Source: Actinoplanes derwentensis (GTDB lineage: Bacteria > Actinomycetota > Actinomycetes > Mycobacteriales > Micromonosporaceae). Taken from it: a DNA stretch of 64,000 nucleotides. This document shows, piece by piece, positions 1 through 64,000 of the stretch; positions within the stretch are counted from its first letter, which is position 1, and every line of letters starts with the position of its first letter. A program made the translations under genes and the position numbers. The notes beneath the pieces were generated by a model. The model saw only the letters and a program-made list of their open reading frames with translations, was not told the DNA's origin and ran no database searches. The stretch spans positions 10,334,001 to 10,398,000 of the forward strand of contig NZ_LT629758.1 of assembly GCF_900104725.1 (NCBI RefSeq), written 5' to 3'.

Positions 1-64
1 TCACGCCATCGCCTCCGTTGTCCGTTCTGTGCGAGAAACAGGTGTCACTACGCCGCGCCGCCGT

Positions 65-1387
65 TCAGGAGCCCGCCGCGGCTTCCACCAGCAGGTCCTG
101 CAGGGACGCGAGGACCGCCGCGGCCTGGTCCGGCGGGACGCGGTCGTCGTCGCACACGATGTCGACGACACAGGTACGCCCGCCGTCGTGCAGGTTGGCG
201 AACAGGGTTGCGTCGCTGCGGTCCCGCCGTGCCACGACCCGGATCGGCTCGGTCCTTTCACGCAGATTGCTCAGTTCACCGGCTCGGTCCTCCAGACCGT
301 CCCACGTCCCACGCTGCATTCGGACGTCGTTGAAGTAGTACGTGAAGTCGGCGGACTCGCCCCGCGCCGCCAGCGAGGTGAGCGTCCGCCGCCAGGCGAG
401 GCTGTCGTAGCGGGCGTGGCGGTAGGCCAGGACGGCGCGCAGGTGGACCGCCTTGAGGTAGGCGGGGAAGTCGATCCTGTCATCCTCACGAGGAAGCCGG
501 AGCAGCCCGTTGCCGAGGGTCTGCCCGGCGAAGTCGCCCAACTGCCGCTGCCACCGGTTGTTGCACACCATGAGCATGCTGCCGAGCCCCGGATCGACGT
601 CGCGGGTGATCACCTGGCTCAGCCCGGCCAGCACGACACTCGTCGTGCTGACGTTAAGCCTTCGCGCGAGGACCTGCGCGGCGATCGCGACCGCATCCGA
701 ACGCAGGGCGGTCACGGAGTACGAGCCAGGTGTCGTCGGCATGAGACCCCGCCCGGGCGGCAGGCTGCGGGCGGCGGCGACCCAGCGCCCGATGACGGCG
801 TCGCTCCTGCGGACGCCAGCCTCGGAGGACTCGTACCGCAGCAGTTCTCCGGTCGAGAGGCCGGGAGCGGACGGCTCGCACCCCTCCAGGGCGGCTGTCA
901 CATGCCGTTTGACGATCTCGAACGACGCGCCGTCGAACGGCAGGTGGGACAGGACCAGTGAGGCGTGGGTGACCCGGCCGCCGCGATGGAGGAGCCCGAC
1001 ACGGATCGGCGGCTCGCGCAGGTCGAAGGGGCCTGTGCTCAGCGCGGCCGCGTCCACTGTGTAAGGGTCCACGGGGCCGGGCGGCAACTCGCTCACCGGC
1101 ACCGCGAGGCGGACCTCGGTGTGGAAGGACTCCTGGGCCCGGGACGCGTCGAACACCAGGCGGAATGCGTCGAACCGGTTCAGGCAGCGGTCCAGCAGGG
1201 AGACGGCCTCGCCGACGCCGGGCGACCGGTTCAGCGGAAAGGTCTCGTACAGATTGAACCTGCTCGCCTCCGGGCCGAGCGCGAGGATGCTCTCCCACAT
1301 GTTGCCCTGCCCCCAGGAGAGCGGGAAGGGCCCGGTCCCGGCACCGTGCAGACGCACCTCGGCAAGGTCACGGGTGGCGGCGCTCAT
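65..1387 (-). CDS. Stand-alone NRPS condensation-domain-like acyltransferase
   Basis: A 440-residue protein that reads as one free-standing condensation (C) domain. The HxxxDG catalytic motif is present (His148, Asp152, Gly153, in context SHLPFDG), and the N-terminal PLSWGQ segment resembles the C1 motif. By family it would join a carrier-bound acyl group to an amine or hydroxyl. The carrier protein and AMP ligase encoded in this cluster are natural partners (inference). The ATG at 1387 overlaps the upstream aminotransferase stop (ATGA), so I prefer it to the ATG six codons further upstream. It is the last gene of a three-gene leftward operon; positions 1-64 beyond it hold no recognisable gene. 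Confidence 0.8.
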   Translation of the reverse strand: MSAATRDLAEVRLHGAGTGPFPLSWGQGNMWESILALGPEASRFNLYETFPLNRSPGVGEAVSLLDRCLNRFDAFRLVFDASRAQESFHTEVRLAVPVSELPPGPVDPYTVDAAALSTGPFDLREPPIRVGLLHRGGRVTHASLVLSHLPFDGASFEIVKRHVTAALEGCEPSAPGLSTGELLRYESSEAGVRRSDAVIGRWVAAARSLPPGRGLMPTTPGSYSVTALRSDAVAIAAQVLARRLNVSTTSVVLAGLSQVITRDVDPGLGSMLMVCNNRWQRQLGDFAGQTLGNGLLRLPREDDRIDFPAYLKAVHLRAVLAYRHARYDSLAWRRTLTSLAARGESADFTYYFNDVRMQRGTWDGLEDRAGELSNLRERTEPIRVVARRDRSDATLFANLHDGGRTCVVDIVCDDDRVPPDQAAAVLASLQDLLVEAAAGS

Positions 1388-2595
1388 CGGCCACCCGCCC
1401 GGCACTCCTCATAGGACTTGCGCAGGGTCGCCACGAGCCAGTCCACGTCCGCGTCGGTCATGGTCGCGCCGAGCGTGACGGTGACCGACCGGCCAGCGAA
1501 CTGCTCGCTGCGCTGGCATCGGGCGGGCCGGGACCACTCGACGCCCCAGGCGGTTCGGCCGTCGCGGACCGCCGCGTTGGAGTAGACACCCTGCCCCTGG
1601 TAGAGGGTGGCCGCCGGGACACCGGCGTCGGCGAGCAGGCGCAGAAGCCGACGGGCGTCCGTCCGCGAGGGCAGGAACAGGGTCACATCGCCGCCGCTGC
1701 CCTCGTCGTCGGGGATCCGGCGCCAGTGCTCCACCGTGCCGGACAGTTCGGCCCGGACGTGACGGGCTATCGACCGCAGCCGGTCGAGCATGGTGTCCAG
1801 CCGCGTCAACTGGACGCCGAGCAGCGCGCCCTCCAGTTCGGTCATCCTGAGGTTGACCCCCAGGAACGGTTCGGAGGCACCCTCGCCGCGCACCTGGCCG
1901 CTCGACGTGCTGAACTGCCCACCCTGGTCCTGGTAGCGCAGGACCCGATCGTGGACCACCGGGTCCGCGGTCGTGACCGCGCCACCCTCTCCCGCGGTGA
2001 TGTTCTTCTCGAGCTGGAACGAGAAGGCCCCCGCGTCGCCCCAGGCCCCGGCCGAGCGACCCCGGTAGCGCACGCCCGCCGCCTGCGCGGCGTCCTCCAG
2101 CACCCGGAGCCCGTGCCGGCGGGCGAAGTCCATGATCGGCTCCATGTCCGCCGCCACGTTCGCGAGATGCACCGGCATGATCGCGTACGTCCGGTCGGTC
2201 AGCCGTTCCTCCAGCGACGCGGGGTCGAGCGTGAGCGTGTCGTCCACCTCGGCGAAGACCGGGACGCCTCGCGCCCAGCTGACCGCGTTGGGGCAGCCGA
2301 CGAACGTCACCGCGGGCACGATCACCTCGGCCCCGGCGGGCAGCCCGAGCCCGACGAGACCGCAGGCGAGGGCGGCGGTGCCGGAACTCACCCCGACGGC
2401 GTACGGGGTGCCGATCCGCTCCGCGAAGGCCTCCTCGAACGCCTGGGCCCGGCCGAGCAGGTCCGGGCCGTAGTAGCGGAAGGGCGATCGCGCGCGGACC
2501 ACCGCCGACACCGCTGCTTCCTCTTCGGTGCCCCAGAGGGCGAGGCCCCGGAGCGGTTCGTAGCGAAGCGGCCTGTCGCCACCGTCGGTTGGCAC
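1384..2595 (-). CDS. DegT/DnrJ/EryC1/StrS-family PLP aminotransferase
   Basis: A 403-residue sugar- or cyclitol-type aminotransferase. The family fold is visible: SSGTAAL near residue 70, an LEDAAQ segment with the PLP-pyridine Asp168, and the Schiff-base lysine Lys197 in SFQLEKNITAGEGG. The family converts keto-sugars or keto-cyclitols to amines using an amino-acid donor. The start is a GTG with a GGGAGG ribosome site about eight bases upstream. It lies 12 bp after the carbamoyltransferase and overlaps the condensation-like gene by ATGA, so all three are probably co-transcribed. The Gfo/Idh dehydrogenase in the same cluster could make its keto substrate (inference). Confidence 0.88.
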   Translation of the reverse strand: MPTDGGDRPLRYEPLRGLALWGTEEEAAVSAVVRARSPFRYYGPDLLGRAQAFEEAFAERIGTPYAVGVSSGTAALACGLVGLGLPAGAEVIVPAVTFVGCPNAVSWARGVPVFAEVDDTLTLDPASLEERLTDRTYAIMPVHLANVAADMEPIMDFARRHGLRVLEDAAQAAGVRYRGRSAGAWGDAGAFSFQLEKNITAGEGGAVTTADPVVHDRVLRYQDQGGQFSTSSGQVRGEGASEPFLGVNLRMTELEGALLGVQLTRLDTMLDRLRSIARHVRAELSGTVEHWRRIPDDEGSGGDVTLFLPSRTDARRLLRLLADAGVPAATLYQGQGVYSNAAVRDGRTAWGVEWSRPARCQRSEQFAGRSVTVTLGATMTDADVDWLVATLRKSYEECRAGGR

Positions 2596-2607
2596 AGTTG
2601 GTCCTCC

Positions 2608-4335
2608 CTACCGTGCTGCCCGGCCGTCGGCGGCCGGGGGGTCGAGCAAGGCGAGCGCGGCGGCGAGCTCCGGCTCGCTGTGAGCCACCACGTAATCCTC
2701 GATGATCAAGTGGTCGAGGCGGCTGGGGCCGAAGAAGGCGAGCGCCTGTTCCGGCGTCTCGACGATCGGCTCGCCGCGGTCGTTGAACGAGGTGTTCAGC
2801 ACGACGGGCACGTCGGTGATGCGGTGGAACCACTCGATGAGTTCTCGGTAGCGACCGTTGTCCGCACGCGTGACCGTCTGGACGCGGGCGGTCCCGTCGA
2901 CATGGACCACGGACGGGATGACCGCCTGCTTCTCCTGCCGGACCGGCGCGACGAGCAGCATGTACGGAGATTCGATCGCCAGGTCGAAGTACTCCGCGGC
3001 CTGCTCGGCGAGGACCGCCGGGGCGAACGGGCGGAAGCCCTCCCGGTGCTTGACCCGCTCGTTGAGGATGTCCTTCATGTCTGCCCGGCGCGGATCCGCC
3101 AGGATGCTGCGGTGTCCCAGGGCGCGCGGGCCGAACTCCGAGCCCCCCGTGAACCAGCCGATCAGCGACGACCGGGACAGCAGAGTCGCCGCCAGCTTGG
3201 CGGGGGCGGTGACCTTCGCGTACGGCAGGCCGGCGGCGTCGAGGGCGCTGACCACGGCCGCGTCGGCGTACGGCCGGCCGTAGTAGGCGTGGCGGGACGG
3301 GCGTTGCGTGGAGCTGGGCCCCCGGTCGCGGGGGTGCCCACCGAGCACGTGGTAGCCGTAGTACGCGGCGCCCACCGCGCACCCGCCGTCGCCGGCGGCC
3401 GGCTGCACGTAGATGTTGGTGAATGGTGTCTCCCGCAAGAGCCGGCCGTTCGCCACACAGTTCAGGGCCACGCCGCCGGCCAGGCACAGATCCTGCAGTC
3501 CGGTGACGGCGTGCAGGTGCCGGGTGACGTGGAGCAGGGTCTCCTCCAGCAGGTTCTGCGCGGCGAAGGCGAGGTCCGCACCGCGCCGGAACCGTTCCTC
3601 GCCGGAGAGGCCGTCGAGGGCGGAGGCGATGAAGTCGAGCAGGCCACCGGCCTTGAGGTGCAGCTCGTAGCGGCCGTCCGGCAGGAGGTTGAGGTACTTG
3701 CGGAACTCCCCGCAATACCGGTCGCCGCCGTACGGCGCGAGGCCCATCGTCTTGCCGTCCTCGGTCAGGTACCAGTCCTGGTCCTCGTAGAGCACGAAGC
3801 CGATCGCCTTGCTGACGGCCTTGTACATGAACCCGAGTGAATGATCGCTGTCCCCGGCCTGGTAGACGCGCAGGGCGCTCAGGCCGTCGGTGCTCCAGTT
3901 CACCCCGAGCACCTTGGACACCTCGGTGATCCGGGTGCCCTCGCCGACGGCGGTGGTGAGCACCTCCACGCCGCGGTCGTCGATGAGGCTGCCCGCGCCG
4001 TCCACGACGATGATGGCCGCCCGGGCGAACGGCGAGGGATAGTAGGCGCTCGAGGCGTGGGCGAGGTGGTGGCGGATCAGCGTCGTGCGGCTGCGGAGCG
4101 GGAAGTACGCCGGGGCCAGCAGGGTGTCGTCGGCGACGACCGCCTCCACGTCTTCCAGTCGCGCCTCGTAGGACTCCAGGCAGTACCGCCAGGACTGGTT
4201 GAACAGGGAGTTGACGCCGACGGCGTACTTGCGTCTCGACAGTCGTTCCTCTTCGATCGCGGAGACGATGTCGCCGCCTTCGACGAGACAGGCGGAGAAG
4301 TCGTGATTCGAACCACCCAAGCCGAGCGACAGCAT
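2608..4335 (-). CDS. O-carbamoyltransferase, NodU/CmcH/TobZ family
   Basis: A 575-residue protein of normal family length. It begins with the family opening MLSLGLGGSNHDFSACLV, carries the metal/substrate histidines in HHLAHASSAYY (His89, His90, His93), and has the late REPIVETPEQAL segment typical of the Kae1-like half. Family members transfer the carbamoyl group of carbamoyl phosphate to a hydroxyl of a sugar, aminoglycoside or beta-lactam through a carbamoyl-adenylate. The chosen ATG has a GGAAGG site seven bases upstream; a longer in-frame start 48 bases upstream lacks one. First gene of the leftward operon, transcribed from the divergent region at 4336-4558. Confidence 0.92.
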   Translation of the reverse strand: MLSLGLGGSNHDFSACLVEGGDIVSAIEEERLSRRKYAVGVNSLFNQSWRYCLESYEARLEDVEAVVADDTLLAPAYFPLRSRTTLIRHHLAHASSAYYPSPFARAAIIVVDGAGSLIDDRGVEVLTTAVGEGTRITEVSKVLGVNWSTDGLSALRVYQAGDSDHSLGFMYKAVSKAIGFVLYEDQDWYLTEDGKTMGLAPYGGDRYCGEFRKYLNLLPDGRYELHLKAGGLLDFIASALDGLSGEERFRRGADLAFAAQNLLEETLLHVTRHLHAVTGLQDLCLAGGVALNCVANGRLLRETPFTNIYVQPAAGDGGCAVGAAYYGYHVLGGHPRDRGPSSTQRPSRHAYYGRPYADAAVVSALDAAGLPYAKVTAPAKLAATLLSRSSLIGWFTGGSEFGPRALGHRSILADPRRADMKDILNERVKHREGFRPFAPAVLAEQAAEYFDLAIESPYMLLVAPVRQEKQAVIPSVVHVDGTARVQTVTRADNGRYRELIEWFHRITDVPVVLNTSFNDRGEPIVETPEQALAFFGPSRLDHLIIEDYVVAHSEPELAAALALLDPPAADGRAAR

Positions 4336-4418
4336 TCGGGTTCCTTCCGATACCGCCTTTATAGGTCGTCGCCAGAAGATCACACGCCATCTCCCGCTGT
4401 CTACCCCGAGACGCCAAA

Positions 4419-4445
4419 ATTATAGACGCCGAGCAATGGCTACAA
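4419..4445 (-). promoter_or_regulatory. Promoter for the carbamoyltransferase operon
   Basis: A perfect TATAAT on the minus strand (4419-4424) lies about 85 bp upstream of the carbamoyltransferase ATG. A TTGTAG -35-like hexamer at 4440-4445 is separated from it by 15 bp. The stretch is AT-rich compared with its surroundings. On the plus strand a TTGACA at 4456-4461 could serve the divergent radical SAM gene, but I see no good -10 at 16-18 bp spacing. Confidence 0.45.
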
Positions 4446-4558
4446 GGCCTCCCCCTTGACACCGAAATTCACCGTAGTACCGTGTCTAAAGATAGGGCCA
4501 CGCAAACGCGTTCAGGCCGCGTCGGCGGCTGGGCGACAGTAGTGGGGGAATCGCTGCC

Positions 4559-5704
4559 ATGCGCCTCAAAGATCACTTTCGCTCAGCCGCTCTAGGTAAA
4601 CGCGATCAGAACGGCAGACTCCCATTCCTCGTCAACGACATGGTCATCGAGGAACAACTCTGCCAGATGCGGTGTTCGTACTGCCTCACCGAGGAGTACA
4701 ACCTCCTGATGAATGTCCCCGACGCCAAACTCCGTCTGACCACGGATCGGCGCGAGGACTGGAAAGCCATTCTCGACCTGTATCACGAGAATGTCGACGC
4801 GCCGATCATGAGACTGTCCGGCGGCGAATTCTTCTGGTTGAAGGGCTCCACCGAGTTCGTGGCCGAAGCGTGCCAGCGCTACGAGACGGTGCAGGTCATC
4901 ACCAACGGCGTCTTCCTCACCGAGCACCGCCTGCAGGCCCTGTCCGCGCTCGGCAACTGCACGCTCAGCATCTCGCTCGACGGGCACACGCTGGAGCTCA
5001 ACGGACACCGTCTACCTGCGAAGCAGGCCCGCCTGCACGACACGATCATGCGGCACCTCGACAACGCCGTGAACGCCGGCCTGCGCCTGGAGATCCAGTC
5101 GGTGCTGACCGACGTCAACGTGCACGGCCAGGTCGCCTTCGCAGAGTTCCTGCGTGATCGCTACGACGGAAAAGTGACGCTCTATTTCTTTCCGGTGCGC
5201 GGCGAGATCATCAAACAGATGGGCCCGCCGCCGGGTGAGCACCTCGCGCCACTCGTCGAACACTACGACGAATTCGCCGGAGTGCTCCCACCGAAGGCCT
5301 TCGTCGAACACATTCACGAGAAGGTGCGTGGCGGAAAACGCACCCTGCCGTGCTACATCACCTCGATGATGGTGCAACTCTTCGGGCAGGGCGACGTCTC
5401 CGCGTGTCCCCACGCGTGGATCAAGCCGATGGGAAATCTCAATTCCGAACCGTTGCTAGTCATCGAGAAATACGGCAACCATCAGCATTACGACTTCTTC
5501 ATGCAGGATCGGCCACGCTTTCCATTCTGTCAGACCTGCGTCACCCCCTCCGACGTTCTCAACCTGTACCTGCTGGATCGGGTGAGCGATGAGGAGATCT
5601 CCCGGAGCGCGATTTACGGCGGACCCCGTTCGATGCAACGGCTCAAGGAAATCAAGACCGCATTCGCCCCGGTCCTGAAACAGTCGGCGGAGCCCGGAGA
5701 ATAG
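4559..5704 (+). CDS. Radical SAM protein with SPASM/twitch-like C-terminal cysteines
   Basis: A 381-residue radical SAM enzyme. CxxxCxxC (Cys35, Cys39, Cys42) binds the SAM-coordinating 4Fe-4S cluster, and an SGGE motif follows near residue 88. Four later cysteines (Cys265, Cys283, Cys324, Cys327, the last two as CxxC) look like an auxiliary-cluster SPASM or twitch domain. Such enzymes modify peptides, or act as dehydrogenases, dehydratases or epimerases on sugars and cyclitols; I cannot assign the substrate. A GGGGGA site precedes the ATG. Transcribed divergently from the carbamoyltransferase operon and closed by the hairpin at 5721-5760. Codon use is less GC-biased than its neighbours. Confidence 0.88.
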   Translation: MRLKDHFRSAALGKRDQNGRLPFLVNDMVIEEQLCQMRCSYCLTEEYNLLMNVPDAKLRLTTDRREDWKAILDLYHENVDAPIMRLSGGEFFWLKGSTEFVAEACQRYETVQVITNGVFLTEHRLQALSALGNCTLSISLDGHTLELNGHRLPAKQARLHDTIMRHLDNAVNAGLRLEIQSVLTDVNVHGQVAFAEFLRDRYDGKVTLYFFPVRGEIIKQMGPPPGEHLAPLVEHYDEFAGVLPPKAFVEHIHEKVRGGKRTLPCYITSMMVQLFGQGDVSACPHAWIKPMGNLNSEPLLVIEKYGNHQHYDFFMQDRPRFPFCQTCVTPSDVLNLYLLDRVSDEEISRSAIYGGPRSMQRLKEIKTAFAPVLKQSAEPGE

Positions 5705-5720
5705 GGGAGCGAAGGCCGGG

Positions 5721-5760
5721 AGCCGGTATCACCGCAGAGACGCGGGGATACCGGCTTCTT
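5721..5760 (+). terminator. Rho-independent-type terminator of the radical SAM gene
   Basis: A 10-bp perfect inverted repeat (AGCCGGTATC at 5721-5730 with GATACCGGCT at 5747-5756) with a 16-nt loop is followed by TTCTT. It starts 17 bp after the stop codon. Confidence 0.75.
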
Positions 5761-5832
5761 CGCGTGACCGGCCGCGGCCGGTCCGCGGACCGGCCGCGGC
5801 CGGTCCGCGGACCGGCCGCGGCCGGTCACGCG
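5761..5832. repeat. 72-bp perfect palindrome built from three tandem 18-bp palindromes
   Basis: The two 36-base halves are exact reverse complements. The inside is three copies of GACCGGCCGCGGCCGGTC, each itself a palindrome, separated by CGCG and flanked by CGCGT and ACGCG. It lies between the convergent radical SAM and regulator genes and overlaps the last codons and stop of the latter (5826-5828). It could act as a bidirectional terminator or protein-binding array, or form a cruciform; function is inferred only. Confidence 0.9.
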
Positions 5833-6440
5833 ACGCGCACCGAGCCGACGAGACGGAACCCCATGTGCGGCACCTTGAGGATCTGAGCTCCTGCACCGAT
5901 GTCCTGGAAGACCCGGCGGAGTTCGGTCACGACGGCCAGGGCGTTGTCCTGTCCCGCGGCAGAAAGCCTCTGCCGGGTGACGATCCGGCCGCTCTGCTCG
6001 CCCAGCAACCGCAGCGTGACCCCTTGGCCGTCGGTCAGCGTGACCGACCTGCCGCCCACGGTCAGCTCGTTGGCGTCGCTCAGCGTCAGCACCTGGGATC
6101 TCTGCGGTGCCGCCGTGGCCACGAGGTAATCCAGCAAGCGGGACACCCGGCTCTCCGACAGCGGAGAGGGCAGGACGAAGCTGTAGCCCGATCGCAGCGC
6201 AGTATAGGTCGACCTCGCCGTCGCCTCCGCGTCCACGAGCACCGTGTAGGCCCCGTGCAGGCGCACCTGCCGTGGCTCGATCGGTGACTCCCCGGCCGCC
6301 CCCGCACGGTAGAAGGCGGCCAGCAGATCGTCTCCGAGCGCCGCGTCCCCGGATGTGGACACCGGGATCCGCTGGGCTCGGCACGCCCTTTCGAGCATGT
6401 CGAGTTCCACCGGCTCCAGGGTCGTGCTCAGTACGTACAC
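5826..6440 (-). CDS. Transcriptional regulator with C-terminal OmpR-type winged helix
   Basis: A 204-residue protein. The last ~90 residues look like a Trans_reg_C winged helix: LTVGGRSVTLTDGQG, then GRIVTRQRL, then a recognition-helix region with VVTELRRVF and the hairpin ending KVPHMGFRLVG. The N-terminal ~110 residues are not a receiver domain I recognise; no phosphoacceptor pattern is evident. The GTG start at 6440 has GGAGGAG four bases upstream and lies 13 bp past the MFS stop, so it is the third gene of the ACP-MFS-regulator operon. Probably pathway-specific (context). A longer upstream frame would overlap the MFS gene and has no ribosome site. Confidence 0.72.
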   Translation of the reverse strand: MYVLSTTLEPVELDMLERACRAQRIPVSTSGDAALGDDLLAAFYRAGAAGESPIEPRQVRLHGAYTVLVDAEATARSTYTALRSGYSFVLPSPLSESRVSRLLDYLVATAAPQRSQVLTLSDANELTVGGRSVTLTDGQGVTLRLLGEQSGRIVTRQRLSAAGQDNALAVVTELRRVFQDIGAGAQILKVPHMGFRLVGSVRVA

Positions 6441-6453
6441 GGGCTCCTCCGGT

Positions 6454-7761
6454 TCAGGAAGCGCTGACGGGATCGGTCTGGTCTTTGTCGTCCTGAGCGG
6501 CCCTGGCCTCCTCCTGCGGCACCGCACGGAGCCTGCGCACACCGGGCGCCAGCAACGTCAGCAGCGAGACCACCACGATGAGCAGCCCGGCGGCACCGGC
6601 GGCCGAGCCTGTGCCGAGCAGGACCACCAGCGGCCCGGCGAGCGCATACCCGAGAGGCAGCACCCCGAACGACACGAGACCGTCGTACGCGCTCACCCGC
6701 GCCATCTTGTCCTGCGGTACGTGGCTCTGCATCGAGACGGCGTACTGCACCTCGAAGATCTCCATGAAGAAGCCGGCCACCAGAGAGCAGGCGCCGATGA
6801 CCCACACGCTGCCGCCCAGCGCGATGGCCAGCAGGGGACCCGCGAGCGCGGTCACGCAGAGGACGCCGACCACCATCGGTCGGACCGGCTTGTACCGTAG
6901 GGCCACCACGCCGCCCAGCACCGTGCCGACCGCGTTCGCGGCAAGGATGGCGCCCCAGGGTGCCGCGCCGCCCAGTTGCTCGCGGGCGAACAGCGGGCCG
7001 ATCAGCGTGTAGGCGCCGGTCCACGCGATGTTGACGAAGGCGAACTGGATCACGACGGGCCAGAGCCAGTCCTGCGCGGCGAACTCCTTCCAGCCGTCGC
7101 GCAGCTGCCGCCAGAAGCTGGTCGCCCCCTCGACGATGTGCGCGCGGGTGGCCGGCAGTCTCGCGAGGAAGAAGGCGCTCACCACGAACGTGAGGGCGTC
7201 GGCCAGGACGACCCAGCCGGGGTCGATCACCGACGCCAGGAGACCGCCGAGCCCGGCGCCCAGGATCATGATGGTGTTCGACGCGAGACGGCTCAGCGCG
7301 TTGGCCTCGTTGAGCAGCCGCCCGGGCACCAGCGTGGGCATGACGGCACCCGATGCGGGAACCCAGAGCGACGTCGCGGCGCCCGCGACGAAGGACAGCC
7401 CCATCAACTGCCAGATCTGCGCGGTCCCGGTGAGCAGCAGGACGGCCGTCACGGCCTGGCTGATCGCGCTCGCGATCTGCGTGCCGACCAGCACCCGCTC
7501 ACGTGGCAGGCGGTCGATCCACACGCCGCCGATGAGGGTGACGATCAGTAGGGGTGCGACGCGGGCCGCCATCACCCAGCCGAGGTCCGCCGCGGATCCC
7601 TGCAGATCGAGGATGCCGAACGCGAAGGCCACGGTGGACAGCGAGGTGCCGATGTCGGACGCCACCTGCCCGGTGAAGAAGATCCGGAATCGGGGGACCC
7701 GTAGGGGACCGAGGGGCAGGCGCTGCCACCGAGGTGACGTCCCGGCAACCGGTTCAGACAT
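6454..7761 (-). CDS. MFS transporter, EntS-like drug/siderophore exporter
   Basis: A 435-residue protein with about twelve hydrophobic segments in two halves. It has the MFS signature after the second helix (IDRLPRERVLVG), the FFTGQVASDIGTSL opening typical of the MFS_3/EntS group, and a charged cytoplasmic tail. It most likely exports the cluster product or an intermediate across the membrane. The ATG at 7761 has a GGAGAGG site about ten bases upstream. It lies between the carrier-protein gene and the regulator. Confidence 0.87.
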   Translation of the reverse strand: MSEPVAGTSPRWQRLPLGPLRVPRFRIFFTGQVASDIGTSLSTVAFAFGILDLQGSAADLGWVMAARVAPLLIVTLIGGVWIDRLPRERVLVGTQIASAISQAVTAVLLLTGTAQIWQLMGLSFVAGAATSLWVPASGAVMPTLVPGRLLNEANALSRLASNTIMILGAGLGGLLASVIDPGWVVLADALTFVVSAFFLARLPATRAHIVEGATSFWRQLRDGWKEFAAQDWLWPVVIQFAFVNIAWTGAYTLIGPLFAREQLGGAAPWGAILAANAVGTVLGGVVALRYKPVRPMVVGVLCVTALAGPLLAIALGGSVWVIGACSLVAGFFMEIFEVQYAVSMQSHVPQDKMARVSAYDGLVSFGVLPLGYALAGPLVVLLGTGSAAGAAGLLIVVVSLLTLLAPGVRRLRAVPQEEARAAQDDKDQTDPVSAS

Positions 7762-7863
7762 GGACGGTGTACCTCTCCAGGTGTTGAGAAGCGGCGGCGC
7801 CGTCCTCCAGGCCCCGTCCCGCAAGATTCGATACAGCGGACTCCGGAACGACCGCTCCGCCGG

Positions 7864-8148
7864 TCAGGCCGTGCTGGCCTCCTGCTTCCGCAGTTCCACG
7901 ACGTATGCGGAAAGAGCCGACGCCGAGGACAGGACGTCCTCGGTCAGGTTCTCGTCCTCAAGAGTGACGCCCAGCTTCTCCTCGAGGATCAGCAGGTACT
8001 CCAGCGCGTCGAGCGAGCTGAACCCGTACGCGAGCAGGACGTTGTCCCGCTCTTCGAGTGGCACGTCCGCGGCCGGTTCCCGGCCGTTGGAGGCCGCGAA
8101 CTCCGCCGCCGTCTCGTGAATGGTTCCGAGCACCTCGTCACGGTCCAC
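7864..8148 (-). CDS. Acyl carrier protein
   Basis: A 94-residue carrier protein. The 4'-phosphopantetheine attachment site is Ser45 in GFSSLDALEYLL; the usual Asp of the DSL motif is replaced by Ser44. The four-helix pattern and acidic composition fit ACP/PCP proteins. The GTG start has GAGGAG nine bases upstream. As the only carrier here it is the likely partner of the AMP ligase at 14501-15916 (loading) and the condensation-like protein (off-loading). First gene of the leftward ACP-MFS-regulator operon. Confidence 0.85.
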   Translation of the reverse strand: MDRDEVLGTIHETAAEFAASNGREPAADVPLEERDNVLLAYGFSSLDALEYLLILEEKLGVTLEDENLTEDVLSSASALSAYVVELRKQEASTA

Positions 8149-8326
8149 GCGGAATTCTCCTCACACTCAGGAACGGAATGCAGAATGGTCGAGCGAGGCT
8201 GCCGACCGCCAATCGTCGGCATGCACAGAAGCTCGTTGATATCCGACAGCTCACCACACGACGCTCAGCTCCGTCCAGAGTAGTGAGACATTTTTTGTGG
8301 GATCGCCCGAGCGCGCCGGCGGCCGT

Positions 8327-8341
8327 TAGAGTGCATAGGTG
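8327..8341 (+). promoter_or_regulatory. Possible leaderless promoter of the PIG-L gene
   Basis: A -10-like TAGAGT at 8327-8332 lies six bases before the GTG start at 8339, and no ribosome-binding site is visible, which would fit leaderless transcription. No convincing -35 hexamer is seen at normal spacing, so the call is weak. Confidence 0.25.
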
Positions 8342-9382
8342 CCCACCGATCACTCACCGGTGCGCTCTCGCGTCCGGTTGCAGCTGGAGAACCAGCATCC
8401 ACTCTCATTACCGCACCTCGAGGAAGATGGCGACCGCCTGCTATTCCTCGGGGAACCCACGGATTTCGGAATGCCCGGCCGGGACATGCTGAACCTATGG
8501 AATCGCTGTGACGGAACCCGGCCTCTGGAGTCGTTCCCGCCGGCGGAACAGCAGACCCTTCAGCGCTGGCACGAGGCTGGCCTGGTGCTCGCCGCCCCGC
8601 CGCCGGACCCGACCGCGCGGGCGGATCTGACGGTGGTCTCCCCGCACCCCGACGACGCTCAACTGGCCCTGGGCGGGCTTCTCGCGGCCCGCGGCGGCCA
8701 CGTCGTCGGCGTGTTCACCGAGGAGACCTGGACCCGTCGGCCGTACTACCGATCTCGCCCGAAGCTGACCAGTGACCTGCTGCGCGCGGAGGAGCTCGCC
8801 GCCTGCCGGGTGCTGGGAGTGAGCGTCGCGATGCTCGGTTTTCCCGAGGCGCCGCACCGACCGGCCTGGCGTGACGGCTTCCTGACCTCGGAGGACGACA
8901 TCGGGCGAATTGTCCATACGGAAACAGAGCTTTTCGGCGCCCTCCTGGACGCACTGGGCCCGCAACTGGTGGGCGCGGGCGTCATCGCGGCACCCCTCGG
9001 CGTCGGCGGGCACGTGGACCACCTCCTGGTCCGCGAAGCCGTCATCGCGCTCATCGGGCTGAAAGTGATCAGCCCGGACCGGGTGCTTCTCTACGAGGAC
9101 ATGCCCTACTCGGTCTTCGGTGGATCCGCGTCGTGCCGCGAGGGCCTCGCCCCGCGAGCGGAGATCGGGCCGCTGCATGAGGTCCCGGCCATCACCACGC
9201 CGGCGCACGCCATGGCCAAGGGTGAAGCTCTGCGCGCCTACCGCCTCCAGGTCACACCGGGGACGATCACGCGGGTGCTCAGGCAGGGTTCCGGCGGGGA
9301 AACCGGCGCGTTCACCGAGACGCTGTGGGCGCCGCGGAGATGGGAGTACTCCGGCCCGGACCTCGGGGTCACGGAACGGTGA
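8339..9382 (+). CDS. PIG-L family N-deacetylase with extra N-terminal PqqD/winged-helix-like domain
   Basis: A 347-residue protein. The LmbE/PIG-L zinc-hydrolase motif SPHPDDAQLALGG starts at residue 101 (His103, Asp105, Asp106) and the second zinc motif GGHVDH holds Asp227 and His228. The family removes acetyl groups from GlcNAc-type sugars or mycothiol precursors. The first ~95 residues are unusual: an LEEDGDRLLFLGEPTD strand pair then LWNRCDGTRPLESF, which resembles PqqD-type winged-helix domains that often serve radical SAM systems. It may tether the deacetylase to a partner (inference). The GTG start lacks a ribosome site and may be leaderless. Confidence 0.8.
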   Translation: MPTDHSPVRSRVRLQLENQHPLSLPHLEEDGDRLLFLGEPTDFGMPGRDMLNLWNRCDGTRPLESFPPAEQQTLQRWHEAGLVLAAPPPDPTARADLTVVSPHPDDAQLALGGLLAARGGHVVGVFTEETWTRRPYYRSRPKLTSDLLRAEELAACRVLGVSVAMLGFPEAPHRPAWRDGFLTSEDDIGRIVHTETELFGALLDALGPQLVGAGVIAAPLGVGGHVDHLLVREAVIALIGLKVISPDRVLLYEDMPYSVFGGSASCREGLAPRAEIGPLHEVPAITTPAHAMAKGEALRAYRLQVTPGTITRVLRQGSGGETGAFTETLWAPRRWEYSGPDLGVTER

Positions 9383-9474
9383 TCGCTATCATTAGATTGA
9401 CCATGATGGCTGTCTGTGCCATGCTCGCTTAAGCGCTTGAGCTAGGTCCGAACGCATCTGGGAAGGACCCGTTC

Positions 9475-11229
9475 ATGTCTGACGTCGTCTTGTTGACTCC
9501 CCGCGAAATAGCGACCGGAGCACCAAGCCTAAACAATCAGAGTATCTCGATCACGGATGATGATTACGTTCGTCTCGATCCGATGATGCGACTATTCTAC
9601 GAGAAGATTCGTGAGAATCTCGGACTGGCTTGCATAACGTCCTACCTGCGAAATTCGGGATACTCCACTCGCGCGATCAATCTGCACGGCCGCACACCCA
9701 CCGACGAGGTGATCATCGAACTCATCATTCGGGAGCGGCCGCGATTCGTCGGCATCAGCATCATGTACGACCTGCACATCATCGACGCCGTCCGGCTCGT
9801 CAACTGCGTGAAAGCGGCAGACCCGGAGGTCTTCGTCGCCATCGGCGGCGCCTTCTGCACCTATAACGCCAAGCTGATAGCCGAGTCCGTTCCCGGCGTC
9901 GACTGCGTCGTCTTCGGTGAGGGTGAGATCACGGTCGTCGGGCTGCTCGACCGCCTGACCTCCGGCCGGGACTGGCGCGACGTGCCGGGCATCTACTTCC
10001 GGGACGCCGATCGGGTGCGCGGCACGGGGATGCCGGTGCTCCCGGACCTGACCCGCCTCGTATGGCCGGCGCGGGACGTCCTGCGCGCCAACAAGGCCGC
10101 AGGCATCCCCACCCCGGTGGCGTCCACCTTCACCAGCCGCGGCTGCCATGCCAAGTGCACCTTCTGCTACGCGCCCCGCCAGCCCGGCGTCGTCGACGGC
10201 TTCTGGCGGCTGCGGCCCGCCGGTGACGTAGTCGACGAGATCGAGTACCTGCAGCGCGACTTCGGCACCCGCTTCATCTGGTTGAACGACGACAACTTCG
10301 GCGGCGCCTTCAACGACGGGTTCAAACACGCCGTCGAGTTCGCCGAGGAGGTCATCCGCCGAAAGCTGCGGTTCTCGTTCCACTGCGAATTCCGGGTGGA
10401 CTCCGGGCTCATCGACCACGAAGCCCTGGACCTGCTGCACCGCGCCGGGCTCGGCTCGGCCCTGCTGGGCATCGAGAGCGGATCGCCCGGGATGTTACGG
10501 CGGATCAAGAAGGGCACGACGGTGGCGTACAACTTCGACGCCGCGCGGATCTTCCGGGGCAAGGGGCTCGACCTCGACCCTGGCTGGATCATGGTGGACC
10601 CGCAGACGTCCGTCGACGAACTCTGGGAAAACCTCCAATTCATCGTCGCCTCCGACATCCACCACATCGACAACCCTTTCCTTCTGGTCAACCGCGCCAT
10701 CGCGCTCCGTGGCACCGAGATGTTCGACTCGATCACCGAGCCGCTCGCGCCGGCCGACGCGGTCGGACAGGAAGGGCCGGCGTTCACAGTGTTGCGCCAG
10801 GCCCGCCGCGACTACCGCGTGCCCGACGCCAGGGTCGAGGCGCTCTGGGACGTGTGGAGCAGGCTCGGCGGTGCGATCGCCGACCGCAAGGAGAATCAGG
10901 TGCCCTTCCTGGCGAACCGGCTCGCCGGTGCCGTGCGGCAGGCCCGCCGCGCCGACCCGCGTGGACGGTCGGAGGCCCTGACCCTGCTGACCGGCCTGCG
11001 GCAGTGGCGCAACGGGCTGCCCGGTCTCTTCGCCACCTTCCTCAACTTCGGCCTGCTGCTCGCCGATGCCGACCCGGACGGCCTCGCCACGCGGCTGGAC
11101 GCCGAACTCAGCCGCCTCGTCGACGACTACGACCGCGAGCACCTGGGGCTGCCGTTCGAAGAACTGCTGCGGCACGTGGAATTCGAGTTCGGCCCGCTCC
11201 TGCCGGCCGTGGAGGTGCAGGCCGCATGA
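9475..11229 (+). CDS. B12-binding-domain-type radical SAM enzyme
   Basis: A 584-residue protein. The first ~190 residues have the Rossmann-like layout of a cobalamin-binding domain (LGLACITSYLRNSGY, VGISIMYD, VAIGGAFCTY, GEGE). The radical SAM core has CxxxCxxC at Cys224, Cys228 and Cys231, then WLNDDNFGG and GIESGSPGMLRRIKKG. This class performs C-methylation, ring contraction or other radical chemistry; I cannot tell which. The strict DxHxxG cobalamin-ligand motif is not seen, so B12 may bind base-off without a His ligand. A GGGAAGGA site precedes the ATG. Its stop overlaps the next start by ATGA. Confidence 0.87.
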   Translation: MSDVVLLTPREIATGAPSLNNQSISITDDDYVRLDPMMRLFYEKIRENLGLACITSYLRNSGYSTRAINLHGRTPTDEVIIELIIRERPRFVGISIMYDLHIIDAVRLVNCVKAADPEVFVAIGGAFCTYNAKLIAESVPGVDCVVFGEGEITVVGLLDRLTSGRDWRDVPGIYFRDADRVRGTGMPVLPDLTRLVWPARDVLRANKAAGIPTPVASTFTSRGCHAKCTFCYAPRQPGVVDGFWRLRPAGDVVDEIEYLQRDFGTRFIWLNDDNFGGAFNDGFKHAVEFAEEVIRRKLRFSFHCEFRVDSGLIDHEALDLLHRAGLGSALLGIESGSPGMLRRIKKGTTVAYNFDAARIFRGKGLDLDPGWIMVDPQTSVDELWENLQFIVASDIHHIDNPFLLVNRAIALRGTEMFDSITEPLAPADAVGQEGPAFTVLRQARRDYRVPDARVEALWDVWSRLGGAIADRKENQVPFLANRLAGAVRQARRADPRGRSEALTLLTGLRQWRNGLPGLFATFLNFGLLLADADPDGLATRLDAELSRLVDDYDREHLGLPFEELLRHVEFEFGPLLPAVEVQAA

Positions 11230-12194
11230 CCCGGCAGCTCCGCTACGGCGTCATCGGATGCGGGCGCGTCTTCCAGACGTACCACCTGCTGTGCCTGCGC
11301 AACCGGCCGGAGTTCACCGTCGCCGCGGCCTGCGACGTTGACCAGGCCCGGGCGCGGTCGCTCTTCGACGGCACCGGGTTCGACCCGTACGTCACCGCGG
11401 ACTTGGCGGACTTCTTCCGGGTGGGGCACCTCGACGCGGTCTCCGTCTGCACCCCGAACGACGCGCACGTCGAGCCGGTACTGGCGGCCCTGGACGCCGG
11501 TGTCGCGGTGCTGTGCGAGAAGCCGCTCGCCGCCACCCCGGCCGGCACGGGCCGACTCGTCGACGCGGCGGCGGGGGCACGGCTCGCCGCGGTCAACCTG
11601 CCGTACCGCCACCACAGCCTGCTGCCGGCGTTCCTCGGTGCCCTGCTCCCGGGCGCCTGCGATCTCACCCTCACGTTCACGACCGCCGGGCAGCGGCTCT
11701 GGCGACCCGCCACGGCGTGGTACGCGGATGCGGCCCGCGCGGGTGGCGGCGCCCTGCTGGATCTGGGCCCGCACGCGATCGACCTCCTCACGACACTGTT
11801 CGGCCCGGCGCAGGCGACGGGATGCCGCATCGAGCGCCCCGGCGGAGTCCCGGGCGGTGTGGAAGAGTCGGCCGAGGCAAGTCTCAGGGTCGACCGTGGC
11901 CCCGTCCGAGTGCTGATCAACCGAGCAAGCCGTTCCCTGCGCCTGGATCTCGAAGCCCGCCAGGGCGACCGCGTGGTGACCCTCGATCTCAAACGCGGCG
12001 AGGTGCACACCGGTGACGGCGTCGTCGCGACCGCGAGGGGAACCCGGCCCGAACTGGCCGCGATCGAGCTGTTCCTGGACCGGGTCGCGGGCGGGGATGG
12101 TGCGGTCGCCGGCTTCGCGGAGGCGGCGGAGTCGCAGGCCACCATCCACGAGTTGTACGCGCTGGCGGATCGCTCGCCGTCCCTCACCAGGTGA
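11226..12194 (+). CDS. Gfo/Idh/MocA-family oxidoreductase
   Basis: A 322-residue NAD(P)-dependent dehydrogenase. The nucleotide-binding GVIGCGRV motif covers residues 8-15 and the family catalytic EKP is residues 98-100 in LCEKPLA. The GALLDLGPHAIDLL segment with its histidine near residue 185 is also typical. Family members oxidise or reduce sugars, inositols and amino-sugars. The ATG overlaps the B12-radical SAM stop. With the DegT aminotransferase it could make an amino-sugar or amino-cyclitol by oxidation and transamination (inference). Confidence 0.87.
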   Translation: MTRQLRYGVIGCGRVFQTYHLLCLRNRPEFTVAAACDVDQARARSLFDGTGFDPYVTADLADFFRVGHLDAVSVCTPNDAHVEPVLAALDAGVAVLCEKPLAATPAGTGRLVDAAAGARLAAVNLPYRHHSLLPAFLGALLPGACDLTLTFTTAGQRLWRPATAWYADAARAGGGALLDLGPHAIDLLTTLFGPAQATGCRIERPGGVPGGVEESAEASLRVDRGPVRVLINRASRSLRLDLEARQGDRVVTLDLKRGEVHTGDGVVATARGTRPELAAIELFLDRVAGGDGAVAGFAEAAESQATIHELYALADRSPSLTR

Positions 12195-12237
12195 CTGACC
12201 CCCATCGGAGCCCGGCTCCGCGATCCGGAGGTTGCAG

Positions 12238-14511
12238 ATGGCCGACCTGACCGTGGTGATCCCGACGGCGGGACGCTCTACACGCCTGTTCCTGACACTC
12301 TCCGCCCTGGCCCGGCAGAGGTCCGTACCCGGCACCTTCGAGATCGTCGTCGTCGACGACGGTCCGGACCCCGGGCTCGTCGCCGAGGTGGTCTCGTCGG
12401 TCGGCGTCACCGTCCCTCTGGAGGTCGTCGTCGCGGGCCGCGGCGGCGTCGCCGGTGCCCGCAACGCCGGTGCCCGGGCGGCACGGGGTGACGTACTGCT
12501 CTTCCTCGACGACGACACCCTCACCGACGGCGACGTGGTCGAGCGCCACCTGGCCGCCCACCGCGACGCGCCGAACGTCGTGGCACACGGCACCGTTCTG
12601 GACCTCACGGCCTTCATCATCGCGACGGATCCACCCATGGCGGCCCCTCACCTACGCGGCCTCCGCGACCGCCGGATCGGTGTGGAGGACCTCGACGACC
12701 TTCCCGGCGCGGCTCGGCGCCTGCGCCCGCGACGCTCCTTCATCGAGCGGACCGCCGCCGCGGTCGCCGCCACCGAGCGCTATTCCGTACTGCGCTGGAT
12801 GTTGTGCATCGGCACCAACACCAGCATGCGGCGTGGCCTGTTCGAGGAGGCGGGCGGCTTCGACATCGGCCACGGCAAGCGCTGGGGTGGCGAGGACCTG
12901 GAGTTCGGGCTCCGGCTGGCGGCGGCCGGCGCCGACCTGCGGCTCGTCGAGACGAACGCCTATCACCTGCCGATGTCCCGGCCGGACGCGGACGAGGCCG
13001 TCGTGACCTTCTGGCGGGACGTCGCCCACCGGCACCGCCGGCCCCTGCTCGCCGCCGCCGGTTCCTACCTGGCGGGACGCACGACCCTCGACGAGCTGGC
13101 GGAGAGCCTGGGTGAGGATTCCCCGGCGCGTACCACCGGCAGACCCGACAGTTTCTCTGACACCTCAGAAGGAGCGGGAATGGACGTGGAGGCCGACGAC
13201 CTCGGCAATGAGGGTATGCAGGCGAAGATCAAGGAGGTCATTGCCGGGGGCATCAGCAGTACGATGCGGGCGTTCGCCACGCCCCGGCCGATCGTGGTAC
13301 GCCTCGCCGAAGGGTGCCGGGTGTGGGATGTCGAGGACAACGAGCTCATCGACTTCAACATGGGATACGGCCCGCACATCTTCGGGTACGCCGACGCCGA
13401 CGTCCTGGACGGTGTCGCCGACCAGTTCCGGCGCGGGCACCTGACCGGCATGCCGCACGAGCTCGACCTCGAGGCGGGCCGCCTGATCACGACGCTGGTC
13501 CCCTCCATCGAGCAGGTCAAGTTCGCCAGTTCCGGCACGGAGGCGATCGCCGCCGCCCTGCGCCTGGCCCGGGCGGCGACCGGCCGGACCGTGGTGTTGA
13601 CCTTCGAAGGTCACTACCACGGCTGGAGCGAGACGATCCACCGGGAGGGCAAGCTCGGGTTGCTGAGGCAGGGACACCGCTCCACCGAGCTGCGTCCCGG
13701 CGCCCTGGGCATGATTCCGGAGGCGCTCCACCACACGTTGCAGATCCCGTGGAACGACCCGGAGGCGCTCGACGAGGTGTTCGCACGCGCTGGCGACAGC
13801 ATCGCCGCGGTCATCATGGAGCCGGTGATGGCCAACGCGTCCGTCGTCGTCCCGGTGGACGGCTATCTCGAACGCGTCCGGCAAGTCACCCGGGCGCACG
13901 GCGCCTGGCTGATCTTCGACGAGGTCATCACCGGGTTCCGGGTCGACATCGGGGGAGCGCAGCGGCTCTTCGGGGTACGGCCCGACCTGACGATCCTGTC
14001 GAAGGTCCTCGGCGGCGGCTTGCCCGTCGCGGCGTTCGGCGGATCACGTGAGGCGATGGCACTGCTCGCCCGCAACGAGGCCACCCACGCCGGCGTCTAC
14101 GCGGGCAACCACGCCGCCATCCGGGCAGTGGTGGAGACACTGAGGAAGATCAGCCGCAATCCCGGGATCTACGACGACCTGGAGACCAAGGGGCAACGCG
14201 TCGAGACCGGCCTCGGCAAGGCCTTCGCCGACTCGGGGCGGCATGTGCACCTCCAACGGGTGGGAAGCCTGCTGTCGGTGGCGCTGCTCACCGAGCCGGT
14301 CGGTCCCGGCGCCACGATGCGCGAGCTGATCGCCGCCATCGACTTCGAGGGGCACCGGCGCGTCCAGATGGCCGCGCAGCGGGCCGGCGTCTACTACCAC
14401 CCGAATCCGCTCGAGCCCTGGTTCGTGAGTACCGCGCACTCCGACGAGGACATCGATGCGGCCATGACGGTCATCCGAGCGGCGATCACGGAGCTCGCGG
14501 ATGCACCCTGA
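12238..14511 (+). CDS. Glycosyltransferase family 2 fused in frame to a glutamate-1-semialdehyde-type aminotransferase
   Basis: A 757-residue open frame holding two enzymes. Residues 1-290 are a GT-A glycosyltransferase: VVIPTAGRS, VVVDDGPDP, GVAGARNAG, the DDD metal motif at 91-93, and RWGGEDLEFGLRL. Residues 315-757 are a full class-III PLP aminotransferase/aminomutase close to glutamate-1-semialdehyde 2,1-aminomutase: FASSGTEA, GHYHGWSE, FDEVITGFR, and the PLP lysine Lys589 in SKVLGGG (275 counted from the internal start; usually about 273). Heme synthesis is unlikely; related domains occur in natural-product clusters. ATG 12238 has GGAGG six bases upstream. A strong internal ribosome site suggests the second half may also be made alone. 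The stop overlaps the ligase start. Confidence 0.87.
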   Translation: MADLTVVIPTAGRSTRLFLTLSALARQRSVPGTFEIVVVDDGPDPGLVAEVVSSVGVTVPLEVVVAGRGGVAGARNAGARAARGDVLLFLDDDTLTDGDVVERHLAAHRDAPNVVAHGTVLDLTAFIIATDPPMAAPHLRGLRDRRIGVEDLDDLPGAARRLRPRRSFIERTAAAVAATERYSVLRWMLCIGTNTSMRRGLFEEAGGFDIGHGKRWGGEDLEFGLRLAAAGADLRLVETNAYHLPMSRPDADEAVVTFWRDVAHRHRRPLLAAAGSYLAGRTTLDELAESLGEDSPARTTGRPDSFSDTSEGAGMDVEADDLGNEGMQAKIKEVIAGGISSTMRAFATPRPIVVRLAEGCRVWDVEDNELIDFNMGYGPHIFGYADADVLDGVADQFRRGHLTGMPHELDLEAGRLITTLVPSIEQVKFASSGTEAIAAALRLARAATGRTVVLTFEGHYHGWSETIHREGKLGLLRQGHRSTELRPGALGMIPEALHHTLQIPWNDPEALDEVFARAGDSIAAVIMEPVMANASVVVPVDGYLERVRQVTRAHGAWLIFDEVITGFRVDIGGAQRLFGVRPDLTILSKVLGGGLPVAAFGGSREAMALLARNEATHAGVYAGNHAAIRAVVETLRKISRNPGIYDDLETKGQRVETGLGKAFADSGRHVHLQRVGSLLSVALLTEPVGPGATMRELIAAIDFEGHRRVQMAAQRAGVYYHPNPLEPWFVSTAHSDEDIDAAMTVIRAAITELADAP
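13167..13182 (+). promoter_or_regulatory. Internal Shine-Dalgarno and ATG inside the GT2-aminotransferase frame
   Basis: AGAAGGAG (13167-13174) stands five bases before an in-frame ATG at 13180. That ATG lies exactly where a stand-alone aminotransferase would begin, giving a 443-residue product. No stop codon separates it from the glycosyltransferase part. Two products, or a fusion plus a free domain, are both possible. Confidence 0.65.
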
Positions 14512-15916
14512 CCTGACGAGCGCGGGCGCCCTGGCCGAGCGCTTCCGGAAACAGGCCACGGCGCTCGGCCCGGACGTCTTCATCGGGCATGACGACGAGT
14601 CGTTCAGCGGTTCGGCGGTCAGGGATCTGCTCGACGAGAAGACCGAGACGTACGGGAAGGCGGGGATCGGGCCCGGCGACTTCGTGGGTGCGTACTCGTG
14701 GCCACCGGCGGACTTCGTCACCGACTTCTACGCGGTCCTCGGGCTCGGGGGCACCGTGGTGCCCCTGCCGCGCACACTGAGCGGCTGGGAACTGGAGCGC
14801 CTCGACACCGTCGGCCACCTTACCTGCCTGACGTCGCCGTCGGACAGTTTACTCACCCTCGGTGACGATTCCTTCACGACCTCGTCCCGCAGGCTGAGCC
14901 GCTGTGCCCGGCACCGTCCGACGGCGCCCACCGGGGCGGCGACCGGGCAGCTGACCTCCGGCACGACGAGGTCGCAGAAACTGGCCCTGCGCCCGGCCTC
15001 GGCCCTCGCGGCGGAGGCATCGGGCTACCACCGCGCCCTCGCGTTGACCCCGGAAGAGCTCGTCCTCTGTCCCGTGCCGCTCCACCACGCCTACGGTTTC
15101 GGTGTGGGCGTGGTGTCCGCCGCCCTCTACGGCGTTCCGGTGCGTTACTCCGCCAAGCTGCAACCACGGCAGCTGCTGAGGTCGATGGAACAGGGCCGGC
15201 CGGTCCTCCTCGCCTCCGTGTCGCCGATGCTCCGCCTGCTCGCCGAAAGCATGGGCGAGCAGTCCTCTCCCCCGCACGCCGTGCGGCTGCTCTACGGGGG
15301 GATGCCCCTGGACCGGCGGACCGCCGAGAAGGTCAGCTCGGTGCTCGGCGCACCGATCGGGCAGATCTACGGTACGACCGAGAGCGGGCCGGTCTGTGTG
15401 ACGACGCCCGGAGACTGGAATACGACCGTGCGTGCGCTCGGCCCCCCGTTGCCGGGCGTCTCCCTCAGCCTCGACGACGCCGGTTTCATCGTCGTCCGCT
15501 CGCCGATGATGATGCTGGGCTACGCCCGCGACGGCGCGCTGGACGAGGACTCCGTTCCGCACGACGGCTTCGTGACCGGTGATCTGGGCAGGCGGACTGA
15601 GGACGGCCTCACCATCGTCGGGCGGGCCGCCACCTCGATCAATGTCGCCGGGGCGAAGGTGAGCCCGGAGGAAGTCGAGGCGGTTCTCCTGGAGCACCCG
15701 GACGTCGGCTCGTGCCTGGTCCACGGGGTCGAGGACGGGCGACTCGGGCAGCGCGTGGCCGCCGTCGTCACCCCGGAGACGGTCGACCTCCGGAAGCTGG
15801 AGCAGTTCTGCCGGGAGCGCCTCTCCCCGCCCTGGCTGCCGCAGGTCTTCTCAGCGGTCGCCACGCTGGAGACGACGTCCACGGGGAAGGTGGTGCGCCG
15901 TCTCGTCGAACACTGA
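14501..15916 (+). CDS. AMP-dependent acyl/aminoacyl ligase (ANL superfamily)
   Basis: A 471-residue adenylating enzyme. ANL core motifs are visible: the ATP loop TSGTTRSQK, YGTTESG, TGDLGRR, and the C-terminal catalytic Lys463 in STGKVVRR. It has the size of compact ligases that load a carrier protein or make CoA esters. With one carrier protein and one condensation-like protein in the cluster, it probably charges that carrier with an acid or amino acid (inference). The ATG overlaps the preceding stop by 11 bases, so translation is coupled. Last gene of the rightward operon from 9475. Confidence 0.87.
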   Translation: MHPDLTSAGALAERFRKQATALGPDVFIGHDDESFSGSAVRDLLDEKTETYGKAGIGPGDFVGAYSWPPADFVTDFYAVLGLGGTVVPLPRTLSGWELERLDTVGHLTCLTSPSDSLLTLGDDSFTTSSRRLSRCARHRPTAPTGAATGQLTSGTTRSQKLALRPASALAAEASGYHRALALTPEELVLCPVPLHHAYGFGVGVVSAALYGVPVRYSAKLQPRQLLRSMEQGRPVLLASVSPMLRLLAESMGEQSSPPHAVRLLYGGMPLDRRTAEKVSSVLGAPIGQIYGTTESGPVCVTTPGDWNTTVRALGPPLPGVSLSLDDAGFIVVRSPMMMLGYARDGALDEDSVPHDGFVTGDLGRRTEDGLTIVGRAATSINVAGAKVSPEEVEAVLLEHPDVGSCLVHGVEDGRLGQRVAAVVTPETVDLRKLEQFCRERLSPPWLPQVFSAVATLETTSTGKVVRRLVEH

Positions 15917-15920
15917 CGTC

Positions 15921-16170
15921 CCGGCCTTGCGCGTGCCGAGAACCTCATCCGCCCTGTTCACGGCAATCTCGATCATCGACGCGGGAGCCTGATTCGAGGG
16001 GCCGATCTTAGCGACCAGACCTCGGTGATCTTCGATGCATTCTGCGCCGCGAGGACTATCGATTGTGTTGCTGCGACCGACCTATCTCGGTGCGACCGCG
16101 ACAAGGATGCCGAGATCCTTGCCAGACGGCGCCAGATCATGGTGCTCGAACGGCAGCTCGGGTCTGCTGC
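15921..16170 (+). mobile_element. 5' remnant of an integrase-core IS, internally deleted
   Basis: This stretch closely matches the reverse complement of 21300-21460: the same upstream block (CCTCATCCGCCCTGTTCAC, then the CTCGATCA and GAGGGGCCG segments) and the same coding start LLRPTYLG, then CDRDKDAEILARRRQIMVLERQLG with a roughly 30-bp deletion between. Only the N-terminus of the transposase survives. Confidence 0.7.
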
Positions 16171-16194
16171 ACCGATAGGTGACAGGTCAAGTCA

Positions 16195-16395
16195 CGCGGC
16201 CTGACTGGCCGGTGTGGTCATGATGATCTCGTACTCGATAGGGGTTTGCCGGAGGCGAATTCGTAGGATGCGGGCCCTGCGGGTGCCGACAATGCCATCC
16301 GGGTAGAGATCACCATCGCGGTCCGGCCGATGGAATCCGCCCTGGGGACGGGGATGGCTGTGACCAGGGAAGATGAGGTTTCCGGCACCCACAGG
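16195..16395 (-). mobile_element. IS debris: transposase C-terminal fragment and a second IS-end copy
   Basis: On the minus strand, 16195-16270 reads as a transposase tail (RLRQTPIEYEIIMTTPASQAA), like IS3-type OrfB C-termini. At 16347-16395 the sequence again matches the IS-end block seen near 21405-21450 (GGCTGTGACCAGGGAAGATG versus AGCTGTGAACAGGGCGGATG). Together with 15921-16170 this marks repeated IS activity; no intact gene lies between 15917 and 16516. Confidence 0.5.
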
Positions 16396-16516
16396 GGCCG
16401 TGCACCACGCTTCCATGCAACTTGATTCGATTGCCGCCGATGAGTGTGATGCCGGCGGTGAGGATCTCGGCTTGCGGAAACGTGCGGATCGGTCGCGAGG
16501 TGAACGCGGCGTCCGG

Positions 16517-18673
16517 TCAGGGCTGACGGCGTCGGGCCTGGCTCGGCGTCATCCGCAGCGCTGTTGATCGTTCGCTGATCACTACGAACTCGGTATGTGG
16601 CCACCACCAGCCGGCCCGTAGGGTCACGGCGAAATCGTTCACGACGGTGACGGCGGGGCCCGGCGCGGGTACGCCGGCTGTGATCGTCCACGTAGCCGCG
16701 CCTAGTGCGGCCGGCCAGCCGGTTCCCGGGCCGTGTGGGGGTGAACTGCCGAGATGTCCGATCGGGTATCGGCGGGCCATCCGGCGCTCGGCGGTGGCCT
16801 CCCGGATGGCGAGCTCGATCTGCTGATAGGTGTCGCTGATCGCCGCGTCGAGGGCTGCCCGTACCAGAGCCTGCCCCGGCCCGGCGGCGGGGATCGCATC
16901 GCTGATCTCTTTCAGCCGCCTGCCTAGATGGCCGTCCACGCGCTCCAGGACTGGGTCGGTGAAACGGGCCGTGTGCGGGTTCGCTCGCAGCCGGGCACCG
17001 ACTTCGAGCGCCGCGAACAACGCGAAGGACAGTGCCAGCGCACCGATCAGCAGCGTGGTGATCCAGCCCTCGCCCGGTAGGCCGGTTTCGGGCAGCAGCC
17101 GAGCAGGGAAACTGCCGAAGATCAGGCCGAGAATCACGCTCACCGCCACGAGTACGGCCGCCGCAAACGACTCCCAGAGCCACCTGAGACGGCTCGCGTC
17201 GAGAATGACCGGCGAAACGCGCACGATGAAGATCGTCATGGCCATACCGCTGAGAGTTCCGCTGATCCAGAGGCTGTGGAGGTTCAGGTTCTGCGCCGAT
17301 CGGTCCGCCATGACGTCGGCGAGGATCAGCGGGTCACCCGGCAGGGCGATCATCAGTGTCACGGCCAGGGCGGCACCAGAGATGAGCCCGGTCAGTCCGA
17401 GCCCGTACAGGGCAGGAAACAGTGCCCCGGCTATCCGTACGGCTCCGGTCTGCCGGATCCGGGTAGTGAGCGCGGTGTGCCGCCAGGCGCGTGCAGATGC
17501 GAGCAACTGCCCGGCCGGCGGCGACGGCGCCCAGAACACCCGGCCGTGCCAGGGCACACCGGCGTGCTCGTAGCAGCGCCGTACGGCGTCGACCACCTCG
17601 GCGCGTTCGGTGTCGGTGAGCGGGCCGGTGTCCAGTAGCCGGTCGGTCCACTCCTCGACGAAACGCCGTACCCGCGGCCCGGACGCCCGCTCGGCCCAGA
17701 GCGCGCGGTCCGCCTGCAGCAGGTTCTGCTGTAGGGCTCGGTCGGCGGTGCCGGCCAGGCGCTCGATGGTACGGCGGTTGACGCCGAGGGTCGACCACCT
17801 GCCGTCCGCCCGGCGCGCCATGTTCACGAATGTCATGTGGACGTGCAGGCCCATCACAGGTTCCGGCCCGCCGGCCGGGCACGCCGTGCGGTGCACCGTT
17901 GTCCAGCCGAGCAGACCGGTTCGAGCCCGGCCGGTGAGACCGTCCCGGCCGTGATGGCTGTCCGATCCGTAGCCGGCCCGCTGTTGCAGCACCTCAGCCG
18001 CCTGCCGGATCGCAGCCGTGAAGGCGGTCTCCATTTCGGCGGTGTCCTGGGCAGGGGTTGCCATCAGGGCGCCGGTCGGCTCGGACAGGGTGAGGATCAC
18101 GTCGTATCCCCGGATACCGGCCGGTACTCGGGCACGTGCGTAGTCACGTGCGAGCGCCAGCACCTCCGCCGGGTACAGGTCACCCAGATCGACGCCGGCG
18201 GCTCTGGCCACCGATGCGAGGTCATCGATCGGGGCCCGGAACACCGGAGGCCCGATTTCAGGATGGCTTCCCGATTGGGTGGCTCGTGCCCGCGCGCGAG
18301 CCACTCCGCGCTGCAGCCGCCCGAACCGGGCGGCCGCTCCAGCACCCTCGATGCGCTTCGCGCCGGTCTCGAGCGCCTCGACCAGAGGGCCCGCCGGCAG
18401 AGTGGCCCTCGGATCGGTTGCTTTGCGCACTGTGATCAGGAGTTCGCCCGTGGCCGGGTGGCAACCGTTCAGCAGCGCACGGACAGCGGCGATCTGGTCG
18501 TCGGTGACGATGCTCCCGGGATCGAGGCCGCATTCGCGCAGACCTTCCCCGAACCACTCGACCCGGTCCACGACCAGCTCGCCGTCATCATCCGGTGGCT
18601 CATGGTCGAACTGCCGCTTCAGCAGTTCCTCGATGGGGATCCCGGCCGGGCCCACCGCCGTTACCCATACCAT
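16517..18673 (-). CDS. TrwC/MobF-like relaxase domain fused to a transmembrane domain
   Basis: A 718-residue protein. Residues 1-330 resemble the N-terminal domain of actinobacterial TrwC-type relaxases: the MVWVTAVGPAG opening, a WFGEGLRECGLDPGS block, GYDVILTLSEPTGALM, and a three-histidine pattern (His261, then His277 and His279 as HVH in LHVHMTFVNMARR). No N-terminal catalytic tyrosine is evident. Instead of a TraI helicase, residues ~411-557 hold four hydrophobic segments, followed by a soluble tail. The RVFWAPSPPAG segment near 378 resembles a motif common in actinobacterial proteins of unknown function. ATG 18673 has GGAAGG seven bases upstream. Conjugative activity is uncertain. Confidence 0.65.
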   Translation of the reverse strand: MVWVTAVGPAGIPIEELLKRQFDHEPPDDDGELVVDRVEWFGEGLRECGLDPGSIVTDDQIAAVRALLNGCHPATGELLITVRKATDPRATLPAGPLVEALETGAKRIEGAGAAARFGRLQRGVARARARATQSGSHPEIGPPVFRAPIDDLASVARAAGVDLGDLYPAEVLALARDYARARVPAGIRGYDVILTLSEPTGALMATPAQDTAEMETAFTAAIRQAAEVLQQRAGYGSDSHHGRDGLTGRARTGLLGWTTVHRTACPAGGPEPVMGLHVHMTFVNMARRADGRWSTLGVNRRTIERLAGTADRALQQNLLQADRALWAERASGPRVRRFVEEWTDRLLDTGPLTDTERAEVVDAVRRCYEHAGVPWHGRVFWAPSPPAGQLLASARAWRHTALTTRIRQTGAVRIAGALFPALYGLGLTGLISGAALAVTLMIALPGDPLILADVMADRSAQNLNLHSLWISGTLSGMAMTIFIVRVSPVILDASRLRWLWESFAAAVLVAVSVILGLIFGSFPARLLPETGLPGEGWITTLLIGALALSFALFAALEVGARLRANPHTARFTDPVLERVDGHLGRRLKEISDAIPAAGPGQALVRAALDAAISDTYQQIELAIREATAERRMARRYPIGHLGSSPPHGPGTGWPAALGAATWTITAGVPAPGPAVTVVNDFAVTLRAGWWWPHTEFVVISERSTALRMTPSQARRRQP

Positions 18674-18817
18674 GCGTCCGCCTTCCCGAGCTGATCCTGC
18701 ACGCACGCCAAGACGAGCCCTCCATGTGCGGGGCCATGCCCCATCCGCGGTGGTCACGCATCGTGCATCCGCGACCATCGCCTACCCTCGAACGGCCTAC
18801 CCGGGAACCTTCTTGGC

Positions 18818-19633
18818 TCAGGCGGCCTTCGGGAGGTAGATGCCCGCCAATGCGGCCAGGGCGAGAGCGTTCGGCACCGCAGCGATCGGGATCGCCTTCC
18901 ATACCTTCTTCCACGCTCGTCGGTGACTGCCGCCGTAGTGCACTCGCACGACCTCCTTGCCCGGGGTGACGCTACGGATGTCGGCCCAGCGGAGGAACTC
19001 GTCGTCGATCGTGAGGCCGTACCGGGTGACGGTCACGGGACCGAAAACTGCCGTTCCGGTGTGGATCAGCGACTTGCGTGCTCCATCCAGGGCGACATCG
19101 CTGATACGCGCGGCCATCCCCGGGAAAGGGCCAGGCAGCTCGAGGGCCGTCGTGCCGTCGTGCCGGCGAAGCTCGTACTCGTAGTGGGTCTTGCTGGTTC
19201 CCTGGGCGCCCGGGACAAACGTCACGGCGCTGACATAGTCGACATCCGCCCACGGGTAGGCCTCCACGGTGGCCCTGTCCACCCGCACCAGGCCGCGCTC
19301 GAACTCGTACAGATGCGGCCGGCTGCGACGAGGCTTCGATGTCACCACTACGACGATGGTCACGACCACCGCGAGCAGGCCGCCGATCACCAGGTGGAAC
19401 CGTTGTATCAGAGACTCATCGAACAGCCAGCCGAGACCGAACGTCATGCCCACCTCGACAGCGAGGAAGAACATCAGCACCGTGATGTCGAGGACCAAAC
19501 CGGTCGGTTCATAAATCTCCACCAGGGCGCCCAACTCGTCCAGGTCGGCTACCGCGACTACGGACTCCGGTACGCACCGTGCCTTCCGGCGCGTCATCGC
19601 CGGAGCATGACGATGCTTGTCAGGGAAGCCCAT
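18818..19633 (-). CDS. Membrane protein of unknown function, DUF6585-like
   Basis: A 271-residue protein with two adjacent hydrophobic segments near residues 45-100 and a short one at the C-terminus. Between them is a beta-rich region (HLYEFERGLVRVDRATVEAYPWADVDYV, shown here in parts: YEFERGLV and YPWADVDYV) that recalls DUF6585-type PH-like proteins. ATG 19633 has GAGGAGG five bases upstream; a longer frame starting 37 codons earlier has no ribosome site. It follows the relaxase-like gene's promoter side in the same orientation, 144 bp away. Function unknown. Confidence 0.6.
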   Translation of the reverse strand: MGFPDKHRHAPAMTRRKARCVPESVVAVADLDELGALVEIYEPTGLVLDITVLMFFLAVEVGMTFGLGWLFDESLIQRFHLVIGGLLAVVVTIVVVVTSKPRRSRPHLYEFERGLVRVDRATVEAYPWADVDYVSAVTFVPGAQGTSKTHYEYELRRHDGTTALELPGPFPGMAARISDVALDGARKSLIHTGTAVFGPVTVTRYGLTIDDEFLRWADIRSVTPGKEVVRVHYGGSHRRAWKKVWKAIPIAAVPNALALAALAGIYLPKAA

Positions 19634-19960
19634 CGTCGCCTCCTCACCGGGATCTCGTGGGGCGCTCGGAGTGACCGTGCCGCTGGGGCCACTATTGGTG
19701 TCGAGCAGCCCCGGATCGGTCTCCGGTAATCCTATGCTTGCCATGCAATCGGATCTTGTCGATCTATTGTTGGTGGTGCCGGTGTTGGGGTGTATCCCAC
19801 GAGCGGTGTTTTGGCGGCACTTTGCGCGACCGACCCTGCGGCCGGCGGAACCGCGGCGTAGGTGGTCGGATCCGCCACCACACTCCGGGTGCTTGTAGAC
19901 ACTTCCGGGCGCTGCTGGAGTATCTGGGGCCCATCAAGGGTTCGCCGGACCTGGGGTCGG
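19634..19960. other. Intergenic stretch without a recognisable gene
   Basis: Between the divergent membrane-protein and hypothetical genes I see no coding frame with family similarity. Frames open here lack ribosome sites. Only the promoter at its right end is interpretable. Confidence 0.5.
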
Positions 19961-19988
19961 TTGCTGGCCGTTACCTGCGGCTTATGCT
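19961..19988 (+). promoter_or_regulatory. Leaderless promoter of the 19995 gene
   Basis: TTGCTG (19961-19966), 16-bp spacer, TATGCT (19983-19988), then the ATG six bases later at 19995 with no ribosome site. This is the layout of a leaderless transcript. Confidence 0.55.
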
Positions 19989-19994
19989 GCCGTC

Positions 19995-20516
19995 ATGGAC
20001 GAAGCGCAGCGTCGGTTCATGATCACCGCTGAAGTGCTGGTCGATGTCACCGATGCGGCCATCTTGCGCAGGGCAGCACTCGACCGGGTCGCCGAGGCTG
20101 GATTCGTCGCTGATGAGGATCGTAGCGTTGATCAGGTTCGGTCTGCTGAACGTGATGCGGTGTACGCCGATGTCACGGCGGCCCTGGGCTGGGTTGTCGA
20201 CGTTGAGGCGATCGTCGTGGACGGGGTGGGTGCCGAAGTGGTCGGCTCGACCGTATCGGTGGCTGACGACGAAGACGCGGAAGCGGCAGGTGCCGTTGCC
20301 GGTGCTGAAGAGATGCCGGACTTCGCCGCCCTGTTTGCCGTCTGCCGCTGTGGGGCGGACGACTGCTCCGGCTTCCAGTCGACACCCCGGTCGGCGGCGA
20401 GCCTGTGGGCGGTCGCGCAGTTGCACGCTGATTTCGCCTACGACGACGTCCAGCACTTCGGCGACGCTCCGGTTTCGGAGAAGGATGATGGGTGGGCGGT
20501 ATCCGTACCCCGGTGA
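19995..20516 (+). CDS. Acidic hypothetical protein, probably truncated by an IS
   Basis: A 173-residue frame, strongly acidic, with a CRCGADDCSGFQ segment (four-residue-spaced cysteines that could bind metal) and AQLHADFAYDDVQHFGD near the end. I do not recognise a family. From about 20490 the DNA is the end of the transposase remnant on the other strand, so the last ~9 residues are likely IS-derived and the native C-terminus is lost. Confidence 0.5.
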   Translation: MDEAQRRFMITAEVLVDVTDAAILRRAALDRVAEAGFVADEDRSVDQVRSAERDAVYADVTAALGWVVDVEAIVVDGVGAEVVGSTVSVADDEDAEAAGAVAGAEEMPDFAALFAVCRCGADDCSGFQSTPRSAASLWAVAQLHADFAYDDVQHFGDAPVSEKDDGWAVSVPR

Positions 20517-21470
20517 GTGCGGTCTCGATGCCGGCGTCGGCGAGGATGGTGTCGAAACGGGGTCGGGTACTTGCCGTCACGATCGCGGATCAAGTACTTC
20601 ACCTGGCAGCCGGTGTCCTCGAGGTCCATGACCGGGTTCCGGGCAGCCTGCGCGACCCGGGCGGCGCTCGGATGGGGCGTGACGCCGAGGATCCGGGCCC
20701 TTCGGGTGGCGTGCTCGATCACTGCGAGGACGTATGGGCGGGTGCCGGTCAGTGTCACGGTCTCGAAAAGGTCCGCGGCGACGAGACCTTGGGGTTGGGA
20801 GCGCGGGGACGTCGCCCAGGTGCTGTTCGTGCGTTCGGGGCCGGGTCGACGCCGGTGTCGTTGAGGATCTCCCACACGGTGGAGGCGGCGACCTTGACTC
20901 CGAGGACGAGTAGTTCGCTGCGGATGCGGCGGTAGCCCCAGTTGCTGTTCTCTCCGACGCCAGGCGCAGTACCGGGGTGCGGATCGACCGGATCGTGCGT
21001 GGCCGTCCGGTCCGGCGGGGCCGGGACCGTCGGGCGATCAGATCGCGGTGCCAGAGCAGCACCGTGTCCGGGCGCACCGGCAGCCGGAGCTGGTTCAGCA
21101 CCGGTCGGGGTAGTGGGTGCAGCAGAGCGGCCGGCCACGCCCGATCCGCGGGAGCGAACCGGACCCGGTCGCCACCGAGCTGCCGTTCGAGGACCATGAT
21201 CTGGTGCCGAAGGGCCAGGATCTCGGTGTCCTTGTCACGGTCGCTCATCGGCACCAGCCGCAACAGAGCCAGAGCGTTGGTCACACCGAGATAGGCCAGT
21301 CGCAGCAACACAACCGATCATCCTCGCGGAGCAGGACGCATCGAGCATCACGGAGGTCCGGTCGCTGAAACCGGCTCCTCGGATCAGGCCCGCGCGTCGG
21401 TGATCGAGATAGCTGTGAACAGGGCGGATGAGGTTTCGGCACCCGCAACGCCAGGCGCAGCAACATGAGT
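20490..21470 (-). pseudogene. Decayed integrase-core (rve/DDE) transposase and IS end
   Basis: Reading leftward, recognisable transposase pieces occur in three frames: MLLRLAYLGVTNALALL with DRDKDTEILALRHQIMVLER, then NWGYRRIRSELLVLG and STVWEILNDTGVDPAP, then VLAVIEHATRRARILGVTPH with LIRDRDGKYP, then DTILADAGI. The order matches one integrase-core transposase of ~300 residues with several frameshifts and a missing C-terminus. The 5' block at 21300-21470 matches the remnant at 15921-16170 in opposite orientation. Confidence 0.8.
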
Positions 21471-24350
21471 CAACATCCTCGCGTAGTCACCGAGGACGAT
21501 TCAGGGGACACCAGAGCAGCCATGATCACCAGCCTGCCAGAACGCACCCTGACCAGCGCGGATGTTTTTCGGCAGGTGCAGGGTCGACGACCTCACATGA
21601 TCTCCACTACCATCGCGCGGATGATCGCCGCAGAGCAGAAGATTTCCGGCGGTACGGCCACCGCTCCCGGCGTCGCCGCGTTGACGGACGCCGCCACCGG
21701 AGGCGACGTCGACCGTGTCCTGGAGCTTCTCGCGATCATGGACGACCCGGCCAGACGTGCAGCGCGCCGGCCGCTGGACGTGGCACAGAAGACCATGGCC
21801 GCGGACGCTCCGTGGGAGGTGCGTACCGCCGTTGCGTTCGCCGCCCTCGGTTGCCGTACCACCCCCGCTGAGGCTGCGAAAGACCTGGTCACCCTCTGGC
21901 GGCGTCACCGTTATTGGTCCGGCTGGGCCGGCCGGCAACTGAACGCTTTCACCGGCCGGGGCCCCGCATGGCTCGCCGACACCGGGCGGCGAGTGGCCGC
22001 CGCCGTTCCGGTACGCCGCCCGGTCGACTGGCGGATCACCGGCCACGACAACGCGACGCTCTATCGTGTGGCCCGGGAACTACTGTGGATGGCGGGCGCC
22101 GAACCTGAGGCCGGCGACGGCTACGTGCTCGAATGGGCGCTCAGCAAACAGCACCGGGAGGGTGAGCTGTGCCTGGCCCCCCACGTGCGCGTCCACCGCA
22201 GCACCTATCAGGAGTCCATGGCCCAGGCGTTTAGGACCGACCCGTACACCACCGCATTTCTTCCCCGGGTCTTCGCTCTTGCCGGCTTCTCGACGTATCT
22301 CAACGACTCCGAGCACTGGCGCGCGCAGCTGATCGCCCTGACCGAGACCGGCGAGGTGGCCCGCGCGACCCTGATCGACCGCTGTGTCGAAGGGCTGATG
22401 AGTGGCGGCCGGGTGCCCGAGATCCGGGGCTTCCAGAAGCTGCTGGCAGAGGTCGATCCGACCGAGGACGAACTCGCTGAACGGGCCGCGGACTGGGCCG
22501 GCCTGGCAGGGCGTGCCGACGCGCCGACCGCCGGCCGTGCCCTCGAATCACTGCGCCGGCTGCGGGACGCCGGACGGCTCGACACCGGGCTGCTGGCCGA
22601 GACGTCGTACGCCGTGCTGTCCCGGCCGGAGAAGACGCTGGTCCGCAGCCATCTGAAACTGCTCGCCGAAGCCCTTCGCCGGACCCCGGAGGACGCCGCC
22701 GACCTGCTTCCGCCGATCGCCACCGCGTTCGGGCACACCGACACCACCGTGCAGGAACAGGCGTGGAAGCTGGTGGCCCAGCACCTCACGGCCGTCGGTG
22801 ACGCTGTCCGCGGCGAACTCGCCGATGCCCTCCCGGGGCTGACGCCCGACCTGCGCGACCGAGCCGCCGCCGTCCTCGGCACACCGGCGACCGCGACCGA
22901 GTCGCAGACCCCGCCGATAGTGGTGTCCGCACCGCTCCCGGTGACTGTCGCGTCCGGTGGCGCGGCCGAGGCGGTCGAGGAGATCGCCGCCCTGCTCAGC
23001 GCCCGGCGGCCGGTACCGGTCGACCGCGAGCGGGCGGTCGACGGCCTGATCCGGGCCGCCTACCGGGACCGGGCGGCACTGGCCGAACACCTGGTTCCCG
23101 TGGTCCGCCGCCAGAGCTGGATTCCTGCCGGACTGTACGAGCTGCTCAAGGCAGCCCTGGGGGAGATGACAGTCGATGAGGTGCCGGTCGGCCCGAGAGG
23201 CATGGCCGGGCGCTCCGATCACGCGCGCTGCATCCCGTGCCTGTACGAATACCTGCTTGAGGCGCGGTGGTACGAGGCCGCGCGCCGGCTGCTGACCGAG
23301 CCGGTCCCGTTCCTGCTGGCCGCGCCCGGCTGGAGCAACGGCGCGCTCGACGCCGCCGTCCTGGTCGAACGTCTCACCGAGTACGCACGGCTGGGCCTGC
23401 ATGCCGGGCACGTCGACCTCGACCAGGCGCTGCTGCGGGCCCGCCTGCCTGAGCCCGCGGCACGCGACAGGCTCGCAGCCGAAGCGGCCGCGATCGGTAC
23501 ACCCGACGGGGTACGGCTCGCCCGTTGGCTGGAATCCGGCGGCATCCACGCCGGCCGTGACAGCGGCCCCGACGTCGAAGCCCGCACCGCACGCCCCGAC
23601 CTGCGGGAAGGATTCACCCCGGACTTCCGATACGCCCAGGCCCGCACCGCGCTACCCGCCCTGCGTGACGGCTTCACCCCGCACTTCCGGCATCTCGACC
23701 AGATCCTCGACTCCAACTGGCACTTCGGGACCGACTTTGCGTCACCCTCGCTTCCCGAGTGGATCGCCGTCGTCCCCGTGTTCCGCGAATATCTCGCCGA
23801 CCAGCTCACCAACCCCCTGGATCACCCCCAGTCCCTCGACGACTACCTCTTCGACCTGCCGTTACTGATCGAGACGGACGGCCCCGCCGGTCACCGGCTC
23901 ACCATGGTGTTCGCCGGTGCGATCGTCTCGGCTGGCACTGCACACCGGCCCGCCGCGGTTGACGCGCTGCTGCAGGCCGACGCGCGCGGCGAACTGGACG
24001 CGCAGTGGTGCGGCGAGGTGATCGGCCGATGGGCCACCCGGCGGGGCGAGATGTTCGACATCGTCGGTGTCCTGACCGACTTGGCGCATACCGGCGCACA
24101 CCGCCCAGTGTGGAATATCCTGCGGGCACTGCTTCCAGCCTTGCTGGCCCTGCCCAAGCGCCCCCGCAAGCTCAGCGGCGTGCTGCTGCTGGCCGCCGAT
24201 TGCGCTGTCCGGATCGGCGCGACCGGCGAGGTGCCCGGTTTGTCCGAGTTGGCCGCGGTCACCGCCGCCTCGCAGGCGGTGAAACAGGCCCGCCGACTGC
24301 GAGACGCCCTGGCCGCCGGCGTCGTAGCAACGTCGGGTAGCGTCATCTGA
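21465..24350 (+). CDS. Large helical-repeat protein, DUF6493-like
   Basis: A 961-residue, alanine/leucine-rich protein with HEAT-like helical repeats throughout (e.g. GDVDRVLELLAIMDDPARRAA in its opening, RTPEDAADLLPPIATAFGHTD later). Two near-identical RTA-leading repeats occur late: DLREGFTPDFRYAQ and ALRDGFTPHFRHLD around residues 710-745. It resembles DUF6493 proteins, which in actinobacteria tend to accompany SWIM and MoxR/VWA genes, none of which is visible here. The IS remnant directly abuts the 5' end; candidate starts at 21465, 21522 and 21597 all lack a good ribosome site, so the native start or promoter may have been lost. Confidence 0.6.
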   Translation: MSQHPRVVTEDDSGDTRAAMITSLPERTLTSADVFRQVQGRRPHMISTTIARMIAAEQKISGGTATAPGVAALTDAATGGDVDRVLELLAIMDDPARRAARRPLDVAQKTMAADAPWEVRTAVAFAALGCRTTPAEAAKDLVTLWRRHRYWSGWAGRQLNAFTGRGPAWLADTGRRVAAAVPVRRPVDWRITGHDNATLYRVARELLWMAGAEPEAGDGYVLEWALSKQHREGELCLAPHVRVHRSTYQESMAQAFRTDPYTTAFLPRVFALAGFSTYLNDSEHWRAQLIALTETGEVARATLIDRCVEGLMSGGRVPEIRGFQKLLAEVDPTEDELAERAADWAGLAGRADAPTAGRALESLRRLRDAGRLDTGLLAETSYAVLSRPEKTLVRSHLKLLAEALRRTPEDAADLLPPIATAFGHTDTTVQEQAWKLVAQHLTAVGDAVRGELADALPGLTPDLRDRAAAVLGTPATATESQTPPIVVSAPLPVTVASGGAAEAVEEIAALLSARRPVPVDRERAVDGLIRAAYRDRAALAEHLVPVVRRQSWIPAGLYELLKAALGEMTVDEVPVGPRGMAGRSDHARCIPCLYEYLLEARWYEAARRLLTEPVPFLLAAPGWSNGALDAAVLVERLTEYARLGLHAGHVDLDQALLRARLPEPAARDRLAAEAAAIGTPDGVRLARWLESGGIHAGRDSGPDVEARTARPDLREGFTPDFRYAQARTALPALRDGFTPHFRHLDQILDSNWHFGTDFASPSLPEWIAVVPVFREYLADQLTNPLDHPQSLDDYLFDLPLLIETDGPAGHRLTMVFAGAIVSAGTAHRPAAVDALLQADARGELDAQWCGEVIGRWATRRGEMFDIVGVLTDLAHTGAHRPVWNILRALLPALLALPKRPRKLSGVLLLAADCAVRIGATGEVPGLSELAAVTAASQAVKQARRLRDALAAGVVATSGSVI

Positions 24351-24477
24351 GCAGGGCGTCCATGGATGGAATGATCGGATCTCGGCGTGACGGACCTCCT
24401 CCTCTGCGATGATGAACGTCGATGCGCAGATTCCTACAATGTGGATGATCACGACACTTCGATGACACGAACGCTCG

Positions 24478-24626
24478 CCCGACTCGGTGTTGCGAGGCGC
24501 ACGCCGACGATCTTGCCGTCGGCACCGAGGATCTCCTCGACCACGGTGTTCCACTCGACCTTGATCCTCTCGTTGTCGAGCGCGCGTTTCTGCATGACCT
24601 TGCTGATCAGATCGCGAATCGACTCC
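24478..24626 (-). pseudogene. Thioredoxin reductase (trxB) internal fragment
   Basis: The minus strand reads RDLISKVMQKRALDNERIKV and WNTVVEEILGADGKIVGVRL in one frame without a start, characteristic of the NADPH-domain region of thioredoxin reductase. It directly follows arsC in the same orientation. Intact trxB is a common arsenic-operon gene, so this is probably its relic after a deletion to the right-hand IS/repeat region. Confidence 0.75.
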
Positions 24627-24627
24627 C

Positions 24628-25038
24628 TCAGGAGGCGGGGAGCAGGTCGGCGAGCAGCGCCTCGATGCGGGCCTTGATCTCGTCGCGGATCGGGCGGACG
24701 GAGTCGACGCCCTTGCCGGCGGGGTCTTCGAGTTTCCAGTCCTCGTAGCGTTTGCCGGGGAAGACGGGGCAGGCGTCGCCGCAGCCCATGGTGATGATGG
24801 CGTCGGATTCCTTGGCGGCGTCCCAGGTGAGTTTGGTGGGGGTCTGGTCGGTGATGTCGATGCCGACCTCCTTCATCGCCTCGACCGCGGCCGGGTTGAT
24901 GGTCTCGGCGGGCTCGGAGCCGGCGGAGCGGACTTCGACCTTGTCGCCGGCGAGGTGGCGCAGCCAGCCGGCGGCCATCTGGGAGCGGCCGGCGTTGTGG
25001 ACGCAGACGAACAGGACGGTGGGCTTGGTGTCACTCAT
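24628..25038 (-). CDS. arsC: Arsenate reductase, low-molecular-weight phosphatase type
   Basis: A 136-residue reductase. The CX5R anion loop is VCVHNAGRSQM (Cys12, Arg18), and the second conserved motif GCGDACPVFPGKRYEDW carries the additional cysteines. Actinobacterial members reduce As(V) to As(III) via mycothiol/mycoredoxin or thioredoxin. It starts 11 bp after the preceding arsC-like gene in the leftward ars operon and is the most downstream intact gene. Confidence 0.92.
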   Translation of the reverse strand: MSDTKPTVLFVCVHNAGRSQMAAGWLRHLAGDKVEVRSAGSEPAETINPAAVEAMKEVGIDITDQTPTKLTWDAAKESDAIITMGCGDACPVFPGKRYEDWKLEDPAGKGVDSVRPIRDEIKARIEALLADLLPAS

Positions 25039-25049
25039 GGTGGTTCCTA

Positions 25050-25667
25050 TCAGTGGGTGGTGAGCTGGTTGAGCAGGGCTTGGACCCGGGTGTCGATCTC
25101 GTCGCGGACGGCGCTGATGCCGTCGAGGTCGTCGCCGGGCGGGTGGGGCAGGTCCCAGGTCTCGTATCGGGGTCCGGGGAGCCTGGGAACGGCTTCGCCA
25201 CCACCGGCGATGACGACCACGTCGGCGCTCGTCAGGATCTCGGCGGTGATCGGCTTGGAGTAGGCGTCGTCGAGGGTGAGTCCGCGTTCGGCCAGCACGG
25301 CGGCGGCCGACTTCGACACCGTCGCGGCGGGCTGCGAGCCGGCGGAGTGCACCCGCACAGCACCGTCGGCGTGGTGGTCCATCAGGGCGGCGGCCGTCTG
25401 GGAGCGGCCGGCGTTGTGGATGCAGATGAACAGCACCGACGGCGTACGGTCGGCGTCGTCGGCCGGGGCCAGAGCGGTGAGCCGGTCGGCGGCGAACCGC
25501 TTGGTCAGTTCCGGCAGCCGGGAGTCGCCGAAGGCGGTGCGGTGCAGGGCGACGTAGGAGTCAGCGACGTAGCGAGCCACGGTGTCCGCCGAGTGGACGC
25601 CGTCGAAGCGGTCCGCCAGGTCTTTGGTGGTGGCCGCGAGTAGCGCCGGCGTGTCGACGGTGCTCAT
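25050..25667 (-). CDS. ArsC-like protein with N-terminal three-helix domain; second Cys motif lost
   Basis: A 205-residue paralogue. Residues 1-90 are a helical extension (DSRLPELTKRFAADRL) shared with the reductase at 26447-27106. The CX5R loop is intact (FICIHNAGRSQ), but the usual GCGDACP motif reads AGGGEAVPRLPGPRYETW, so both cysteines there are gone. It may still form an arseno-mycothiol adduct through the single cysteine, or may have another role. The ATG at 25667 overlaps the aquaporin stop by ATGA. Confidence 0.82.
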   Translation of the reverse strand: MSTVDTPALLAATTKDLADRFDGVHSADTVARYVADSYVALHRTAFGDSRLPELTKRFAADRLTALAPADDADRTPSVLFICIHNAGRSQTAAALMDHHADGAVRVHSAGSQPAATVSKSAAAVLAERGLTLDDAYSKPITAEILTSADVVVIAGGGEAVPRLPGPRYETWDLPHPPGDDLDGISAVRDEIDTRVQALLNQLTTH

Positions 25668-26404
25668 GCGCGGCGAACCGGGTCGGCGTCGTGCGCGACG
25701 ACGACGGCGCCGGCGTTCTCGACGGCGTGCGGGTACAGCGCCAGCACCAGGCCTACCCCGAGCAGCAGGCCGACGAGCTGCGCAAAGACGAAGCCGGGCA
25801 ACGAAGCCGGCGCAATGCCGGCGAAGGTGTCGGTGAACGCGCGGCCGACGGTGACGGCCGGGTTCGCGAAGCTGGTGCTGCTGGTGAACCAGTAGGCGGC
25901 GCCGATGTACGCGCCGACGGCGGCCGGTGCGACGGAGGCCCGGCCGGACCGGACCAGCGCGGAGATCAGCAGGAGCAGGCCGACGACGGCGACGATCTCG
26001 CCGAGCCACAGGTGGCCGGCGGCGCGTTCTTTCGTCGACATCGTGACCGGGGCCAGGTCGAACATCAGGTTGGCCAGGATTGAACCGGCGATGGCACCGA
26101 GGGTCTGCGCGACGGCGTACCCGCCGAGGTCGGGGAGGGTGAGGCCGGTGCCGGTGCGGCGGCCGAGAAACCAGTCGGCGGCCGACACGACCGGGTTGAA
26201 GTGGGCGCCGGAGACCGGGCCGAAGGTCAGGATCAGCGCGCCGAGTGCGAACGCGGTCGCGACCGAGTTCTCCAGCAGCTGCAGGCCCACGTCATCGGGT
26301 GACAGCTCGACCGCCATGATGCCGGAGCCGACGACGGCGGTGACCAGCAGCGCGGTGCCGAGGAACTCGGCGAGCAGCCGCCGCCACAAAGTGATCTGGT
26401 GCAT
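25664..26404 (-). CDS. Aquaglyceroporin (MIP family), likely arsenite channel
   Basis: A 246-residue channel with six hydrophobic helices and the two half-helix motifs: NPV in GAHFNPVVS and NPA in FANPAVTVGRAF. Members located with arsC (AqpS type) let As(III) leave down its gradient after arsenate reduction. No Acr3 or ArsB efflux pump is present in this operon, which supports that role (inference from context). The start ATG is followed by a basic, Trp-containing N-terminus; the stop overlaps the next start. Confidence 0.88.
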   Translation of the reverse strand: MHQITLWRRLLAEFLGTALLVTAVVGSGIMAVELSPDDVGLQLLENSVATAFALGALILTFGPVSGAHFNPVVSAADWFLGRRTGTGLTLPDLGGYAVAQTLGAIAGSILANLMFDLAPVTMSTKERAAGHLWLGEIVAVVGLLLLISALVRSGRASVAPAAVGAYIGAAYWFTSSTSFANPAVTVGRAFTDTFAGIAPASLPGFVFAQLVGLLLGVGLVLALYPHAVENAGAVVVAHDADPVRRA

Positions 26405-26446
26405 GAGAGTGGTGTGACTCCGGGTCGTCTCGGTTGGATGGTGAGG

Positions 26447-27106
26447 TCAGCTGGCGGGGATGGCGAACTGGTCGAGCAGCGTGCGGACGCGGCGTTCGAG
26501 GTCGTCGCGGATCGGGCGGACCTGCTCCGGGGTGAGGCTGTCCGGGTCGGCGACCTCCCAGTTCTCGTACCGGGTGCCGGGGAAGACGGGGCAGGCGTCG
26601 CCGCAGCCCATGGCGATGACCACGTCGGCGGCGCGGACGATCTCGTCGGTCCACGGTTTGGGGTATTCGCCGGTGATGTCGATGCCGCGTTCGGCCATCG
26701 CGGTGATGGCGGCCGGGTTGATGGTGGTGCCGGGTTCGGAGCCGCCGGACCAGGCGACCGCCCGGTCGCCGGCCAGGGCGGTGAAGAAGCCCAGTGCCAT
26801 CTGGGAGCGGCCGGCGTTGTGGGTGCACAGGAACAGCACGACGGGTTTGCCGTCCTGGTGATGGCCTTCGACGCGGGCGAGGGCTTGCAGGCGCTGGCGG
26901 GCGAAGCGTTCGGCCAGCAGGGGCAGGTAGTTCGGCACGGTGTGGGCGGTGGCGAACTGGTCGTAGCTGGTGTGCAGGAACCGTTCGATGGTTTCGGGGC
27001 CGTAGAGGCCGGTGAACTCGCTGGCCAGCCGGACCGCGGCGGTCCGGAGAGCGAGGTCCTGGTCGATGGAGAGGTCGCGTAGCTCGGGGTGGGTCAGGTC
27101 AGCCAT
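26447..27106 (-). CDS. arsC: Arsenate reductase with N-terminal three-helix domain
   Basis: A 219-residue reductase. Residues 1-85 are a helical extension (SEFTGLYGPETIERFLHTSYD in outline, NYLPLLAERFARQRL) and the remainder a low-molecular-weight phosphatase-like ArsC: FLCTHNAGRSQM with CX5R, and MGCGDACPVFPGTRYENW. The start overlaps the ArsR-ArsC fusion by eight bases, indicating translational coupling. It closely resembles the downstream reductases, so the operon grew by duplication or assembly. Confidence 0.9.
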   Translation of the reverse strand: MADLTHPELRDLSIDQDLALRTAAVRLASEFTGLYGPETIERFLHTSYDQFATAHTVPNYLPLLAERFARQRLQALARVEGHHQDGKPVVLFLCTHNAGRSQMALGFFTALAGDRAVAWSGGSEPGTTINPAAITAMAERGIDITGEYPKPWTDEIVRAADVVIAMGCGDACPVFPGTRYENWEVADPDSLTPEQVRPIRDDLERRVRTLLDQFAIPAS

Positions 27107-27788
27107 GGTCGGCTCCGGTGGTGAGGGCGGGCGCGATCCGGTCGATGCGGTCGGCGAGGTCGGTGTAGGCGGCCTCGAACGCTTCGTCGGTGTCGACGCG
27201 GGCGGGGTCGGGCACGGACCAGTGCAGCCGGGGCCGGATCGGGCCGGTGAGGTCTTCGTGGGCGTTGTCGCAGACAGCGATGATCAGATCACCGGCACCG
27301 ACCACGTCGTCGACGTGGTCGGTGCCGGTCGGGTCGAGGGCCAGACCGTGTTCGTGGGCGACCCGCACCGCCCGGGGATGCACGCGCTGGGCGGGAACGG
27401 TGCCGGCGGAGGCGACCTGCCCGCCGATTCGATCCCGCCACAGGGCCGCGGCGAGCTGGGAGCGGGCGGAGTTGTGGGTGCAGACGAACACCACCCGCTG
27501 CCCGGCGTCGAGCCGTGGTGCGGTCAGCGTGGACAGCACCCTGGGAACGAGTTGCAGGTAGGTGCGGCGGCGATCGCCTTCGGAGCGGCTGCGCCTCAGC
27601 AGACCAGCTTCTTGCAGGACCTTGACGTGGTGGGCGACAAGGTTGGTGGGCATGGCGAGTTCGGCGGCGATCTCGCCGGGAGAGGCGTCGCCGAGGGTGA
27701 GCGCGTCGACGATCGCGAGGCGGGCGGGGTCACCGAGTGCAGCGTGGACTCGAGCCCGCGCCGTCAGGGACAAAATTTCAGCGTCCAT
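27099..27788 (-). CDS. ArsR repressor fused to an ArsC/LMW-phosphatase-like domain
   Basis: A 229-residue fusion. Residues 1-95 are an ArsR/SmtB winged helix (ALGDPARLAIVDALTLGD, then MPTNLVAHHVKVLQEAGLL). Residues 100-229 are an ArsC-like domain with CX5R in VFVCTHNSARSQL. No CxC metal site is visible in the helix-turn-helix, so the second domain may be the sensor (inference). The ATG abuts a perfect operator palindrome (27789-27810), so it probably autoregulates the five-gene ars operon. Starts further upstream would run through the promoter and are rejected. Confidence 0.88.
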   Translation of the reverse strand: MDAEILSLTARARVHAALGDPARLAIVDALTLGDASPGEIAAELAMPTNLVAHHVKVLQEAGLLRRSRSEGDRRRTYLQLVPRVLSTLTAPRLDAGQRVVFVCTHNSARSQLAAALWRDRIGGQVASAGTVPAQRVHPRAVRVAHEHGLALDPTGTDHVDDVVGAGDLIIAVCDNAHEDLTGPIRPRLHWSVPDPARVDTDEAFEAAYTDLADRIDRIAPALTTGADHG

Positions 27789-27826
27789 TGACTCAATTAT
27801 TACTGAGTCATTCTGGCTGGGCAAGC
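27789..27826 (-). promoter_or_regulatory. Leaderless ars promoter with ArsR operator
   Basis: On the minus strand TGACTCA - 8 bp - TGAGTCA (27789-27810) ends directly at the ATG. The spacer holds TAATAAT, a -10 element placed seven bases before the ATG, and TTGCCC lies 16 bp upstream of it. Transcription should start at or near the ATG, and repressor binding would cover the -10. Confidence 0.75.
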
Positions 27827-27894
27827 GAACGTCGGGTGAACACGGCGGCTGTGAGAAGTCGGTGGATCTGATCCGCGCAGCCCAGGAACGGTCT

Positions 27895-28145
27895 GGCAGG
27901 GCTGGCGCGAGAACCGCGGCCTGTGGTGGATCGCCGCCGGCGTGATGGTGCTCGGCGCGTACGGCTTCGTCGCGACCTTTCAACCGGATCCGAACTTCGG
28001 CCGGATCCTGGCCGCCTACGGCGGCGTCTTCGTCACCGGATCCCTGATCTGAGGCATGGTCGTGGACAGATTCCGCCCGGACCGGTGGGACCTGCTCGGC
28101 GTCGCCGTGATCATGTACGCCCCACGCGGCCCCGCCGCCTCCTGA
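27895..28145 (+). pseudogene. UPF0060/YnfA-family membrane protein remnant
   Basis: One frame reads [44 protein letters not shown], then an in-frame TGA where the family has Trp, then [20 protein letters not shown] and a short tail. The N-terminal two helices are missing. UPF0060 genes commonly sit in metal- and arsenic-resistance loci. Confidence 0.78.
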
Positions 28146-28226
28146 CCGAACCATCGCCCATCTGGACCACGGCGGCGACGCAGCCGGTCACGATGAGCGG
28201 GTTGCGCCTTCAGCGTTGCCAGCAGG

Positions 28227-28601
28227 TCAGGCGACCGCAGGCTCCTCCACGGCGAGCAGCGTGGCGAGCTGGCGCATCAGGCCCGGCCTGGCCCGGTAGT
28301 AGACCCAGCTGGCCCGGCGTTCGGCGTCCACCAGGCCGGCTTCTCGTAACACCTTCAGGTGATGCGAGATGGTGGTCCCGGAGAGCGTGAAGGCCGGAGT
28401 GAGGTCGCAGACGCAGATCTCCCCGCCGGGCGCCGACGCGATCATCGACATCAGCTGCAACCGGATCGGATCGCCCAGCGCTTTGAACGCCTGGGCGAGG
28501 ACTCCGGCGGCCTGCGCGGGCACCCGGTCCTGGGCCATCGGCGTGCAGCAGGGCACCGCGTCGAGGTCGATCGGCGGTGACGACACGGCTGGTTTCGACA
28601 T
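28227..28601 (-). CDS. arsR: ArsR-family arsenite-responsive repressor
   Basis: A 124-residue ArsR. The metal site CxC is in EICVCDLTP at the helix preceding the recognition helix (TTISHHLKVLREAGLV). An N-terminal CCTP adds two cysteines. Two cysteines in the helix plus one elsewhere is a classic As(III) trigger. The ATG at 28601 is chosen because longer frames run across the operator region. Divergent from the Cys-rich flavoprotein gene, with inverted repeats between, so it probably represses both. Confidence 0.87.
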   Translation of the reverse strand: MSKPAVSSPPIDLDAVPCCTPMAQDRVPAQAAGVLAQAFKALGDPIRLQLMSMIASAPGGEICVCDLTPAFTLSGTTISHHLKVLREAGLVDAERRASWVYYRARPGLMRQLATLLAVEEPAVA

Positions 28602-28675
28602 GCGTCGAGGTTGACAGATGTCGAACCCGCATGCAAGGTGACTTCGACAAGCTTCGGATTCGACAAACCTCGAAT
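28592..28675. promoter_or_regulatory. ArsR operator region between arsR and the flavoprotein gene
   Basis: A perfect repeat ATTCGA - 6 bp - TCGAAT lies at 28658-28675. A related TTCGA - 6 bp - TCGA at 28594-28608 covers the arsR start codon, and further TTCGACAA / TCGAA half-sites lie between (28621-28625 and 28643-28650). The clustering fits an ArsR operator shared by divergent promoters. Confidence 0.6.
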
Positions 28676-28736
28676 CCGGGTACGGCGGATCCCGCCGATC
28701 CGCTCTCCTACTCGAACTCACCGAGGAGTCCCCGCC

Positions 28737-30494
28737 ATGAGTAGCGACGCTTCCACCACGGCCACCGCCGGGCAGGACCCGTGCTGCGGCACCGCCGAAG
28801 CCGCAGCCCAGGCCGACGCCTGCTGCGCCCCGGCCGCCAAGACCGAAGCGGTCGCCGACGGCGCGAGCTGTTGCGTACCGACCGCTCAAGCCGCGCCGGC
28901 CGAGACACGAGAGGCCGGTTGCTGCGGCCCGGCCGGCACCACCAGCGCCGGGGAACTGCTGCCCACGCCTGCCGCCCCTCCGGCCCCGGTCGCTGGCGGT
29001 CAGCCGGAGCAGTCGCCGGTCGTGGTGATCGGCGCCGGACCGGTCGGTATGGCCGCTGCCGCCCACCTGCATGAGCAGGGTTTGCCGTTCCTGGTCCTGG
29101 AAGCCGGTGACCAGGTCGGCGCGTCGGTGCGGCAGTGGGCGCACGTCGGCCTGTTCAGCCCGTGGCGCTACGACATCGACACCGCCGCCCGCAGGCTGCT
29201 CGACGCCGTAGGTTGGGCCGCACCCGACGATGAAACCCTGCCCACCGGCGGCCAGCTTCTCGAGGACTACCTCCAGCCCCTCGCGAAGCTCCCCGAGATC
29301 GCCGCGCACCTGCGGTTCAACGTCACGGTGACCGCGATCAGCCGGGTCGGCGCCGACCGGGTCCGCACCGCCGGCCGCGCCGACCTGCCGTTCGTGATCC
29401 GTCTCGCCGACGGCACCGAGATCACCGCCAGCGCGATCATCGACGCGTCCGGCACTTGGCGCACCCCCAACCCCCTCGGCGCCAACGGCCTGCCCGCCCA
29501 CGGCGAACCCGACACCGCCGCGCTGATCGACCATGCCCTGCCCGACGTGCTCAGCGCCGACCGCGACGCCCACGCCGGGAAACACACCATCGTCGTCGGC
29601 TCCGGGCACTCCGCCGCGAACACCCTGCTCGACCTGGCCCGCCTCGCCGAGACCACCACCGGCACCCGGATCACCTGGGCCGTGCGCGGCGGGTCCGCCA
29701 GCCGCGCGTTCGGCGGCGAGGACGCCGACGAACTACCCGCCCGCGGCGCCCTCGGCAGCGGCCTGCGCATGCTGGTCGACTCCGGCCAGGTCACCCTGGT
29801 CACCGGCTTCGGCGTCCACACCGTCCGCCGTACCAGCGACGGCATCGAGCTGATCGCCGCCGACGGCCGCACGCTGACCGCCGACCGGGCCGTGTCGGCC
29901 ACCGGCTTCCGACCCGACCACGGCATCGCCTCCGAACTGCGCCTGGACCTCGACCCGATCCTGGGCTGCACCCGCACCCTCGCCGACCTGATCGACCCCA
30001 ACGAGCACTCCTGCGGCACCGTCACCCCGCACGGCTACCGCGAACTCGGCCAGCCCGAACCCAACTACTACGCCGTCGGCATGAAGTCCTACGGACGCGC
30101 CCCGACCTTCCTGATGGCCACCGGCTACGAGCAGGTCCGTTCCATCGCCGCCGCCCTCGCCGGTGACTTCGAAGCCGCCGACGACGTGCAGCTCGACCTG
30201 CCCGAAACCGGGGTGTGCAGCACCAACCTCGTCGCGGAGAACGCCGCCCGGGAGATCGCCGCCCGCTTCGGCCTGACCCCCGACGTCCCGATCGCCCTTG
30301 CCGCCGCCACCATGGCACTACTCCCGGCAGCGGCCAGCACCAGCGACGCGGTCCGGGCCGCCGCCGCACAGATCGGCCTCGACCCGGAGACCGCCTTGCA
30401 GATCGCGGCACTGACCGAACAGCCCGGCGCCCTGCCCAGCGTCGCCGGACTGATCAGCCTCACCTCATCCGACGGCGGTAGCTGCTGCGCGTGA
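28737..30494 (+). CDS. FAD-dependent oxidoreductase with Cys-Cys-rich N-terminus
   Basis: A 585-residue flavoprotein. The FAD motif GAGPVGMAAAAHL starts near residue 100, and an NAD(P) motif GSGHSAANTLL lies near 285, with the ATGF-type motif SATGFRPDHG near 390. This is the layout of flavin monooxygenases or ArsO-like proteins. The first ~65 residues carry four CC pairs (DPCCG, DACCA, ASCCV, AGCCG) and the C-terminus is GSCCA. The paired cysteines suggest soft-metal (arsenite) binding. A GAGGAG site eight bases upstream sets the ATG. Divergent from arsR. Confidence 0.8.
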   Translation: MSSDASTTATAGQDPCCGTAEAAAQADACCAPAAKTEAVADGASCCVPTAQAAPAETREAGCCGPAGTTSAGELLPTPAAPPAPVAGGQPEQSPVVVIGAGPVGMAAAAHLHEQGLPFLVLEAGDQVGASVRQWAHVGLFSPWRYDIDTAARRLLDAVGWAAPDDETLPTGGQLLEDYLQPLAKLPEIAAHLRFNVTVTAISRVGADRVRTAGRADLPFVIRLADGTEITASAIIDASGTWRTPNPLGANGLPAHGEPDTAALIDHALPDVLSADRDAHAGKHTIVVGSGHSAANTLLDLARLAETTTGTRITWAVRGGSASRAFGGEDADELPARGALGSGLRMLVDSGQVTLVTGFGVHTVRRTSDGIELIAADGRTLTADRAVSATGFRPDHGIASELRLDLDPILGCTRTLADLIDPNEHSCGTVTPHGYRELGQPEPNYYAVGMKSYGRAPTFLMATGYEQVRSIAAALAGDFEAADDVQLDLPETGVCSTNLVAENAAREIAARFGLTPDVPIALAAATMALLPAAASTSDAVRAAAAQIGLDPETALQIAALTEQPGALPSVAGLISLTSSDGGSCCA

Positions 30495-30562
30495 GCTCAC
30501 CCACCCGCACCACGATGCCCGCCGGCCAGCAGGCCGGCGGGCATCACACACTCCTCACCGCG

Positions 30563-30691
30563 TTCGCAGTCACCCGCAGCCTGGACCCGACCGGAGCCGG
30601 CCGTACACGATGGACGATGCGGTGGAAACCTGCCATCGATGCCTTCGCCATCACCTTCAGTGACCGATGGCCAGGAGCCGAGACCTACTAA
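30563..30691 (+). pseudogene. C-terminal fragment of a mutator-type (IS256-like) transposase
   Basis: The frame ending at 30691 reads TRSLDPTGAGRTRWTMRWKP then AIDAFAITFSDRWPGAETY, matching my recollection of mutator-family transposase C-termini. No start or catalytic core is present. Confidence 0.5.
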
Positions 30692-30737
30692 CGAGAACGC
30701 CAAAAACACCGCTCGTGGTACACGCCCCCCGCCCGGC

Positions 30738-30980
30738 TCAGGCGGCTGCGGTGGTCAGCAGATCACGGAGTTGAGCCGCTGTGGGGATTCGTCCGGCGAG
30801 AACGACGCGGTCATCAACGACCAGGGCGGGTGTGCTCATCACACCGTAGCCGGCGATGGTGGGATAGTCGGTCACGCTCCTGACCTGGGCCGTCAGGTTC
30901 AGGTCAGCGATCGCGGCGCGGGTGAGTTTTTCGAGCGTGTGGCAATTGGCACAGCCGGGTCCGAGGATCTTGATGAACAT
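30738..30980 (-). CDS. Small redox-active thioredoxin-family protein
   Basis: An 80-residue thioredoxin-like protein with a CxxC site (Cys10 and Cys13 in GPGCANCHTLEKL) and the cis-Pro loop STPALVVDDRVV. Such proteins occur next to UPF0718 permeases, as here: the permease stop lies 13 bp upstream in the same direction. It may shuttle thiol electrons or bind metal for that permease (inference). ATG 30980 is preceded by AAAGGCAGGG. Confidence 0.83.
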   Translation of the reverse strand: MFIKILGPGCANCHTLEKLTRAAIADLNLTAQVRSVTDYPTIAGYGVMSTPALVVDDRVVLAGRIPTAAQLRDLLTTAAA

Positions 30981-30993
30981 GATGCCCTGCCTT

Positions 30994-32058
30994 TCAGAGG
31001 ATGGCATTGAACAGGTAGCCGGTGGCCACGATGCCGGTGGCGACCACGCCGACGAAGGCGGCCAGCAGCGGTGGCTTGAGGACCCGCCGCAGCAGGATCA
31101 GCTCGGGTAGCGAGAGCGCGACGACGCTCATCATGAACGCGAGCACGGTGCCGATCGCCATGCCTTTGGCGTAAAGGACCTCTACCAGCGGAAGGATGCC
31201 GGCGGCGTTGGAGTACAGCGGCACCCCGATCGCCACGGCGACCAGTGGGCCGAACGGGTTGTCCGGTCCGGCGACGCGGGTGAAGAAGTCCGCCGGTGCC
31301 CAGCCGTGGATCACCGCGCCCAGCCCGATACCTATGAGCAGGTACGGCCACACCTTCCGCAGGATCGTGGCCACTTCCTCGCGGCCCATCACCAAACGGT
31401 CCGACCAGGTCAGCCGCTGTCCGGCAACGACGGCCGCGCCGCGCAGGGTGGTCTGGTAGACGAAGTCCTCCACCCAGCGGGACGGGCTGACCCGGCCGAG
31501 GACGTATCCGGCGACGGTGGCGATCATCAGTCCGGAGAGCACATAGAGGACGGCGATCCGGGCGCCGAACATGCCGTAGAGCAGCACCACTGCGACCTCG
31601 TTGATGAGCGGGCTGGCGATCAGGAACGACAGGGTGACACCGAGGGGCACACCGGCGGCGACGAAACCGATGAACGCCGGCACCGCCGAACACGAACAGA
31701 ACGGGGTGGCGACACCCAGCCCGGCGGCGGCCAGATTCGCCACTCCCTCACGGCGCCCACCCAGCAGCGCACGGGTGCGCTCCAGGCTCAGGTACGAACG
31801 GGCGATCGTGACCACGAAGATGATGCCGGCCAGTAGCAGCACGATCTTGACGCTGTCGTAGAAGAAGAAATGCACACCTGAGCCCAGCCGGGAGCCGGCG
31901 TCCAGCCGCAGCCAGTCGTAGACGACAAGGTCCCACCACGGCCGGTTCAGCTGATAGGCGACCAGCCACAAGCCGGCCACGGCAGCCAGCGTCGCGCCCT
32001 GCACAGCAGGACGGCGCCAACCGCCCACCGCCGGTGCGGGAATCGATCCGCTGAGCAT
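30994..32058 (-). CDS. UPF0718/DUF318 permease (ArsP-like)
   Basis: A 354-residue membrane protein with about eight or nine hydrophobic segments. The family signature ATPFCSCSAVPAFIGF is present in the first half, with a second similar half (GVPLYSNAAGILPLVEVL). ArsP members export trivalent organoarsenicals; others are of unknown function. ATG 32058 overlaps the arsR-type gene stop by ATGA and has GGGAG upstream. Forms an operon with the regulator and the small thioredoxin. Confidence 0.87.
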   Translation of the reverse strand: MLSGSIPAPAVGGWRRPAVQGATLAAVAGLWLVAYQLNRPWWDLVVYDWLRLDAGSRLGSGVHFFFYDSVKIVLLLAGIIFVVTIARSYLSLERTRALLGGRREGVANLAAAGLGVATPFCSCSAVPAFIGFVAAGVPLGVTLSFLIASPLINEVAVVLLYGMFGARIAVLYVLSGLMIATVAGYVLGRVSPSRWVEDFVYQTTLRGAAVVAGQRLTWSDRLVMGREEVATILRKVWPYLLIGIGLGAVIHGWAPADFFTRVAGPDNPFGPLVAVAIGVPLYSNAAGILPLVEVLYAKGMAIGTVLAFMMSVVALSLPELILLRRVLKPPLLAAFVGVVATGIVATGYLFNAIL

Positions 32059-32360
32059 CACGGTCTCCCGGGAAAAGTGGGAAGAGCGGCCGCGAGCCGG
32101 TCGGCCGCACTGTCGGCGATGGCGTAGTCGATCCACCGACCCCGCCGCCGGGCGCTCACCAGGCCTGCCTCACGCAGCACTTTGAGGTGGTACGACAGCA
32201 GATTCGCTGCTACCGCCGCGACCGGCCGCAGATCGCACACACACCGGGTCCGGCCGTCGGCCAGGTGGGTGAGTAGCCGCCACCGCACCGGGTCGGCGAC
32301 CACACCCAGCAGTGCCGACGATTCGATCGCGTTTGCTGCAATCGCCGTTGAAGTGTTCAC
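32058..32360 (-). CDS. ArsR-family metal-responsive repressor
   Basis: About 100 residues from GTG 32360. The winged helix is clear (VVADPVRWRLLTHLADG, then ANLLSYHLKVLREAGLV), and the sensor-type CxC is in TRCVCDLRPV. Two tandem GTG codons (32363 and 32360) follow a GAGGTG, too close for an ideal ribosome site, so the start is uncertain; the upstream DNA is transposase debris, so the native promoter may be lost or replaced. Co-transcribed with the permease and thioredoxin genes. Confidence 0.82.
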   Translation of the reverse strand: MNTSTAIAANAIESSALLGVVADPVRWRLLTHLADGRTRCVCDLRPVAAVAANLLSYHLKVLREAGLVSARRRGRWIDYAIADSAADRLAAALPTFPGRP

Positions 32361-32439
32361 CACCTCAGCGTCCGCCGGGTCCTCACGTCCCGCGCAGAGT
32401 CCGCCGACCCGATTGAGAGGGACCTGCGGGCCGAGCGAG

Positions 32440-32810
32440 GAAAGGCGGCCCGGAACATGGCCCATGCGATCGCCGCGGAAGCCGAGCCAGGTGCTGAGTT
32501 GGTATTGCAGGTGCCGTAGGACGGCGTAGAGGCTCAAGGTTGCCCTGCTGCTGTGGGGTCGGTAGCCGCGTAGCCGGGTGAGGAAAAGCTGAGCAGCGGT
32601 GGCGAGGGTGACATGGCGGTGCCAGCCGATCCAGGAACGGCCCTCGAAGTGGTAAAGGCCGATGCCAGTTTGAGCTCGCGATAGTCGTGCTCGATGCGCC
32701 AGCGGCTTTCGCGCGCTGGACCATGTCGCTCAGTTCGGTGTCGGCGGGTAGGCCGGACAGCCAGTAGTCGGTGGGTTCTTCTCCCGCCTTGACCGGCCGG
32801 ACCACGGACG
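32440..32810 (-). pseudogene. IS701-type transposase C-terminal remnant
   Basis: Reading leftward in changing frames: DYWLSGLPADTELSDMVQRAK, then RWRIEHDYRELK (the conserved Glu-helix of IS4/IS701 transposases), then SLYAVLRHLQYQLSTWLGF. Frameshifts and missing N-terminus show decay. It sits between a truncated reductase gene and arsR. Confidence 0.65.
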
Positions 32811-32825
32811 GCAACCAGCCGTTCA

Positions 32826-32983
32826 GCCCGGAGAGCCTGCGTGGCCTGGTACCCGACCTCGCCGAGCGCGACGTCTACCTGTGCGGACCTGTCGCCATGG
32901 CCACCACTGTGCAGCGCAGCCTCCGCGCGTTGTGGGTGCCGGCCCGTCAGCGGCACATCGAGGCGTTCCGCTTGGGCGTCTGA
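32826..32983 (+). pseudogene. C-terminal fragment of a ferredoxin-reductase-like flavoprotein
   Basis: The frame ending at 32983 reads LVPDLAERDVYLCGPVAMAT then a tail PARQRHIEAFRLGV. This is the conserved NAD(P)-domain end (YLCGP) of FNR-type or ferric reductases. The N-terminal part is replaced by the IS701 remnant. Confidence 0.65.
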
Positions 32984-32986
32984 CAA

Positions 32987-33306
32987 TCAGCCGAGACGGT
33001 GCAGGAGTGGTCGACGTGGCGCCCGATCGCGTCGAAACCGGCCTGCTCGGCGGTGTACCCGGCCTCCGAGGCGAGAGCCCGCGCCCGCTCGGGTTCGCCG
33101 GTGGCGAGCAGTTCGGCGTAAGTCAGCTGGGTGCGGGCGACTAACAGTGGAGCGCGAAGGCGGCGGTTGGCGGCGAGAGCGATGCCGGCGGCCTGCTCGC
33201 GCCAGTTGTGCAGGATCGGCGCCATGCGGGCCGCGGGCTCGGTGAAGGTGAGACGGTGGCAGACCTCGGCCCACAGCATCAGGGCGGTCGACCAGACCGG
33301 CCTCAT
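32987..33306 (-). pseudogene. Fragment of a large TPR/LuxR-type regulator
   Basis: About 95 residues (MLWAEVCHRLTFTEPAARMA, RLRAPLLVARTQLTYAELL) look like the helical C-terminal part of ATPase-TPR regulators. The middle appears deleted and no helix-turn-helix or start is present. Confidence 0.45.
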
Positions 33307-33366
33307 GATCCGGGCCAGGATCCGCGAGTGATGCCGGCGTGATCGCCTGAACGGTTTGAGGAACTA

Positions 33367-33411
33367 AGCAGCGTAGGGGACACCGACGATAGCGGTGTCC
33401 CCTACGCTGCT
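33367..33411 (-). terminator. Strong hairpin terminator downstream of lgt
   Basis: A 19-bp perfect stem (AGCAGCGTAGGGGACACCG and its complement) with a 7-nt loop lies 44 bp after the lgt stop. No U-tract follows on the minus strand, but the stem is very stable; it could act from either side. Confidence 0.65.
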
Positions 33412-33454
33412 TCGCATCGTCTCCCTTGGAAGACCGGGTGGTGCGCCCTTGCTG

Positions 33455-34321
33455 TTACCGGTTGGTCTCAGCTTCGCTGATGCGGTGCCCCTCGACGTCC
33501 GGTGCTGGCGGCGCGTCAGGACCTTGGTGCCCCGGCCGACGGGTGACGATCAGGAAGGCCACGGCGGTGAGGAACACGATGACCGAGGTCCACACGTTGA
33601 GTCGCAGGCCCAGGATGTGGTTGACGTCGTCGACCCGCAAGGACTCGATCCAGGCCCGGCCCAAGGTGTAGGCGGCGATGTAGAGCGCGAACACGCGGCT
33701 GCCGGTGAGCCGGAATCGCTTCTCGGCCCAGATCAGCAGGAAGAATACCCCGACACACCACAGCGACTCGTACAGGAATGTCGGGTGGTACAAGGCGATG
33801 TCGGGGGTGTCGGCGGGACGGTCGTCGGCATCGATGAGCAGCGCCCACGGCGCGGTGGTGGGGCCGCCGAAGAGTTCCTGGTTGAAGTAGTTGCCCCACC
33901 TGCCGATCGCTTGGGCCAGGACGAGACCAGGGGCCACCGCGCCGGCGAACGCGGTCAGCGAGATGCCGCGGCGGCGGCAGCCGATCCAGGTACCGACGGC
34001 ACCGAGCGCGACGGCTCCCCAGATTCCGAGTCCGCCTTGCCAGATGTACAGGGCTGCGGCGGGGTTCCGGCCTGGCGCGAAGTACAGCTGCGGGTCGGTG
34101 ATCACGTGGTACAGGCGGCCCCCGATGATGCCGAACGGCACCGCCCACGTCGCGATGTCGGTGACATCCTCGGCATTGCCTGACCGGGCGACCCAGCGTC
34201 GCTGGGTGATCAGCACCGCCACCACGATGCCTACCAGGATGCACAGTGCGTACGCCCTGATCGGGAAGGGGCCTAGATGCCAGACCCCCGGTGACGGGCT
34301 GGGCAGGTAGGCAAGACTCAT
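33455..34321 (-). CDS. lgt: Prolipoprotein diacylglyceryl transferase
   Basis: A 288-residue, seven-helix membrane enzyme that attaches diacylglycerol to lipobox cysteines. The Lgt signature AIGRWGNYFNQELFGG is intact, with HPTFLYESLWC and the C-terminal RAWIESLRVDD typical of the family. A GGAGAAAG site is three bases upstream of the ATG. It stands alone between the arsenic and sulfur regions; it may be a second genomic copy carried on the island (inference). Confidence 0.93.
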   Translation of the reverse strand: MSLAYLPSPSPGVWHLGPFPIRAYALCILVGIVVAVLITQRRWVARSGNAEDVTDIATWAVPFGIIGGRLYHVITDPQLYFAPGRNPAAALYIWQGGLGIWGAVALGAVGTWIGCRRRGISLTAFAGAVAPGLVLAQAIGRWGNYFNQELFGGPTTAPWALLIDADDRPADTPDIALYHPTFLYESLWCVGVFFLLIWAEKRFRLTGSRVFALYIAAYTLGRAWIESLRVDDVNHILGLRLNVWTSVIVFLTAVAFLIVTRRPGHQGPDAPPAPDVEGHRISEAETNR

Positions 34322-34482
34322 CGACTTTCTCCGTCCGCGTTAGCGGTGTCTGCACGATCCCGGCCGCCGGCAGCGATCTTCACCAGTCAGTATCGACGGC
34401 GTGACAAGCATGGCAACGTTCGGGTTCTGCGGGTGTCGGAGCCAATCTTCGTCAGGATGGAGCGCATCGAGTCGGGATCAGC

Positions 34483-35487
34483 TCAGTGGCGACGCCTGAT
34501 CTGACGGCGACTCGGGGTGAGGCAGACCGGGTGTCGCGCGCGGCCTGCGGTGCCGTTGGAGGCCGGACTGTCGTGATCCGTGAGGTGGTCTCTGCGGTGG
34601 CCACCGAGGTCGGCTGGGTCAGCGGCGGTGATCCGGTTGGCGCGGGTGAGGTCGCCTTCCGTCTGCGTCAGGGCAGTCCCGGGTTCGTGCAGGTAGCCGA
34701 GGACTCGGTCGAAGCCGATGCGGGCGAGGCGGATCACGATTTCCTCGGCACGGTCGGCGTCGGCGACCACGAGCAGAGTGTCGCCGGGCTGGGCGACGGT
34801 GCCGGCGGTTTCGGCGAACCGGCCGTAGGCCGGGATGTTCAGCGCCCCCTTGAGGTGCCCGGCGAAGGCGAAGTAGCCGGTGCGGCGGGCTGTCCGGCGG
34901 TGACCACGGTGAGGAACTGCTCGACGCTCATCGGGGCGCAGGCGTAATTGGTGCGGCGTTGCTCGCCGATGGTGGACAGGTTCTTGCCGCAGGCGGATCC
35001 GGCGCCGTGGGCGGGGAACACCCGAACTTCGTCGGGCAGGGCCATGAGTTTGTGCTGCACGCTGTCGTGGAGCATGTGGTCGAGTTCGTCGGCGGTCACC
35101 CCGGCGGAGACGAGCAGGTCGGGTCGGCCTACGTCACCGATGAACAGCGCGTCGCCGGTGTGTTCGTAGACGAGCACGCTGATCGATTCGGGGGTGTGCC
35201 CGGGGGGTTTCCATGATCTGCAGGGTGACGTCGCCGAGGCTGATGCGTTCACTATCGGTGAAGTGCCGGATCGGGTATTCGGTCTCGGCGCGCCGGCCGA
35301 ACCCCATCCAGGCGCCGGTGGCCGCGGCGACTTCGAGGTGGCCGGCGTGGAAGTGGGTGTTGATGACCCCGGCGATGGTCAGGCCGTGGGCCCGGGCGTC
35401 GGCGAGCACGGCCTGGCCCGTGGTCTCGTTGGCGATCAGGTATGAGGCCTGCGACAGGCAGTCGAGGTAGTACTGCGTGACCAGCAT
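34483..35487 (-). pseudogene. Frameshifted MBL-fold hydrolase-rhodanese protein
   Basis: From ATG 35487 the frame reads MLVTQYYLDCLSQASYLIAN through ISLGDVTLQIMETP, then shifts at a run of six Cs near 35208 (five would keep frame) into GHTPESISVLVYEH and DALFIGDVGRPDLL. A second shift near 34870 leads to FAGHLKGALNIPAYGRFAE, TLLVVADADRAEE and a rhodanese-like tail. The metal motif is also damaged: THFHAGHLEVAAATG lacks the Asp of HxHxDH. Likely an inactive persulfide-dioxygenase-like gene. Confidence 0.75.
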
Positions 35488-35528
35488 GATCTTCTTCCGT
35501 GGTCGGTGGTGTGGGGTCTCGGAGTGGA

Positions 35529-35900
35529 TCAGACGAGCCGGCCGGGGCGGCCGCCGTTGGCCTGTAGCGGCATCCCGGCGCTGGTCCAGGCGCCCATGCC
35601 GCCGGTGAGGTTGTGCACCTGCCGGCCGTCGCGGGCCAAAAGGACGGCGGCCTGCCGAGAGCGGGCCCCGGACCGGCAGACGGTGATCACCGACCGGTCG
35701 GCCGGCACTTCGGCGAGTCGGGCGGTGAGCTGCCCGAGCGGGATGTGCCGGGCCCGCGGCGCGTGCCCAGCGCGCCATTCGGCCGGTTCGCGTACGTCGA
35801 GCAGCATCGCGCCGTCGGCGATCAGCATGGTCGCCTGCTGCGGGTTCACGGACCGGTACGGCTTGCGGAACAGCTTGGTGAGCAGTGCGGCTACGGGCAT
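35529..35900 (-). CDS. Single-domain rhodanese (sulfurtransferase)
   Basis: A 123-residue protein with one rhodanese domain: LLDVREPAEWRAGHAP, and the active-site loop CRSGARSRQA with the persulfide-forming cysteine near residue 78. An ~20-residue N-terminal extension precedes it. AAGGGGA lies upstream of the ATG. A CstR-type palindrome at 35958-35973 stands 58 bp upstream, so it heads its own repressor-controlled unit. Confidence 0.9.
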   Translation of the reverse strand: MPVAALLTKLFRKPYRSVNPQQATMLIADGAMLLDVREPAEWRAGHAPRARHIPLGQLTARLAEVPADRSVITVCRSGARSRQAAVLLARDGRQVHNLTGGMGAWTSAGMPLQANGGRPGRLV

Positions 35901-35957
35901 CGGATCCCCTTTGGGGTTCGGTGGCGTGGAGGCGTGAGCGGGCACCTGTCCTATCGA

Positions 35958-35973
35958 ATACCCCTGGGGGTAT
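35958..35973 (-). promoter_or_regulatory. CstR/CsoR-type operator 1
   Basis: ATACCCCTGGGGGTAT, one of five related palindromes in the window. On the minus strand the second arm runs into TATTCG, a possible -10, 58 bp before the rhodanese ATG. Confidence 0.8.
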
Positions 35974-36034
35974 CTGAGAGTGGTGGCTGTGGTGTGCGCC
36001 GCTGTCGCGGATGTCAATCTCTGGGGAAGGGCGG

Positions 36035-36811
36035 TCAGGCCGTGACGGGGTTGACGATCGCCTGGACGGCGACGAACGCGGCGATGGCGAACACGAGCCA
36101 GGCGAAGGCGCGTTGCAGCCGCTGGGTGGGCAGCCGGGTGGCGATGCGGCCGGCCAACAGAGAGCCGGTGATCGCGGCGAGGGTGAACGCCGTGGTGATG
36201 CGGTAGTCGATGGCCGTGTCGCCGGCGTGCGCGGCGAACCCGGCGGCCGAGTTGACCACGATGATGACCAACGAGGTGGTGACCGCCGCAGGCATGTTCA
36301 GTCCGAGTAGCAGCACCAGGGCCGGGATGATCAGGAAACCGCCGCCGACGCCGAACAGACCGGTCAGGAAGCCGACGCCCAGGCCGGCGGCGATGGATTT
36401 GGGCAGGCAGCCGCGCCAGTTGATGCCGCCGCCGGGCAGGGCGCAGTCGCCGCCGGAATCGTCGGTGCCGACCAGCATCCGCCACCCGGCGATGACCATG
36501 AGCAGGGCGAACCCGGCCAGGACCAGGCGCGGGTCGAGGAGCCGGTTGACGGCGGTGCCGGCGAACGCGGCGGCGGCGCCAGTGCCGCCGACGATGGCGG
36601 CGATACGCCACTGCACCAGCCCAGCCCGTAGGCGCGGCAGCAGCGCGGTGGCCGACGAGATACCGACGACCAGCAGGGAGGTGGGCACCGCGGCGGCCAG
36701 GGTGAGGCCGGCGCCGTAGACGAGGGCGGGAACGGCGAGGATCGACCCGCCGCCGCCGAGCAGGCCGAGCAGGATCCCGATGAGAGCGCCGAGCCCGACA
36801 GCGGCGATCAT
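36035..36811 (-). CDS. TauE/SafE-family sulfite/organosulfur exporter
   Basis: A 258-residue membrane protein with eight hydrophobic segments in two halves, each with the family glycine-rich motif ([17 protein letters not shown] and [17 protein letters not shown]). The family exports sulfite, sulfoacetate or related anions. Coming after rhodanese and MBL genes it probably removes sulfite made from persulfides (inference). The ribosome site is weak. Confidence 0.9.
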
Positions 36812-36862
36812 GATCGGTCGCGCCCCGGTCGGCGGCAGACGCTGCAGCGATACGGCATCGGA

Positions 36863-37450
36863 TTACCGCCGGTCGCCGGTCAGTGCGGTGACGACCTGGT
36901 CGAGGTCGGTGCGCGGGCCGCGGTTGTAGGGCAGTCTGGCCAGTAGCATGCCCATCGCGCAGGTGTTGGTCAGTGCCGCGAAGGCAAGACCCCCACCGGC
37001 CAGCGCGGCCACCCACTTGACCGGATCGATCAGGACGCTGGCGAGCACCGCGAGCAGGACGATGCTGCCGGCGACCAGGCGGACCTGCCGTTCGAGGTCC
37101 CAGCGGGGTGTGCCGGTGGTGACCGGTGCGTTGGCGGCCTGCCAGGCGGTGATTCCGCCGGTGAGTACCCGCAGGTTCGGCAGACCTCCCCCGGCGAGGG
37201 CCTGTTCGGCCTGGCCGGCGCGCTGCCCGGAGCGGCAGACCAGAACGACCTGCTCGTCGAGGTGGTTGCGGAGTTCGTCGCGGTGCTCGCGCAGCAGATC
37301 CAGCGGCACGTTGTAGGAGCCGGGGATGTGCGTGGTCTCGAACTCGGCTGGGGTGCGCACATCGATCAGCCGAGGCGCGTGGCCGGTGGCGAGCAGGTGT
37401 TTCAGGTCGGGGACATCGAGGGCGGCGGGGGTGCCGGTGGGCGTGGTCAT
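36863..37450 (-). CDS. Rhodanese with C-terminal DUF2892 membrane hairpin (YgaP-like)
   Basis: A 195-residue protein. Residues 1-115 form a rhodanese domain (RLIDVRTPAEFETTHIPG; active loop CRSGQRAGQA). Residues 125-185 are a DUF2892-type two-helix membrane anchor (LVAGSIVLLAVLASVLI). This places persulfide transfer at the membrane. ATG 37450 has AGGAG 12 bases upstream; a GTG at 37483 overlapping the previous gene is an alternative. Confidence 0.88.
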   Translation of the reverse strand: MTTPTGTPAALDVPDLKHLLATGHAPRLIDVRTPAEFETTHIPGSYNVPLDLLREHRDELRNHLDEQVVLVCRSGQRAGQAEQALAGGGLPNLRVLTGGITAWQAANAPVTTGTPRWDLERQVRLVAGSIVLLAVLASVLIDPVKWVAALAGGGLAFAALTNTCAMGMLLARLPYNRGPRTDLDQVVTALTGDRR

Positions 37451-37469
37451 GTGGGGCTGGTGCTCCTGT

Positions 37470-38864
37470 TCAGTGTCCGGCAACGATGGGCAGGCCGGCG
37501 CCGGCCGCGGTGGGGTAGGCGTCGTCGATGTGCACGACCTGGCGACCTGCGCGTTGCAGCAGGCTGGTCGCTGCCGCGGCGCGATAGCCGGAGCCGCAGT
37601 GCACCCAGACCGTGCCGGCGGGCACGTCGGCGAGGCGGTGCGGCAGGTCGGGCAGCGGGATGTGGATCGCGCCGTCGATGTGGCCGGCCCGCCATTCGTT
37701 GGTCATCCGCACGTCGAGCAGAACGTCGACACGGGGCAGGCCGTGCGGTGATGTGCCGGTACGGGCGGCGGCCAGGTCGGTGAAGGCGGCGGTGGTGAGT
37801 TCGGTGAGGCGGGTGTCGTCGCCGCCGGACCATTGATCGGGGCTGCCTGTGGCGTGGGTGGCGGGCCGGTCGATGCCGATGCGGGCGAGTTCGCGCTGGG
37901 CGTCGGCGATCTGCTGGTCGTTGTCGCCGAGCAGGGTGATCGGCGCGCCCCACGGGGCCATCCAGCCGAGCCAGGTCGACATCGGCCCGTCCAGGCCGAA
38001 GCTGAGCGTGCCGGTCAGATGCCGATGTGTGAACGCCTTGCGGGAGCGCAGGTCGACCACCCACTCGCCGTCGGCGATCCGCTGCGCGAGTTCGGCCGGG
38101 TCGGCCACGGCGATCGGGGTGAGGTCGATCAGATCGGCGCCGGTGGAGTTGCGGGCACCCATGTGCGCGTAGTAGGCCGGATAGGCGTCCAGGCCGGCCA
38201 GGGTCTGCTGGACGAAGTCGTCGGTCTCCAGGCGCAGCGCCGGGTTGGCGGTGCGTTCCCGGCCGATGGTGGACTCCGGGGCGTCGGACTGGGTGGCCGA
38301 GCAGAAGCTGCCGAAACCGTGGGTCGGCCATACCTGGGCGCCGTCGGGCAGCAGGTCGGCCAACCGCCTGGCGGAGGCGTGCTGGTGTTCGGCCAGAGTG
38401 TGCGCGTGCTGTTTACCGAGCAGGTCGGTGCGGCCGGTGGTGCCGAACAGCAGCGATCCGCCGCTGAACACGCCGAGCGGCCCGGCGGTCTCGTCGAGGA
38501 TGTAGGACAGGTGGTGGAAGGTGTGGCCGGGCGTGGCGACGACCCGCAGGCGCATCCGTGGTGACACGGTGAGTTCGTCGCCGTCGGTCACCGCCCGGCG
38601 GTCGAAGCCGACATGATCGTCGGTGGCGACCAGGTAGGCCGCCCCGGTCAGCTTCGCCAGGGCGAGGCCGCCGGAGACGTAGTCGTTGTGCAGGTGGGTC
38701 TCGGCCACGTGGGTGATCCGCACGCCGAGGCTGCCCGCGAGGGCCAGGATGCGGTCGATGTCGCGTTGCGGGTCGATGACGACCGCTACCTGCCCGTCGT
38801 GGGCCAGGTAGCTCCGGTCACCCAGCGATGATGTCTGTACGACTTCCACGGTCACGTCAGTCAC
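37470..38864 (-). CDS. MBL-fold persulfide dioxygenase-like protein with two rhodanese domains
   Basis: A 464-residue protein. Residues ~1-240 are a metallo-beta-lactamase fold with the THLHNDYVSGG metal motif and ATPGHTFHH. A first rhodanese domain (~270-350) lacks the active cysteine (ITLLGDNDQQ), and a second (~370-464) has it (VHCGSGYRAAAA). ETHE1-type relatives oxidise glutathione persulfide to sulfite; in actinobacteria another thiol would serve. The ribosome site AAGGAG abuts ATG 38873 with no spacer, so the GTG three codons later (38864), nine bases from it, is the likelier start. Confidence 0.9.
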   Translation of the reverse strand: MTDVTVEVVQTSSLGDRSYLAHDGQVAVVIDPQRDIDRILALAGSLGVRITHVAETHLHNDYVSGGLALAKLTGAAYLVATDDHVGFDRRAVTDGDELTVSPRMRLRVVATPGHTFHHLSYILDETAGPLGVFSGGSLLFGTTGRTDLLGKQHAHTLAEHQHASARRLADLLPDGAQVWPTHGFGSFCSATQSDAPESTIGRERTANPALRLETDDFVQQTLAGLDAYPAYYAHMGARNSTGADLIDLTPIAVADPAELAQRIADGEWVVDLRSRKAFTHRHLTGTLSFGLDGPMSTWLGWMAPWGAPITLLGDNDQQIADAQRELARIGIDRPATHATGSPDQWSGGDDTRLTELTTAAFTDLAAARTGTSPHGLPRVDVLLDVRMTNEWRAGHIDGAIHIPLPDLPHRLADVPAGTVWVHCGSGYRAAAATSLLQRAGRQVVHIDDAYPTAAGAGLPIVAGH

Positions 38865-38899
38865 TGCGCTCATCTCCTTGTACGTCGTCGGGGTGGTGG

Positions 38900-39196
38900 T
38901 CAGTGGCCGGTCTCGACGGGATGTCCGGCCTGCCGCCAGGCCTCGGTGCCGCCGGCCAGCGACTGCACCCGGGCGCCCGCGGCGTCCAGCAGCCGGGCGG
39001 CGGCCAGGCTCCTGGCGCCGGAGTGGCACACCGTCACCACGTCCTGCCCGGCGTAGCGAGCGGCGGCCGTCTCCAGTTCGTCGAGTGGCACGTTCACCGC
39101 ACCGGGCAGATGACCGGCGGCGTACTCGTTCGGGCTGCGCACATCGAGCAACACCCCGGCGCCCAACTGGTCGACACGGATCTCTCTGACTGTCAT
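38900..39196 (-). CDS. Single-domain rhodanese
   Basis: A 98-residue rhodanese (VLLDVRSPNEYAAGHLPG; active loop CHSGARSLAA). First gene of a leftward operon of rhodanese, MBL-rhodanese, rhodanese-DUF2892 and TauE/SafE permease. GGAG lies eight bases before the ATG, and the CstR-type operator is 21 bp upstream. Confidence 0.92.
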   Translation of the reverse strand: MTVREIRVDQLGAGVLLDVRSPNEYAAGHLPGAVNVPLDELETAAARYAGQDVVTVCHSGARSLAAARLLDAAGARVQSLAGGTEAWRQAGHPVETGH

Positions 39197-39213
39197 TGCA
39201 AAACTCCGATCAG

Positions 39214-39232
39214 TGTATACCCCTGGGGGTAT
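39214..39232 (-). promoter_or_regulatory. CstR/CsoR-type operator 2 with -10 element
   Basis: ATACCCCTGGGGGTAT (39217-39232). On the minus strand its second arm runs into TATACA, a good -10 (39214-39219), so bound repressor would block the sulfur operon promoter. Confidence 0.85.
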
Positions 39233-39262
39233 GTTGCGGACATGGTTCGGCCATGAACAAGC

Positions 39263-39304
39263 CGCAAGACTGCCGGCCCTCGAGTTCGGGCCGGCAGTCT
39301 TGCG
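39263..39304 (-). terminator. Terminator of the cstR gene
   Basis: A 17-bp perfect stem (CGCAAGACTGCCGGCCC with its complement) and an 8-nt loop starts two bases past the cstR stop, separating it from the rhodanese operon promoter. Confidence 0.8.
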
Positions 39305-39305
39305 C

Positions 39306-39627
<322 letters not shown>

Positions 39628-39689
39628 GGATCCGGGTCCGAGTGACCCGGTGTGATCGCGGCTTGAGGCCTTTCGGCCCCCACCCAAAC

Positions 39690-39705
39690 ATACCCCCAGG
39701 GGTAT
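39690..39705 (+). promoter_or_regulatory. CstR/CsoR-type operator 4
   Basis: ATACCCCCAGGGGTAT, 42 bp upstream of the CoA-disulfide-reductase ATG. The second arm leads into TATCTT, a plausible -10. Confidence 0.85.
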
Positions 39706-39747
39706 CTTCGGTGCAGAGTTGTCATAGGCCAGGAAGCGAGAACAGAG

Positions 39748-41421
39748 ATGAAGACCGTCATCGTGGGCGCCGTGGCCGGCGGGATGTCAGCGGCGACCAG
39801 GCTGCGCCGCCTCGACCCCGAGGCCGACATCGTGGTGTTCGAACGCGGCGAACACGTCTCCTACGCCAACTGCGGCCTGCCTTACCACGTCGGCGGCGTG
39901 ATCGCCGACCGCGAGGCTCTGCTGCTGAACACACCCGACAGCCTGCGCGCCCGCTTCGACCTCGACGTCCGGGTCCGCACCGAGGTCGCCGCCATCGACC
40001 GCGACCGGCAAGCCGTACAGGTGCGTGAGATCGACGGCGGCCGACGGTACGAGGAGCACTACGACCGGTTGGTGCTCAGCCCGGGGGCGGCGCCGTTCGT
40101 GCCGGACCTGCCCGGCATCGAACGAGCGATGACCCTACGGTCGGTCACCGACGCCGATCGGCTCACCACCCTGATCGCCGAGCAACGGCCCAGGACCGCC
40201 GTGGTGGTCGGCGGTGGATTCATCGGCCTGGAGACCGCGGAGAACCTGCGCCGTCGCGGGCTGCCGGTCGACCTCGTCGAACTCGACCGGCAGGTGCTCG
40301 CGCCCCTGGACCCGGAGATGGTCACCGCGGTCCACGCAGAACTGCGCCGCCACGGCGTCCGCGTGCACTGCGGCACCGCCCTGACCAAGGTGTTGCCCGC
40401 CGCGGTCGAACTCACCGACGGCCGGCACCTCGACGCCGACCTGGTCCTGCTGGCCATCGGCGTACGCCCGGAGACCGGCCTGGCCCGGGCCGCCGGACTG
40501 GCCATCGGCCCGCGCGGCGGTATCGCCGTCGACGACGCGATGCGAACCAGCGACCCGCACATCTTCGCCGTCGGCGACGCGGTCGAGAAGATCGACCGTA
40601 TCGACGGCGAAACCACACTGATCCCTCTGGCCAACATCGCCAACCGGCAAGGACGCCTCGCCGCCGATACGATCGCCGGCCGCCCCGGCCGTCTGCAGGG
40701 GCGCCTCGGCACCGCCATCGTGCAGATCTTCGACCTGACCGTCGCCGTCACCGGCTGGAACGAGAAGCGCCTCCGCGCAGCCGGCCGCCCCTACCATGCG
40801 ATCCACACCCACCCCGCGTCCCACGCCGGCTACTACCCGGGCGCCCAGCCGATGTCGCTCAAACTGCTGTTCGACCCCCACGACGGGCGGATCCTCGGCG
40901 CTCAAGCCGTCGGCGGCGACGGCGTCGACAAACGCATCGACGTTCTCGCGACCGCGATCCGCGCAGGCCTGACCGCCGCGGACCTCGCCGACCTCGAACT
41001 CGCCTACGCGCCCGCCTTCGGCTCGGCGAAGGATCCGGTCAACATGCTCGGCTACATCGCCGACAACCTGCGCACCGACGGCCAGCACAGCCTGCAATGG
41101 CACGAACTCGACGACGCCCTCGCCGACGGCGCCACCCTGGTCGACGTGCGCACCGCCGCGGAACACTCCGCCGGGCACATCCCCGGCTCGATCAATCTGC
41201 CACTCGACGAACTGCGCGACCACCTCGACGACCTGCCCGACAGCGACCTGATCGTCTACTGCCAGGTCGGCCAGCGCGGCCACACCGCCACCGCCCTGCT
41301 CACCGGCCTCGGCCACCGAGCCATCAACCTCGACGGCGGCTACCGCACCTGGCAAGCCGGCAATGCGGCACGTCCACCATCAGAGACCCACGAGTCCCTG
41401 TACGGCCGCCGTCCGGAGTGA
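39748..41421 (+). CDS. CoA-disulfide/persulfide reductase with C-terminal rhodanese
   Basis: A 557-residue flavoprotein. The FAD motif VGAVAGGMSAATRLR opens the protein; the active cysteine is Cys42 in SYANCGLPYHVGG; the NAD(P) motif GGGFIGLETAENL lies near 155; the FAD end motif FAVGDAVE near 275. Residues ~450-540 are a rhodanese domain with Cys505 in YCQVGQRGH. CoADR-rhodanese proteins reduce CoA disulfide, persulfide or polysulfide. It is divergent from cstR, and an AGGAAG lies upstream of the ATG. Confidence 0.93.
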   Translation: MKTVIVGAVAGGMSAATRLRRLDPEADIVVFERGEHVSYANCGLPYHVGGVIADREALLLNTPDSLRARFDLDVRVRTEVAAIDRDRQAVQVREIDGGRRYEEHYDRLVLSPGAAPFVPDLPGIERAMTLRSVTDADRLTTLIAEQRPRTAVVVGGGFIGLETAENLRRRGLPVDLVELDRQVLAPLDPEMVTAVHAELRRHGVRVHCGTALTKVLPAAVELTDGRHLDADLVLLAIGVRPETGLARAAGLAIGPRGGIAVDDAMRTSDPHIFAVGDAVEKIDRIDGETTLIPLANIANRQGRLAADTIAGRPGRLQGRLGTAIVQIFDLTVAVTGWNEKRLRAAGRPYHAIHTHPASHAGYYPGAQPMSLKLLFDPHDGRILGAQAVGGDGVDKRIDVLATAIRAGLTAADLADLELAYAPAFGSAKDPVNMLGYIADNLRTDGQHSLQWHELDDALADGATLVDVRTAAEHSAGHIPGSINLPLDELRDHLDDLPDSDLIVYCQVGQRGHTATALLTGLGHRAINLDGGYRTWQAGNAARPPSETHESLYGRRPE

Positions 41422-41555
41422 ACCTGCCACCGGATGAGACGGCGCCGCCGCTGAAGGCGGCGACCGGTGGATGTCGAGGCACCACGGTGCAGCGGGTCGA
41501 TGGCGCTCCTGCACTGAAGAGGGCTTAGTCCTCTACGGCGCCGCCCGCCCCGTAG

Positions 41556-41571
41556 ATACCGTGGGGGGTAT
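41556..41571 (+). promoter_or_regulatory. CstR/CsoR-type operator 5 (imperfect)
   Basis: ATACCGTGGGGGGTAT resembles the four better sites. It lies 22 bp upstream of the SQR-like start, with TATCAG following as a possible -10. Confidence 0.7.
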
Positions 41572-41593
41572 CAGAGCCTGTGAGGTGAGCGCA

Positions 41594-42823
41594 ATGCGAC
41601 GGTTGCTCGTACTGGGTGCCGGTACAGCGGGCACGATGGTGGTCAACAAGCTGCGCCACCGGCTGCTCGCCCCGGACTGGCAGATCACCGTGGTCGAGCC
41701 CGGCGACACACACTTCTACCAGCCGGGCTACCTGTTCCTGCCATTCGGCATCTACGCGCCGGCTCAGGTCGTCAAGCCGACCCGGTCGTTGATCTCCGAC
41801 ACAGTGGAACTGATCCGTGGCGAGGTCGACAGGGTGGACCCGGCGGACAATCGGGTGCTGTTGTCCGACGGCCGGTCGCTGCCCTATGACTACCTGGTGA
41901 TCGCTACCGGCGTCACACCCCGGCCGGACCAGACACCGGGCATGCTCGACGGCGGCCGGTGGCGCCGCAGCATCTTCGACTTCTACACCTACGACGGTGC
42001 GCTCGCGCTGGCGCACGCCCTCGACACGTTCGACGGCGGCCGACTGGTCGTGCACATCACCGACATGCCGATCAAGTGCCCGGTCGCGCCACTTGAGTTC
42101 ACCCTTCTCGCCGATGCCCACCTGCGCCGGCGTGGCCTGCGTGACCGGGTCGAACTGGTGTACGCCACCCCGCTGCCCGGGGCGTTCACCAAACCGATCG
42201 CGGCCGCGCGGCTCGGCTCGATGCTCGACGACCGGAAGATCACCGTCGAACCGGACTTCCTGGTCGAACGCATCGAGGACAAGAGGCTCGTGTCCTACGA
42301 CGAGCGGGAGATCGCCTTCGATCTGCTGGTCACCGTGCCGCTGAACATGGGCGCCGACTACGTGGCCCGTTCGGGGCTCGGCAACGAGCTGAACCTGGTG
42401 CCCGTTGACCGGCACACCATGCTCGCCAAGGCGTACGACAACATCTTCGCCCTCGGCGACGCCAACGACATCCCGACCTCCAAAGCCGGGTCGGTCGCTC
42501 ACTTCTCCGTCGAAGTCTTCGCCGACAACTTCGTCGAGTACGCGGCCGGCACCCCGATGACCGGACGCTTCGACGGCCACGCCAACTGCTTCGTCGAGTC
42601 CGGCGACGGCAAAGCGCTGCTCATCGACTTCAACTACGACACCGAACCCCTGCCGGGCAGCTACCCGATACCGGTCGCCGGCCCGTTCCGGCTACTCGAC
42701 GAGACGGCCGTGAACCACTGGGGCAAGCTCGCGTTCCGCTGGATGTATTGGAACGTGCTCCTGCCCGGGCGGCCGATCCCGTTGCCAGCGCACATGTCGA
42801 TGGCCGGCAAGCAAACCCCGTGA
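41594..42823 (+). CDS. Sulfide:quinone oxidoreductase-like flavoprotein
   Basis: A 409-residue FAD protein of the SQR / type-II NADH dehydrogenase family: LLVLGAGTAGTMVVNKL, VVEPGDTHFYQPGYLFLPFG, DYLVIATGV, FALGDANDIPTSKAGSVAHF. Cys162 in DMPIKCPVAPLE matches a conserved SQR cysteine; Cys332 (HANCFVE) is a possible partner. SQR oxidises sulfide to a persulfide and passes electrons to quinone at the membrane; a C-terminal amphipathic segment (FRWMYWNVLL) could bind it. Heads an operon with DsrC- and DsrE2-like genes. GTG 41585 is an alternative start. Confidence 0.87.
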   Translation: MRRLLVLGAGTAGTMVVNKLRHRLLAPDWQITVVEPGDTHFYQPGYLFLPFGIYAPAQVVKPTRSLISDTVELIRGEVDRVDPADNRVLLSDGRSLPYDYLVIATGVTPRPDQTPGMLDGGRWRRSIFDFYTYDGALALAHALDTFDGGRLVVHITDMPIKCPVAPLEFTLLADAHLRRRGLRDRVELVYATPLPGAFTKPIAAARLGSMLDDRKITVEPDFLVERIEDKRLVSYDEREIAFDLLVTVPLNMGADYVARSGLGNELNLVPVDRHTMLAKAYDNIFALGDANDIPTSKAGSVAHFSVEVFADNFVEYAAGTPMTGRFDGHANCFVESGDGKALLIDFNYDTEPLPGSYPIPVAGPFRLLDETAVNHWGKLAFRWMYWNVLLPGRPIPLPAHMSMAGKQTP

Positions 42824-42839
42824 CCCGAAGGGAGCAGTC

Positions 42840-43154
42840 ATGCCCGTCACCACCATCGCCGGCCGCGACATCCACGTCGACGACGAAGGATTCCTGACCG
42901 TCTACGACGAATGGGACCCCGACCTGGCCAAGCGGTTGGCCGCGCAGATCGGCATCGACCTGACCGACGCGCACTTCAAAGCACTCACATTCCTGCGTGA
43001 CGACTACGCCACCCAAGGCGAGACCGCCACCCTGCGCCGCGTCTCCACGCTGGGCGGTATCCCGACCAGGCAACTGTTCGCGCTGTTCCCCAAGAAGCCG
43101 GCCAAGAAGATGGCCTACATCGCCGGCCTGCCCAAACCACACGGCTGCGTCTGA
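42840..43154 (+). CDS. DsrC/TusE-family sulfur carrier protein
   Basis: A 104-residue protein with the family pattern DEGFLTVYDEWDPDLAKRLA, HFKALTFLRDDY and RQLFALFPKKPAKKMAYIAG (in part). It ends GLPKPHGCV, with the penultimate Cys103 that carries sulfur as persulfide or trisulfide in DsrC. The second DsrC cysteine ten residues earlier is absent, so it resembles TusE or single-cysteine DsrC-like proteins. A GAAGGGAG site precedes the ATG. Between the SQR and DsrE2 genes. Confidence 0.9.
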   Translation: MPVTTIAGRDIHVDDEGFLTVYDEWDPDLAKRLAAQIGIDLTDAHFKALTFLRDDYATQGETATLRRVSTLGGIPTRQLFALFPKKPAKKMAYIAGLPKPHGCV

Positions 43155-43168
43155 AACGGAGCACCGCC

Positions 43169-43681
43169 ATGACCAATGATGCCGCACCGGCGATCATCCC
43201 GAACTTCGACGACGAGCAGAGCGCCGGCCGCAAACTCGCCATCATCTGTTCCAAGGGCACCCTCGACATGGCCTACCCCGGCCTCATCCTCGCCAACGCC
43301 GCCCTCGGCGAAGGCGTCGAGACCCACCTGTTCTTCACTTTCTGGGGCTTCGACATGATCACCAAGTCGCGGATGGCCGATCTGAAGTTCACGATGCTGG
43401 GTAACACCGCCACCCACCTGCCACAGGGGATCGGCGGCCTGCCCGGGATGACCGCTGTCACCACCCACCAGATGAAGAAGCAGATCGCCGACGCGGGAGT
43501 GCCCGAGGTGCCCGACTTCCTGGAGCAGATCGTCGCCTCCGGCGGCCACCTGTGGGCCTGCCGGATGTCGGCCGACATGATGCACCTGGCCAAGCCCGAC
43601 CTCTACGACGGCGTCGAAGACATCATCAACGCCGCCGACTTCATCGAGAAGACCCACGGCGCGCAGCTCCTGTTCATCTAG
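43169..43681 (+). CDS. DsrE2/DsrE-like sulfurtransferase
   Basis: A 170-residue protein of the DsrE/DsrF family: KLAIICSKGTLDMAYPGLIL, ETHLFFTFWGFDM, and the conserved Cys131 in HLWACRMSADMMHL. DsrE2 hands sulfur between rhodanese, TusA-type and DsrC-type carriers. Fifteen bases after the DsrC gene and clearly co-transcribed; together with SQR and rhodaneses it forms a sulfur relay without reverse Dsr reductase or heterodisulfide-reductase genes in the window. Confidence 0.9.
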   Translation: MTNDAAPAIIPNFDDEQSAGRKLAIICSKGTLDMAYPGLILANAALGEGVETHLFFTFWGFDMITKSRMADLKFTMLGNTATHLPQGIGGLPGMTAVTTHQMKKQIADAGVPEVPDFLEQIVASGGHLWACRMSADMMHLAKPDLYDGVEDIINAADFIEKTHGAQLLFI

Positions 43682-43827
43682 GACAACGTCGTTGCCAGCG
43701 CACAGGACGGCGTCGACCTGCCGTCCACGCCGACGGCCGGGGGGTGTGACGTCCGCCGGATCCGATCGGGACGCCGTCGGTCACCGCGCAGTTCACGGAC
43801 CGAGAAGCCGGAGGAGGTCACGAAGTC

Positions 43828-44523
43828 ATGTCCGGTGTGGTTCTCGTGGTCGAGGACGATCGGGAACTGCGGGAAGTCGTCCGCCGCTACCTCGAACGCG
43901 ACGGCTGCACCGTGCACACCACCGGCTCCGGCGCCGAGGCGTTGAGCCTGCTCGCCGGCGGCGGAGTCGACCTGGTCGTGCTCGATCTCGGCCTGCCCGA
44001 TGTGGACGGGCTGGAGGTCCTGGCTGCCGCCCGCCAGCAACAGGAGGTGCCGGTGGTGGTGCTGACCGCGCGCAGCCAGGTCGAGGACCGCATCGACGGG
44101 CTGCGCCGCGGTGCCGACGACTATGTCACCAAACCGTTCAGCCCCACCGAACTCGTCCTGCGGGTCAAAGCCGTCCTGCACCGCACCCAGGGCGCCGACA
44201 GCGGCGGGCCCGAGTCGCCGGCCTTCGGCGGCGGACGGCTGCGGATCGACGACACCAGGCACGAAGCGCACCTGGACGGGATCGCGCTGGAACTGACCCC
44301 TACCGAGTGGGGCCTGCTGACCGCCCTGGCCGCCATCCCGGGCCGGGTGTTCTCCCGCTACGAACTGGTCAACCGGGTCCGCGGGTACGAGTTTGCCGGC
44401 TACGAACGCACCATCGACTCGCACGTGAAGAACCTGCGCCGCAAACTCGGCGACAACGGCGCCGAGATCGTCGAGACCGTCCTCGGCGTCGGATACCGGC
44501 TCGGGTGGTCCCGTGATCACTGA
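43828..44523 (+). CDS. OmpR-family response regulator
   Basis: A 231-residue two-domain regulator. Receiver: acidic pair Asp10/Asp11 (VVEDDREL), phosphoacceptor Asp53 (VVLDLGLPDVDG), conserved Lys in TKPFSPTEL. Effector: winged helix with LTPTEWGLL and ERTIDSHVKNLRRKLG ending GVGYRLGW. GGAGGTC lies upstream of the ATG. Overlaps the kinase start by eleven bases, forming a two-component system. The signal is not evident from sequence. Confidence 0.94.
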   Translation: MSGVVLVVEDDRELREVVRRYLERDGCTVHTTGSGAEALSLLAGGGVDLVVLDLGLPDVDGLEVLAAARQQQEVPVVVLTARSQVEDRIDGLRRGADDYVTKPFSPTELVLRVKAVLHRTQGADSGGPESPAFGGGRLRIDDTRHEAHLDGIALELTPTEWGLLTALAAIPGRVFSRYELVNRVRGYEFAGYERTIDSHVKNLRRKLGDNGAEIVETVLGVGYRLGWSRDH

Positions 44524-45880
44524 CCGCTGGTTCTACGGCCCGCTACGCAGTCCGCTCGGGCGGCGGTTGCTCGCTGCGTTCCTGTTCGTCGCGCTGTCCT
44601 CGGTCGCCGTCCTGACCGCCGCCGCGCTGGTCGGTACCGCCCAAGGTCTGACCAGCGCCCAGCAGAACGACCGCCGGGAAGCCGCGGCCCGTACCGCCGA
44701 AGCCGCGGCCGTCGCCTATCAGCGGGCCGATGGCTGGGCCGGTGCCGACCTGACCGCCGCGTCGGCGATCGCTGGTGCCGCCGGCGCCGGACTCGTCGTG
44801 CGCGACGGCGATGACCAGATGGTCTGGCCGGGCCGGGGAATGGGGCCGGGGATGAACGGGATGCACGCTGCCCCGACCGTGGTCGAGGCCCCCGTCATCA
44901 CCGACGGGCGGAGCGTCGGCGACGTCCGGCTCGCGTTCACCACGACCGCCACCGCCGGGCGGGCGGTGGCCTGGTCCTGGGTGCTCGGCGCCGCCGCCGT
45001 GGCGCTGCTCACCGCCCTGCTCGCCGCCGGCTACGTGACCCGGCGACTGACCCGGCCGCTGCACGCCCTCATCGGGGCGGCTCGCCGGTTCGCCGCCGGC
45101 GAACCCGCCGCCCGGGCACGTACCGGCGGCCCGGGAGAACTCGGTGAACTCGCCGACGCGTTCGACACCATGGCCGACGAGGTGGTCCGCGCCGGTCAGG
45201 TCCGGCGCCGCCTCGCCGCCGACGTCGCCCACGAACTGCGCACCCCGCTCGCAGCGCTGCAGGCCGGCCTCGAAGAACTCCGCGACGGCCTGCGCGAACC
45301 GGGCATCGAACGCCTTGCCGCCCTGCACGACCAGACACTGCGCCTGGGCCGTGTGGTGCAGGACCTCGCGGACCTGTCCGCGGCCGAGTCCGCCGCGCTG
45401 TCACTGCGCCGCACCGACACCGACCTGGCCGACATCGCCCGAACCGCGGTGGCCGCGTACCAGGGCCTGCTCGACGCCGCCGGTCTGCGCGCCGACACGG
45501 ACCTGACGGTCGCGCTGCCCGTGTACGCGGACCCGGACCGGCTGCACCAGGCCGTGACAAACGTGCTCGCCAACGCCGCCCGGTACTGCCGCCTCGGCGA
45601 CCGCGTCACCATCAGTGGGCACCGCAGTGGCGACGTCGCCGTCCTGGAGATCACCGACACCGGCCCCGGCATCCCCGCCGACGAACTCCCGCACGTCTTC
45701 CAGCGACTCTGGCGCGGCCACCGGGCCCGATCCGTCGCCGGCTCCGGCATCGGCCTCGCCGTGGTCCGCGAACTGGTCACCGCCCACAGTGGCACCGTCT
45801 CGGCGGCCTCACCACCCGCCGGGGGCACCACCATCACCATCCAACTCCCGTTCGCGCGCACGGCCCGGGCAGATCGATAG
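44513..45880 (+). CDS. Membrane sensor histidine kinase
   Basis: A 455-residue kinase: transmembrane helix near residues 15-40, an extracellular segment of ~110 residues with a Met-rich part (RGMGPGMNGMHAA) that could suit copper or other soft metals, a second helix near 145-168, HAMP, dimerisation helix with His240 (DVAHELRTPLA), and ATP-binding motifs (NVLANAARYC, DTGPGIPADEL, GSGIGLAVVREL). The GTG start overlaps the regulator gene. Metal sensing is only suggested by the Met-rich patch and island context. Confidence 0.93.
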   Translation: MITDRWFYGPLRSPLGRRLLAAFLFVALSSVAVLTAAALVGTAQGLTSAQQNDRREAAARTAEAAAVAYQRADGWAGADLTAASAIAGAAGAGLVVRDGDDQMVWPGRGMGPGMNGMHAAPTVVEAPVITDGRSVGDVRLAFTTTATAGRAVAWSWVLGAAAVALLTALLAAGYVTRRLTRPLHALIGAARRFAAGEPAARARTGGPGELGELADAFDTMADEVVRAGQVRRRLAADVAHELRTPLAALQAGLEELRDGLREPGIERLAALHDQTLRLGRVVQDLADLSAAESAALSLRRTDTDLADIARTAVAAYQGLLDAAGLRADTDLTVALPVYADPDRLHQAVTNVLANAARYCRLGDRVTISGHRSGDVAVLEITDTGPGIPADELPHVFQRLWRGHRARSVAGSGIGLAVVRELVTAHSGTVSAASPPAGGTTITIQLPFARTARADR

Positions 45881-45895
45881 GCCGCCGCTCCCGAC

Positions 45896-46357
45896 GTGGT
45901 CCCCAGGCAGGCTGACCGCCCTGGTGCCACGGCACACCCGATGGACACGCCGCGAACGAGCCACCCGGCTAGACCTGCGGCTCCCACCGTCGCTGTCACC
46001 CACCTGGCCGGCGCTGGCCCTTCCATCGTCGTGCTTGCTCGACTCCGGCTCGCCGAGGCGGCGATTGAACTCGTGCCGCTCATGGCCCATGTCGGTATCC
46101 GGGGTTCCCGATTGCTCCCGACATCACCCGATCCATCACACCGCGCCCGACTCCTCGCTGACGGCGGTCCTGAGTTGTGGCAGGAGTTCATTGACGAACT
46201 CCGCGCCAGCCACCTTGCAGGCCGTCCGCACCCTGCCGACGGCGCCCTCGCCGAAATCACCCTGGCCTACGAACGTGTCGCCTGCGCAACCTGGAGAAGC
46301 CCAACTCGACCGCGCGGATCGGCAAATCCGTGCACCGGATCAAGGACCCGGGGGTGA
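45896..46357 (+). CDS. Hypothetical protein, doubtful or partial
   Basis: A 153-residue frame whose third codon positions are mostly G or C until about 46290, suggesting real coding sequence. ELWQEFIDELRASHLAG and GALAEITLAYERVA look helical. I recognise no family. The last ~25 residues look out of frame, so the gene may be a frameshifted fragment. No convincing ribosome site. Confidence 0.3.
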   Translation: MVPRQADRPGATAHPMDTPRTSHPARPAAPTVAVTHLAGAGPSIVVLARLRLAEAAIELVPLMAHVGIRGSRLLPTSPDPSHRARLLADGGPELWQEFIDELRASHLAGRPHPADGALAEITLAYERVACATWRSPTRPRGSANPCTGSRTRG

Positions 46358-46411
46358 ACTCGTTCCTGCGGTCGGCGGCGGGGTGTGAACCCCGCCGCCG
46401 ACCGCACCCTG

Positions 46412-47098
46412 TCACCGGGTGGACCAGTTCTGGAACGCGGCCAGGTGATGCTGCGAAGCCATCCGCAGCTGGGTGTAGACCTGCGTGACGTCGGGGGCGC
46501 TCAGCCCGCCCAGGGCGGCGGTGAGGTCGGCGATGTCGGTCTGCTCGACCGTCACGCCCACCTGCAGCGCGGCCGCCTGGCCGGCCTGGCCCTGCGCCAG
46601 CAGCGTGTCATAGCTCGCCTGCGCAGCCGGGTCGCTGAACTTCCCGGCGGGCTCGCCCGTCGTCGGGTCGGCGACGCCGTACCGGGACAACAGCGTCCGC
46701 ACCGTGGTCAGGTGCCGGGCCTCCGAGGCGGCGATCCGGTCGAAGACGATCGCGTCATACTTGCCGGCGAACGCCGTGTACAAGTCGTGCGCCGCCTTCT
46801 CCTCCTGCGCCATGGCGACCAGCGTCGTCTTCTGCGCCTCGGAGAGGGTGCCTTTCGCGGCGGCGATCGGCGCTTCGAGGCAGGACCCGTCACGGGCACC
46901 GATCCCCATCATCGCGGAACCTCCCTTGCCGTACCCCGAGCCCATGCCGTCGGACCATCCCGGTCCGGGTGTTGCCGCCACCACCGGGTGGCCGGCGAAC
47001 GGACTCGCCGCGGCCATCGCCGACGCCGCGGCGAGCCCACTGAGGCCGAGCGCACCGGCGGCGACCAGAACTGCAGCCCTGCGTGTCGTCGTCCTCAT
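46412..47098 (-). CDS. Secreted DUF2202 (ferritin-like) protein
   Basis: A 228-residue exported protein. Residues 1-35 are a signal peptide (basic start MRTTTRRA, then an alanine-rich hydrophobic stretch), followed by a Gly/Met linker (GSGYGKGGSAMMGIG). Residues 85-225 match DUF2202: MAQEEKAAHDLYTAFAGKY, FDRIAASEARHLTTV, and ASQHHLAAF, whose paired Glu and His residues could bind a di-metal centre. ATG 47098 has GGAGGAAAC upstream. Convergent with the kinase operon. Function unproven. Confidence 0.85.
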   Translation of the reverse strand: MRTTTRRAAVLVAAGALGLSGLAAASAMAAASPFAGHPVVAATPGPGWSDGMGSGYGKGGSAMMGIGARDGSCLEAPIAAAKGTLSEAQKTTLVAMAQEEKAAHDLYTAFAGKYDAIVFDRIAASEARHLTTVRTLLSRYGVADPTTGEPAGKFSDPAAQASYDTLLAQGQAGQAAALQVGVTVEQTDIADLTAALGGLSAPDVTQVYTQLRMASQHHLAAFQNWSTR

Positions 47099-47226
47099 CG
47101 TTTCCTCCACTCATCGTTCCAGCTGACACCCCTACCGTGACCCCGCGCTGTGTGGGCCGGATGGAACCGATGTGGAGACCCCATGGAGACTCCGCGACAG
47201 ACGCACAGACACCACGGAAACCCCGT

Positions 47227-48618
47227 CTAGTACTGCTACGGCGGCTCGTAGCTTCCGAGCGTGCTGAGTCGTTTGCGGTAGTGGGCAGTTCGGGCGCGGT
47301 GGTTGCAACGTCGTCGGAAGTTCGACCAGGCCAAGGCATGCTTGGTGGTGTTCTTCGCGGTCAGGATCAGGACGGCGAGTAGGTGTCTGATCTCTTTGAC
47401 GGTCAGTGGGATCAGGCCGTCCTGGCCGTGGTCGCCGGTGGTGCCCCCTTTTCGGCTTCGCGGGCGCGGGTGATGGTCAGGAACGCGGCGGCGGCCATGG
47501 ACAGGGTGATGTGGGCGTACCAGGCGTCGTAGCGGCGGAACTGGTACTGGTCCATGCCGGCCTCGTTCTTCGCGATCTGGAACGATTCCTCGACCGCCCA
47601 CCTCGCGCCCGCCGTGGCCACCAGCCTGCGCAGCCGGGTGCCGCGCGGGCCGAAGCACACGTAGTACGCCAGTTCGCCGCTGCTGATGCTGCGCCGGGCC
47701 AGCACCCAGCCACGCCGGCCATGCTCGAACTCGGTGCGGATCGGGACACTCGTCCAGTCGTAGACACGCGGGCCGTGGGCGCCGTCACCGCAGGACATCC
47801 GCCGCCAGGCCCCGGCCCGGACCTTGCCGATCAACGCGTCGACGCGGGTGGTGGTGTGCAGCCCGGACGCGACCTCATGATCCTTACGGGTGGCCAGCAC
47901 ATAGTGAATGTCCTGCTGTTCACACCATTCGCGCAGTGCCCGGTTCTGGCCGTACGCCTCGTCGCCGGTGAACCAGGCGAACGGCACCTTCGCGTCGACC
48001 GCACGTTCCAGCATGGACCTGGCCTGCTCGGGTTTGGTGGCGAACGGGACGTCGTCGCCGATGTGCGCACGCCGGCACCGGTCCCGGTCGTCGGTCCAGG
48101 ACTTCGGCAGGTACAACTCCCGGTCGACGTGTGCCCGCCCATGCCGGGTGTGGTAGGTCAGGAACACCCCGAGCTGGCAGTTGTCGATCTTCCCGGTCGT
48201 TCCGGTGTACTGCCTTTGAACACCGGCCGATGATCTTCCCTTCTTGATGAAGCCGGTCTCGTCAGCGACCAGCACCCCGGCCTCATCGCCGATCGCCGCC
48301 ACCAGCGCGGACCGCACCTCATCACGCAGCTTGTCCCGGTCCAGACACCGGCTGACCAGCAAACCCTGCATCTTGTCCGGCGTCGCGTCACCGGCATGCT
48401 CGGCCAGACTCCAGCCACTACGCCGCTCGATCGGCGCCATCAACCCCCGCAGATACTTCCACGCCTGCCACCGGACATCCGCCCGGCTGAACCAATGCGA
48501 AAACCCCAGGAAGAAATCCCAGAGGTCATCGTCCCAGCCGCCTACCTGTTCAGCCGTCACCACGCCCAGCAAACGATTCAGAACCACACGAAGTGGCGAC
48601 CCGCCGTTGCAGTACTAG
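47227..48618. mobile_element. IS701-type insertion sequence with CTAG target duplication
   Basis: The ends TACTGCTACGGCGG (from 47231) and, in reverse complement, TACTGCAACGGCGG (from 48614) differ at one base. Both are flanked by CTAG (47227-47230 and 48615-48618), fitting the YTAR 4-bp duplications I recall for IS701. Element 47231-48614 holds one transposase gene. Confidence 0.85.
47236..48587 (-). CDS. IS701-type transposase, C-terminal part reached by a -1 shift
   Basis: From GTG 48587 a 391-residue frame carries the DDE transposase core: VLVADETGFIKKG (first Asp), FTGDEAYGQN (second Asp), and RWAVEESFQIAKNE (Glu). It stops at 47412, but the conserved C-terminus (DGLIPLTVKEIRHLLAVLIL to AHYRKRLST) continues in the -1 frame to 47236. 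The switch point is A-AAG-GGG at 47451-47445 on the minus strand, a possible slippery heptamer. This is either programmed frameshifting or a recent mutation. Confidence 0.82.
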
Positions 48619-49096
48619 GGGTCATCGGCTTCACGACGTTCAGACGGCCGACGCCGGGGACCGGGTGCAGAGCCGGAGACAAGCGGCGCAGTCGACTATG
48701 CCCGCAGCGAGACTTTCGTCAGGCCAAGCCGCTGCGCTCCTGGTCTGGGCGCAACCCCGACCACACCGCTGTGCGGCGCATCGGACAGCCGGCGAGCACC
48801 GAAAATGGGCTGGACCTGACGACACGATCACGGTGCTGAAGCCCCTGCGGTCGGCCACCAAACGGCCTGTGCGCTACTACGCAAAGGTCAGCGCCGTCCG
48901 GCTTCGACAGGCCGGTGACCGGATTGCCGAACTGGTCACCGTACCCGAGCGTCCGCCTGGCAGAACTGACTCCATCATGGTTAGCCCTCGACGGTGGCAC
49001 CTGGTGATGGCGGAGGAGGTGGCCGTGAAGCTGGCCGATAGACCAAATGGCGATATGCTGTTCGCAGGCGGGTTCGATTTGGATCGTTTCGCCTAA
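48593..49096 (+). CDS. Hypothetical protein, start uncertain
   Basis: The frame ending at 49096 has coding-like codon use over its last ~95 residues (DTITVLKPLRSATKRPVRYY, VTVPERPPGRTDSIM, GGFDLDRFA). The upstream part begins within the IS701 end and is unlikely to be native, so the IS probably removed the 5' end or the real start is an internal codon. No family recognised. Confidence 0.3.
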   Translation: MATRRCSTRGHRLHDVQTADAGDRVQSRRQAAQSTMPAARLSSGQAAALLVWAQPRPHRCAAHRTAGEHRKWAGPDDTITVLKPLRSATKRPVRYYAKVSAVRLRQAGDRIAELVTVPERPPGRTDSIMVSPRRWHLVMAEEVAVKLADRPNGDMLFAGGFDLDRFA

Positions 49097-49427
49097 TCAT
49101 GGTGGGGGAGGGGTGCGCTTCTCATGGGCTGTCAAGTGGTCGAGGTGCCAACCCTGTTCCCGCGCCCTGAGTAGACTCGAATCCCGATTTGGGCCAGTGT
49201 GGGAATGGCCATCCCGCTCGGCAGCGCACAAGCGCCTTCGTTTCTCCATAATGCTTGCGTGGACCGAACGGCAGGCACCCCACTTGATGGGGCGTGTTCA
49301 CATTCCTTTTCACAGTCTTGATCAATTTACTGGGATTGGTTGAAATCGGACGGCATGGTGATGTTTTTCTGTCCGGATCCGCATATGAAATGATATAAGT
49401 TGATGTTACTTGACGCAATCGTTGTAT
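49097..49427. other. Low-GC intergenic stretch without a gene
   Basis: No supported coding frame. The stretch 49290-49427 is much richer in A/T than the rest of the window, a feature often seen near island borders. It ends at the ISAs1-type insertion. Confidence 0.5.
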
Positions 49428-50782
49428 AGCTGGGGTCCACGGTCGTTTCAACATCATCTGGTGAGACCGAGGATGGTGAATGGCCTGGTCATGTCGCGGT
49501 TGGCCCAGCGGGTGGCTTCGGTGATGTCGGTGCGGCCTGCCAGGCGTAGGGCGTTGATGGCGAGGTTGCGTAGCGATGCGAGGACGCGGGGTCCGGAGCG
49601 GGTGCGGACGTGGGAGTGGTCCTCGCGGTAGCAGGTGTCCCTGATGAAGTGCAGGGTTTCGATGGCCCAGTGGCCGCGGTTGAACGCGGCCAGTTCGGCG
49701 GGTCCGGCTTGGTCGGCGGGGTGGCTGGTGACGCCGAGTTGTGCGGCTGCGGACTGTTTGCCGTTGCTGTGGGTGACGTAGCGTTCGATCAGCCAGACCT
49801 GTTTGACGTGCGGGAACGGCAGGCCGGGTGGAGTGGGTAGGACCCGGATGGTGCGGCGGGTGGTGCGGCCGTGCCCGGTGTCAGTGCTCTCGTGGCCGAT
49901 CGGAGTGTCGGTCCAGGGCAGGGCGTCGAGGGCGTCGAACAGGGCGTGCCGGTTCTCTTTGACCGGTAGGACGAAGTGGCCACCCTGCTGGTGGATGAGT
50001 TCGGCGGTGGCTTTGACGGTGTGCAGGGCGTCGGCGGTGACCGTGACGTCGCGTAGGTCGAGAGACTCGAGCAGGGCACGGGCGGTGGCCGGTTCGCGGG
50101 TCTTGGCGCCGTCGGTCGGCGCTTGGGCGATGACGACGGCCGCTGATCCCTGGTGCGGTGGGCCGGCCAGAGCGGACAGCAGGTGCAGTTGTTCACCGTC
50201 GATGTCGACGGCGCCGCGGACGGTCTTGCCGTCCAGGCGCACCTGGATCGGGGTGTCGGTGCTGGTGGCGGTCTGCTGGGTGGTGGTCCACTCGGCGATC
50301 ACCGCGTCCAGGACATCGGTGTCGGTGTCGGTGCAGACCCGCCAGAGTGTCGAGCGTGATGGCCGCCCTGCCGGGCGGGCTTCGGCCCGCGTGTACAGGC
50401 CGTCGAGGATGTGGCAGGGCACGTCGGCGACCCAGCCGCTCATCGCGCTGTAGCCCTTCAAACCGGCTACCGTGGCCGCCGCGACCAGCGCGAGCACGAC
50501 CGCGACCGGATGATCACGGCCCTGGTCCGAACGGCCGTCAGAAACGGCGAGGAACAACTCCAGCAGACCGTGACACGAAGGCGTGAACGAGGCCTCGCCG
50601 ACGGTCGCCGACGATGCTGGATCGGTGGTGGGGATGACAGACTGCGGCACGACGAAGCTCCGTTTGAACCAGTTCCGTGGAAAGACCTGGTCTCAACGGA
50701 GCTTCGTCCATATCCGACACGCTGAAGCCGCCACCATCACTCACCGCAACTATCGATCTTGAAACGGCCGTGAGCTGGGGTC
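49428..50782. mobile_element. ISAs1-type insertion sequence with perfect 10-bp target duplication
   Basis: Element 49438-50772. The ends CACGGTCGTTTCAACATC and, in reverse complement, CACGGCCGTTTCAAGATC match at 16 of 18 positions. AGCTGGGGTC flanks both sides (49428-49437 and 50773-50782), a perfect 10-bp duplication, so the insertion is recent or well preserved. Confidence 0.9.
49454..50650 (-). CDS. ISAs1-family DDE transposase
   Basis: A 398-residue, apparently intact transposase. The ISAs1/H-repeat pattern is present: AVVLALVAAATVAGLKGYSA, the first catalytic Asp in VRLDGKTVRGA, VTADALHTVKATAELI with the second, and the Glu region GHWAIETLHFIRDTCYREDHS. It fills its element, whose ends and duplication are intact, so it may be functional. 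Confidence 0.92.
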   Translation of the reverse strand: MPQSVIPTTDPASSATVGEASFTPSCHGLLELFLAVSDGRSDQGRDHPVAVVLALVAAATVAGLKGYSAMSGWVADVPCHILDGLYTRAEARPAGRPSRSTLWRVCTDTDTDVLDAVIAEWTTTQQTATSTDTPIQVRLDGKTVRGAVDIDGEQLHLLSALAGPPHQGSAAVVIAQAPTDGAKTREPATARALLESLDLRDVTVTADALHTVKATAELIHQQGGHFVLPVKENRHALFDALDALPWTDTPIGHESTDTGHGRTTRRTIRVLPTPPGLPFPHVKQVWLIERYVTHSNGKQSAAAQLGVTSHPADQAGPAELAAFNRGHWAIETLHFIRDTCYREDHSHVRTRSGPRVLASLRNLAINALRLAGRTDITEATRWANRDMTRPFTILGLTR

Positions 50783-50816
50783 AGGGGGCGCAGGTTTCAA
50801 ATCCTGTCAGCCCGAC
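50783..50816 (+). other. tRNA 3'-end-like sequence (possible att site)
   Basis: GCAGGTTTCAAATCCTGT resembles a T-arm with one extra T, followed by CAGCCCGACC like an acceptor 3' strand, and 9 bp later a hairpin typical of tRNA terminators. No matching 5' half is found upstream. This fits a tRNA-derived attachment site, with the ISAs1 target immediately before it. Confidence 0.4.
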
Positions 50817-50824
50817 CGATCAAT

Positions 50825-50865
50825 AAAGGCCTTGGCCTAGGTATATTGACTGGTCAGCGGCCTTT
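50825..50865 (+). repeat. Stem-loop, copy 1 of an imperfect duplicated hairpin
   Basis: AAAGGCC ... GGCCTTT with an AGGTATAT-containing loop. The loop and arms resemble the hairpin at 51540-51581. It follows the tRNA-like sequence and may be its terminator. Confidence 0.55.
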
Positions 50866-51188
50866 CTCGTTACTGCGCTTGATCCTCAAATTCCTACTTG
50901 GTTGAGTGCATTTGGGGGCCGTTTAGGGACCAGACGACACATCCGTGGACTCCTTGACTGCTGTTTTGCCTGCTCAGATGGCACGCAGGTGGGGGCCGTC
51001 TGGGGAGCGCGGGACACGTTGGTGGGCGCTGAGGATCCGCGCTATGTCAGCTGTGCCGCAGCGGAGAGCTTCGATGGGCTTGAGAAGATATGGCCGAAAG
51101 TGCTCGGACGCCCGCGGTACAACGACACCATGCTGGACGGCGGTGGGGTCGACGAGGACGTCACCAATCTGGGTAGCGGTGACGAGGG
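50866..51188. other. Stretch without a supported gene
   Basis: Open frames here have no recognisable family or ribosome site. The block at 50929-50960 (GGGGGCCGTTTAGGGACCAG) resembles sequence found beside integrase attachment sites in my recollection; unproven. Confidence 0.35.
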
Positions 51189-51530
51189 ATGGGCAACATG
51201 CGGAGACTGTGGGTCGCTGTCAGCGTGAACCTGGTAATGGGTGTGCCGGGGATCGTCTCGATCTTCCTGACCTACTACTACCTGGGTAACGGGCCCCTGG
51301 CAGGGCTGCACTGGGAGGTTCGGGAGTCGACCGAGAACGATGGCCCGCTTGCTCTGTCGTTGACTCTGGTGCCGCTCATTCTGGGGTCCGCGCTCTTCTG
51401 GGTGGGCGTCAATTGGCTGCTGTGGCGGAACAAGTTCCTGTGGCCGAACGCGGACGTTCCGGGACGCTGGTTCTGGCCGGCGTGCGCCCTCGCCGCCGTG
51501 ACTCCCTTCGTCGTCGTGATCTCGCTCTGA
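51189..51530 (+). CDS. Small integral membrane protein
   Basis: A 113-residue protein with three hydrophobic segments (LWVAVSVNLVMGVPGIVSIF, LALSLTLVPLILGSALFWVG, WPACALAAVTPFVVVISL). No family recognised. Starts at 51189 or 51198, neither with an ideal ribosome site. Ends ten bases before the hairpin at 51540, which may terminate it. Confidence 0.5.
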   Translation: MGNMRRLWVAVSVNLVMGVPGIVSIFLTYYYLGNGPLAGLHWEVRESTENDGPLALSLTLVPLILGSALFWVGVNWLLWRNKFLWPNADVPGRWFWPACALAAVTPFVVVISL

Positions 51531-51539
51531 CCGAACAGG

Positions 51540-51581
51540 AAAGGCCGCTGGCCCAGGTATATCGCCTGACCGGCGGCCTTT
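51540..51581 (+). terminator. Stem-loop, copy 2, likely terminator
   Basis: AAAGGCCGC ... GCGGCCTTT gives a 9-bp stem with the same AGGTATAT loop element as copy 1, 715 bp away. It follows the small membrane-protein gene and overlaps the tail of the decayed integrase on the other strand. Confidence 0.6.
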
Positions 51582-51990
51582 CAGCACTCTTGCCTGATCA
51601 GACCGCTGGTCGGGGTGCAGATATCGCTGCGTGGTGGTCAGTGATCCGTGTCCGGCGATCTTGCGTAGGACGTGTGGTTTCATTCCGGCGTCGGCGAGTC
51701 AGGTAAGGCCGGTGTGCCGTAGGTCGTGGCGTCGCAGGTGTTCGTATCCCAGCGTCGTCGATGAGTCCGCCCGGTCCGGGAGTGGTCTGCCGGCGTGCGG
51801 TCCACGTCCAGGTGGCGTGGTCGATGTCGCCCGCGCGGACTCCGGACACTTCGCCGGTGCGGGCCGCTGTGCATGCGGCGAACATGACGATGTGGCCCCG
51901 CCCGGTGCACGTGTCCCGCGCCCGGGCCACCAGGGCATCGGCGAGGGTGGTCAACGCTTCCCAGCTCGGCAGGGCGAGGGCGTGGGTCGT
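51545..51990 (-). pseudogene. Decayed tyrosine recombinase (phage/ICE integrase)
   Basis: Reading leftward in several frames: ALPSWEALTTLADALVARAR, ACTAARTGEVSGVRAGDID (catalytic Arg box), HLRRHDLRHTGLT then a stop where Trp is expected, then KPHVLRKIAGHGSLTTTQRY (catalytic His and Tyr) with LHPDQRS. All catalytic-domain blocks are recognisable but broken by frameshifts and a stop. It was probably the integrase of an element linked to the att-like site at 50783. Confidence 0.75.
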
Positions 51991-52327
51991 CCAGCTCGTC
52001 CTCGCCCTGCTGGTATTCGCGGGGCCGGCCGTCACCATCCAGGAGCGCGTGGCTGGTGGGCGAAATCTATGTCTGGACCAACGGCTCGGGATTCGCACCC
52101 GACACCCGGTCACCGTCACCAAGGTGGTCACGAGTTGGTTGAGCCTGACCGAGACGTCCAGAATCAGCTGGTCCGATGTGGTAGCGAACCGGCGAAGTGC
52201 GGGACCGGATCGGGGTTCCGCGCCTTATCGGTGCAGGTCAGAGGCCAGTTGCGAAACTCCGTACCATCCTCTGTGTCCAATCAGCGGGTCACCTGCTAAA
52301 TTTCTTTTGCATGTGCTGGGTGTTGTT

Positions 52328-52678
52328 ATGACGGCCTCGTCGCCGGGTGGCGATGAGCTGGTGCGAATCCTGGCGGCGCTCGCCAGCCCGCACCGCATGC
52401 GTGTCGTGGCCGCGCTCACGGGTGGCCGCAACTACGTCAGCCGGCTGGCTCGGGAGCTCGGCATCAGCCGTGCGCTGTTACAAGTTCACCTGCGCAAGCT
52501 GGAGTCGGTCGGGCTGGTCTCGTCGGACCTCGAGCTGTCCGAGGATGGCAAGGCGCTGAAGTTCTACGAGGTCGTTCCATTCGACCTAACGCTCACTCCT
52601 CGGGTCATTCAAGGCGCGGCCAGCACGCTGACGAGTCTCGACGCTCTCGAAACGGACGCCAAGAAGGGAACCGAGTAA
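52328..52678 (+). CDS. ArsR-type winged-helix regulator
   Basis: A 116-residue regulator: LAALASPHRMRVVAAL, YVSRLARELGISRALLQVHL (recognition helix) and KLESVGLV. No metal-binding CxC is seen. The stop is directly followed by the ATG of the next gene (TAAATG), so it is co-transcribed with the coiled-coil protein and probably the MMPL transporter. The ribosome site is weak; GTG 52313 is an alternative start. Confidence 0.8.
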   Translation: MTASSPGGDELVRILAALASPHRMRVVAALTGGRNYVSRLARELGISRALLQVHLRKLESVGLVSSDLELSEDGKALKFYEVVPFDLTLTPRVIQGAASTLTSLDALETDAKKGTE

Positions 52679-52951
52679 ATGACTAGCAGCAGCGACTGGA
52701 CCGAGGTTGTCGGTGCTGTCGGCGTCTTCGCTCTGCTGATCGTCTTGATCGTCGTCGTAGGGACGCAGGTGGGCGGGAGGATGCGGGCTCGGGTGCAACT
52801 GAGTCGAGAGGCCGAGTACCGGAAGCTGGCCGAGCAGGTCGTCACCGGTCAGGAGTCGATCTCCCAGCAGTTGGTGCAGGTCAACGAGCACCTCGCCGAC
52901 CTGCGGAGCCGGATGCAACACATCGAGACGGTGCTCAAGCAGGTCGAGTAA
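52679..52951 (+). CDS. Small membrane-anchored coiled-coil protein
   Basis: A 90-residue protein with one N-terminal transmembrane helix (GAVGVFALLIVLIVVVGTQV) and a following heptad-like helix (REAEYRKLAEQVVTGQ, QVNEHLADLRSRMQHIETVL) facing the cytoplasm. Its place between the regulator and MMPL transporter suggests an accessory to either. I do not recognise a named family. Confidence 0.75.
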   Translation: MTSSSDWTEVVGAVGVFALLIVLIVVVGTQVGGRMRARVQLSREAEYRKLAEQVVTGQESISQQLVQVNEHLADLRSRMQHIETVLKQVE

Positions 52952-53074
52952 CCGAGGCGAGCCCAACGCAGACCGGGTCGTCGAGCTGCAACTCGACGAC
53001 CCGGAATAGAAGCATCACCTCGCCTCGCGGCGAGTTCCTCGCAACGCTCCTGCTCTGGGGAAGGACATTACTCC

Positions 53075-55363
53075 ATGCTGCGCAAAGGACCCTCGGACGG
53101 TGATCCGGCGAATGCCGGTAGCGACCCGCCGTCAGCATCCTTCGTGGAGCGGATCGTCAGCTGGTCCGCCCGTCATCCGGTCAAGGCCATCGTCGGCTGG
53201 TGCCTTCTGGTCCTGCTCGCCATCGCCTCGAGTTCGCTCGCCTCAGGTGAGGGGGCGCGCAACATCGACCCAGGCGAGGCCGGCACCGCGACCCGGGCGC
53301 TGATCGAGCAGGACGGCTACAACCCCGTGCGGGAGAGCGTCCTCATCCAGACCCAGGACGGCGGAGGCGCCGGGTTCCGCGAGAACCCCGAACTCCAGAA
53401 GGCCGCCCAGGACCTGGTCCAGGCACTGCAGGGCACCTCGGCAGCGGTTACCGACATCGGCTCCCCGCTCGGATCCGACCGGTCCGACCTGGTGTCCGCC
53501 GACGGCCGCTCGGCGCTGGTGACCTTCCAGATCGCGGGCACGCCGCAGGAGGTCGAACCCAACTACCAGGCCGCGGTGCGGGCCGTCGCCACGACCGCCG
53601 ACGCGCATCCCGGGATCCGCATCGTGCAGGCCGGCGACCGGAGCCTGTCGGCGGCGGTGGACAACTCCATCAAGGACGACTTCCAGACCTCGCACGTCCT
53701 GGCGCTGCCGATCAGCCTCATCATCCTGCTGATCGTCTTCGGTTCGCTGGTGGCGGCGTCCATCCCGCTGCTCCTCTCGGCGACCGCGGTGATCGCCACC
53801 TTCGGGCTGCTGCAGATCATCGACCACTGGCTGCCGATCAACAGCGCGGTCAACGCCATGGTGCTGCTCATCGGCATGGCGGTCGGCATCGACTACTGCC
53901 TGTTCTATCTGCGGCGTGAACGTGAGGAACGGCTTGCCGGCCGGGACGTGCACACCGCGCTGCGCATCACCGCCCGTACCTCCGGCCGGGTCGTCCTGGC
54001 CTCGGGTCTGACGGTCGTGCTCTGTCTCAGCGGGCTGCTCTTCACCGGCATCGGCGTGTTCCGCGGTCTCACCGTCGGCACGATCCTGGTCGTCGGTCTG
54101 ACCGTCGTCGGGTCGGTCAGCGTGCTGCCCGCGCTGCTCAGCCTGCTGGGCCGGAGGGTCGACAGCCTGCGGGTGCCGTTCCTGGGCCGCCGGCGCACGG
54201 AGGCCCGGGAGTCGCGGGTGTGGACCGCCGTGGCGCGGGTCGTCGTGCGGCGCCCGTTGATCTGGAGTGGCGTCGCCGTGATCGGGCTGCTCGCGTTGGC
54301 CGTGCCGGCGCTCGAAATGCACCCGCAGGACCCGGCGGTCATCAACAGCCTGCCGCGTACGGTGCCCACCGTGGACGCCGCGGTCCGGATGCAGGAGGCC
54401 TTCCCCGGGGCGGCCTCGCCGTCCCAGGTGGTGATCTGGAAACCGGACGGCAGCGACGCCGACACCGAGGCCGTACGCGGTGCGATCGCCGAACTCAAGA
54501 CCCGGGCTGGAGAGCCCGGCGGGCTGGTCGCCGCGCCGGTCGCCGTCATCAAGGTCGACCAGGCTCTCGTGGTCCGGCTGCCGCTGGCCGGCTCCGGCAC
54601 CGACGAGACCTCCGTGCAGGCCCTGACCCAACTGCGGGGACGCATCCTGCCGGAGACGGTCGGCCAGGTCGACGGCATCGACTACGCCGTCGCCGGGCGC
54701 ACCGCCACGGCGCACGACTTTGCCGAGCAGATGACCGACCGGGCGCCCCGGGTCTTCCTGTTCGTGCTCGTCCTGGCCTTCCTGCTGCTTGTCGTGGCGT
54801 TCCGGTCGGTGACCATCCCGGTCATCTCTATCCTGCTCAACCTGCTGTCCATCGGCGCCGCCTACGGCGTGCTGACCTGGGTGTTCCAGGGCGGGCATCT
54901 GACCGGGCTGTTCGACTTCACCCCGTACGGCGGAGTGGTCGGCTGGTTGCCGTTGTTCATGTTCGTCATGCTGTTCGGCCTGAGCATGGATTACCACATC
55001 TTCATCCTCAGCCGGATCCGTGAGCGCTGGGTGAACGGTGCGGCTCCGCGGCAGGCCGTCATCGACGGTGTCGCCCACAGCGCCGGTGTGGTCACCAGCG
55101 CGGCCGTCATCATGACCGCCGTGTTCGCGGTGTTCGTGCTGCTCAGCGCCATCGAGTACAAAATGCTCGGGGTCGGCATGGCGGTGGCGATCATCATCGA
55201 CGCCACCGTGGTGCGCGGGGTGTTGCTGCCCGTGTTCGTGGCCCTGCTCGGGCGCTTGGCCTGGGAGCTACCGCGGTGGATGCAATGGCTGCCCGGCAAG
55301 ACCGAGACCAGCGGCGTGACCCCGGAACGCGAGCCGGCCGCCCCGGTCAGCAGCGTTCGCTGA
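53075..55363 (+). CDS. MMPL-family RND transporter
   Basis: A 762-residue transporter with twelve predicted helices in two halves, each with a large extracytoplasmic loop. Typical MMPL features: RHPVKAIVGWCLLVLL at the start, LLIGMAVGIDYCLFYLRR(E) with the proton-relay Asp and Tyr in half one, and VMLFGLSMDYHIFILSRIRE in half two. Members export lipids, siderophores or drugs. GGAAGG precedes the ATG by 11 bases. Likely regulated by the ArsR-type protein encoded upstream; substrate unknown. Confidence 0.92.
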   Translation: MLRKGPSDGDPANAGSDPPSASFVERIVSWSARHPVKAIVGWCLLVLLAIASSSLASGEGARNIDPGEAGTATRALIEQDGYNPVRESVLIQTQDGGGAGFRENPELQKAAQDLVQALQGTSAAVTDIGSPLGSDRSDLVSADGRSALVTFQIAGTPQEVEPNYQAAVRAVATTADAHPGIRIVQAGDRSLSAAVDNSIKDDFQTSHVLALPISLIILLIVFGSLVAASIPLLLSATAVIATFGLLQIIDHWLPINSAVNAMVLLIGMAVGIDYCLFYLRREREERLAGRDVHTALRITARTSGRVVLASGLTVVLCLSGLLFTGIGVFRGLTVGTILVVGLTVVGSVSVLPALLSLLGRRVDSLRVPFLGRRRTEARESRVWTAVARVVVRRPLIWSGVAVIGLLALAVPALEMHPQDPAVINSLPRTVPTVDAAVRMQEAFPGAASPSQVVIWKPDGSDADTEAVRGAIAELKTRAGEPGGLVAAPVAVIKVDQALVVRLPLAGSGTDETSVQALTQLRGRILPETVGQVDGIDYAVAGRTATAHDFAEQMTDRAPRVFLFVLVLAFLLLVVAFRSVTIPVISILLNLLSIGAAYGVLTWVFQGGHLTGLFDFTPYGGVVGWLPLFMFVMLFGLSMDYHIFILSRIRERWVNGAAPRQAVIDGVAHSAGVVTSAAVIMTAVFAVFVLLSAIEYKMLGVGMAVAIIIDATVVRGVLLPVFVALLGRLAWELPRWMQWLPGKTETSGVTPEREPAAPVSSVR

Positions 55364-55377
55364 TCGGATTTCCTCCC

Positions 55378-55413
55378 GCACCGGCCGCTGTCCCCAGCGC
55401 GCACGGCCGGTGC
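55378..55413 (+). terminator. Possible hairpin terminator after the MMPL gene
   Basis: GCACCGGCCG (55378-55387) pairs with CGGCCGGTGC (55404-55413), a 10-bp stem with a 16-nt loop, 15 bp after the stop. No U-tract. Confidence 0.4.
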
Positions 55414-55499
55414 CGTACGCCCGCATATGTCCCTCCATGGGACACCTCCGGACCGCCGGTTGTCCCGTCAACCTCGCGGGCCGGCCCTATGCCCGGGCG

Positions 55500-55875
55500 C
55501 AGCTGACCTCCAGGCCGGTGGTACCCGTTGATCACGCAGCCGAGGCGTTGTCGGCGTCGTACAGGGGCGTCCATCGCGATGACGACGGCCGGGTTGTGGT
55601 TGGGCGGCGACTGCTGTCGGCCTTGTTGCGGGCGGTGATTGTGGAAGTGGTCCACGTACTCGCCGACCACCACGAGGGCGTGTCGTTCGTGGTAGGTCAG
55701 CAGCCGGTCGGTGCACTCCTCGCGGAGACTGCGGCCCCAGCGTTCGATGCAGCAGTTCGCCTGCGGTGTCTGTGGCGGGATCTTGACCACGGTGATTCCG
55801 CGGCGGCGAAGACCTCATCGAATGTGCTGGTGTATGTGCCGTCCCGGTCGCGGATCAGGAACCGAAACCGGCATT
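55500..55875 (-). pseudogene. C-terminal half of an integrase-core IS transposase
   Basis: Leftward reading gives FLIRDRDGTYTSTFDEVF, a frameshift, VKIPPQTPQANCCIERWGRS, TDRLLTYHERHALVVVGEY, VDHFHNHRPQQGRQQ and CVINGYHR. This is the C-terminal rve core (Glu in IERW) of an IS like the one whose N-terminal part decays at 20490-21470. It truncates the permease gene to its right. Confidence 0.75.
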
Positions 55876-56601
55876 CTGGCGATGACGGTCTCCGGCGCCT
55901 TCGCCGTCACCATCACCGTCGTACGCGGCAAGCAGCACCTTGCCGCAGCCGGCTTCGCGGCGCTGACCGCGGTCCTGTTGTACGCGCTGGTCAAGAACGT
56001 GATCGACAAGCCGGACGGCATCGCCATCTCGGGGATGTTCATCGCGGGGATCATCGTCGTCTCGCTGATCTCACAGGTGACCAGAACCACGGAGCTGCGG
56101 GCCGACCGGATCGAGTTCGACCCGACCGCCCGCCGGTTCGTCATCGATTCGCTGGCCTACGACGGAGCGTTGAACATCATCGCCAACCGCCGGCAAGCCG
56201 GTGACGCCGCCGAGTACGCCGACAAGGAACGGGAACAGCGCGGACACGACCCGGTGCCGGAACCGCCGACGTGATGTTCCTGGAGATCGACGTGGTCGAC
56301 CCGGCAGAGTTCAGCGACACCCTGCACGTTCACGGCGTCGAGGTCGGCGGCCACCGGGTACTGCGGGCGAGCGCCCCTGCCGGGCCCAACACGATCGTCG
56401 TGATCCTTCTCGCCCTGCGAGAGACCATCGGGGGTGACGCCACACTGCTACTTCTACTTCGCCTGGGCCGAAGGCAGCGCACTGGTCCACATGTTCCGCT
56501 ACTTCCTGCTCGGCCGAGGCGACACGGCACCCGTCGTCCGCGAGATCCTGCGCAAACACGACCCGGACCCCGACCGGCGCCCCGGCATCCACGTCGGCTG
56601 A
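55876..56601 (+). pseudogene. APC-family amino-acid permease C-terminal remnant
   Basis: Begins within FAVTITVVRGKQHLAAAGFA, continues VIDKPDGIAISGMFIAGIIV, RTTELRADRIEFDPTARRF and ANRRQAGDAAEYADKERE, then stops at 56274. A frameshift leads into FLEIDVVDPAEFSDTLHVHG and a second into [20 protein letters not shown], ending IHVG at 56601. The order matches the cytoplasmic C-terminal part of large actinobacterial APC permeases. The transmembrane part was lost at the IS junction. Confidence 0.75.
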
Positions 56602-56861
56602 CCGCGGCCCGCCGCGGAAAGGCCTCGTACCCGACATCGCGGCCGGTGGCTCCCACCAAGCCGCTACCGACGATCGGTGCAGCGTCCGGGTGGTGCGTAC
56701 GGTCGCTGACCGCCATCACCGATCAGATGGGCCACCACACCCGGGTCCGATCGGCCGGACCTGATGCTCGGTCCGCGACGCCCAGGGTTCTGCGAATCCT
56801 GCCGGCGGCGCTCCGGCCCGGTGCCGAGGGGACAAGGAGCGAATGTTCTCTGATTCCCTGT

Positions 56862-57233
56862 CTATCGTGAGGGGTCGGAAGCGGTGGGGCCGGTGGCATG
56901 CAGGGCCTGGAGGAGGTCGGCCTGTCCGGTGAGGACGCCGGACAGGATGAGCCGTGCCACGGCCAGCAGGTCGGCGACGTGTGGGCTGGCGAGGGTGTAA
57001 TAGACGGTGGAGCCTTCTCGGCGGGTGGTGACGAGGTTCGCGCGTCGCAGCACGGCGAGTTGTTGAGACAGGTGGGCCGGCTCTATCCCGACCTCGGGGA
57101 GCATCTCGGTGACGGAGTGTTCGCGTTCACTGAGTAGTTCGAGGACCCGGATCCGGGCCGGGTGTCCGAGTGTTTTGAAGAATTCGGCCTTCAGCTGGTA
57201 GATCGGTTTGCTCACCAGTGTCCCCTTGATCAT
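56862..57233 (-). CDS. ArsR/SmtB-type regulator, paralogue of the one at 59220
   Basis: A 123-residue winged-helix regulator: QLKAEFFKTLGHPARIRVLE, EPAHLSQQLAVLRRANLVTT (recognition helix region) and TVYYTLASPHVADLL. No CxC metal site. It is about half identical to the regulator at 59220-59555, which controls a SulP operon. The longer ATG 57233 start is kept; a GTG seven codons in is an alternative. Its own target could be the palindrome at 57894-57913. Confidence 0.85.
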   Translation of the reverse strand: MIKGTLVSKPIYQLKAEFFKTLGHPARIRVLELLSEREHSVTEMLPEVGIEPAHLSQQLAVLRRANLVTTRREGSTVYYTLASPHVADLLAVARLILSGVLTGQADLLQALHATGPTASDPSR

Positions 57234-57249
57234 CGGTCCTCCTGCCTGT

Positions 57250-57795
57250 CAGCGGTGGGTTGAGGTGCTGCTCGGCGTCGTGAGGACTCCACCGCGGCGA
57301 CGGCTGCGGCCACTGTTTCCACGACCTACGGGTCGAGGATGTCGGGTAGTGGCCGGTGCGTGCCGAGGAGATTGTCCCCGATGAGGCCGGCCGGCACGTC
57401 GGCGGTGGCGATCACGGTGGTGCGGTCGGCGAGCAGGTCGGGGTGCCATCGTGGTTCGGGCCGGCGAGGGTGAGCACCGCCGGCCTCGGCGTCATGACGG
57501 CCACGCGCAGCGCGGCGAGTATCACGTTCGCGGTGGCGTGCTGGTCGTCGTCCACAGCCGGTCGATGCGGCCGATCACGCGTCGGCGCCGCAGGGCCTGC
57601 CGCCGCAGTGCCGTCTCGTCGACCTGTATCAGGATGCGTTTCTGGCCCGGTACGGCCCGCGGCAGTGGTCGCAGTCCCCAGAGGTGTTCGAGGAAGTCCA
57701 GCAGCGACGCCATCGGCTCGTCGTTCCCGGCCCGCACGGTGATGATCGCCGCCGGTGCGGTGTTCGTCCGATGCCTGCACGTCCACCAGTCGCAT
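57250..57795 (-). pseudogene. Frameshifted unknown protein
   Basis: Coding-like segments in three frames follow one another: MRLVDVQASDE, then APAAIITVRAGNDEPMASLL, PLPRAVPGQKRILIQVDETA and RQALRRRRVIGRIDRLWTT, then NVILAALRVAVMTPRPAVLT, then ATADVPAGLIGDNLLGTHRP. Their order implies one gene of ~180 residues with at least three frameshifts. Family not recognised. It would be transcribed from the palindrome region at 57894. Confidence 0.45.
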
Positions 57796-57893
57796 GGGCT
57801 GGACACCCCCTTGCTTTCGCTCGCGCCGCGCCGCGCCGTCAGGCTGTCAGCGGTCCGCGGCCGGACGACGCCAGGGAATATCATCAAATGATG

Positions 57894-57913
57894 ACTTGCT
57901 AATCTTAGCAAGT
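57894..57913. promoter_or_regulatory. ArsR-type operator (TTGCTAA/TTAGCAA)
   Basis: ACTTGCTAA - TC - TTAGCAAGT, a perfect 20-bp inverted repeat in an AT-rich intergenic stretch between divergent genes. It shares TTGCTAA/TTAGCAA with the site at 59145-59165. Confidence 0.7.
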
Positions 57914-58002
57914 AATAACAGAGTGATATAAGTTTGCTGATACTCCCCGGGGGCGGCGACGCGGCCGCATCCGGGCCCGCCCTGTGCCACGGAAGGAAGA
58001 GT

Positions 58003-58209
58003 ATGGATTCGGTCAGCCGTATGGAACTCGTCCAGCATCTCGAGACCGCCTTCGCCGCAGGCCCCGTCACGTCGGCCGGCCTGCTCGACGCCGCCACCGT
58101 CAGTGCGGCCCGGCCGGCGGTCCTGGCCGTCCTCGAGCAGCTGCCGAAACGGTCTTACGGCACGATCCGCGATTTGTGGTACGAGCTGCCGGACCTTCCC
58201 GTCGGGTAG
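58003..58209 (+). CDS. DUF2795-family small protein
   Basis: A 68-residue protein: MELVQHLETAFAAGPV then AVLEQLPKRSYGTIRDLWYE and LPDLPVG, the pattern of DUF2795 proteins (often paired helices ending with leucine-proline). AAGGAAG lies upstream of the ATG. Function unknown; located just after the ArsR-type operator. Confidence 0.7.
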   Translation: MDSVSRMELVQHLETAFAAGPVTSAGLLDAATVSAARPAVLAVLEQLPKRSYGTIRDLWYELPDLPVG

Positions 58210-58418
58210 CAGACCTTGGCACAGGCTCTGATGGGCCGATGCTGCCAAGGTGTCAGCCCCGCTGCGTCAGGGTCACTTCGGGTTCGCGGGGTGGCCCCCT
58301 CATCTGAATTGTCAACCGGCCATGAGAGAGATCCTTGCCTTCGGTGGGCGACGTCGCTACGGCAATCCAGGACTGTCGGCGCCAGCGTCCCGCCGGGCCC
58401 GACCCGAGGGAGCGCGTC

Positions 58419-59012
58419 ATGTGGTGCAGGCAGTCATCGTCACGGATCCAGGACATCCGCGCCGTGCTGTTCGATTTCTGCGGCACGCCGAGTGTGTCGC
58501 CGGGGCCTGATCCCGGCTCCGAGCGGCCGGGTGGGGCGGGGCCTGTGACCGCCGCGGGCCGTGCAGCGGCACCCGTCGGTGGGTGGTTGGGCCGGGACGC
58601 TGTCACCGTCCTCGCCGTGCTGCGGTATCGAGGATTCGCCACCGGGGTGATCGCTGGCTGGGACCCGGATCTGGCGGCGGGGTTCCGGGAGCCGCCGATC
58701 GCCGCGCATGTCGACGTGGTCGTGTTCGCCGGACCGGCGAGCAGCCCCCTGGGCGCGGCGTATCTGGCCGGGTGTCGCGCGCTGGATCTGCCGTCTGAGC
58801 AGTGCCTGTGGGTCACCTGTGGTGATGGCGGGGTGTCGGCAGGCGTCGGCCTCATCCGGAATCCAGCCACGGTGGGCGACCTCGTCGACGTCCTGGCGCT
58901 CCTGCCGCCACGGCCGGGGCCCGTTCGTATCCGCGCCGAGAGTCCCGCCGGTCGCCACGCGCCGTACCGCAACGACGTTCCGGCGACGCGATGGCTGACC
59001 GCCACCACCTGA
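58419..59012 (+). CDS. Degenerate HAD-like protein
   Basis: A 197-residue protein with HAD-superfamily layout: motif I appears as VLFDFCGTP, where the second catalytic Asp of DxDGT is Cys; motif IV region appears as CLWVTCGDGGVSAGVGL. The cap is short. Loss of the general-acid Asp suggests no phosphatase activity. ATG 58419 has GAGGGAG six to seven bases upstream. Role unknown; next to an ArsR-controlled anion transporter. Confidence 0.55.
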   Translation: MWCRQSSSRIQDIRAVLFDFCGTPSVSPGPDPGSERPGGAGPVTAAGRAAAPVGGWLGRDAVTVLAVLRYRGFATGVIAGWDPDLAAGFREPPIAAHVDVVVFAGPASSPLGAAYLAGCRALDLPSEQCLWVTCGDGGVSAGVGLIRNPATVGDLVDVLALLPPRPGPVRIRAESPAGRHAPYRNDVPATRWLTATT

Positions 59013-59144
59013 TCGCGGCGCCGTAGCGGTGAGGCCGTTGCGGTCTGATGCGCACCCCGGCGGGCGGGTCTGCCCTCGCGGCGTCTCACCCGAGCGGTCA
59101 CCCGCGATGCACCTGAGGCTCTTCTCGCGATTCATGGCACCTGC

Positions 59145-59201
59145 TTAGCAATTGCTAATTGCTAATGTTGGCAAGTAACGTATCCAGCAAATTTGCTGGA
59201 T
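59145..59201. promoter_or_regulatory. ArsR-type operators upstream of the SulP operon
   Basis: Two perfect palindromes: TTAGCAATTGCTAA (59145-59158) and a 20-bp repeat ATCCAGCAAATTTGCTGGAT (59182-59201), with a further TTGCTAA half-site between (59159-59165). They lie 18-75 bp before the ArsR start, fitting autoregulation. Confidence 0.75.
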
Positions 59202-59219
59202 GTCGAGGAGGTGGACAGC

Positions 59220-59555
59220 GTGTCGTTGCCGGTGCATCAGGTGAAGGCCGAGCTCTTTCGCACACTCGGCCATCCGGTGCGGATCCGGGTGCTGGACCTG
59301 CTGCAGGACGGGCCCAGGCCGGTCCGTGACCTGCTCGCCTTGATCGAGGTGGAGGCGTCCAGCCTGTCGCAGCAACTGGCGGTGCTGCGCCGCGCCGGTC
59401 TGGTGGCCTCGACCAGGAAAGGCTCGATGGTGATCTACTCGTTGAGTACGCCGGACGTCGCGGATCTGCTCGGCGCCGCCCGGCGGATCCTCGGTGCGGT
59501 GTTGTCCGACCGCGACGGGCTGCTCGAGCAGTTGCGTACCGGTCCGCCGTCGTGA
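59220..59555 (+). CDS. ArsR/SmtB-type regulator of the SulP operon
   Basis: A 111-residue regulator: VKAELFRTLGHPVRIRVLDL, EASSLSQQLAVLRRAGLVAS, SMVIYSLSTPDVADLLGAAR. The GTG at 59220 has GAGGAGG eight bases upstream; a TTG 27 bases earlier overlaps the operator and is rejected. The stop overlaps the SulP start (GTGA). No metal-type CxC, so the signal may be redox or pH. Confidence 0.88.
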   Translation: MSLPVHQVKAELFRTLGHPVRIRVLDLLQDGPRPVRDLLALIEVEASSLSQQLAVLRRAGLVASTRKGSMVIYSLSTPDVADLLGAARRILGAVLSDRDGLLEQLRTGPPS

Positions 59556-61381
59556 GCACGGCGCAGACGATGCGGTCTCTCGGTTCCCGGTTCACCGATC
59601 TGCTGCCGCAGCGTTCGGACTGGACAGCGGTACGGCGCTCACCGCGCCGCGACCTGCTCGCCGGGCTCACCGTGGCGGTGGTGGCACTGCCGCTGGCGTT
59701 GGCGTTCGGCGTCACCTCCGGTCTCGGCGCACAGGCCGGCCTGGTCACCGCGGTCATCGCCGGCGCCGTCGCCGCGATCTTCGGCGGATCGAACCTGCAG
59801 GTGTCCGGGCCCACCGGTGCGATGACGGTGGTCCTGGTCCCGATCGTCCAGCGTTTCGGCGCCCGTGGCGTACTCATGGTCGGCGCGATGGCCGGTGTCG
59901 TGCTGATCGCCCTGGCCGCCGCCCGGCTCGGCCGGTACGTCCGTTACCTGCCCACCCCGGTGATCGAGGGTTTCACCGCCGGCATCGCGGTGGTAATCGC
60001 CCTGCAGCAGCTTCCGGCCGCGCTCGGTGTCATTGACGCGCACGGCGACAAGGTTTGGGCCGTGGCCGCCGACGCGGTCGCCCGCTTCGCCCGCACCCCG
60101 CACCCCGCACCCCTCGCGGTCACCCTCGGCGTCGCGGCGCTGATGCTCCTGGGCGCCCGCTGGCGCCCAGGACTGCCGTTCTCGCTGCTCGGCGTCACCG
60201 CCGCGACGATCCTGGCCGAAGCCACACCGATCGAACTGACTCGCATCGGCACCCTGCCCGCCAGTATCCCGGCCCCGTCGCTGAGCTTCGTCGACCTCGG
60301 CGTCGTACAGGCGGTGCTCCCCGCGGCCCTGGCCGTCGCAGCGCTCGCCGCGCTGGAGAGTCTGCTGTGTGCGACCGTCGCCGACGCGATGAGTGTCAAC
60401 GAGCGCCACGACCCCGACCGGGAACTGTTCGGCCAAGGACTGGCGAACCTCGCTGTGCCCGTGTTCGGCGGGATCCCCGCCACCGCCGCGATCGCGCGTA
60501 CCGCGGTCAACGTTCGCGCCGGGGCCACCTCGAAACTGGCGTCGCTTACCCACGCCGTGGCGCTGGCCGTCATCGTGCTCGCCGCCGCGCCACTGGTCGG
60601 CCGCATTCCCCTGGCCGCGCTAGCCGGGGTTCTGCTGGCCACCACCGTGCGGATGGTCGAGGCCGGCTCTTTGATCGCCTTGGCCCGTTCCACCCGCGGC
60701 GACGCGATCGTGCTGATCCTCACCTTCACCGTGACCGTCGTATTCGATCTGGTCACCGCCGTCGCCGTCGGGATCGGCGTCGCGATCGTGCTGGCCCTGC
60801 GCGCAGTGGCCCGCACCGCCCGTCTGCAGCAGGTCCCACTGGAGAGCGGCGACCACAGTGCCGAGGAACACGCCCTGCTCGCCGAACACATCGTCGCGTA
60901 TCGCCTCGACGGCCCCCTGTTCTTCGCCGGCGCCCACACCTTCCTGCTGCAGCTGTCCGAGATCACCGACGTGCGGGTTGTCATCCTGCGCATGTCACGG
61001 GTCACCACCCTCGACGCCACCGGCGCACACGTCCTCGCCGACGCGATTCATCGGTTGCAACGCCGGGGTGTCGTCGTCCTGCTCTCCGGCATCACCCCCG
61101 GCCACGAACAGGTCCTGACCACCCTCGGGCTCGCCGAACAACTCCGCCGCGACGGTCACATCTTCTCCAACACCCCGACCGCCATCACCCACGCCCGCGC
61201 TCACGTCCTGCACCACGACACCGACACCGCCGCCCGGACACCACTACCCGCCGCCACCGAACCCGCCGGTAACGGACGCGGCCGCAACGGTGAGGCTCGC
61301 ACCGCATCCACCCCGCACCAGCCGCAGACCGTCCCCTTCGAACCCACACGCCCCGGAGCGTCTCCATGCGACTACTGCTGA
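59552..61381 (+). CDS. SulP-family anion transporter with STAS domain
   Basis: A 609-residue transporter. About twelve helices (DLLAGLTVAVVALPLALAFG; the SulP signature region NLQVSGPTGAMTVVLVPI; PVFGGIPATAAIARTAVNVR) precede a cytoplasmic STAS domain (~440-540: YRLDGPLFFAGAHTF, RMSRVTTLDATGAHVLADAI). The family carries sulfate, bicarbonate or dicarboxylates. Next to ArsR it is a common actinobacterial pair. A proline/threonine-rich tail follows. The GTG start overlaps the regulator stop; the end overlaps the kinase gene by 16 bases. Confidence 0.93.
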   Translation: MSTAQTMRSLGSRFTDLLPQRSDWTAVRRSPRRDLLAGLTVAVVALPLALAFGVTSGLGAQAGLVTAVIAGAVAAIFGGSNLQVSGPTGAMTVVLVPIVQRFGARGVLMVGAMAGVVLIALAAARLGRYVRYLPTPVIEGFTAGIAVVIALQQLPAALGVIDAHGDKVWAVAADAVARFARTPHPAPLAVTLGVAALMLLGARWRPGLPFSLLGVTAATILAEATPIELTRIGTLPASIPAPSLSFVDLGVVQAVLPAALAVAALAALESLLCATVADAMSVNERHDPDRELFGQGLANLAVPVFGGIPATAAIARTAVNVRAGATSKLASLTHAVALAVIVLAAAPLVGRIPLAALAGVLLATTVRMVEAGSLIALARSTRGDAIVLILTFTVTVVFDLVTAVAVGIGVAIVLALRAVARTARLQQVPLESGDHSAEEHALLAEHIVAYRLDGPLFFAGAHTFLLQLSEITDVRVVILRMSRVTTLDATGAHVLADAIHRLQRRGVVVLLSGITPGHEQVLTTLGLAEQLRRDGHIFSNTPTAITHARAHVLHHDTDTAARTPLPAATEPAGNGRGRNGEARTASTPHQPQTVPFEPTRPGASPCDYC

Positions 61382-62079
61382 TCGGCCCGCCCGGCTCCGG
61401 CAAGGGCACCCAGGCCGTGCACCTCGCCCAGCACTACGGCATCACCCACATCTCCAGCGGCGACCTGCTGCGCCGACACCTCACCGACGACACCATCATC
61501 GGCCGGTCCGTCGCCGCATACATCCACCGCGGCGACCTCGTCCCCGACAGCATCGTCATGGACATCCTCCGTACACCCGTGCAAGCAGCCACCCGCCGCG
61601 GGGGCTACATCCTCGACGGATTCCCCCGCACCGTCGACCAGGCCGAAACCGTCGACCGGGCCGCTGAACCACTCGGCACCGAAGTCCGCATCGCCGTGTA
61701 CCTCACCGCCGCACGATCCGAACTGATCCGTCGGCTACTGGCCCGAGGCGCGCAGACCGGCCGCACCGACGACACCGAACACGTCATCGCTCACCGCCTC
61801 GACGTCTTCGACCACGCCGCCACACCACTACTCGACTACTACCGCCAACGCCGGACCCTGATCACCGTCGACGGTGATCAGCCGGTAGCCGAAGTCACCC
61901 GGACCGCGATCGCCCACCTCGACCAGGCCCGCCACGAGCTTGGCCTTCCCGAACACCGCCACACCCCACCACCGGTGGCCGGTCAGCACACCAAACTGAC
62001 AGCGACCCTCGCGACATCCCGCCAGCCGGCCCCACACCCCGGGCAGAACCGGCAAACCACCGGCCACGGCCGCAAATAG
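61366..62079 (+). CDS. adk: Adenylate-kinase-family nucleoside monophosphate kinase
   Basis: A 237-residue kinase: P-loop GPPGSGKGTQ (residues 7-16), SSGDLLRRHL (AMP site), GYILDGFPRTVDQAE, and a short-LID RLLARG...DTEHVIAHRL. It phosphorylates AMP with ATP. Length exceeds the ~190 core by a ~45-residue Pro/His/Thr-rich tail of unknown role. The ATG lies inside the SulP gene end (16-base overlap), so it belongs to the ArsR-SulP operon rather than the usual secY-adk-map context, suggesting a second specialised copy. Confidence 0.88.
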   Translation: MRLLLIGPPGSGKGTQAVHLAQHYGITHISSGDLLRRHLTDDTIIGRSVAAYIHRGDLVPDSIVMDILRTPVQAATRRGGYILDGFPRTVDQAETVDRAAEPLGTEVRIAVYLTAARSELIRRLLARGAQTGRTDDTEHVIAHRLDVFDHAATPLLDYYRQRRTLITVDGDQPVAEVTRTAIAHLDQARHELGLPEHRHTPPPVAGQHTKLTATLATSRQPAPHPGQNRQTTGHGRK

Positions 62080-62452
62080 TCACCCACCCCGGCCAGATCG
62101 CGGCCGATCCGCCGTGGCTACCAACAACCTCACCTGCCACGCCATCCGACCCCGCTACGACGGCCACGGGCGGCGTCCTCGCCGTCCCCGCGGCGCTGAT
62201 GCTGCTCAGTGTCGAGCGACGCTGACCGGCCGGCCACAGATGCGCCGGACCGGCCGGGCGGATGCAGCCCGACCAGCCGAGACTGATCGATGGCACCTGC
62301 ACAGCGCACCTGATCGCCAGTCGTGCGTACCGAGCGAGAGCCGGGGCATGTGCTCACGTAGCTGAGACGTAATCGTCCAGTCTCCGAAATCGGGGTTGTT
62401 CGGGTCTTCGTGGTCGGGCACCCTGGGCTCTTCGCTGTTCGGAGGTGGTCAG
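62080..62452. other. Intergenic stretch without a gene
   Basis: No frame with family similarity or codon-bias support. Only the ribosome site of the next gene (GGAGGTGGTC) near its right end is interpretable. Confidence 0.5.
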
Positions 62453-62866
62453 GTGCCAAGAGAGTCAGTCAAGCCGGGACGTGCCGGGGGACTGGGGCTG
62501 TTTCTGCTCGCGGTGCCGGCCGTGGTGGAGCCGGCGGTTACGGCGCTGGCCGTGGCCATGTTTCCGGAGATCGCTGATGCCTCCCTGCTGGGTGGGGCCG
62601 GCACCATTGCGGTGGGCGTCGCGGCGGCCGTGCTTGCGGCGGTGGGGGCGGCTCTCGCACTGCGCGGTACGCGCGGCCTGGCCGCCTCGATCATCGCCGT
62701 TCTGCTCAGTGTCGCCGGTGGGCTCGTTGCGCTGGTCGCCTTCTCGTTGCTCTTCGCCGGGGGAGCCTTGATCATTTTTGCGATACTGCTCCTGCACGCG
62801 GCGTTCTCGATCGCCATGATCGTTCGTGCGGTGACGCGGTCCGGGCCGGAGGGAGTGGCGCAGTGA
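62453..62866 (+). CDS. Small four-helix membrane protein
   Basis: A 137-residue protein with four hydrophobic segments (GLFLLAVPAVVEPAVTALAV, GVAAAVLAAVGAALAL, SIIAVLLSVAGGLVALVAFS, ALIIFAILLLHAAFSIAMIV). GTG 62453 has GGAGG seven bases upstream. Its stop overlaps the next start. First gene of a rightward cassette with YbaB-like and WXG100-like genes. Function unknown. Confidence 0.7.
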   Translation: MPRESVKPGRAGGLGLFLLAVPAVVEPAVTALAVAMFPEIADASLLGGAGTIAVGVAAAVLAAVGAALALRGTRGLAASIIAVLLSVAGGLVALVAFSLLFAGGALIIFAILLLHAAFSIAMIVRAVTRSGPEGVAQ

Positions 62867-63588
62867 GCAGCCAGACGTGGCCGGAAGGCCTGCAACGACT
62901 GCATCAGCAGGTCGACCGGCTGGGCGTTCTGGCCGGCGAGTTGACTGCGGCGATCCCGCAGCGGTCCGAGGGCAACGACCCCACCGGAGCAGTGTCCGTG
63001 GTTCTCGGCTCGGCGGGGTTGCCGTTGGAGATCCGGGTTCGCGGCGGATGGGATCGCCGGATCGAGCCGGAAGCACTCGGCGCCGCGGTCATGGGTGCGT
63101 GCAACGACGCCGTCCGGCAGGCGATGCGGGCCTGGACCGACCGCCTCGACGACGACCGGTGGTGGCGCCGGCAACGAGATGCGGAAGACGAGCCGTACGC
63201 CGGCCCTGTCCCTTATGCACTGCCGCCTGGTGGCCGTGTGCAGGTGGATGCCGAGTTCAGCGAACCGATTCTCCAGGCTCTTCATACGGCCGGATCCCGA
63301 GCAGGGGAGCCGCCGGCTTCGGTGGAAGGGCGCTACGACGGGCGTAATGTCATCGTCCGTCTCGGCGCGGGTGGTCTGGCGGGGTGTGAGATCGATCCGG
63401 GGTGGGCGCGTCGCCGCGACGGTGCGACGATCACCGCGGCCTTGGGTGGGGCCCTCGCCGATGCCAGAAGTCAGGTCGCCGAGCCGGGGAGGCAGGCGCC
63501 CACCGGAGTCGACGCGGCTCTGCACGATGCGCTGGCCACCCTCGCTGATCTGGCCGGCCAGGTTCCGAATCGAGGTGAGCGGACATGA
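62863..63588 (+). CDS. YbaB/EbfC-like or ESX-associated hypothetical protein
   Basis: A 241-residue protein. An N-terminal helix (WPEGLQRLHQQVDRLGVLAG) and segments PLEIRVRGGWDRRIEPEALG and AVMGACNDAVRQAMR recall YbaB/EbfC-type proteins found in actinobacterial WXG100 cassettes. The second half repeats a similar layout. GTG start overlaps the previous stop; the next ATG overlaps its own stop. Exact role unknown. Confidence 0.55.
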   Translation: MSSQTWPEGLQRLHQQVDRLGVLAGELTAAIPQRSEGNDPTGAVSVVLGSAGLPLEIRVRGGWDRRIEPEALGAAVMGACNDAVRQAMRAWTDRLDDDRWWRRQRDAEDEPYAGPVPYALPPGGRVQVDAEFSEPILQALHTAGSRAGEPPASVEGRYDGRNVIVRLGAGGLAGCEIDPGWARRRDGATITAALGGALADARSQVAEPGRQAPTGVDAALHDALATLADLAGQVPNRGERT

Positions 63589-63899
63589 GCCTTCCCACTC
63601 CGGAGGAGGTGTCGGTCGCGACGAACGCGTTGCGTACCGAAGCAGGTTTGTGGGATGAGCAGGCCGGACGCCTCGGTACGTTGAGCGGCGAGACGGCCGC
63701 GATGGAGTTCGGCCGGTTGGAAGCCGGCCTGTTTCAGGTGATGGTCGATCCGTACAACGATGTCATCCGGGCTGTCACGGCACGCTGTGCCGAGGGGGCG
63801 ACGGCGATGGGCGAGATCGCTGCGACTCTCCGCTCGGTCGCCGACACCTATGACGCCGAGGACCGGGCGGGCGCCCACCGGATCAAGAATATTTACTGA
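63585..63899 (+). CDS. WXG100-like small helical protein
   Basis: A 104-residue all-helical protein of WXG100 size: EVSVATNALRTEAGLWDEQA, then a hairpin region, then MGEIAATLRSVADTYDAEDR. The central motif is not WxG, so it is a divergent relative. The C-terminal YDAEDR resembles the YxxxD/E export signal of type VII secretion substrates. Translationally coupled to the gene before it. Confidence 0.6.
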   Translation: MSLPTPEEVSVATNALRTEAGLWDEQAGRLGTLSGETAAMEFGRLEAGLFQVMVDPYNDVIRAVTARCAEGATAMGEIAATLRSVADTYDAEDRAGAHRIKNIY

Positions 63900-63909
63900 C
63901 GGGGGATCA

Positions 63910-64000
63910 GTGGTGTTCAGCCAGGCACAGTATGAGGCCGTCATCGACGAGATCGACGGGGGTACGAAGACGCTTCAGGCCAAACTCGCCGAGGTCAAGC
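63910..64000 (+). CDS. Start of a further cassette gene, cut by the window edge
   Basis: From GTG 63910 (or the adjacent GTG 63913) the frame reads VFSQAQYEAVIDEIDGGTKT and onward to the window end. A GGGGGATCA precedes it. Its place after a WXG100-like gene suggests a large secreted or polymorphic effector, but only ~30 residues are visible. Confidence 0.45.
   Translation, partial: MVFSQAQYEAVIDEIDGGTKTLQAKLAEVK

Follow-up and report, generated by a model that had tools for sequence, protein, structure and literature searches.

In Staphylococcus aureus, CstR controls the cst operon, which encodes SQR, a rhodanese-carrier and a persulfide dioxygenase. CstR control of SQR is shared with the locus described here, whereas the S. 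aureus carrier is the fused CstA and there is no DsrC/DsrE2 pair. In Streptomyces coelicolor the persulfide-responsive repressor ScCsoR has the reported motif ATACCN6GGTAT, for which a gel shift has been described; like our locus, this circuit combines a two-Cys CsoR-family persulfide sensor with such operators and with PDO, rhodanese and TauE genes, but in the available part of the report it comprises four genes, without SQR, DsrC or DsrE2 (PMC7533328). The YrkD/NreBC system of Bacillus licheniformis likewise joins a CstR-type repressor to DsrE, rhodanese, PDO and TauE homologues, with TusA where our locus has DsrC, and its two-component activator also acts on sqr, comparable to the repressor plus DosR-like box found in actinobacteria; NreBC senses sulfide, whereas the actinobacterial box looks DosR/DevR-like and is degenerate in our locus (PMC9918477, available sections). 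In Thermus, TTHA1953 is likewise a Cys-reactive repressor resembling CsoR, but the sulfur oxidation genes under its control are Sox genes (PMC10318464, in part). Finally, the OsdR/DevR dormancy regulon couples a NarL-type regulator with a palindromic box, and a DevR homologue occurs in the genome studied here; the accessible part of its description reports no SQR-DsrC-DsrE2 member (PMC5069765).

Results

The window, meaning the whole 64,000-nt stretch analysed (NZ_LT629758.1, positions 10,334,001-10,398,000, assembly GCF_900104725.1), comes from the 10.65 Mb genome of Actinoplanes derwentensis. It holds a compact gene set for the oxidation and disposal of toxic sulfide, apparently under the control of one persulfide-sensing repressor acting at five matching sites (Table 1). 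The gene families named in an earlier sequence-only reading were borne out by Pfam and NCBIfam models. Model NF049943 assigns the SQR to type III, with putative sulfide:quinone activity; the HxxU motif of the selenoprotein subtype is taken from PMC13188914. Inspection by eye of the printed stretches of SQR loci found Cys, not selenocysteine, wherever the position was visible. The MBL-like gene contains two stops in the stretch 34839-35486, and its open piece 34839-35252 alone gave no Pfam match.

Table 1. Genes and putative regulatory sites of the sulfur cluster, in window coordinates.
Feature	Position	Strand	Evidence and remarks
Metallo-hydrolase (MBL)-like gene	34483..35486	-	Assigned by eye; coding sequence spread over three frames (disrupted gene or sequencing errors)
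Rhodanese (rhd1)	35529..35900	-	PF00581
CstR-type operator ATACCCCTGGGGGTAT	35958..35973		5′ of rhd1
TauE/SafE sulfite exporter	36035..36811	-	PF01925
Rhodanese + YgaP-like transmembrane domain	36863..37450	-	PF00581, PF11127
MBL-fold + rhodanese protein, probable persulfide dioxygenase (function inferred)	37470..38873	-	PF00753 23.4 bits (cut-off 22.7), PF00581
Rhodanese (rhd2)	38900..39196	-	PF00581
CstR-type operator ATACCCCTGGGGGTAT	39217..39232		5′ of rhd2-MBL/rhodanese-YgaP-TauE
CstR-type CsoR-family repressor	39306..39575	-	PF02583 75.3 bits; Cys35, Cys64; Gly at copper-His position
CstR-type operator ATACCCCCGGGGGTAT	39600..39615		5′ of cstR
CstR-type operator ATACCCCCAGGGGTAT	39690..39705		5′ of CoADR-rhodanese
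CoA-disulfide-reductase-like flavoprotein + C-terminal rhodanese (CoADR-rhodanese)	39748..41421	+	TIGR03385 469.4 bits, under cut-off 578.8
Degenerate DosR/DevR-like copy AGGGCTTAGTCCTCTA	41520..41535	+	Where relatives have the box; score -1.2, doubtful
Asymmetric CstR-type operator ATACCGTGGGGGGTAT	41556..41571		5′ of SQR; 16-mer identical in loci L013, L014, L018, L028, L044
Type III SQR, HANC (Cys) version of HxxU selenoprotein subtype	41594..42823	+	NF049943 597.9 bits, cut-off 525
DsrC/TusE-family carrier, single Cys103 (C-terminal GCV)	42840..43154	+	PF04358, TIGR03342 above cut-offs
DsrE2-family sulfur carrier, Cys27 + Cys131	43169..43681	+	PF13686 110.6 bits, cut-off 25

Pattern counts and shuffles confirmed the five palindromes, each lying 5′ of the unit to which it had been assigned. 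Allowing up to three mismatches to ATACCCCNNGGGGTAT, the window contains six matches, where shuffled sequences averaged 0.91 and none reached six; the sixth, at 23499, is outside the cluster. The operators at 35958, 39217, 39600 and 39690 match ATACCCCNNGGGGTAT without mismatch, while that before SQR (41556) has two and the lowest matrix score of the five (17.0 bits versus 27.9-29.0). Across the genome ATACCN6GGTAT occurs six times, five of them in the cluster, and the reversed control pattern twice. The search for further palindromes that had been proposed gave a single exact match beyond the cluster, which is among the six outside places bearing two mismatches. Two of these places were inspected and rejected as additional CstR sites: 5,795,885 falls within a coding frame resembling MurA, and 6,831,310, an exact ATACCN6GGTAT, overlaps the apparent groES ribosome-binding site and was taken as chance. 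The sequence-only reading had also had the second arm run into a -10-like hexamer at every site. This did not hold, as TANNNT fits only two of the five coding-strand hexamers (TATTCG, TATACA, TATATT, TATCTT and TATCAG), whose first three letters are operator letters.

The repressor (top PDB match, 7mq1) belongs to the CsoR family and has two conserved Cys without the copper-ligand His. Among 36 aligned CstR-type repressors, Cys35 and Cys64 are invariant and none has His at C-4. A copper sensor (CsoR) heading a copper response would share this protein family, and CsoR-family sites are likewise GC-rich palindromes (PMC7533328, available part); against such a response, the copper His is replaced by Gly, Ala or Ser in 36/36, sulfur genes stand behind the operators, and two further CsoR-family genes elsewhere in the genome have the copper His, as judged by eye. 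Neither of the latter has an operator within four mismatches in the 1.5-2-kb stretch searched. We consider the copper reading extremely improbable; the repressor is apparently of the CstR type, predicted to bind the five palindromes of the sulfur genes and to be released by persulfide. Because the operator is the ScCsoR motif and the repressor residues are CstR-type, a CstR regulon as such is of an already known kind.

The exact operator was found in 22 of 29 CstR-type loci from other genomes of the family (reversed control, 0/29). Across 81 family genomes, a CstR-type gene was present in 11/11 with DsrC (counting the window's own genome and two with fragments only) versus 21/70 others (Fisher p 1.1e-5). 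Operator identity, repressor residues and these footprints in relatives lend good support to the CstR control predicted earlier. Upstream of SQR itself, 24/73 operons have a CstR-type operator at a matrix score of at least 12, compared with 0/3456 reversed control windows, part of the training sites of this matrix having been counted twice (exact and loose pattern). The remaining 49/73 have no operator at this score, so CstR control of the SQR operon is not general; judged by predicted sites, it is patchy among relatives. Seven of 80 loci were dropped from the operator-matrix and own-genome-box counts because the SQR start was missing or too little sequence lay upstream, one upstream-site scan lost four loci to the window cut where the site overlapped the start codon, and eight family loci (L114-L121), seemingly in part repeat species with the same best sites, do not enter the totals of 73.

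The control picture drawn earlier was incomplete, having missed a DosR/DevR-like box before SQR in relatives. With up to three mismatches, the DosR core occurs in 26/72 SQR promoters versus 2/72 reversed promoters and 52/3190 reversed background windows (eight of 80 loci dropped on the same grounds of SQR start or upstream length). The box between the own genome's devR-like and devS-like genes recurs, with up to four mismatches, in 20/73 SQR promoters versus 0/73 reversed and 33/4805 other windows. A motif built from six own-genome boxes matches 24/73 SQR promoters versus 0/73 reversed, 36/4998 reversed windows and 30/4805 other windows; since these boxes were chosen by a pattern written from SQR promoters, which also retrieved the devR/devS box, this count shows concentration before SQR and is not an independent test of identity. 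One further box matrix, trained on the SQR promoters themselves, was not relied on. Independent evidence comes from the DosR-core count and from the genes behind the own-genome boxes, which are near-identical and precede PPDK, cydA, the devR/devS-like genes, an Acg-family gene and PFL. Only the seven own-genome matches with at most one mismatch were used, because those with up to two (17 and 22) were fewer than in the reversed control (65 and 65); among the seven, no gene could be recognised for L171, and the small gene that follows L169 is without a family match. The own-genome DevR homologue has 3c3w as its top solved match (260 bits). The published Streptomyces OsdR consensus (up to four mismatches) was not enriched before SQR, matching 7/73 promoters and 7/73 reversed, and therefore gives the box no support.

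In some related bacteria, then, the SQR genes look as if they also bear a low-oxygen (dormancy) control site. Its similar placement in many relatives, together with the low score of the SQR operator, would fit an operon chiefly under hypoxia (DosR-type) control with an incidental palindrome. We think this unlikely: exact ATACCGTGGGGGGTAT recurs in five other loci (Table 1) and falls within a conserved island, of which the promoter alignment shows two, and the window's own box is degenerate. With its score of -1.2 and a best match to the devR/devS box of at least six mismatches, the low-oxygen input may be lost in the window. A paired association test on the tree between CstR operator and DosR-like box was not significant (median p 0.219).

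The order type III SQR, DsrC, DsrE2 is kept in 80/80 DsrC loci examined (80 kept of 232 found), and the unit recognised in the sequence-only reading is a genuine operon and, on this conservation of gene order, a widespread actinobacterial module. DsrE2 retains Cys131 in 77/77 and Cys27 in 74/77 aligned proteins (four of 80 loci dropped for length) and scores 95.2 bits against the equivalog NF047629, below its cut-off of 210. DsrC is a family member with one C-terminal Cys, the second (CysB) position being Ala in the window and in all but one of 80 relatives (79 Ala, 1 Ser). TusE has a single C-terminal Cys. This likeness, and the annotation of many relatives as 'tRNA 2-thiouridine synthesizing protein E' or TusE/DsrC/DsvC (among the best 120 of 6818 matches), would suit tRNA thiolation or other assimilation, with DsrC acting as TusE and sulfur passing to MnmA or another biosynthetic enzyme. 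Such a role is improbable for a protein that scores 56.9 bits against the TusE equivalog (cut-off 191), is accessory, with no match in 70/81 family genomes, is accompanied by SQR and DsrE2 in 80/80 loci and is encoded here behind a CstR-type operator.

Dissimilatory sulfur oxidation, in which DsrC would supply DsrAB or sHdr, as the oxidising enzyme, with sulfur for energy gain, has a precedent in Allochromatium vinosum, where DsrE and DsrC act in such a pathway (restated in PMC9918477, available part). The earlier statement that dsrAB and hdr are not visible holds genome-wide as far as the PF01077 and PF02754 searches extend. PF01077 (NIR_SIR) finds two proteins, neither recognised as DsrAB: the first scores best, though below cut-off, with models of the NirA type and of assimilatory sulfite reductase, and the second is NirB. 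No Hdr was recognised among four PF02754 (CCG) proteins, one tested by NCBIfam and three judged by eye. Moreover, the second DsrC Cys is missing in 80/80 loci, which makes unavailable the DsrAB/trisulfide chemistry that true DsrC performs. An energy-yielding role is accordingly very unlikely, and the lack of recognised DsrAB or Hdr and of a second DsrC Cys makes a persulfide relay for detoxification likelier than dissimilatory oxidation. The genome search for TusA gave one clear match at 5.79 Mb and a second just under cut-off; TusA was rejected as a regulon member because it adjoins an apparent cysteine desulfurase.

Discussion

The locus probably forms a self-contained CstR regulon that handles sulfide and persulfide, with the following proposed mechanism. 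The gene families, operators, residues, conserved order and boxes are seen in the sequence, whereas CstR binding and its ligand, the direction and end acceptor of the sulfur flow, and the identity of the box-using regulator are inferred. Reduced CstR would occupy the five ATACCN6GGTAT operators until persulfides modify both Cys and release it. SQR would convert sulfide to sulfane sulfur and pass the electrons to quinone, and DsrE2 and the single-Cys, TusE-like DsrC would ferry this sulfane sulfur, bound as protein persulfides, to the rhodaneses and the MBL-rhodanese. The latter, a probable persulfide dioxygenase, would yield sulfite for export by TauE, while CoADR-rhodanese may recycle low-molecular-weight persulfide. 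In several lineages CstR operators appear to have been gained or lost before the conserved SQR-DsrC-DsrE2 module, and in many relatives a putative DosR/DevR-like (low-oxygen) box lies 5′ of it.

The presence of SQR-DsrC-DsrE2 under CstR is the less expected part of the regulon. The sequence-only reading had taken this relay, for detoxification or assimilation, as apparently undescribed. Its prediction of CstR control has good support and the conserved module is real, but a similar regulon with SQR and homologues of DsrE and TusA is already described for B. licheniformis in the available text of PMC9918477. More tentatively, and with less confidence than for the regulon itself, we suggest that the actinobacterial module may be a distinct branch of sulfide oxidation, with a type III SQR loading a DsrE2/single-Cys DsrC carrier pair and, in many lineages, a promoter that joins a DosR-type hypoxia box to a CstR operator acquired several times over and in varied positions. 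Sulfide oxidation would thus be tied to both persulfide and low oxygen or dormancy.

Judged by its operators, the CstR regulon of this large actinomycete genome is almost wholly confined to a single locus. For organisms that lack DsrAB, a testable role is offered for single-Cys DsrC homologues, and sulfide oxidation is suggested to be part of a low-oxygen programme in many Actinomycetota, in parallel with the repressor-plus-two-component control of B. licheniformis.

Five CstR-type operators and their predicted repressor

The five palindromes claimed for the cluster by the sequence-only reading were borne out, with the exact ATACCCCNNGGGGTAT present at four window sites and two mismatches at the SQR site. 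Allowing up to three mismatches, the window contains six matches, one of them outside the cluster; six was reached by no shuffle (shuffle mean 0.91). The search for further palindromes proposed in that reading, run genome-wide, located ATACCN6GGTAT at six places, five of which lie in this cluster (reversed control 2). The sole exact site beyond it stands directly before groES-groEL-like genes, where it falls on the ribosome-binding site and could be a chance occurrence. The further claim that every second arm runs into a -10-like hexamer is weak because TANNNT fits just two of the five, TATATT (cstR) and TATCTT (CoADR), and not the other three.

The window repressor matches PF02583, and its closest solved chain is 7mq1, named csoR by its depositors, which we take to be pneumococcal CstR. 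When the window protein was aligned with 35 relatives, Cys35 and Cys64 were present in 36/36, and in place of the copper His these proteins have Gly (33), Ala (2) or Ser (1). Two further CsoR-family genes of the genome both encode the copper His, as judged by eye. For ScCsoR of S. coelicolor, PMC7533328 describes the same motif as in the window operators, with sites at -48 and -9 relative to the transcription start; it reports gel shift, polysulfide release and a requirement for Cys37 and Cys66.

Features of the sulfur cluster and related sites in the 10.65 Mb, single-contig source genome (G000, contig C1); window positions refer to G000:C1:10334001-10398000
Feature	Position	Strand	Remark
ArsE-type thioredoxin-like gene, permease, ArsR-like gene	28611-32136		permease and ArsR-like gene by eye
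MBL-like gene, next after rhd1	34483-35486	minus	split over three frames; by eye
rhd1	beyond TauE	minus	
rhd2, MBL-rhodanese, YgaP-type rhodanese, TauE	from 39196 downward, in that order	minus	
Repressor gene	39306-39575		
CoADR-rhodanese		plus	
SQR-DsrC-DsrE2		plus	
Aligned box copy	41520		AGGGCTTAGTCCTCTA
Transposase-like gene, 391 aa	47412-48587 and L162:7733-8908		
Exact site outside cluster (L008)	G000:C1:6831310		
Usp/PPDK/PFL cluster (L162)	G000:C1:4855000-4874900		

The MBL-like gene downstream of rhd1 occupies three frames and is therefore broken or carries sequencing errors. The ArsE-type gene and its neighbours lie upstream of the sulfur cluster, and no CstR-type site was found among them at up to three mismatches.

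Probable CstR control among relatives

An exact site lies within about 1.5 kb at 22 of 29 CstR-type loci of other family genomes (reversed control 0). When an operator matrix was built from those loci, minus L142, which carries an SQR operon, scores of at least 12 were obtained at -250 to +30 of SQR at 24/73 loci versus 0/3456 reversed windows. A quick SQR tree of 73 rows, with weak support for 25 of 70 inner branches, requires at least 13 changes of the operator, counting gains and losses. In this tree, the SQR closest to that of the window is from Paractinoplanes durhamensis (L014, 89%).

CstR-type genes (E 2e-14 or lower; the CsoR-like group starts at 1.6e-8) are present in 32 of 81 sampled family genomes, including all 11 with a DsrC match (9 near full length, 2 fragments); the Fisher p of 1.1e-5 is optimistic because the family genomes are kin and the query's own genome was counted. 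DsrC and the CstR-type gene are 0.9 Mb apart in one family genome (G066) and 0.46 Mb apart in another (G055), while in G026 and G002 they fall on separate contigs of broken assemblies, hence no proof either way. A TusE-type housekeeping role of DsrC is unlikely because 70 of the 81 genomes are without a DsrC match.

A DosR/DevR-like box before SQR

An GGGACCTTCGTCCCT-like palindrome is common to the upstream regions of SQR, lying 40-79 bp before the gene in 25 of the 30 loci with a score of at least 8. With up to three mismatches allowed, the DosR core matched 26/72 SQR promoters versus 2/72 reversed promoters and 52/3190 reversed background windows. When a pattern derived from the SQR promoters was run over the genome that holds the window, it had seven matches at up to one mismatch. 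Five stand upstream of PPDK, cydA, a divergently arranged devR/devS-like pair, a gene of the Acg family and PFL; of the other two, one precedes a small gene without assignment and one has no recognised gene. Genes such as PPDK, cydA, devR/devS, Acg-family genes and PFL are members of DosR regulons. The devR-like regulator has M. tuberculosis DevR as its best solved match (260 bits), and its partner kinase contains GAF and HisKA_3 domains.

At up to four mismatches, the box lying between the devR-like and devS-like genes was found in 20/73 SQR promoters versus 0/73 reversed and 33/4805 other windows. The OsdR consensus AGGGCCGATCGGCCCT, as given in the excerpted text of PMC5069765, matched 7/73 SQR promoters and equally 7/73 reversed at the same tolerance (elsewhere 136/4805), which counts against a DosR-type identity of the box. 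The window copy is aligned with the boxes of relatives, yet scores just -1.2, and this counts against a box in this organism.

Relative to the box, the operator begins 19-20 bp downstream in the window and in seven loci from Micromonosporaceae (L013-L016, L018, L020, L025), and 39 bp downstream in L073; in L031, L032, L047, L063 and L069 it is found immediately upstream of the box. Among 72 promoters, 16 have both elements, 8 the operator alone, 7 the box alone and 41 neither (Fisher p 2.3e-5), an association that was not significant in a tree-based paired test (median p 0.219).

Elsewhere in the genome, the Usp/PPDK/PFL cluster with DosR-like boxes looks like this organism's hypoxia island. 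An apparently identical transposase-like gene occurs both in this island and near the sulfur cluster.

NreC is of the NarL type. B. licheniformis is already known (PMC9918477) to have a CstR-type regulon that contains homologues of SQR, PDO, DsrE and TusA, and to combine a CstR-type repressor with a two-component system in its control. In searches of an open-licence library, we recognised no description of SQR-DsrC-DsrE2 in Actinomycetota or of joint CstR/DosR-type control of that operon.

The SQR-DsrC-DsrE2 operon and its proposed role

A single scan of GTDB genomes for DsrC relatives gave 232 places, and in the best 80, which were kept, the order SQR, DsrC, DsrE2 on one strand is invariant (80/80). 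In 25 of these best 80 loci, SQR and DsrC are more than 300 bp apart, and visual inspection shows reading frames with a common TQP[ED] motif in 22 of the wide gaps; that of L027, the one run against Pfam, is DUF1641. By eye, a DUF1641-type gene separates SQR from DsrC in 22/80 loci (L027, L030, L033 and others), and among those scored on the tree only L030 has either the operator or the box.

DsrC ends in CV throughout the best 80, with Ala (79/80) or Ser (1/80) at the position of the second Cys and a single Cys in the whole protein in 79 (two in one). In DsrE2 of the window and 76 loci, Cys131 is found in 77/77 and Cys27 in 74/77. The window SQR fits the type III selenoprotein-subtype model and its motif reads HANC; the motif of that subtype is HxxU in the excerpted text of PMC13188914.

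Dissimilatory use of the DsrC system is unlikely because the NIR_SIR and CCG proteins of the genome look like other enzyme types. The two NIR_SIR proteins are of the NirA/assimilatory type (below cut-offs) and NirB, and one of the four CCG proteins has TfrB and LdhH as best models, below cut-offs, while the other three appear by eye LutA-, GlcF- and lactate-dehydrogenase-like. The earlier statement that no dsrAB or hdr genes are visible holds for the genome within this typing, three CCG proteins being typed by eye.

The gene content supports a mechanism of persulfide handling, for which we infer the transfer order and the acceptor. Persulfide would release CstR; sulfane sulfur produced by SQR would be carried by DsrE2 and the single-Cys DsrC and converted by the rhodaneses and the MBL-rhodanese, and the resulting sulfite would be exported by TauE.
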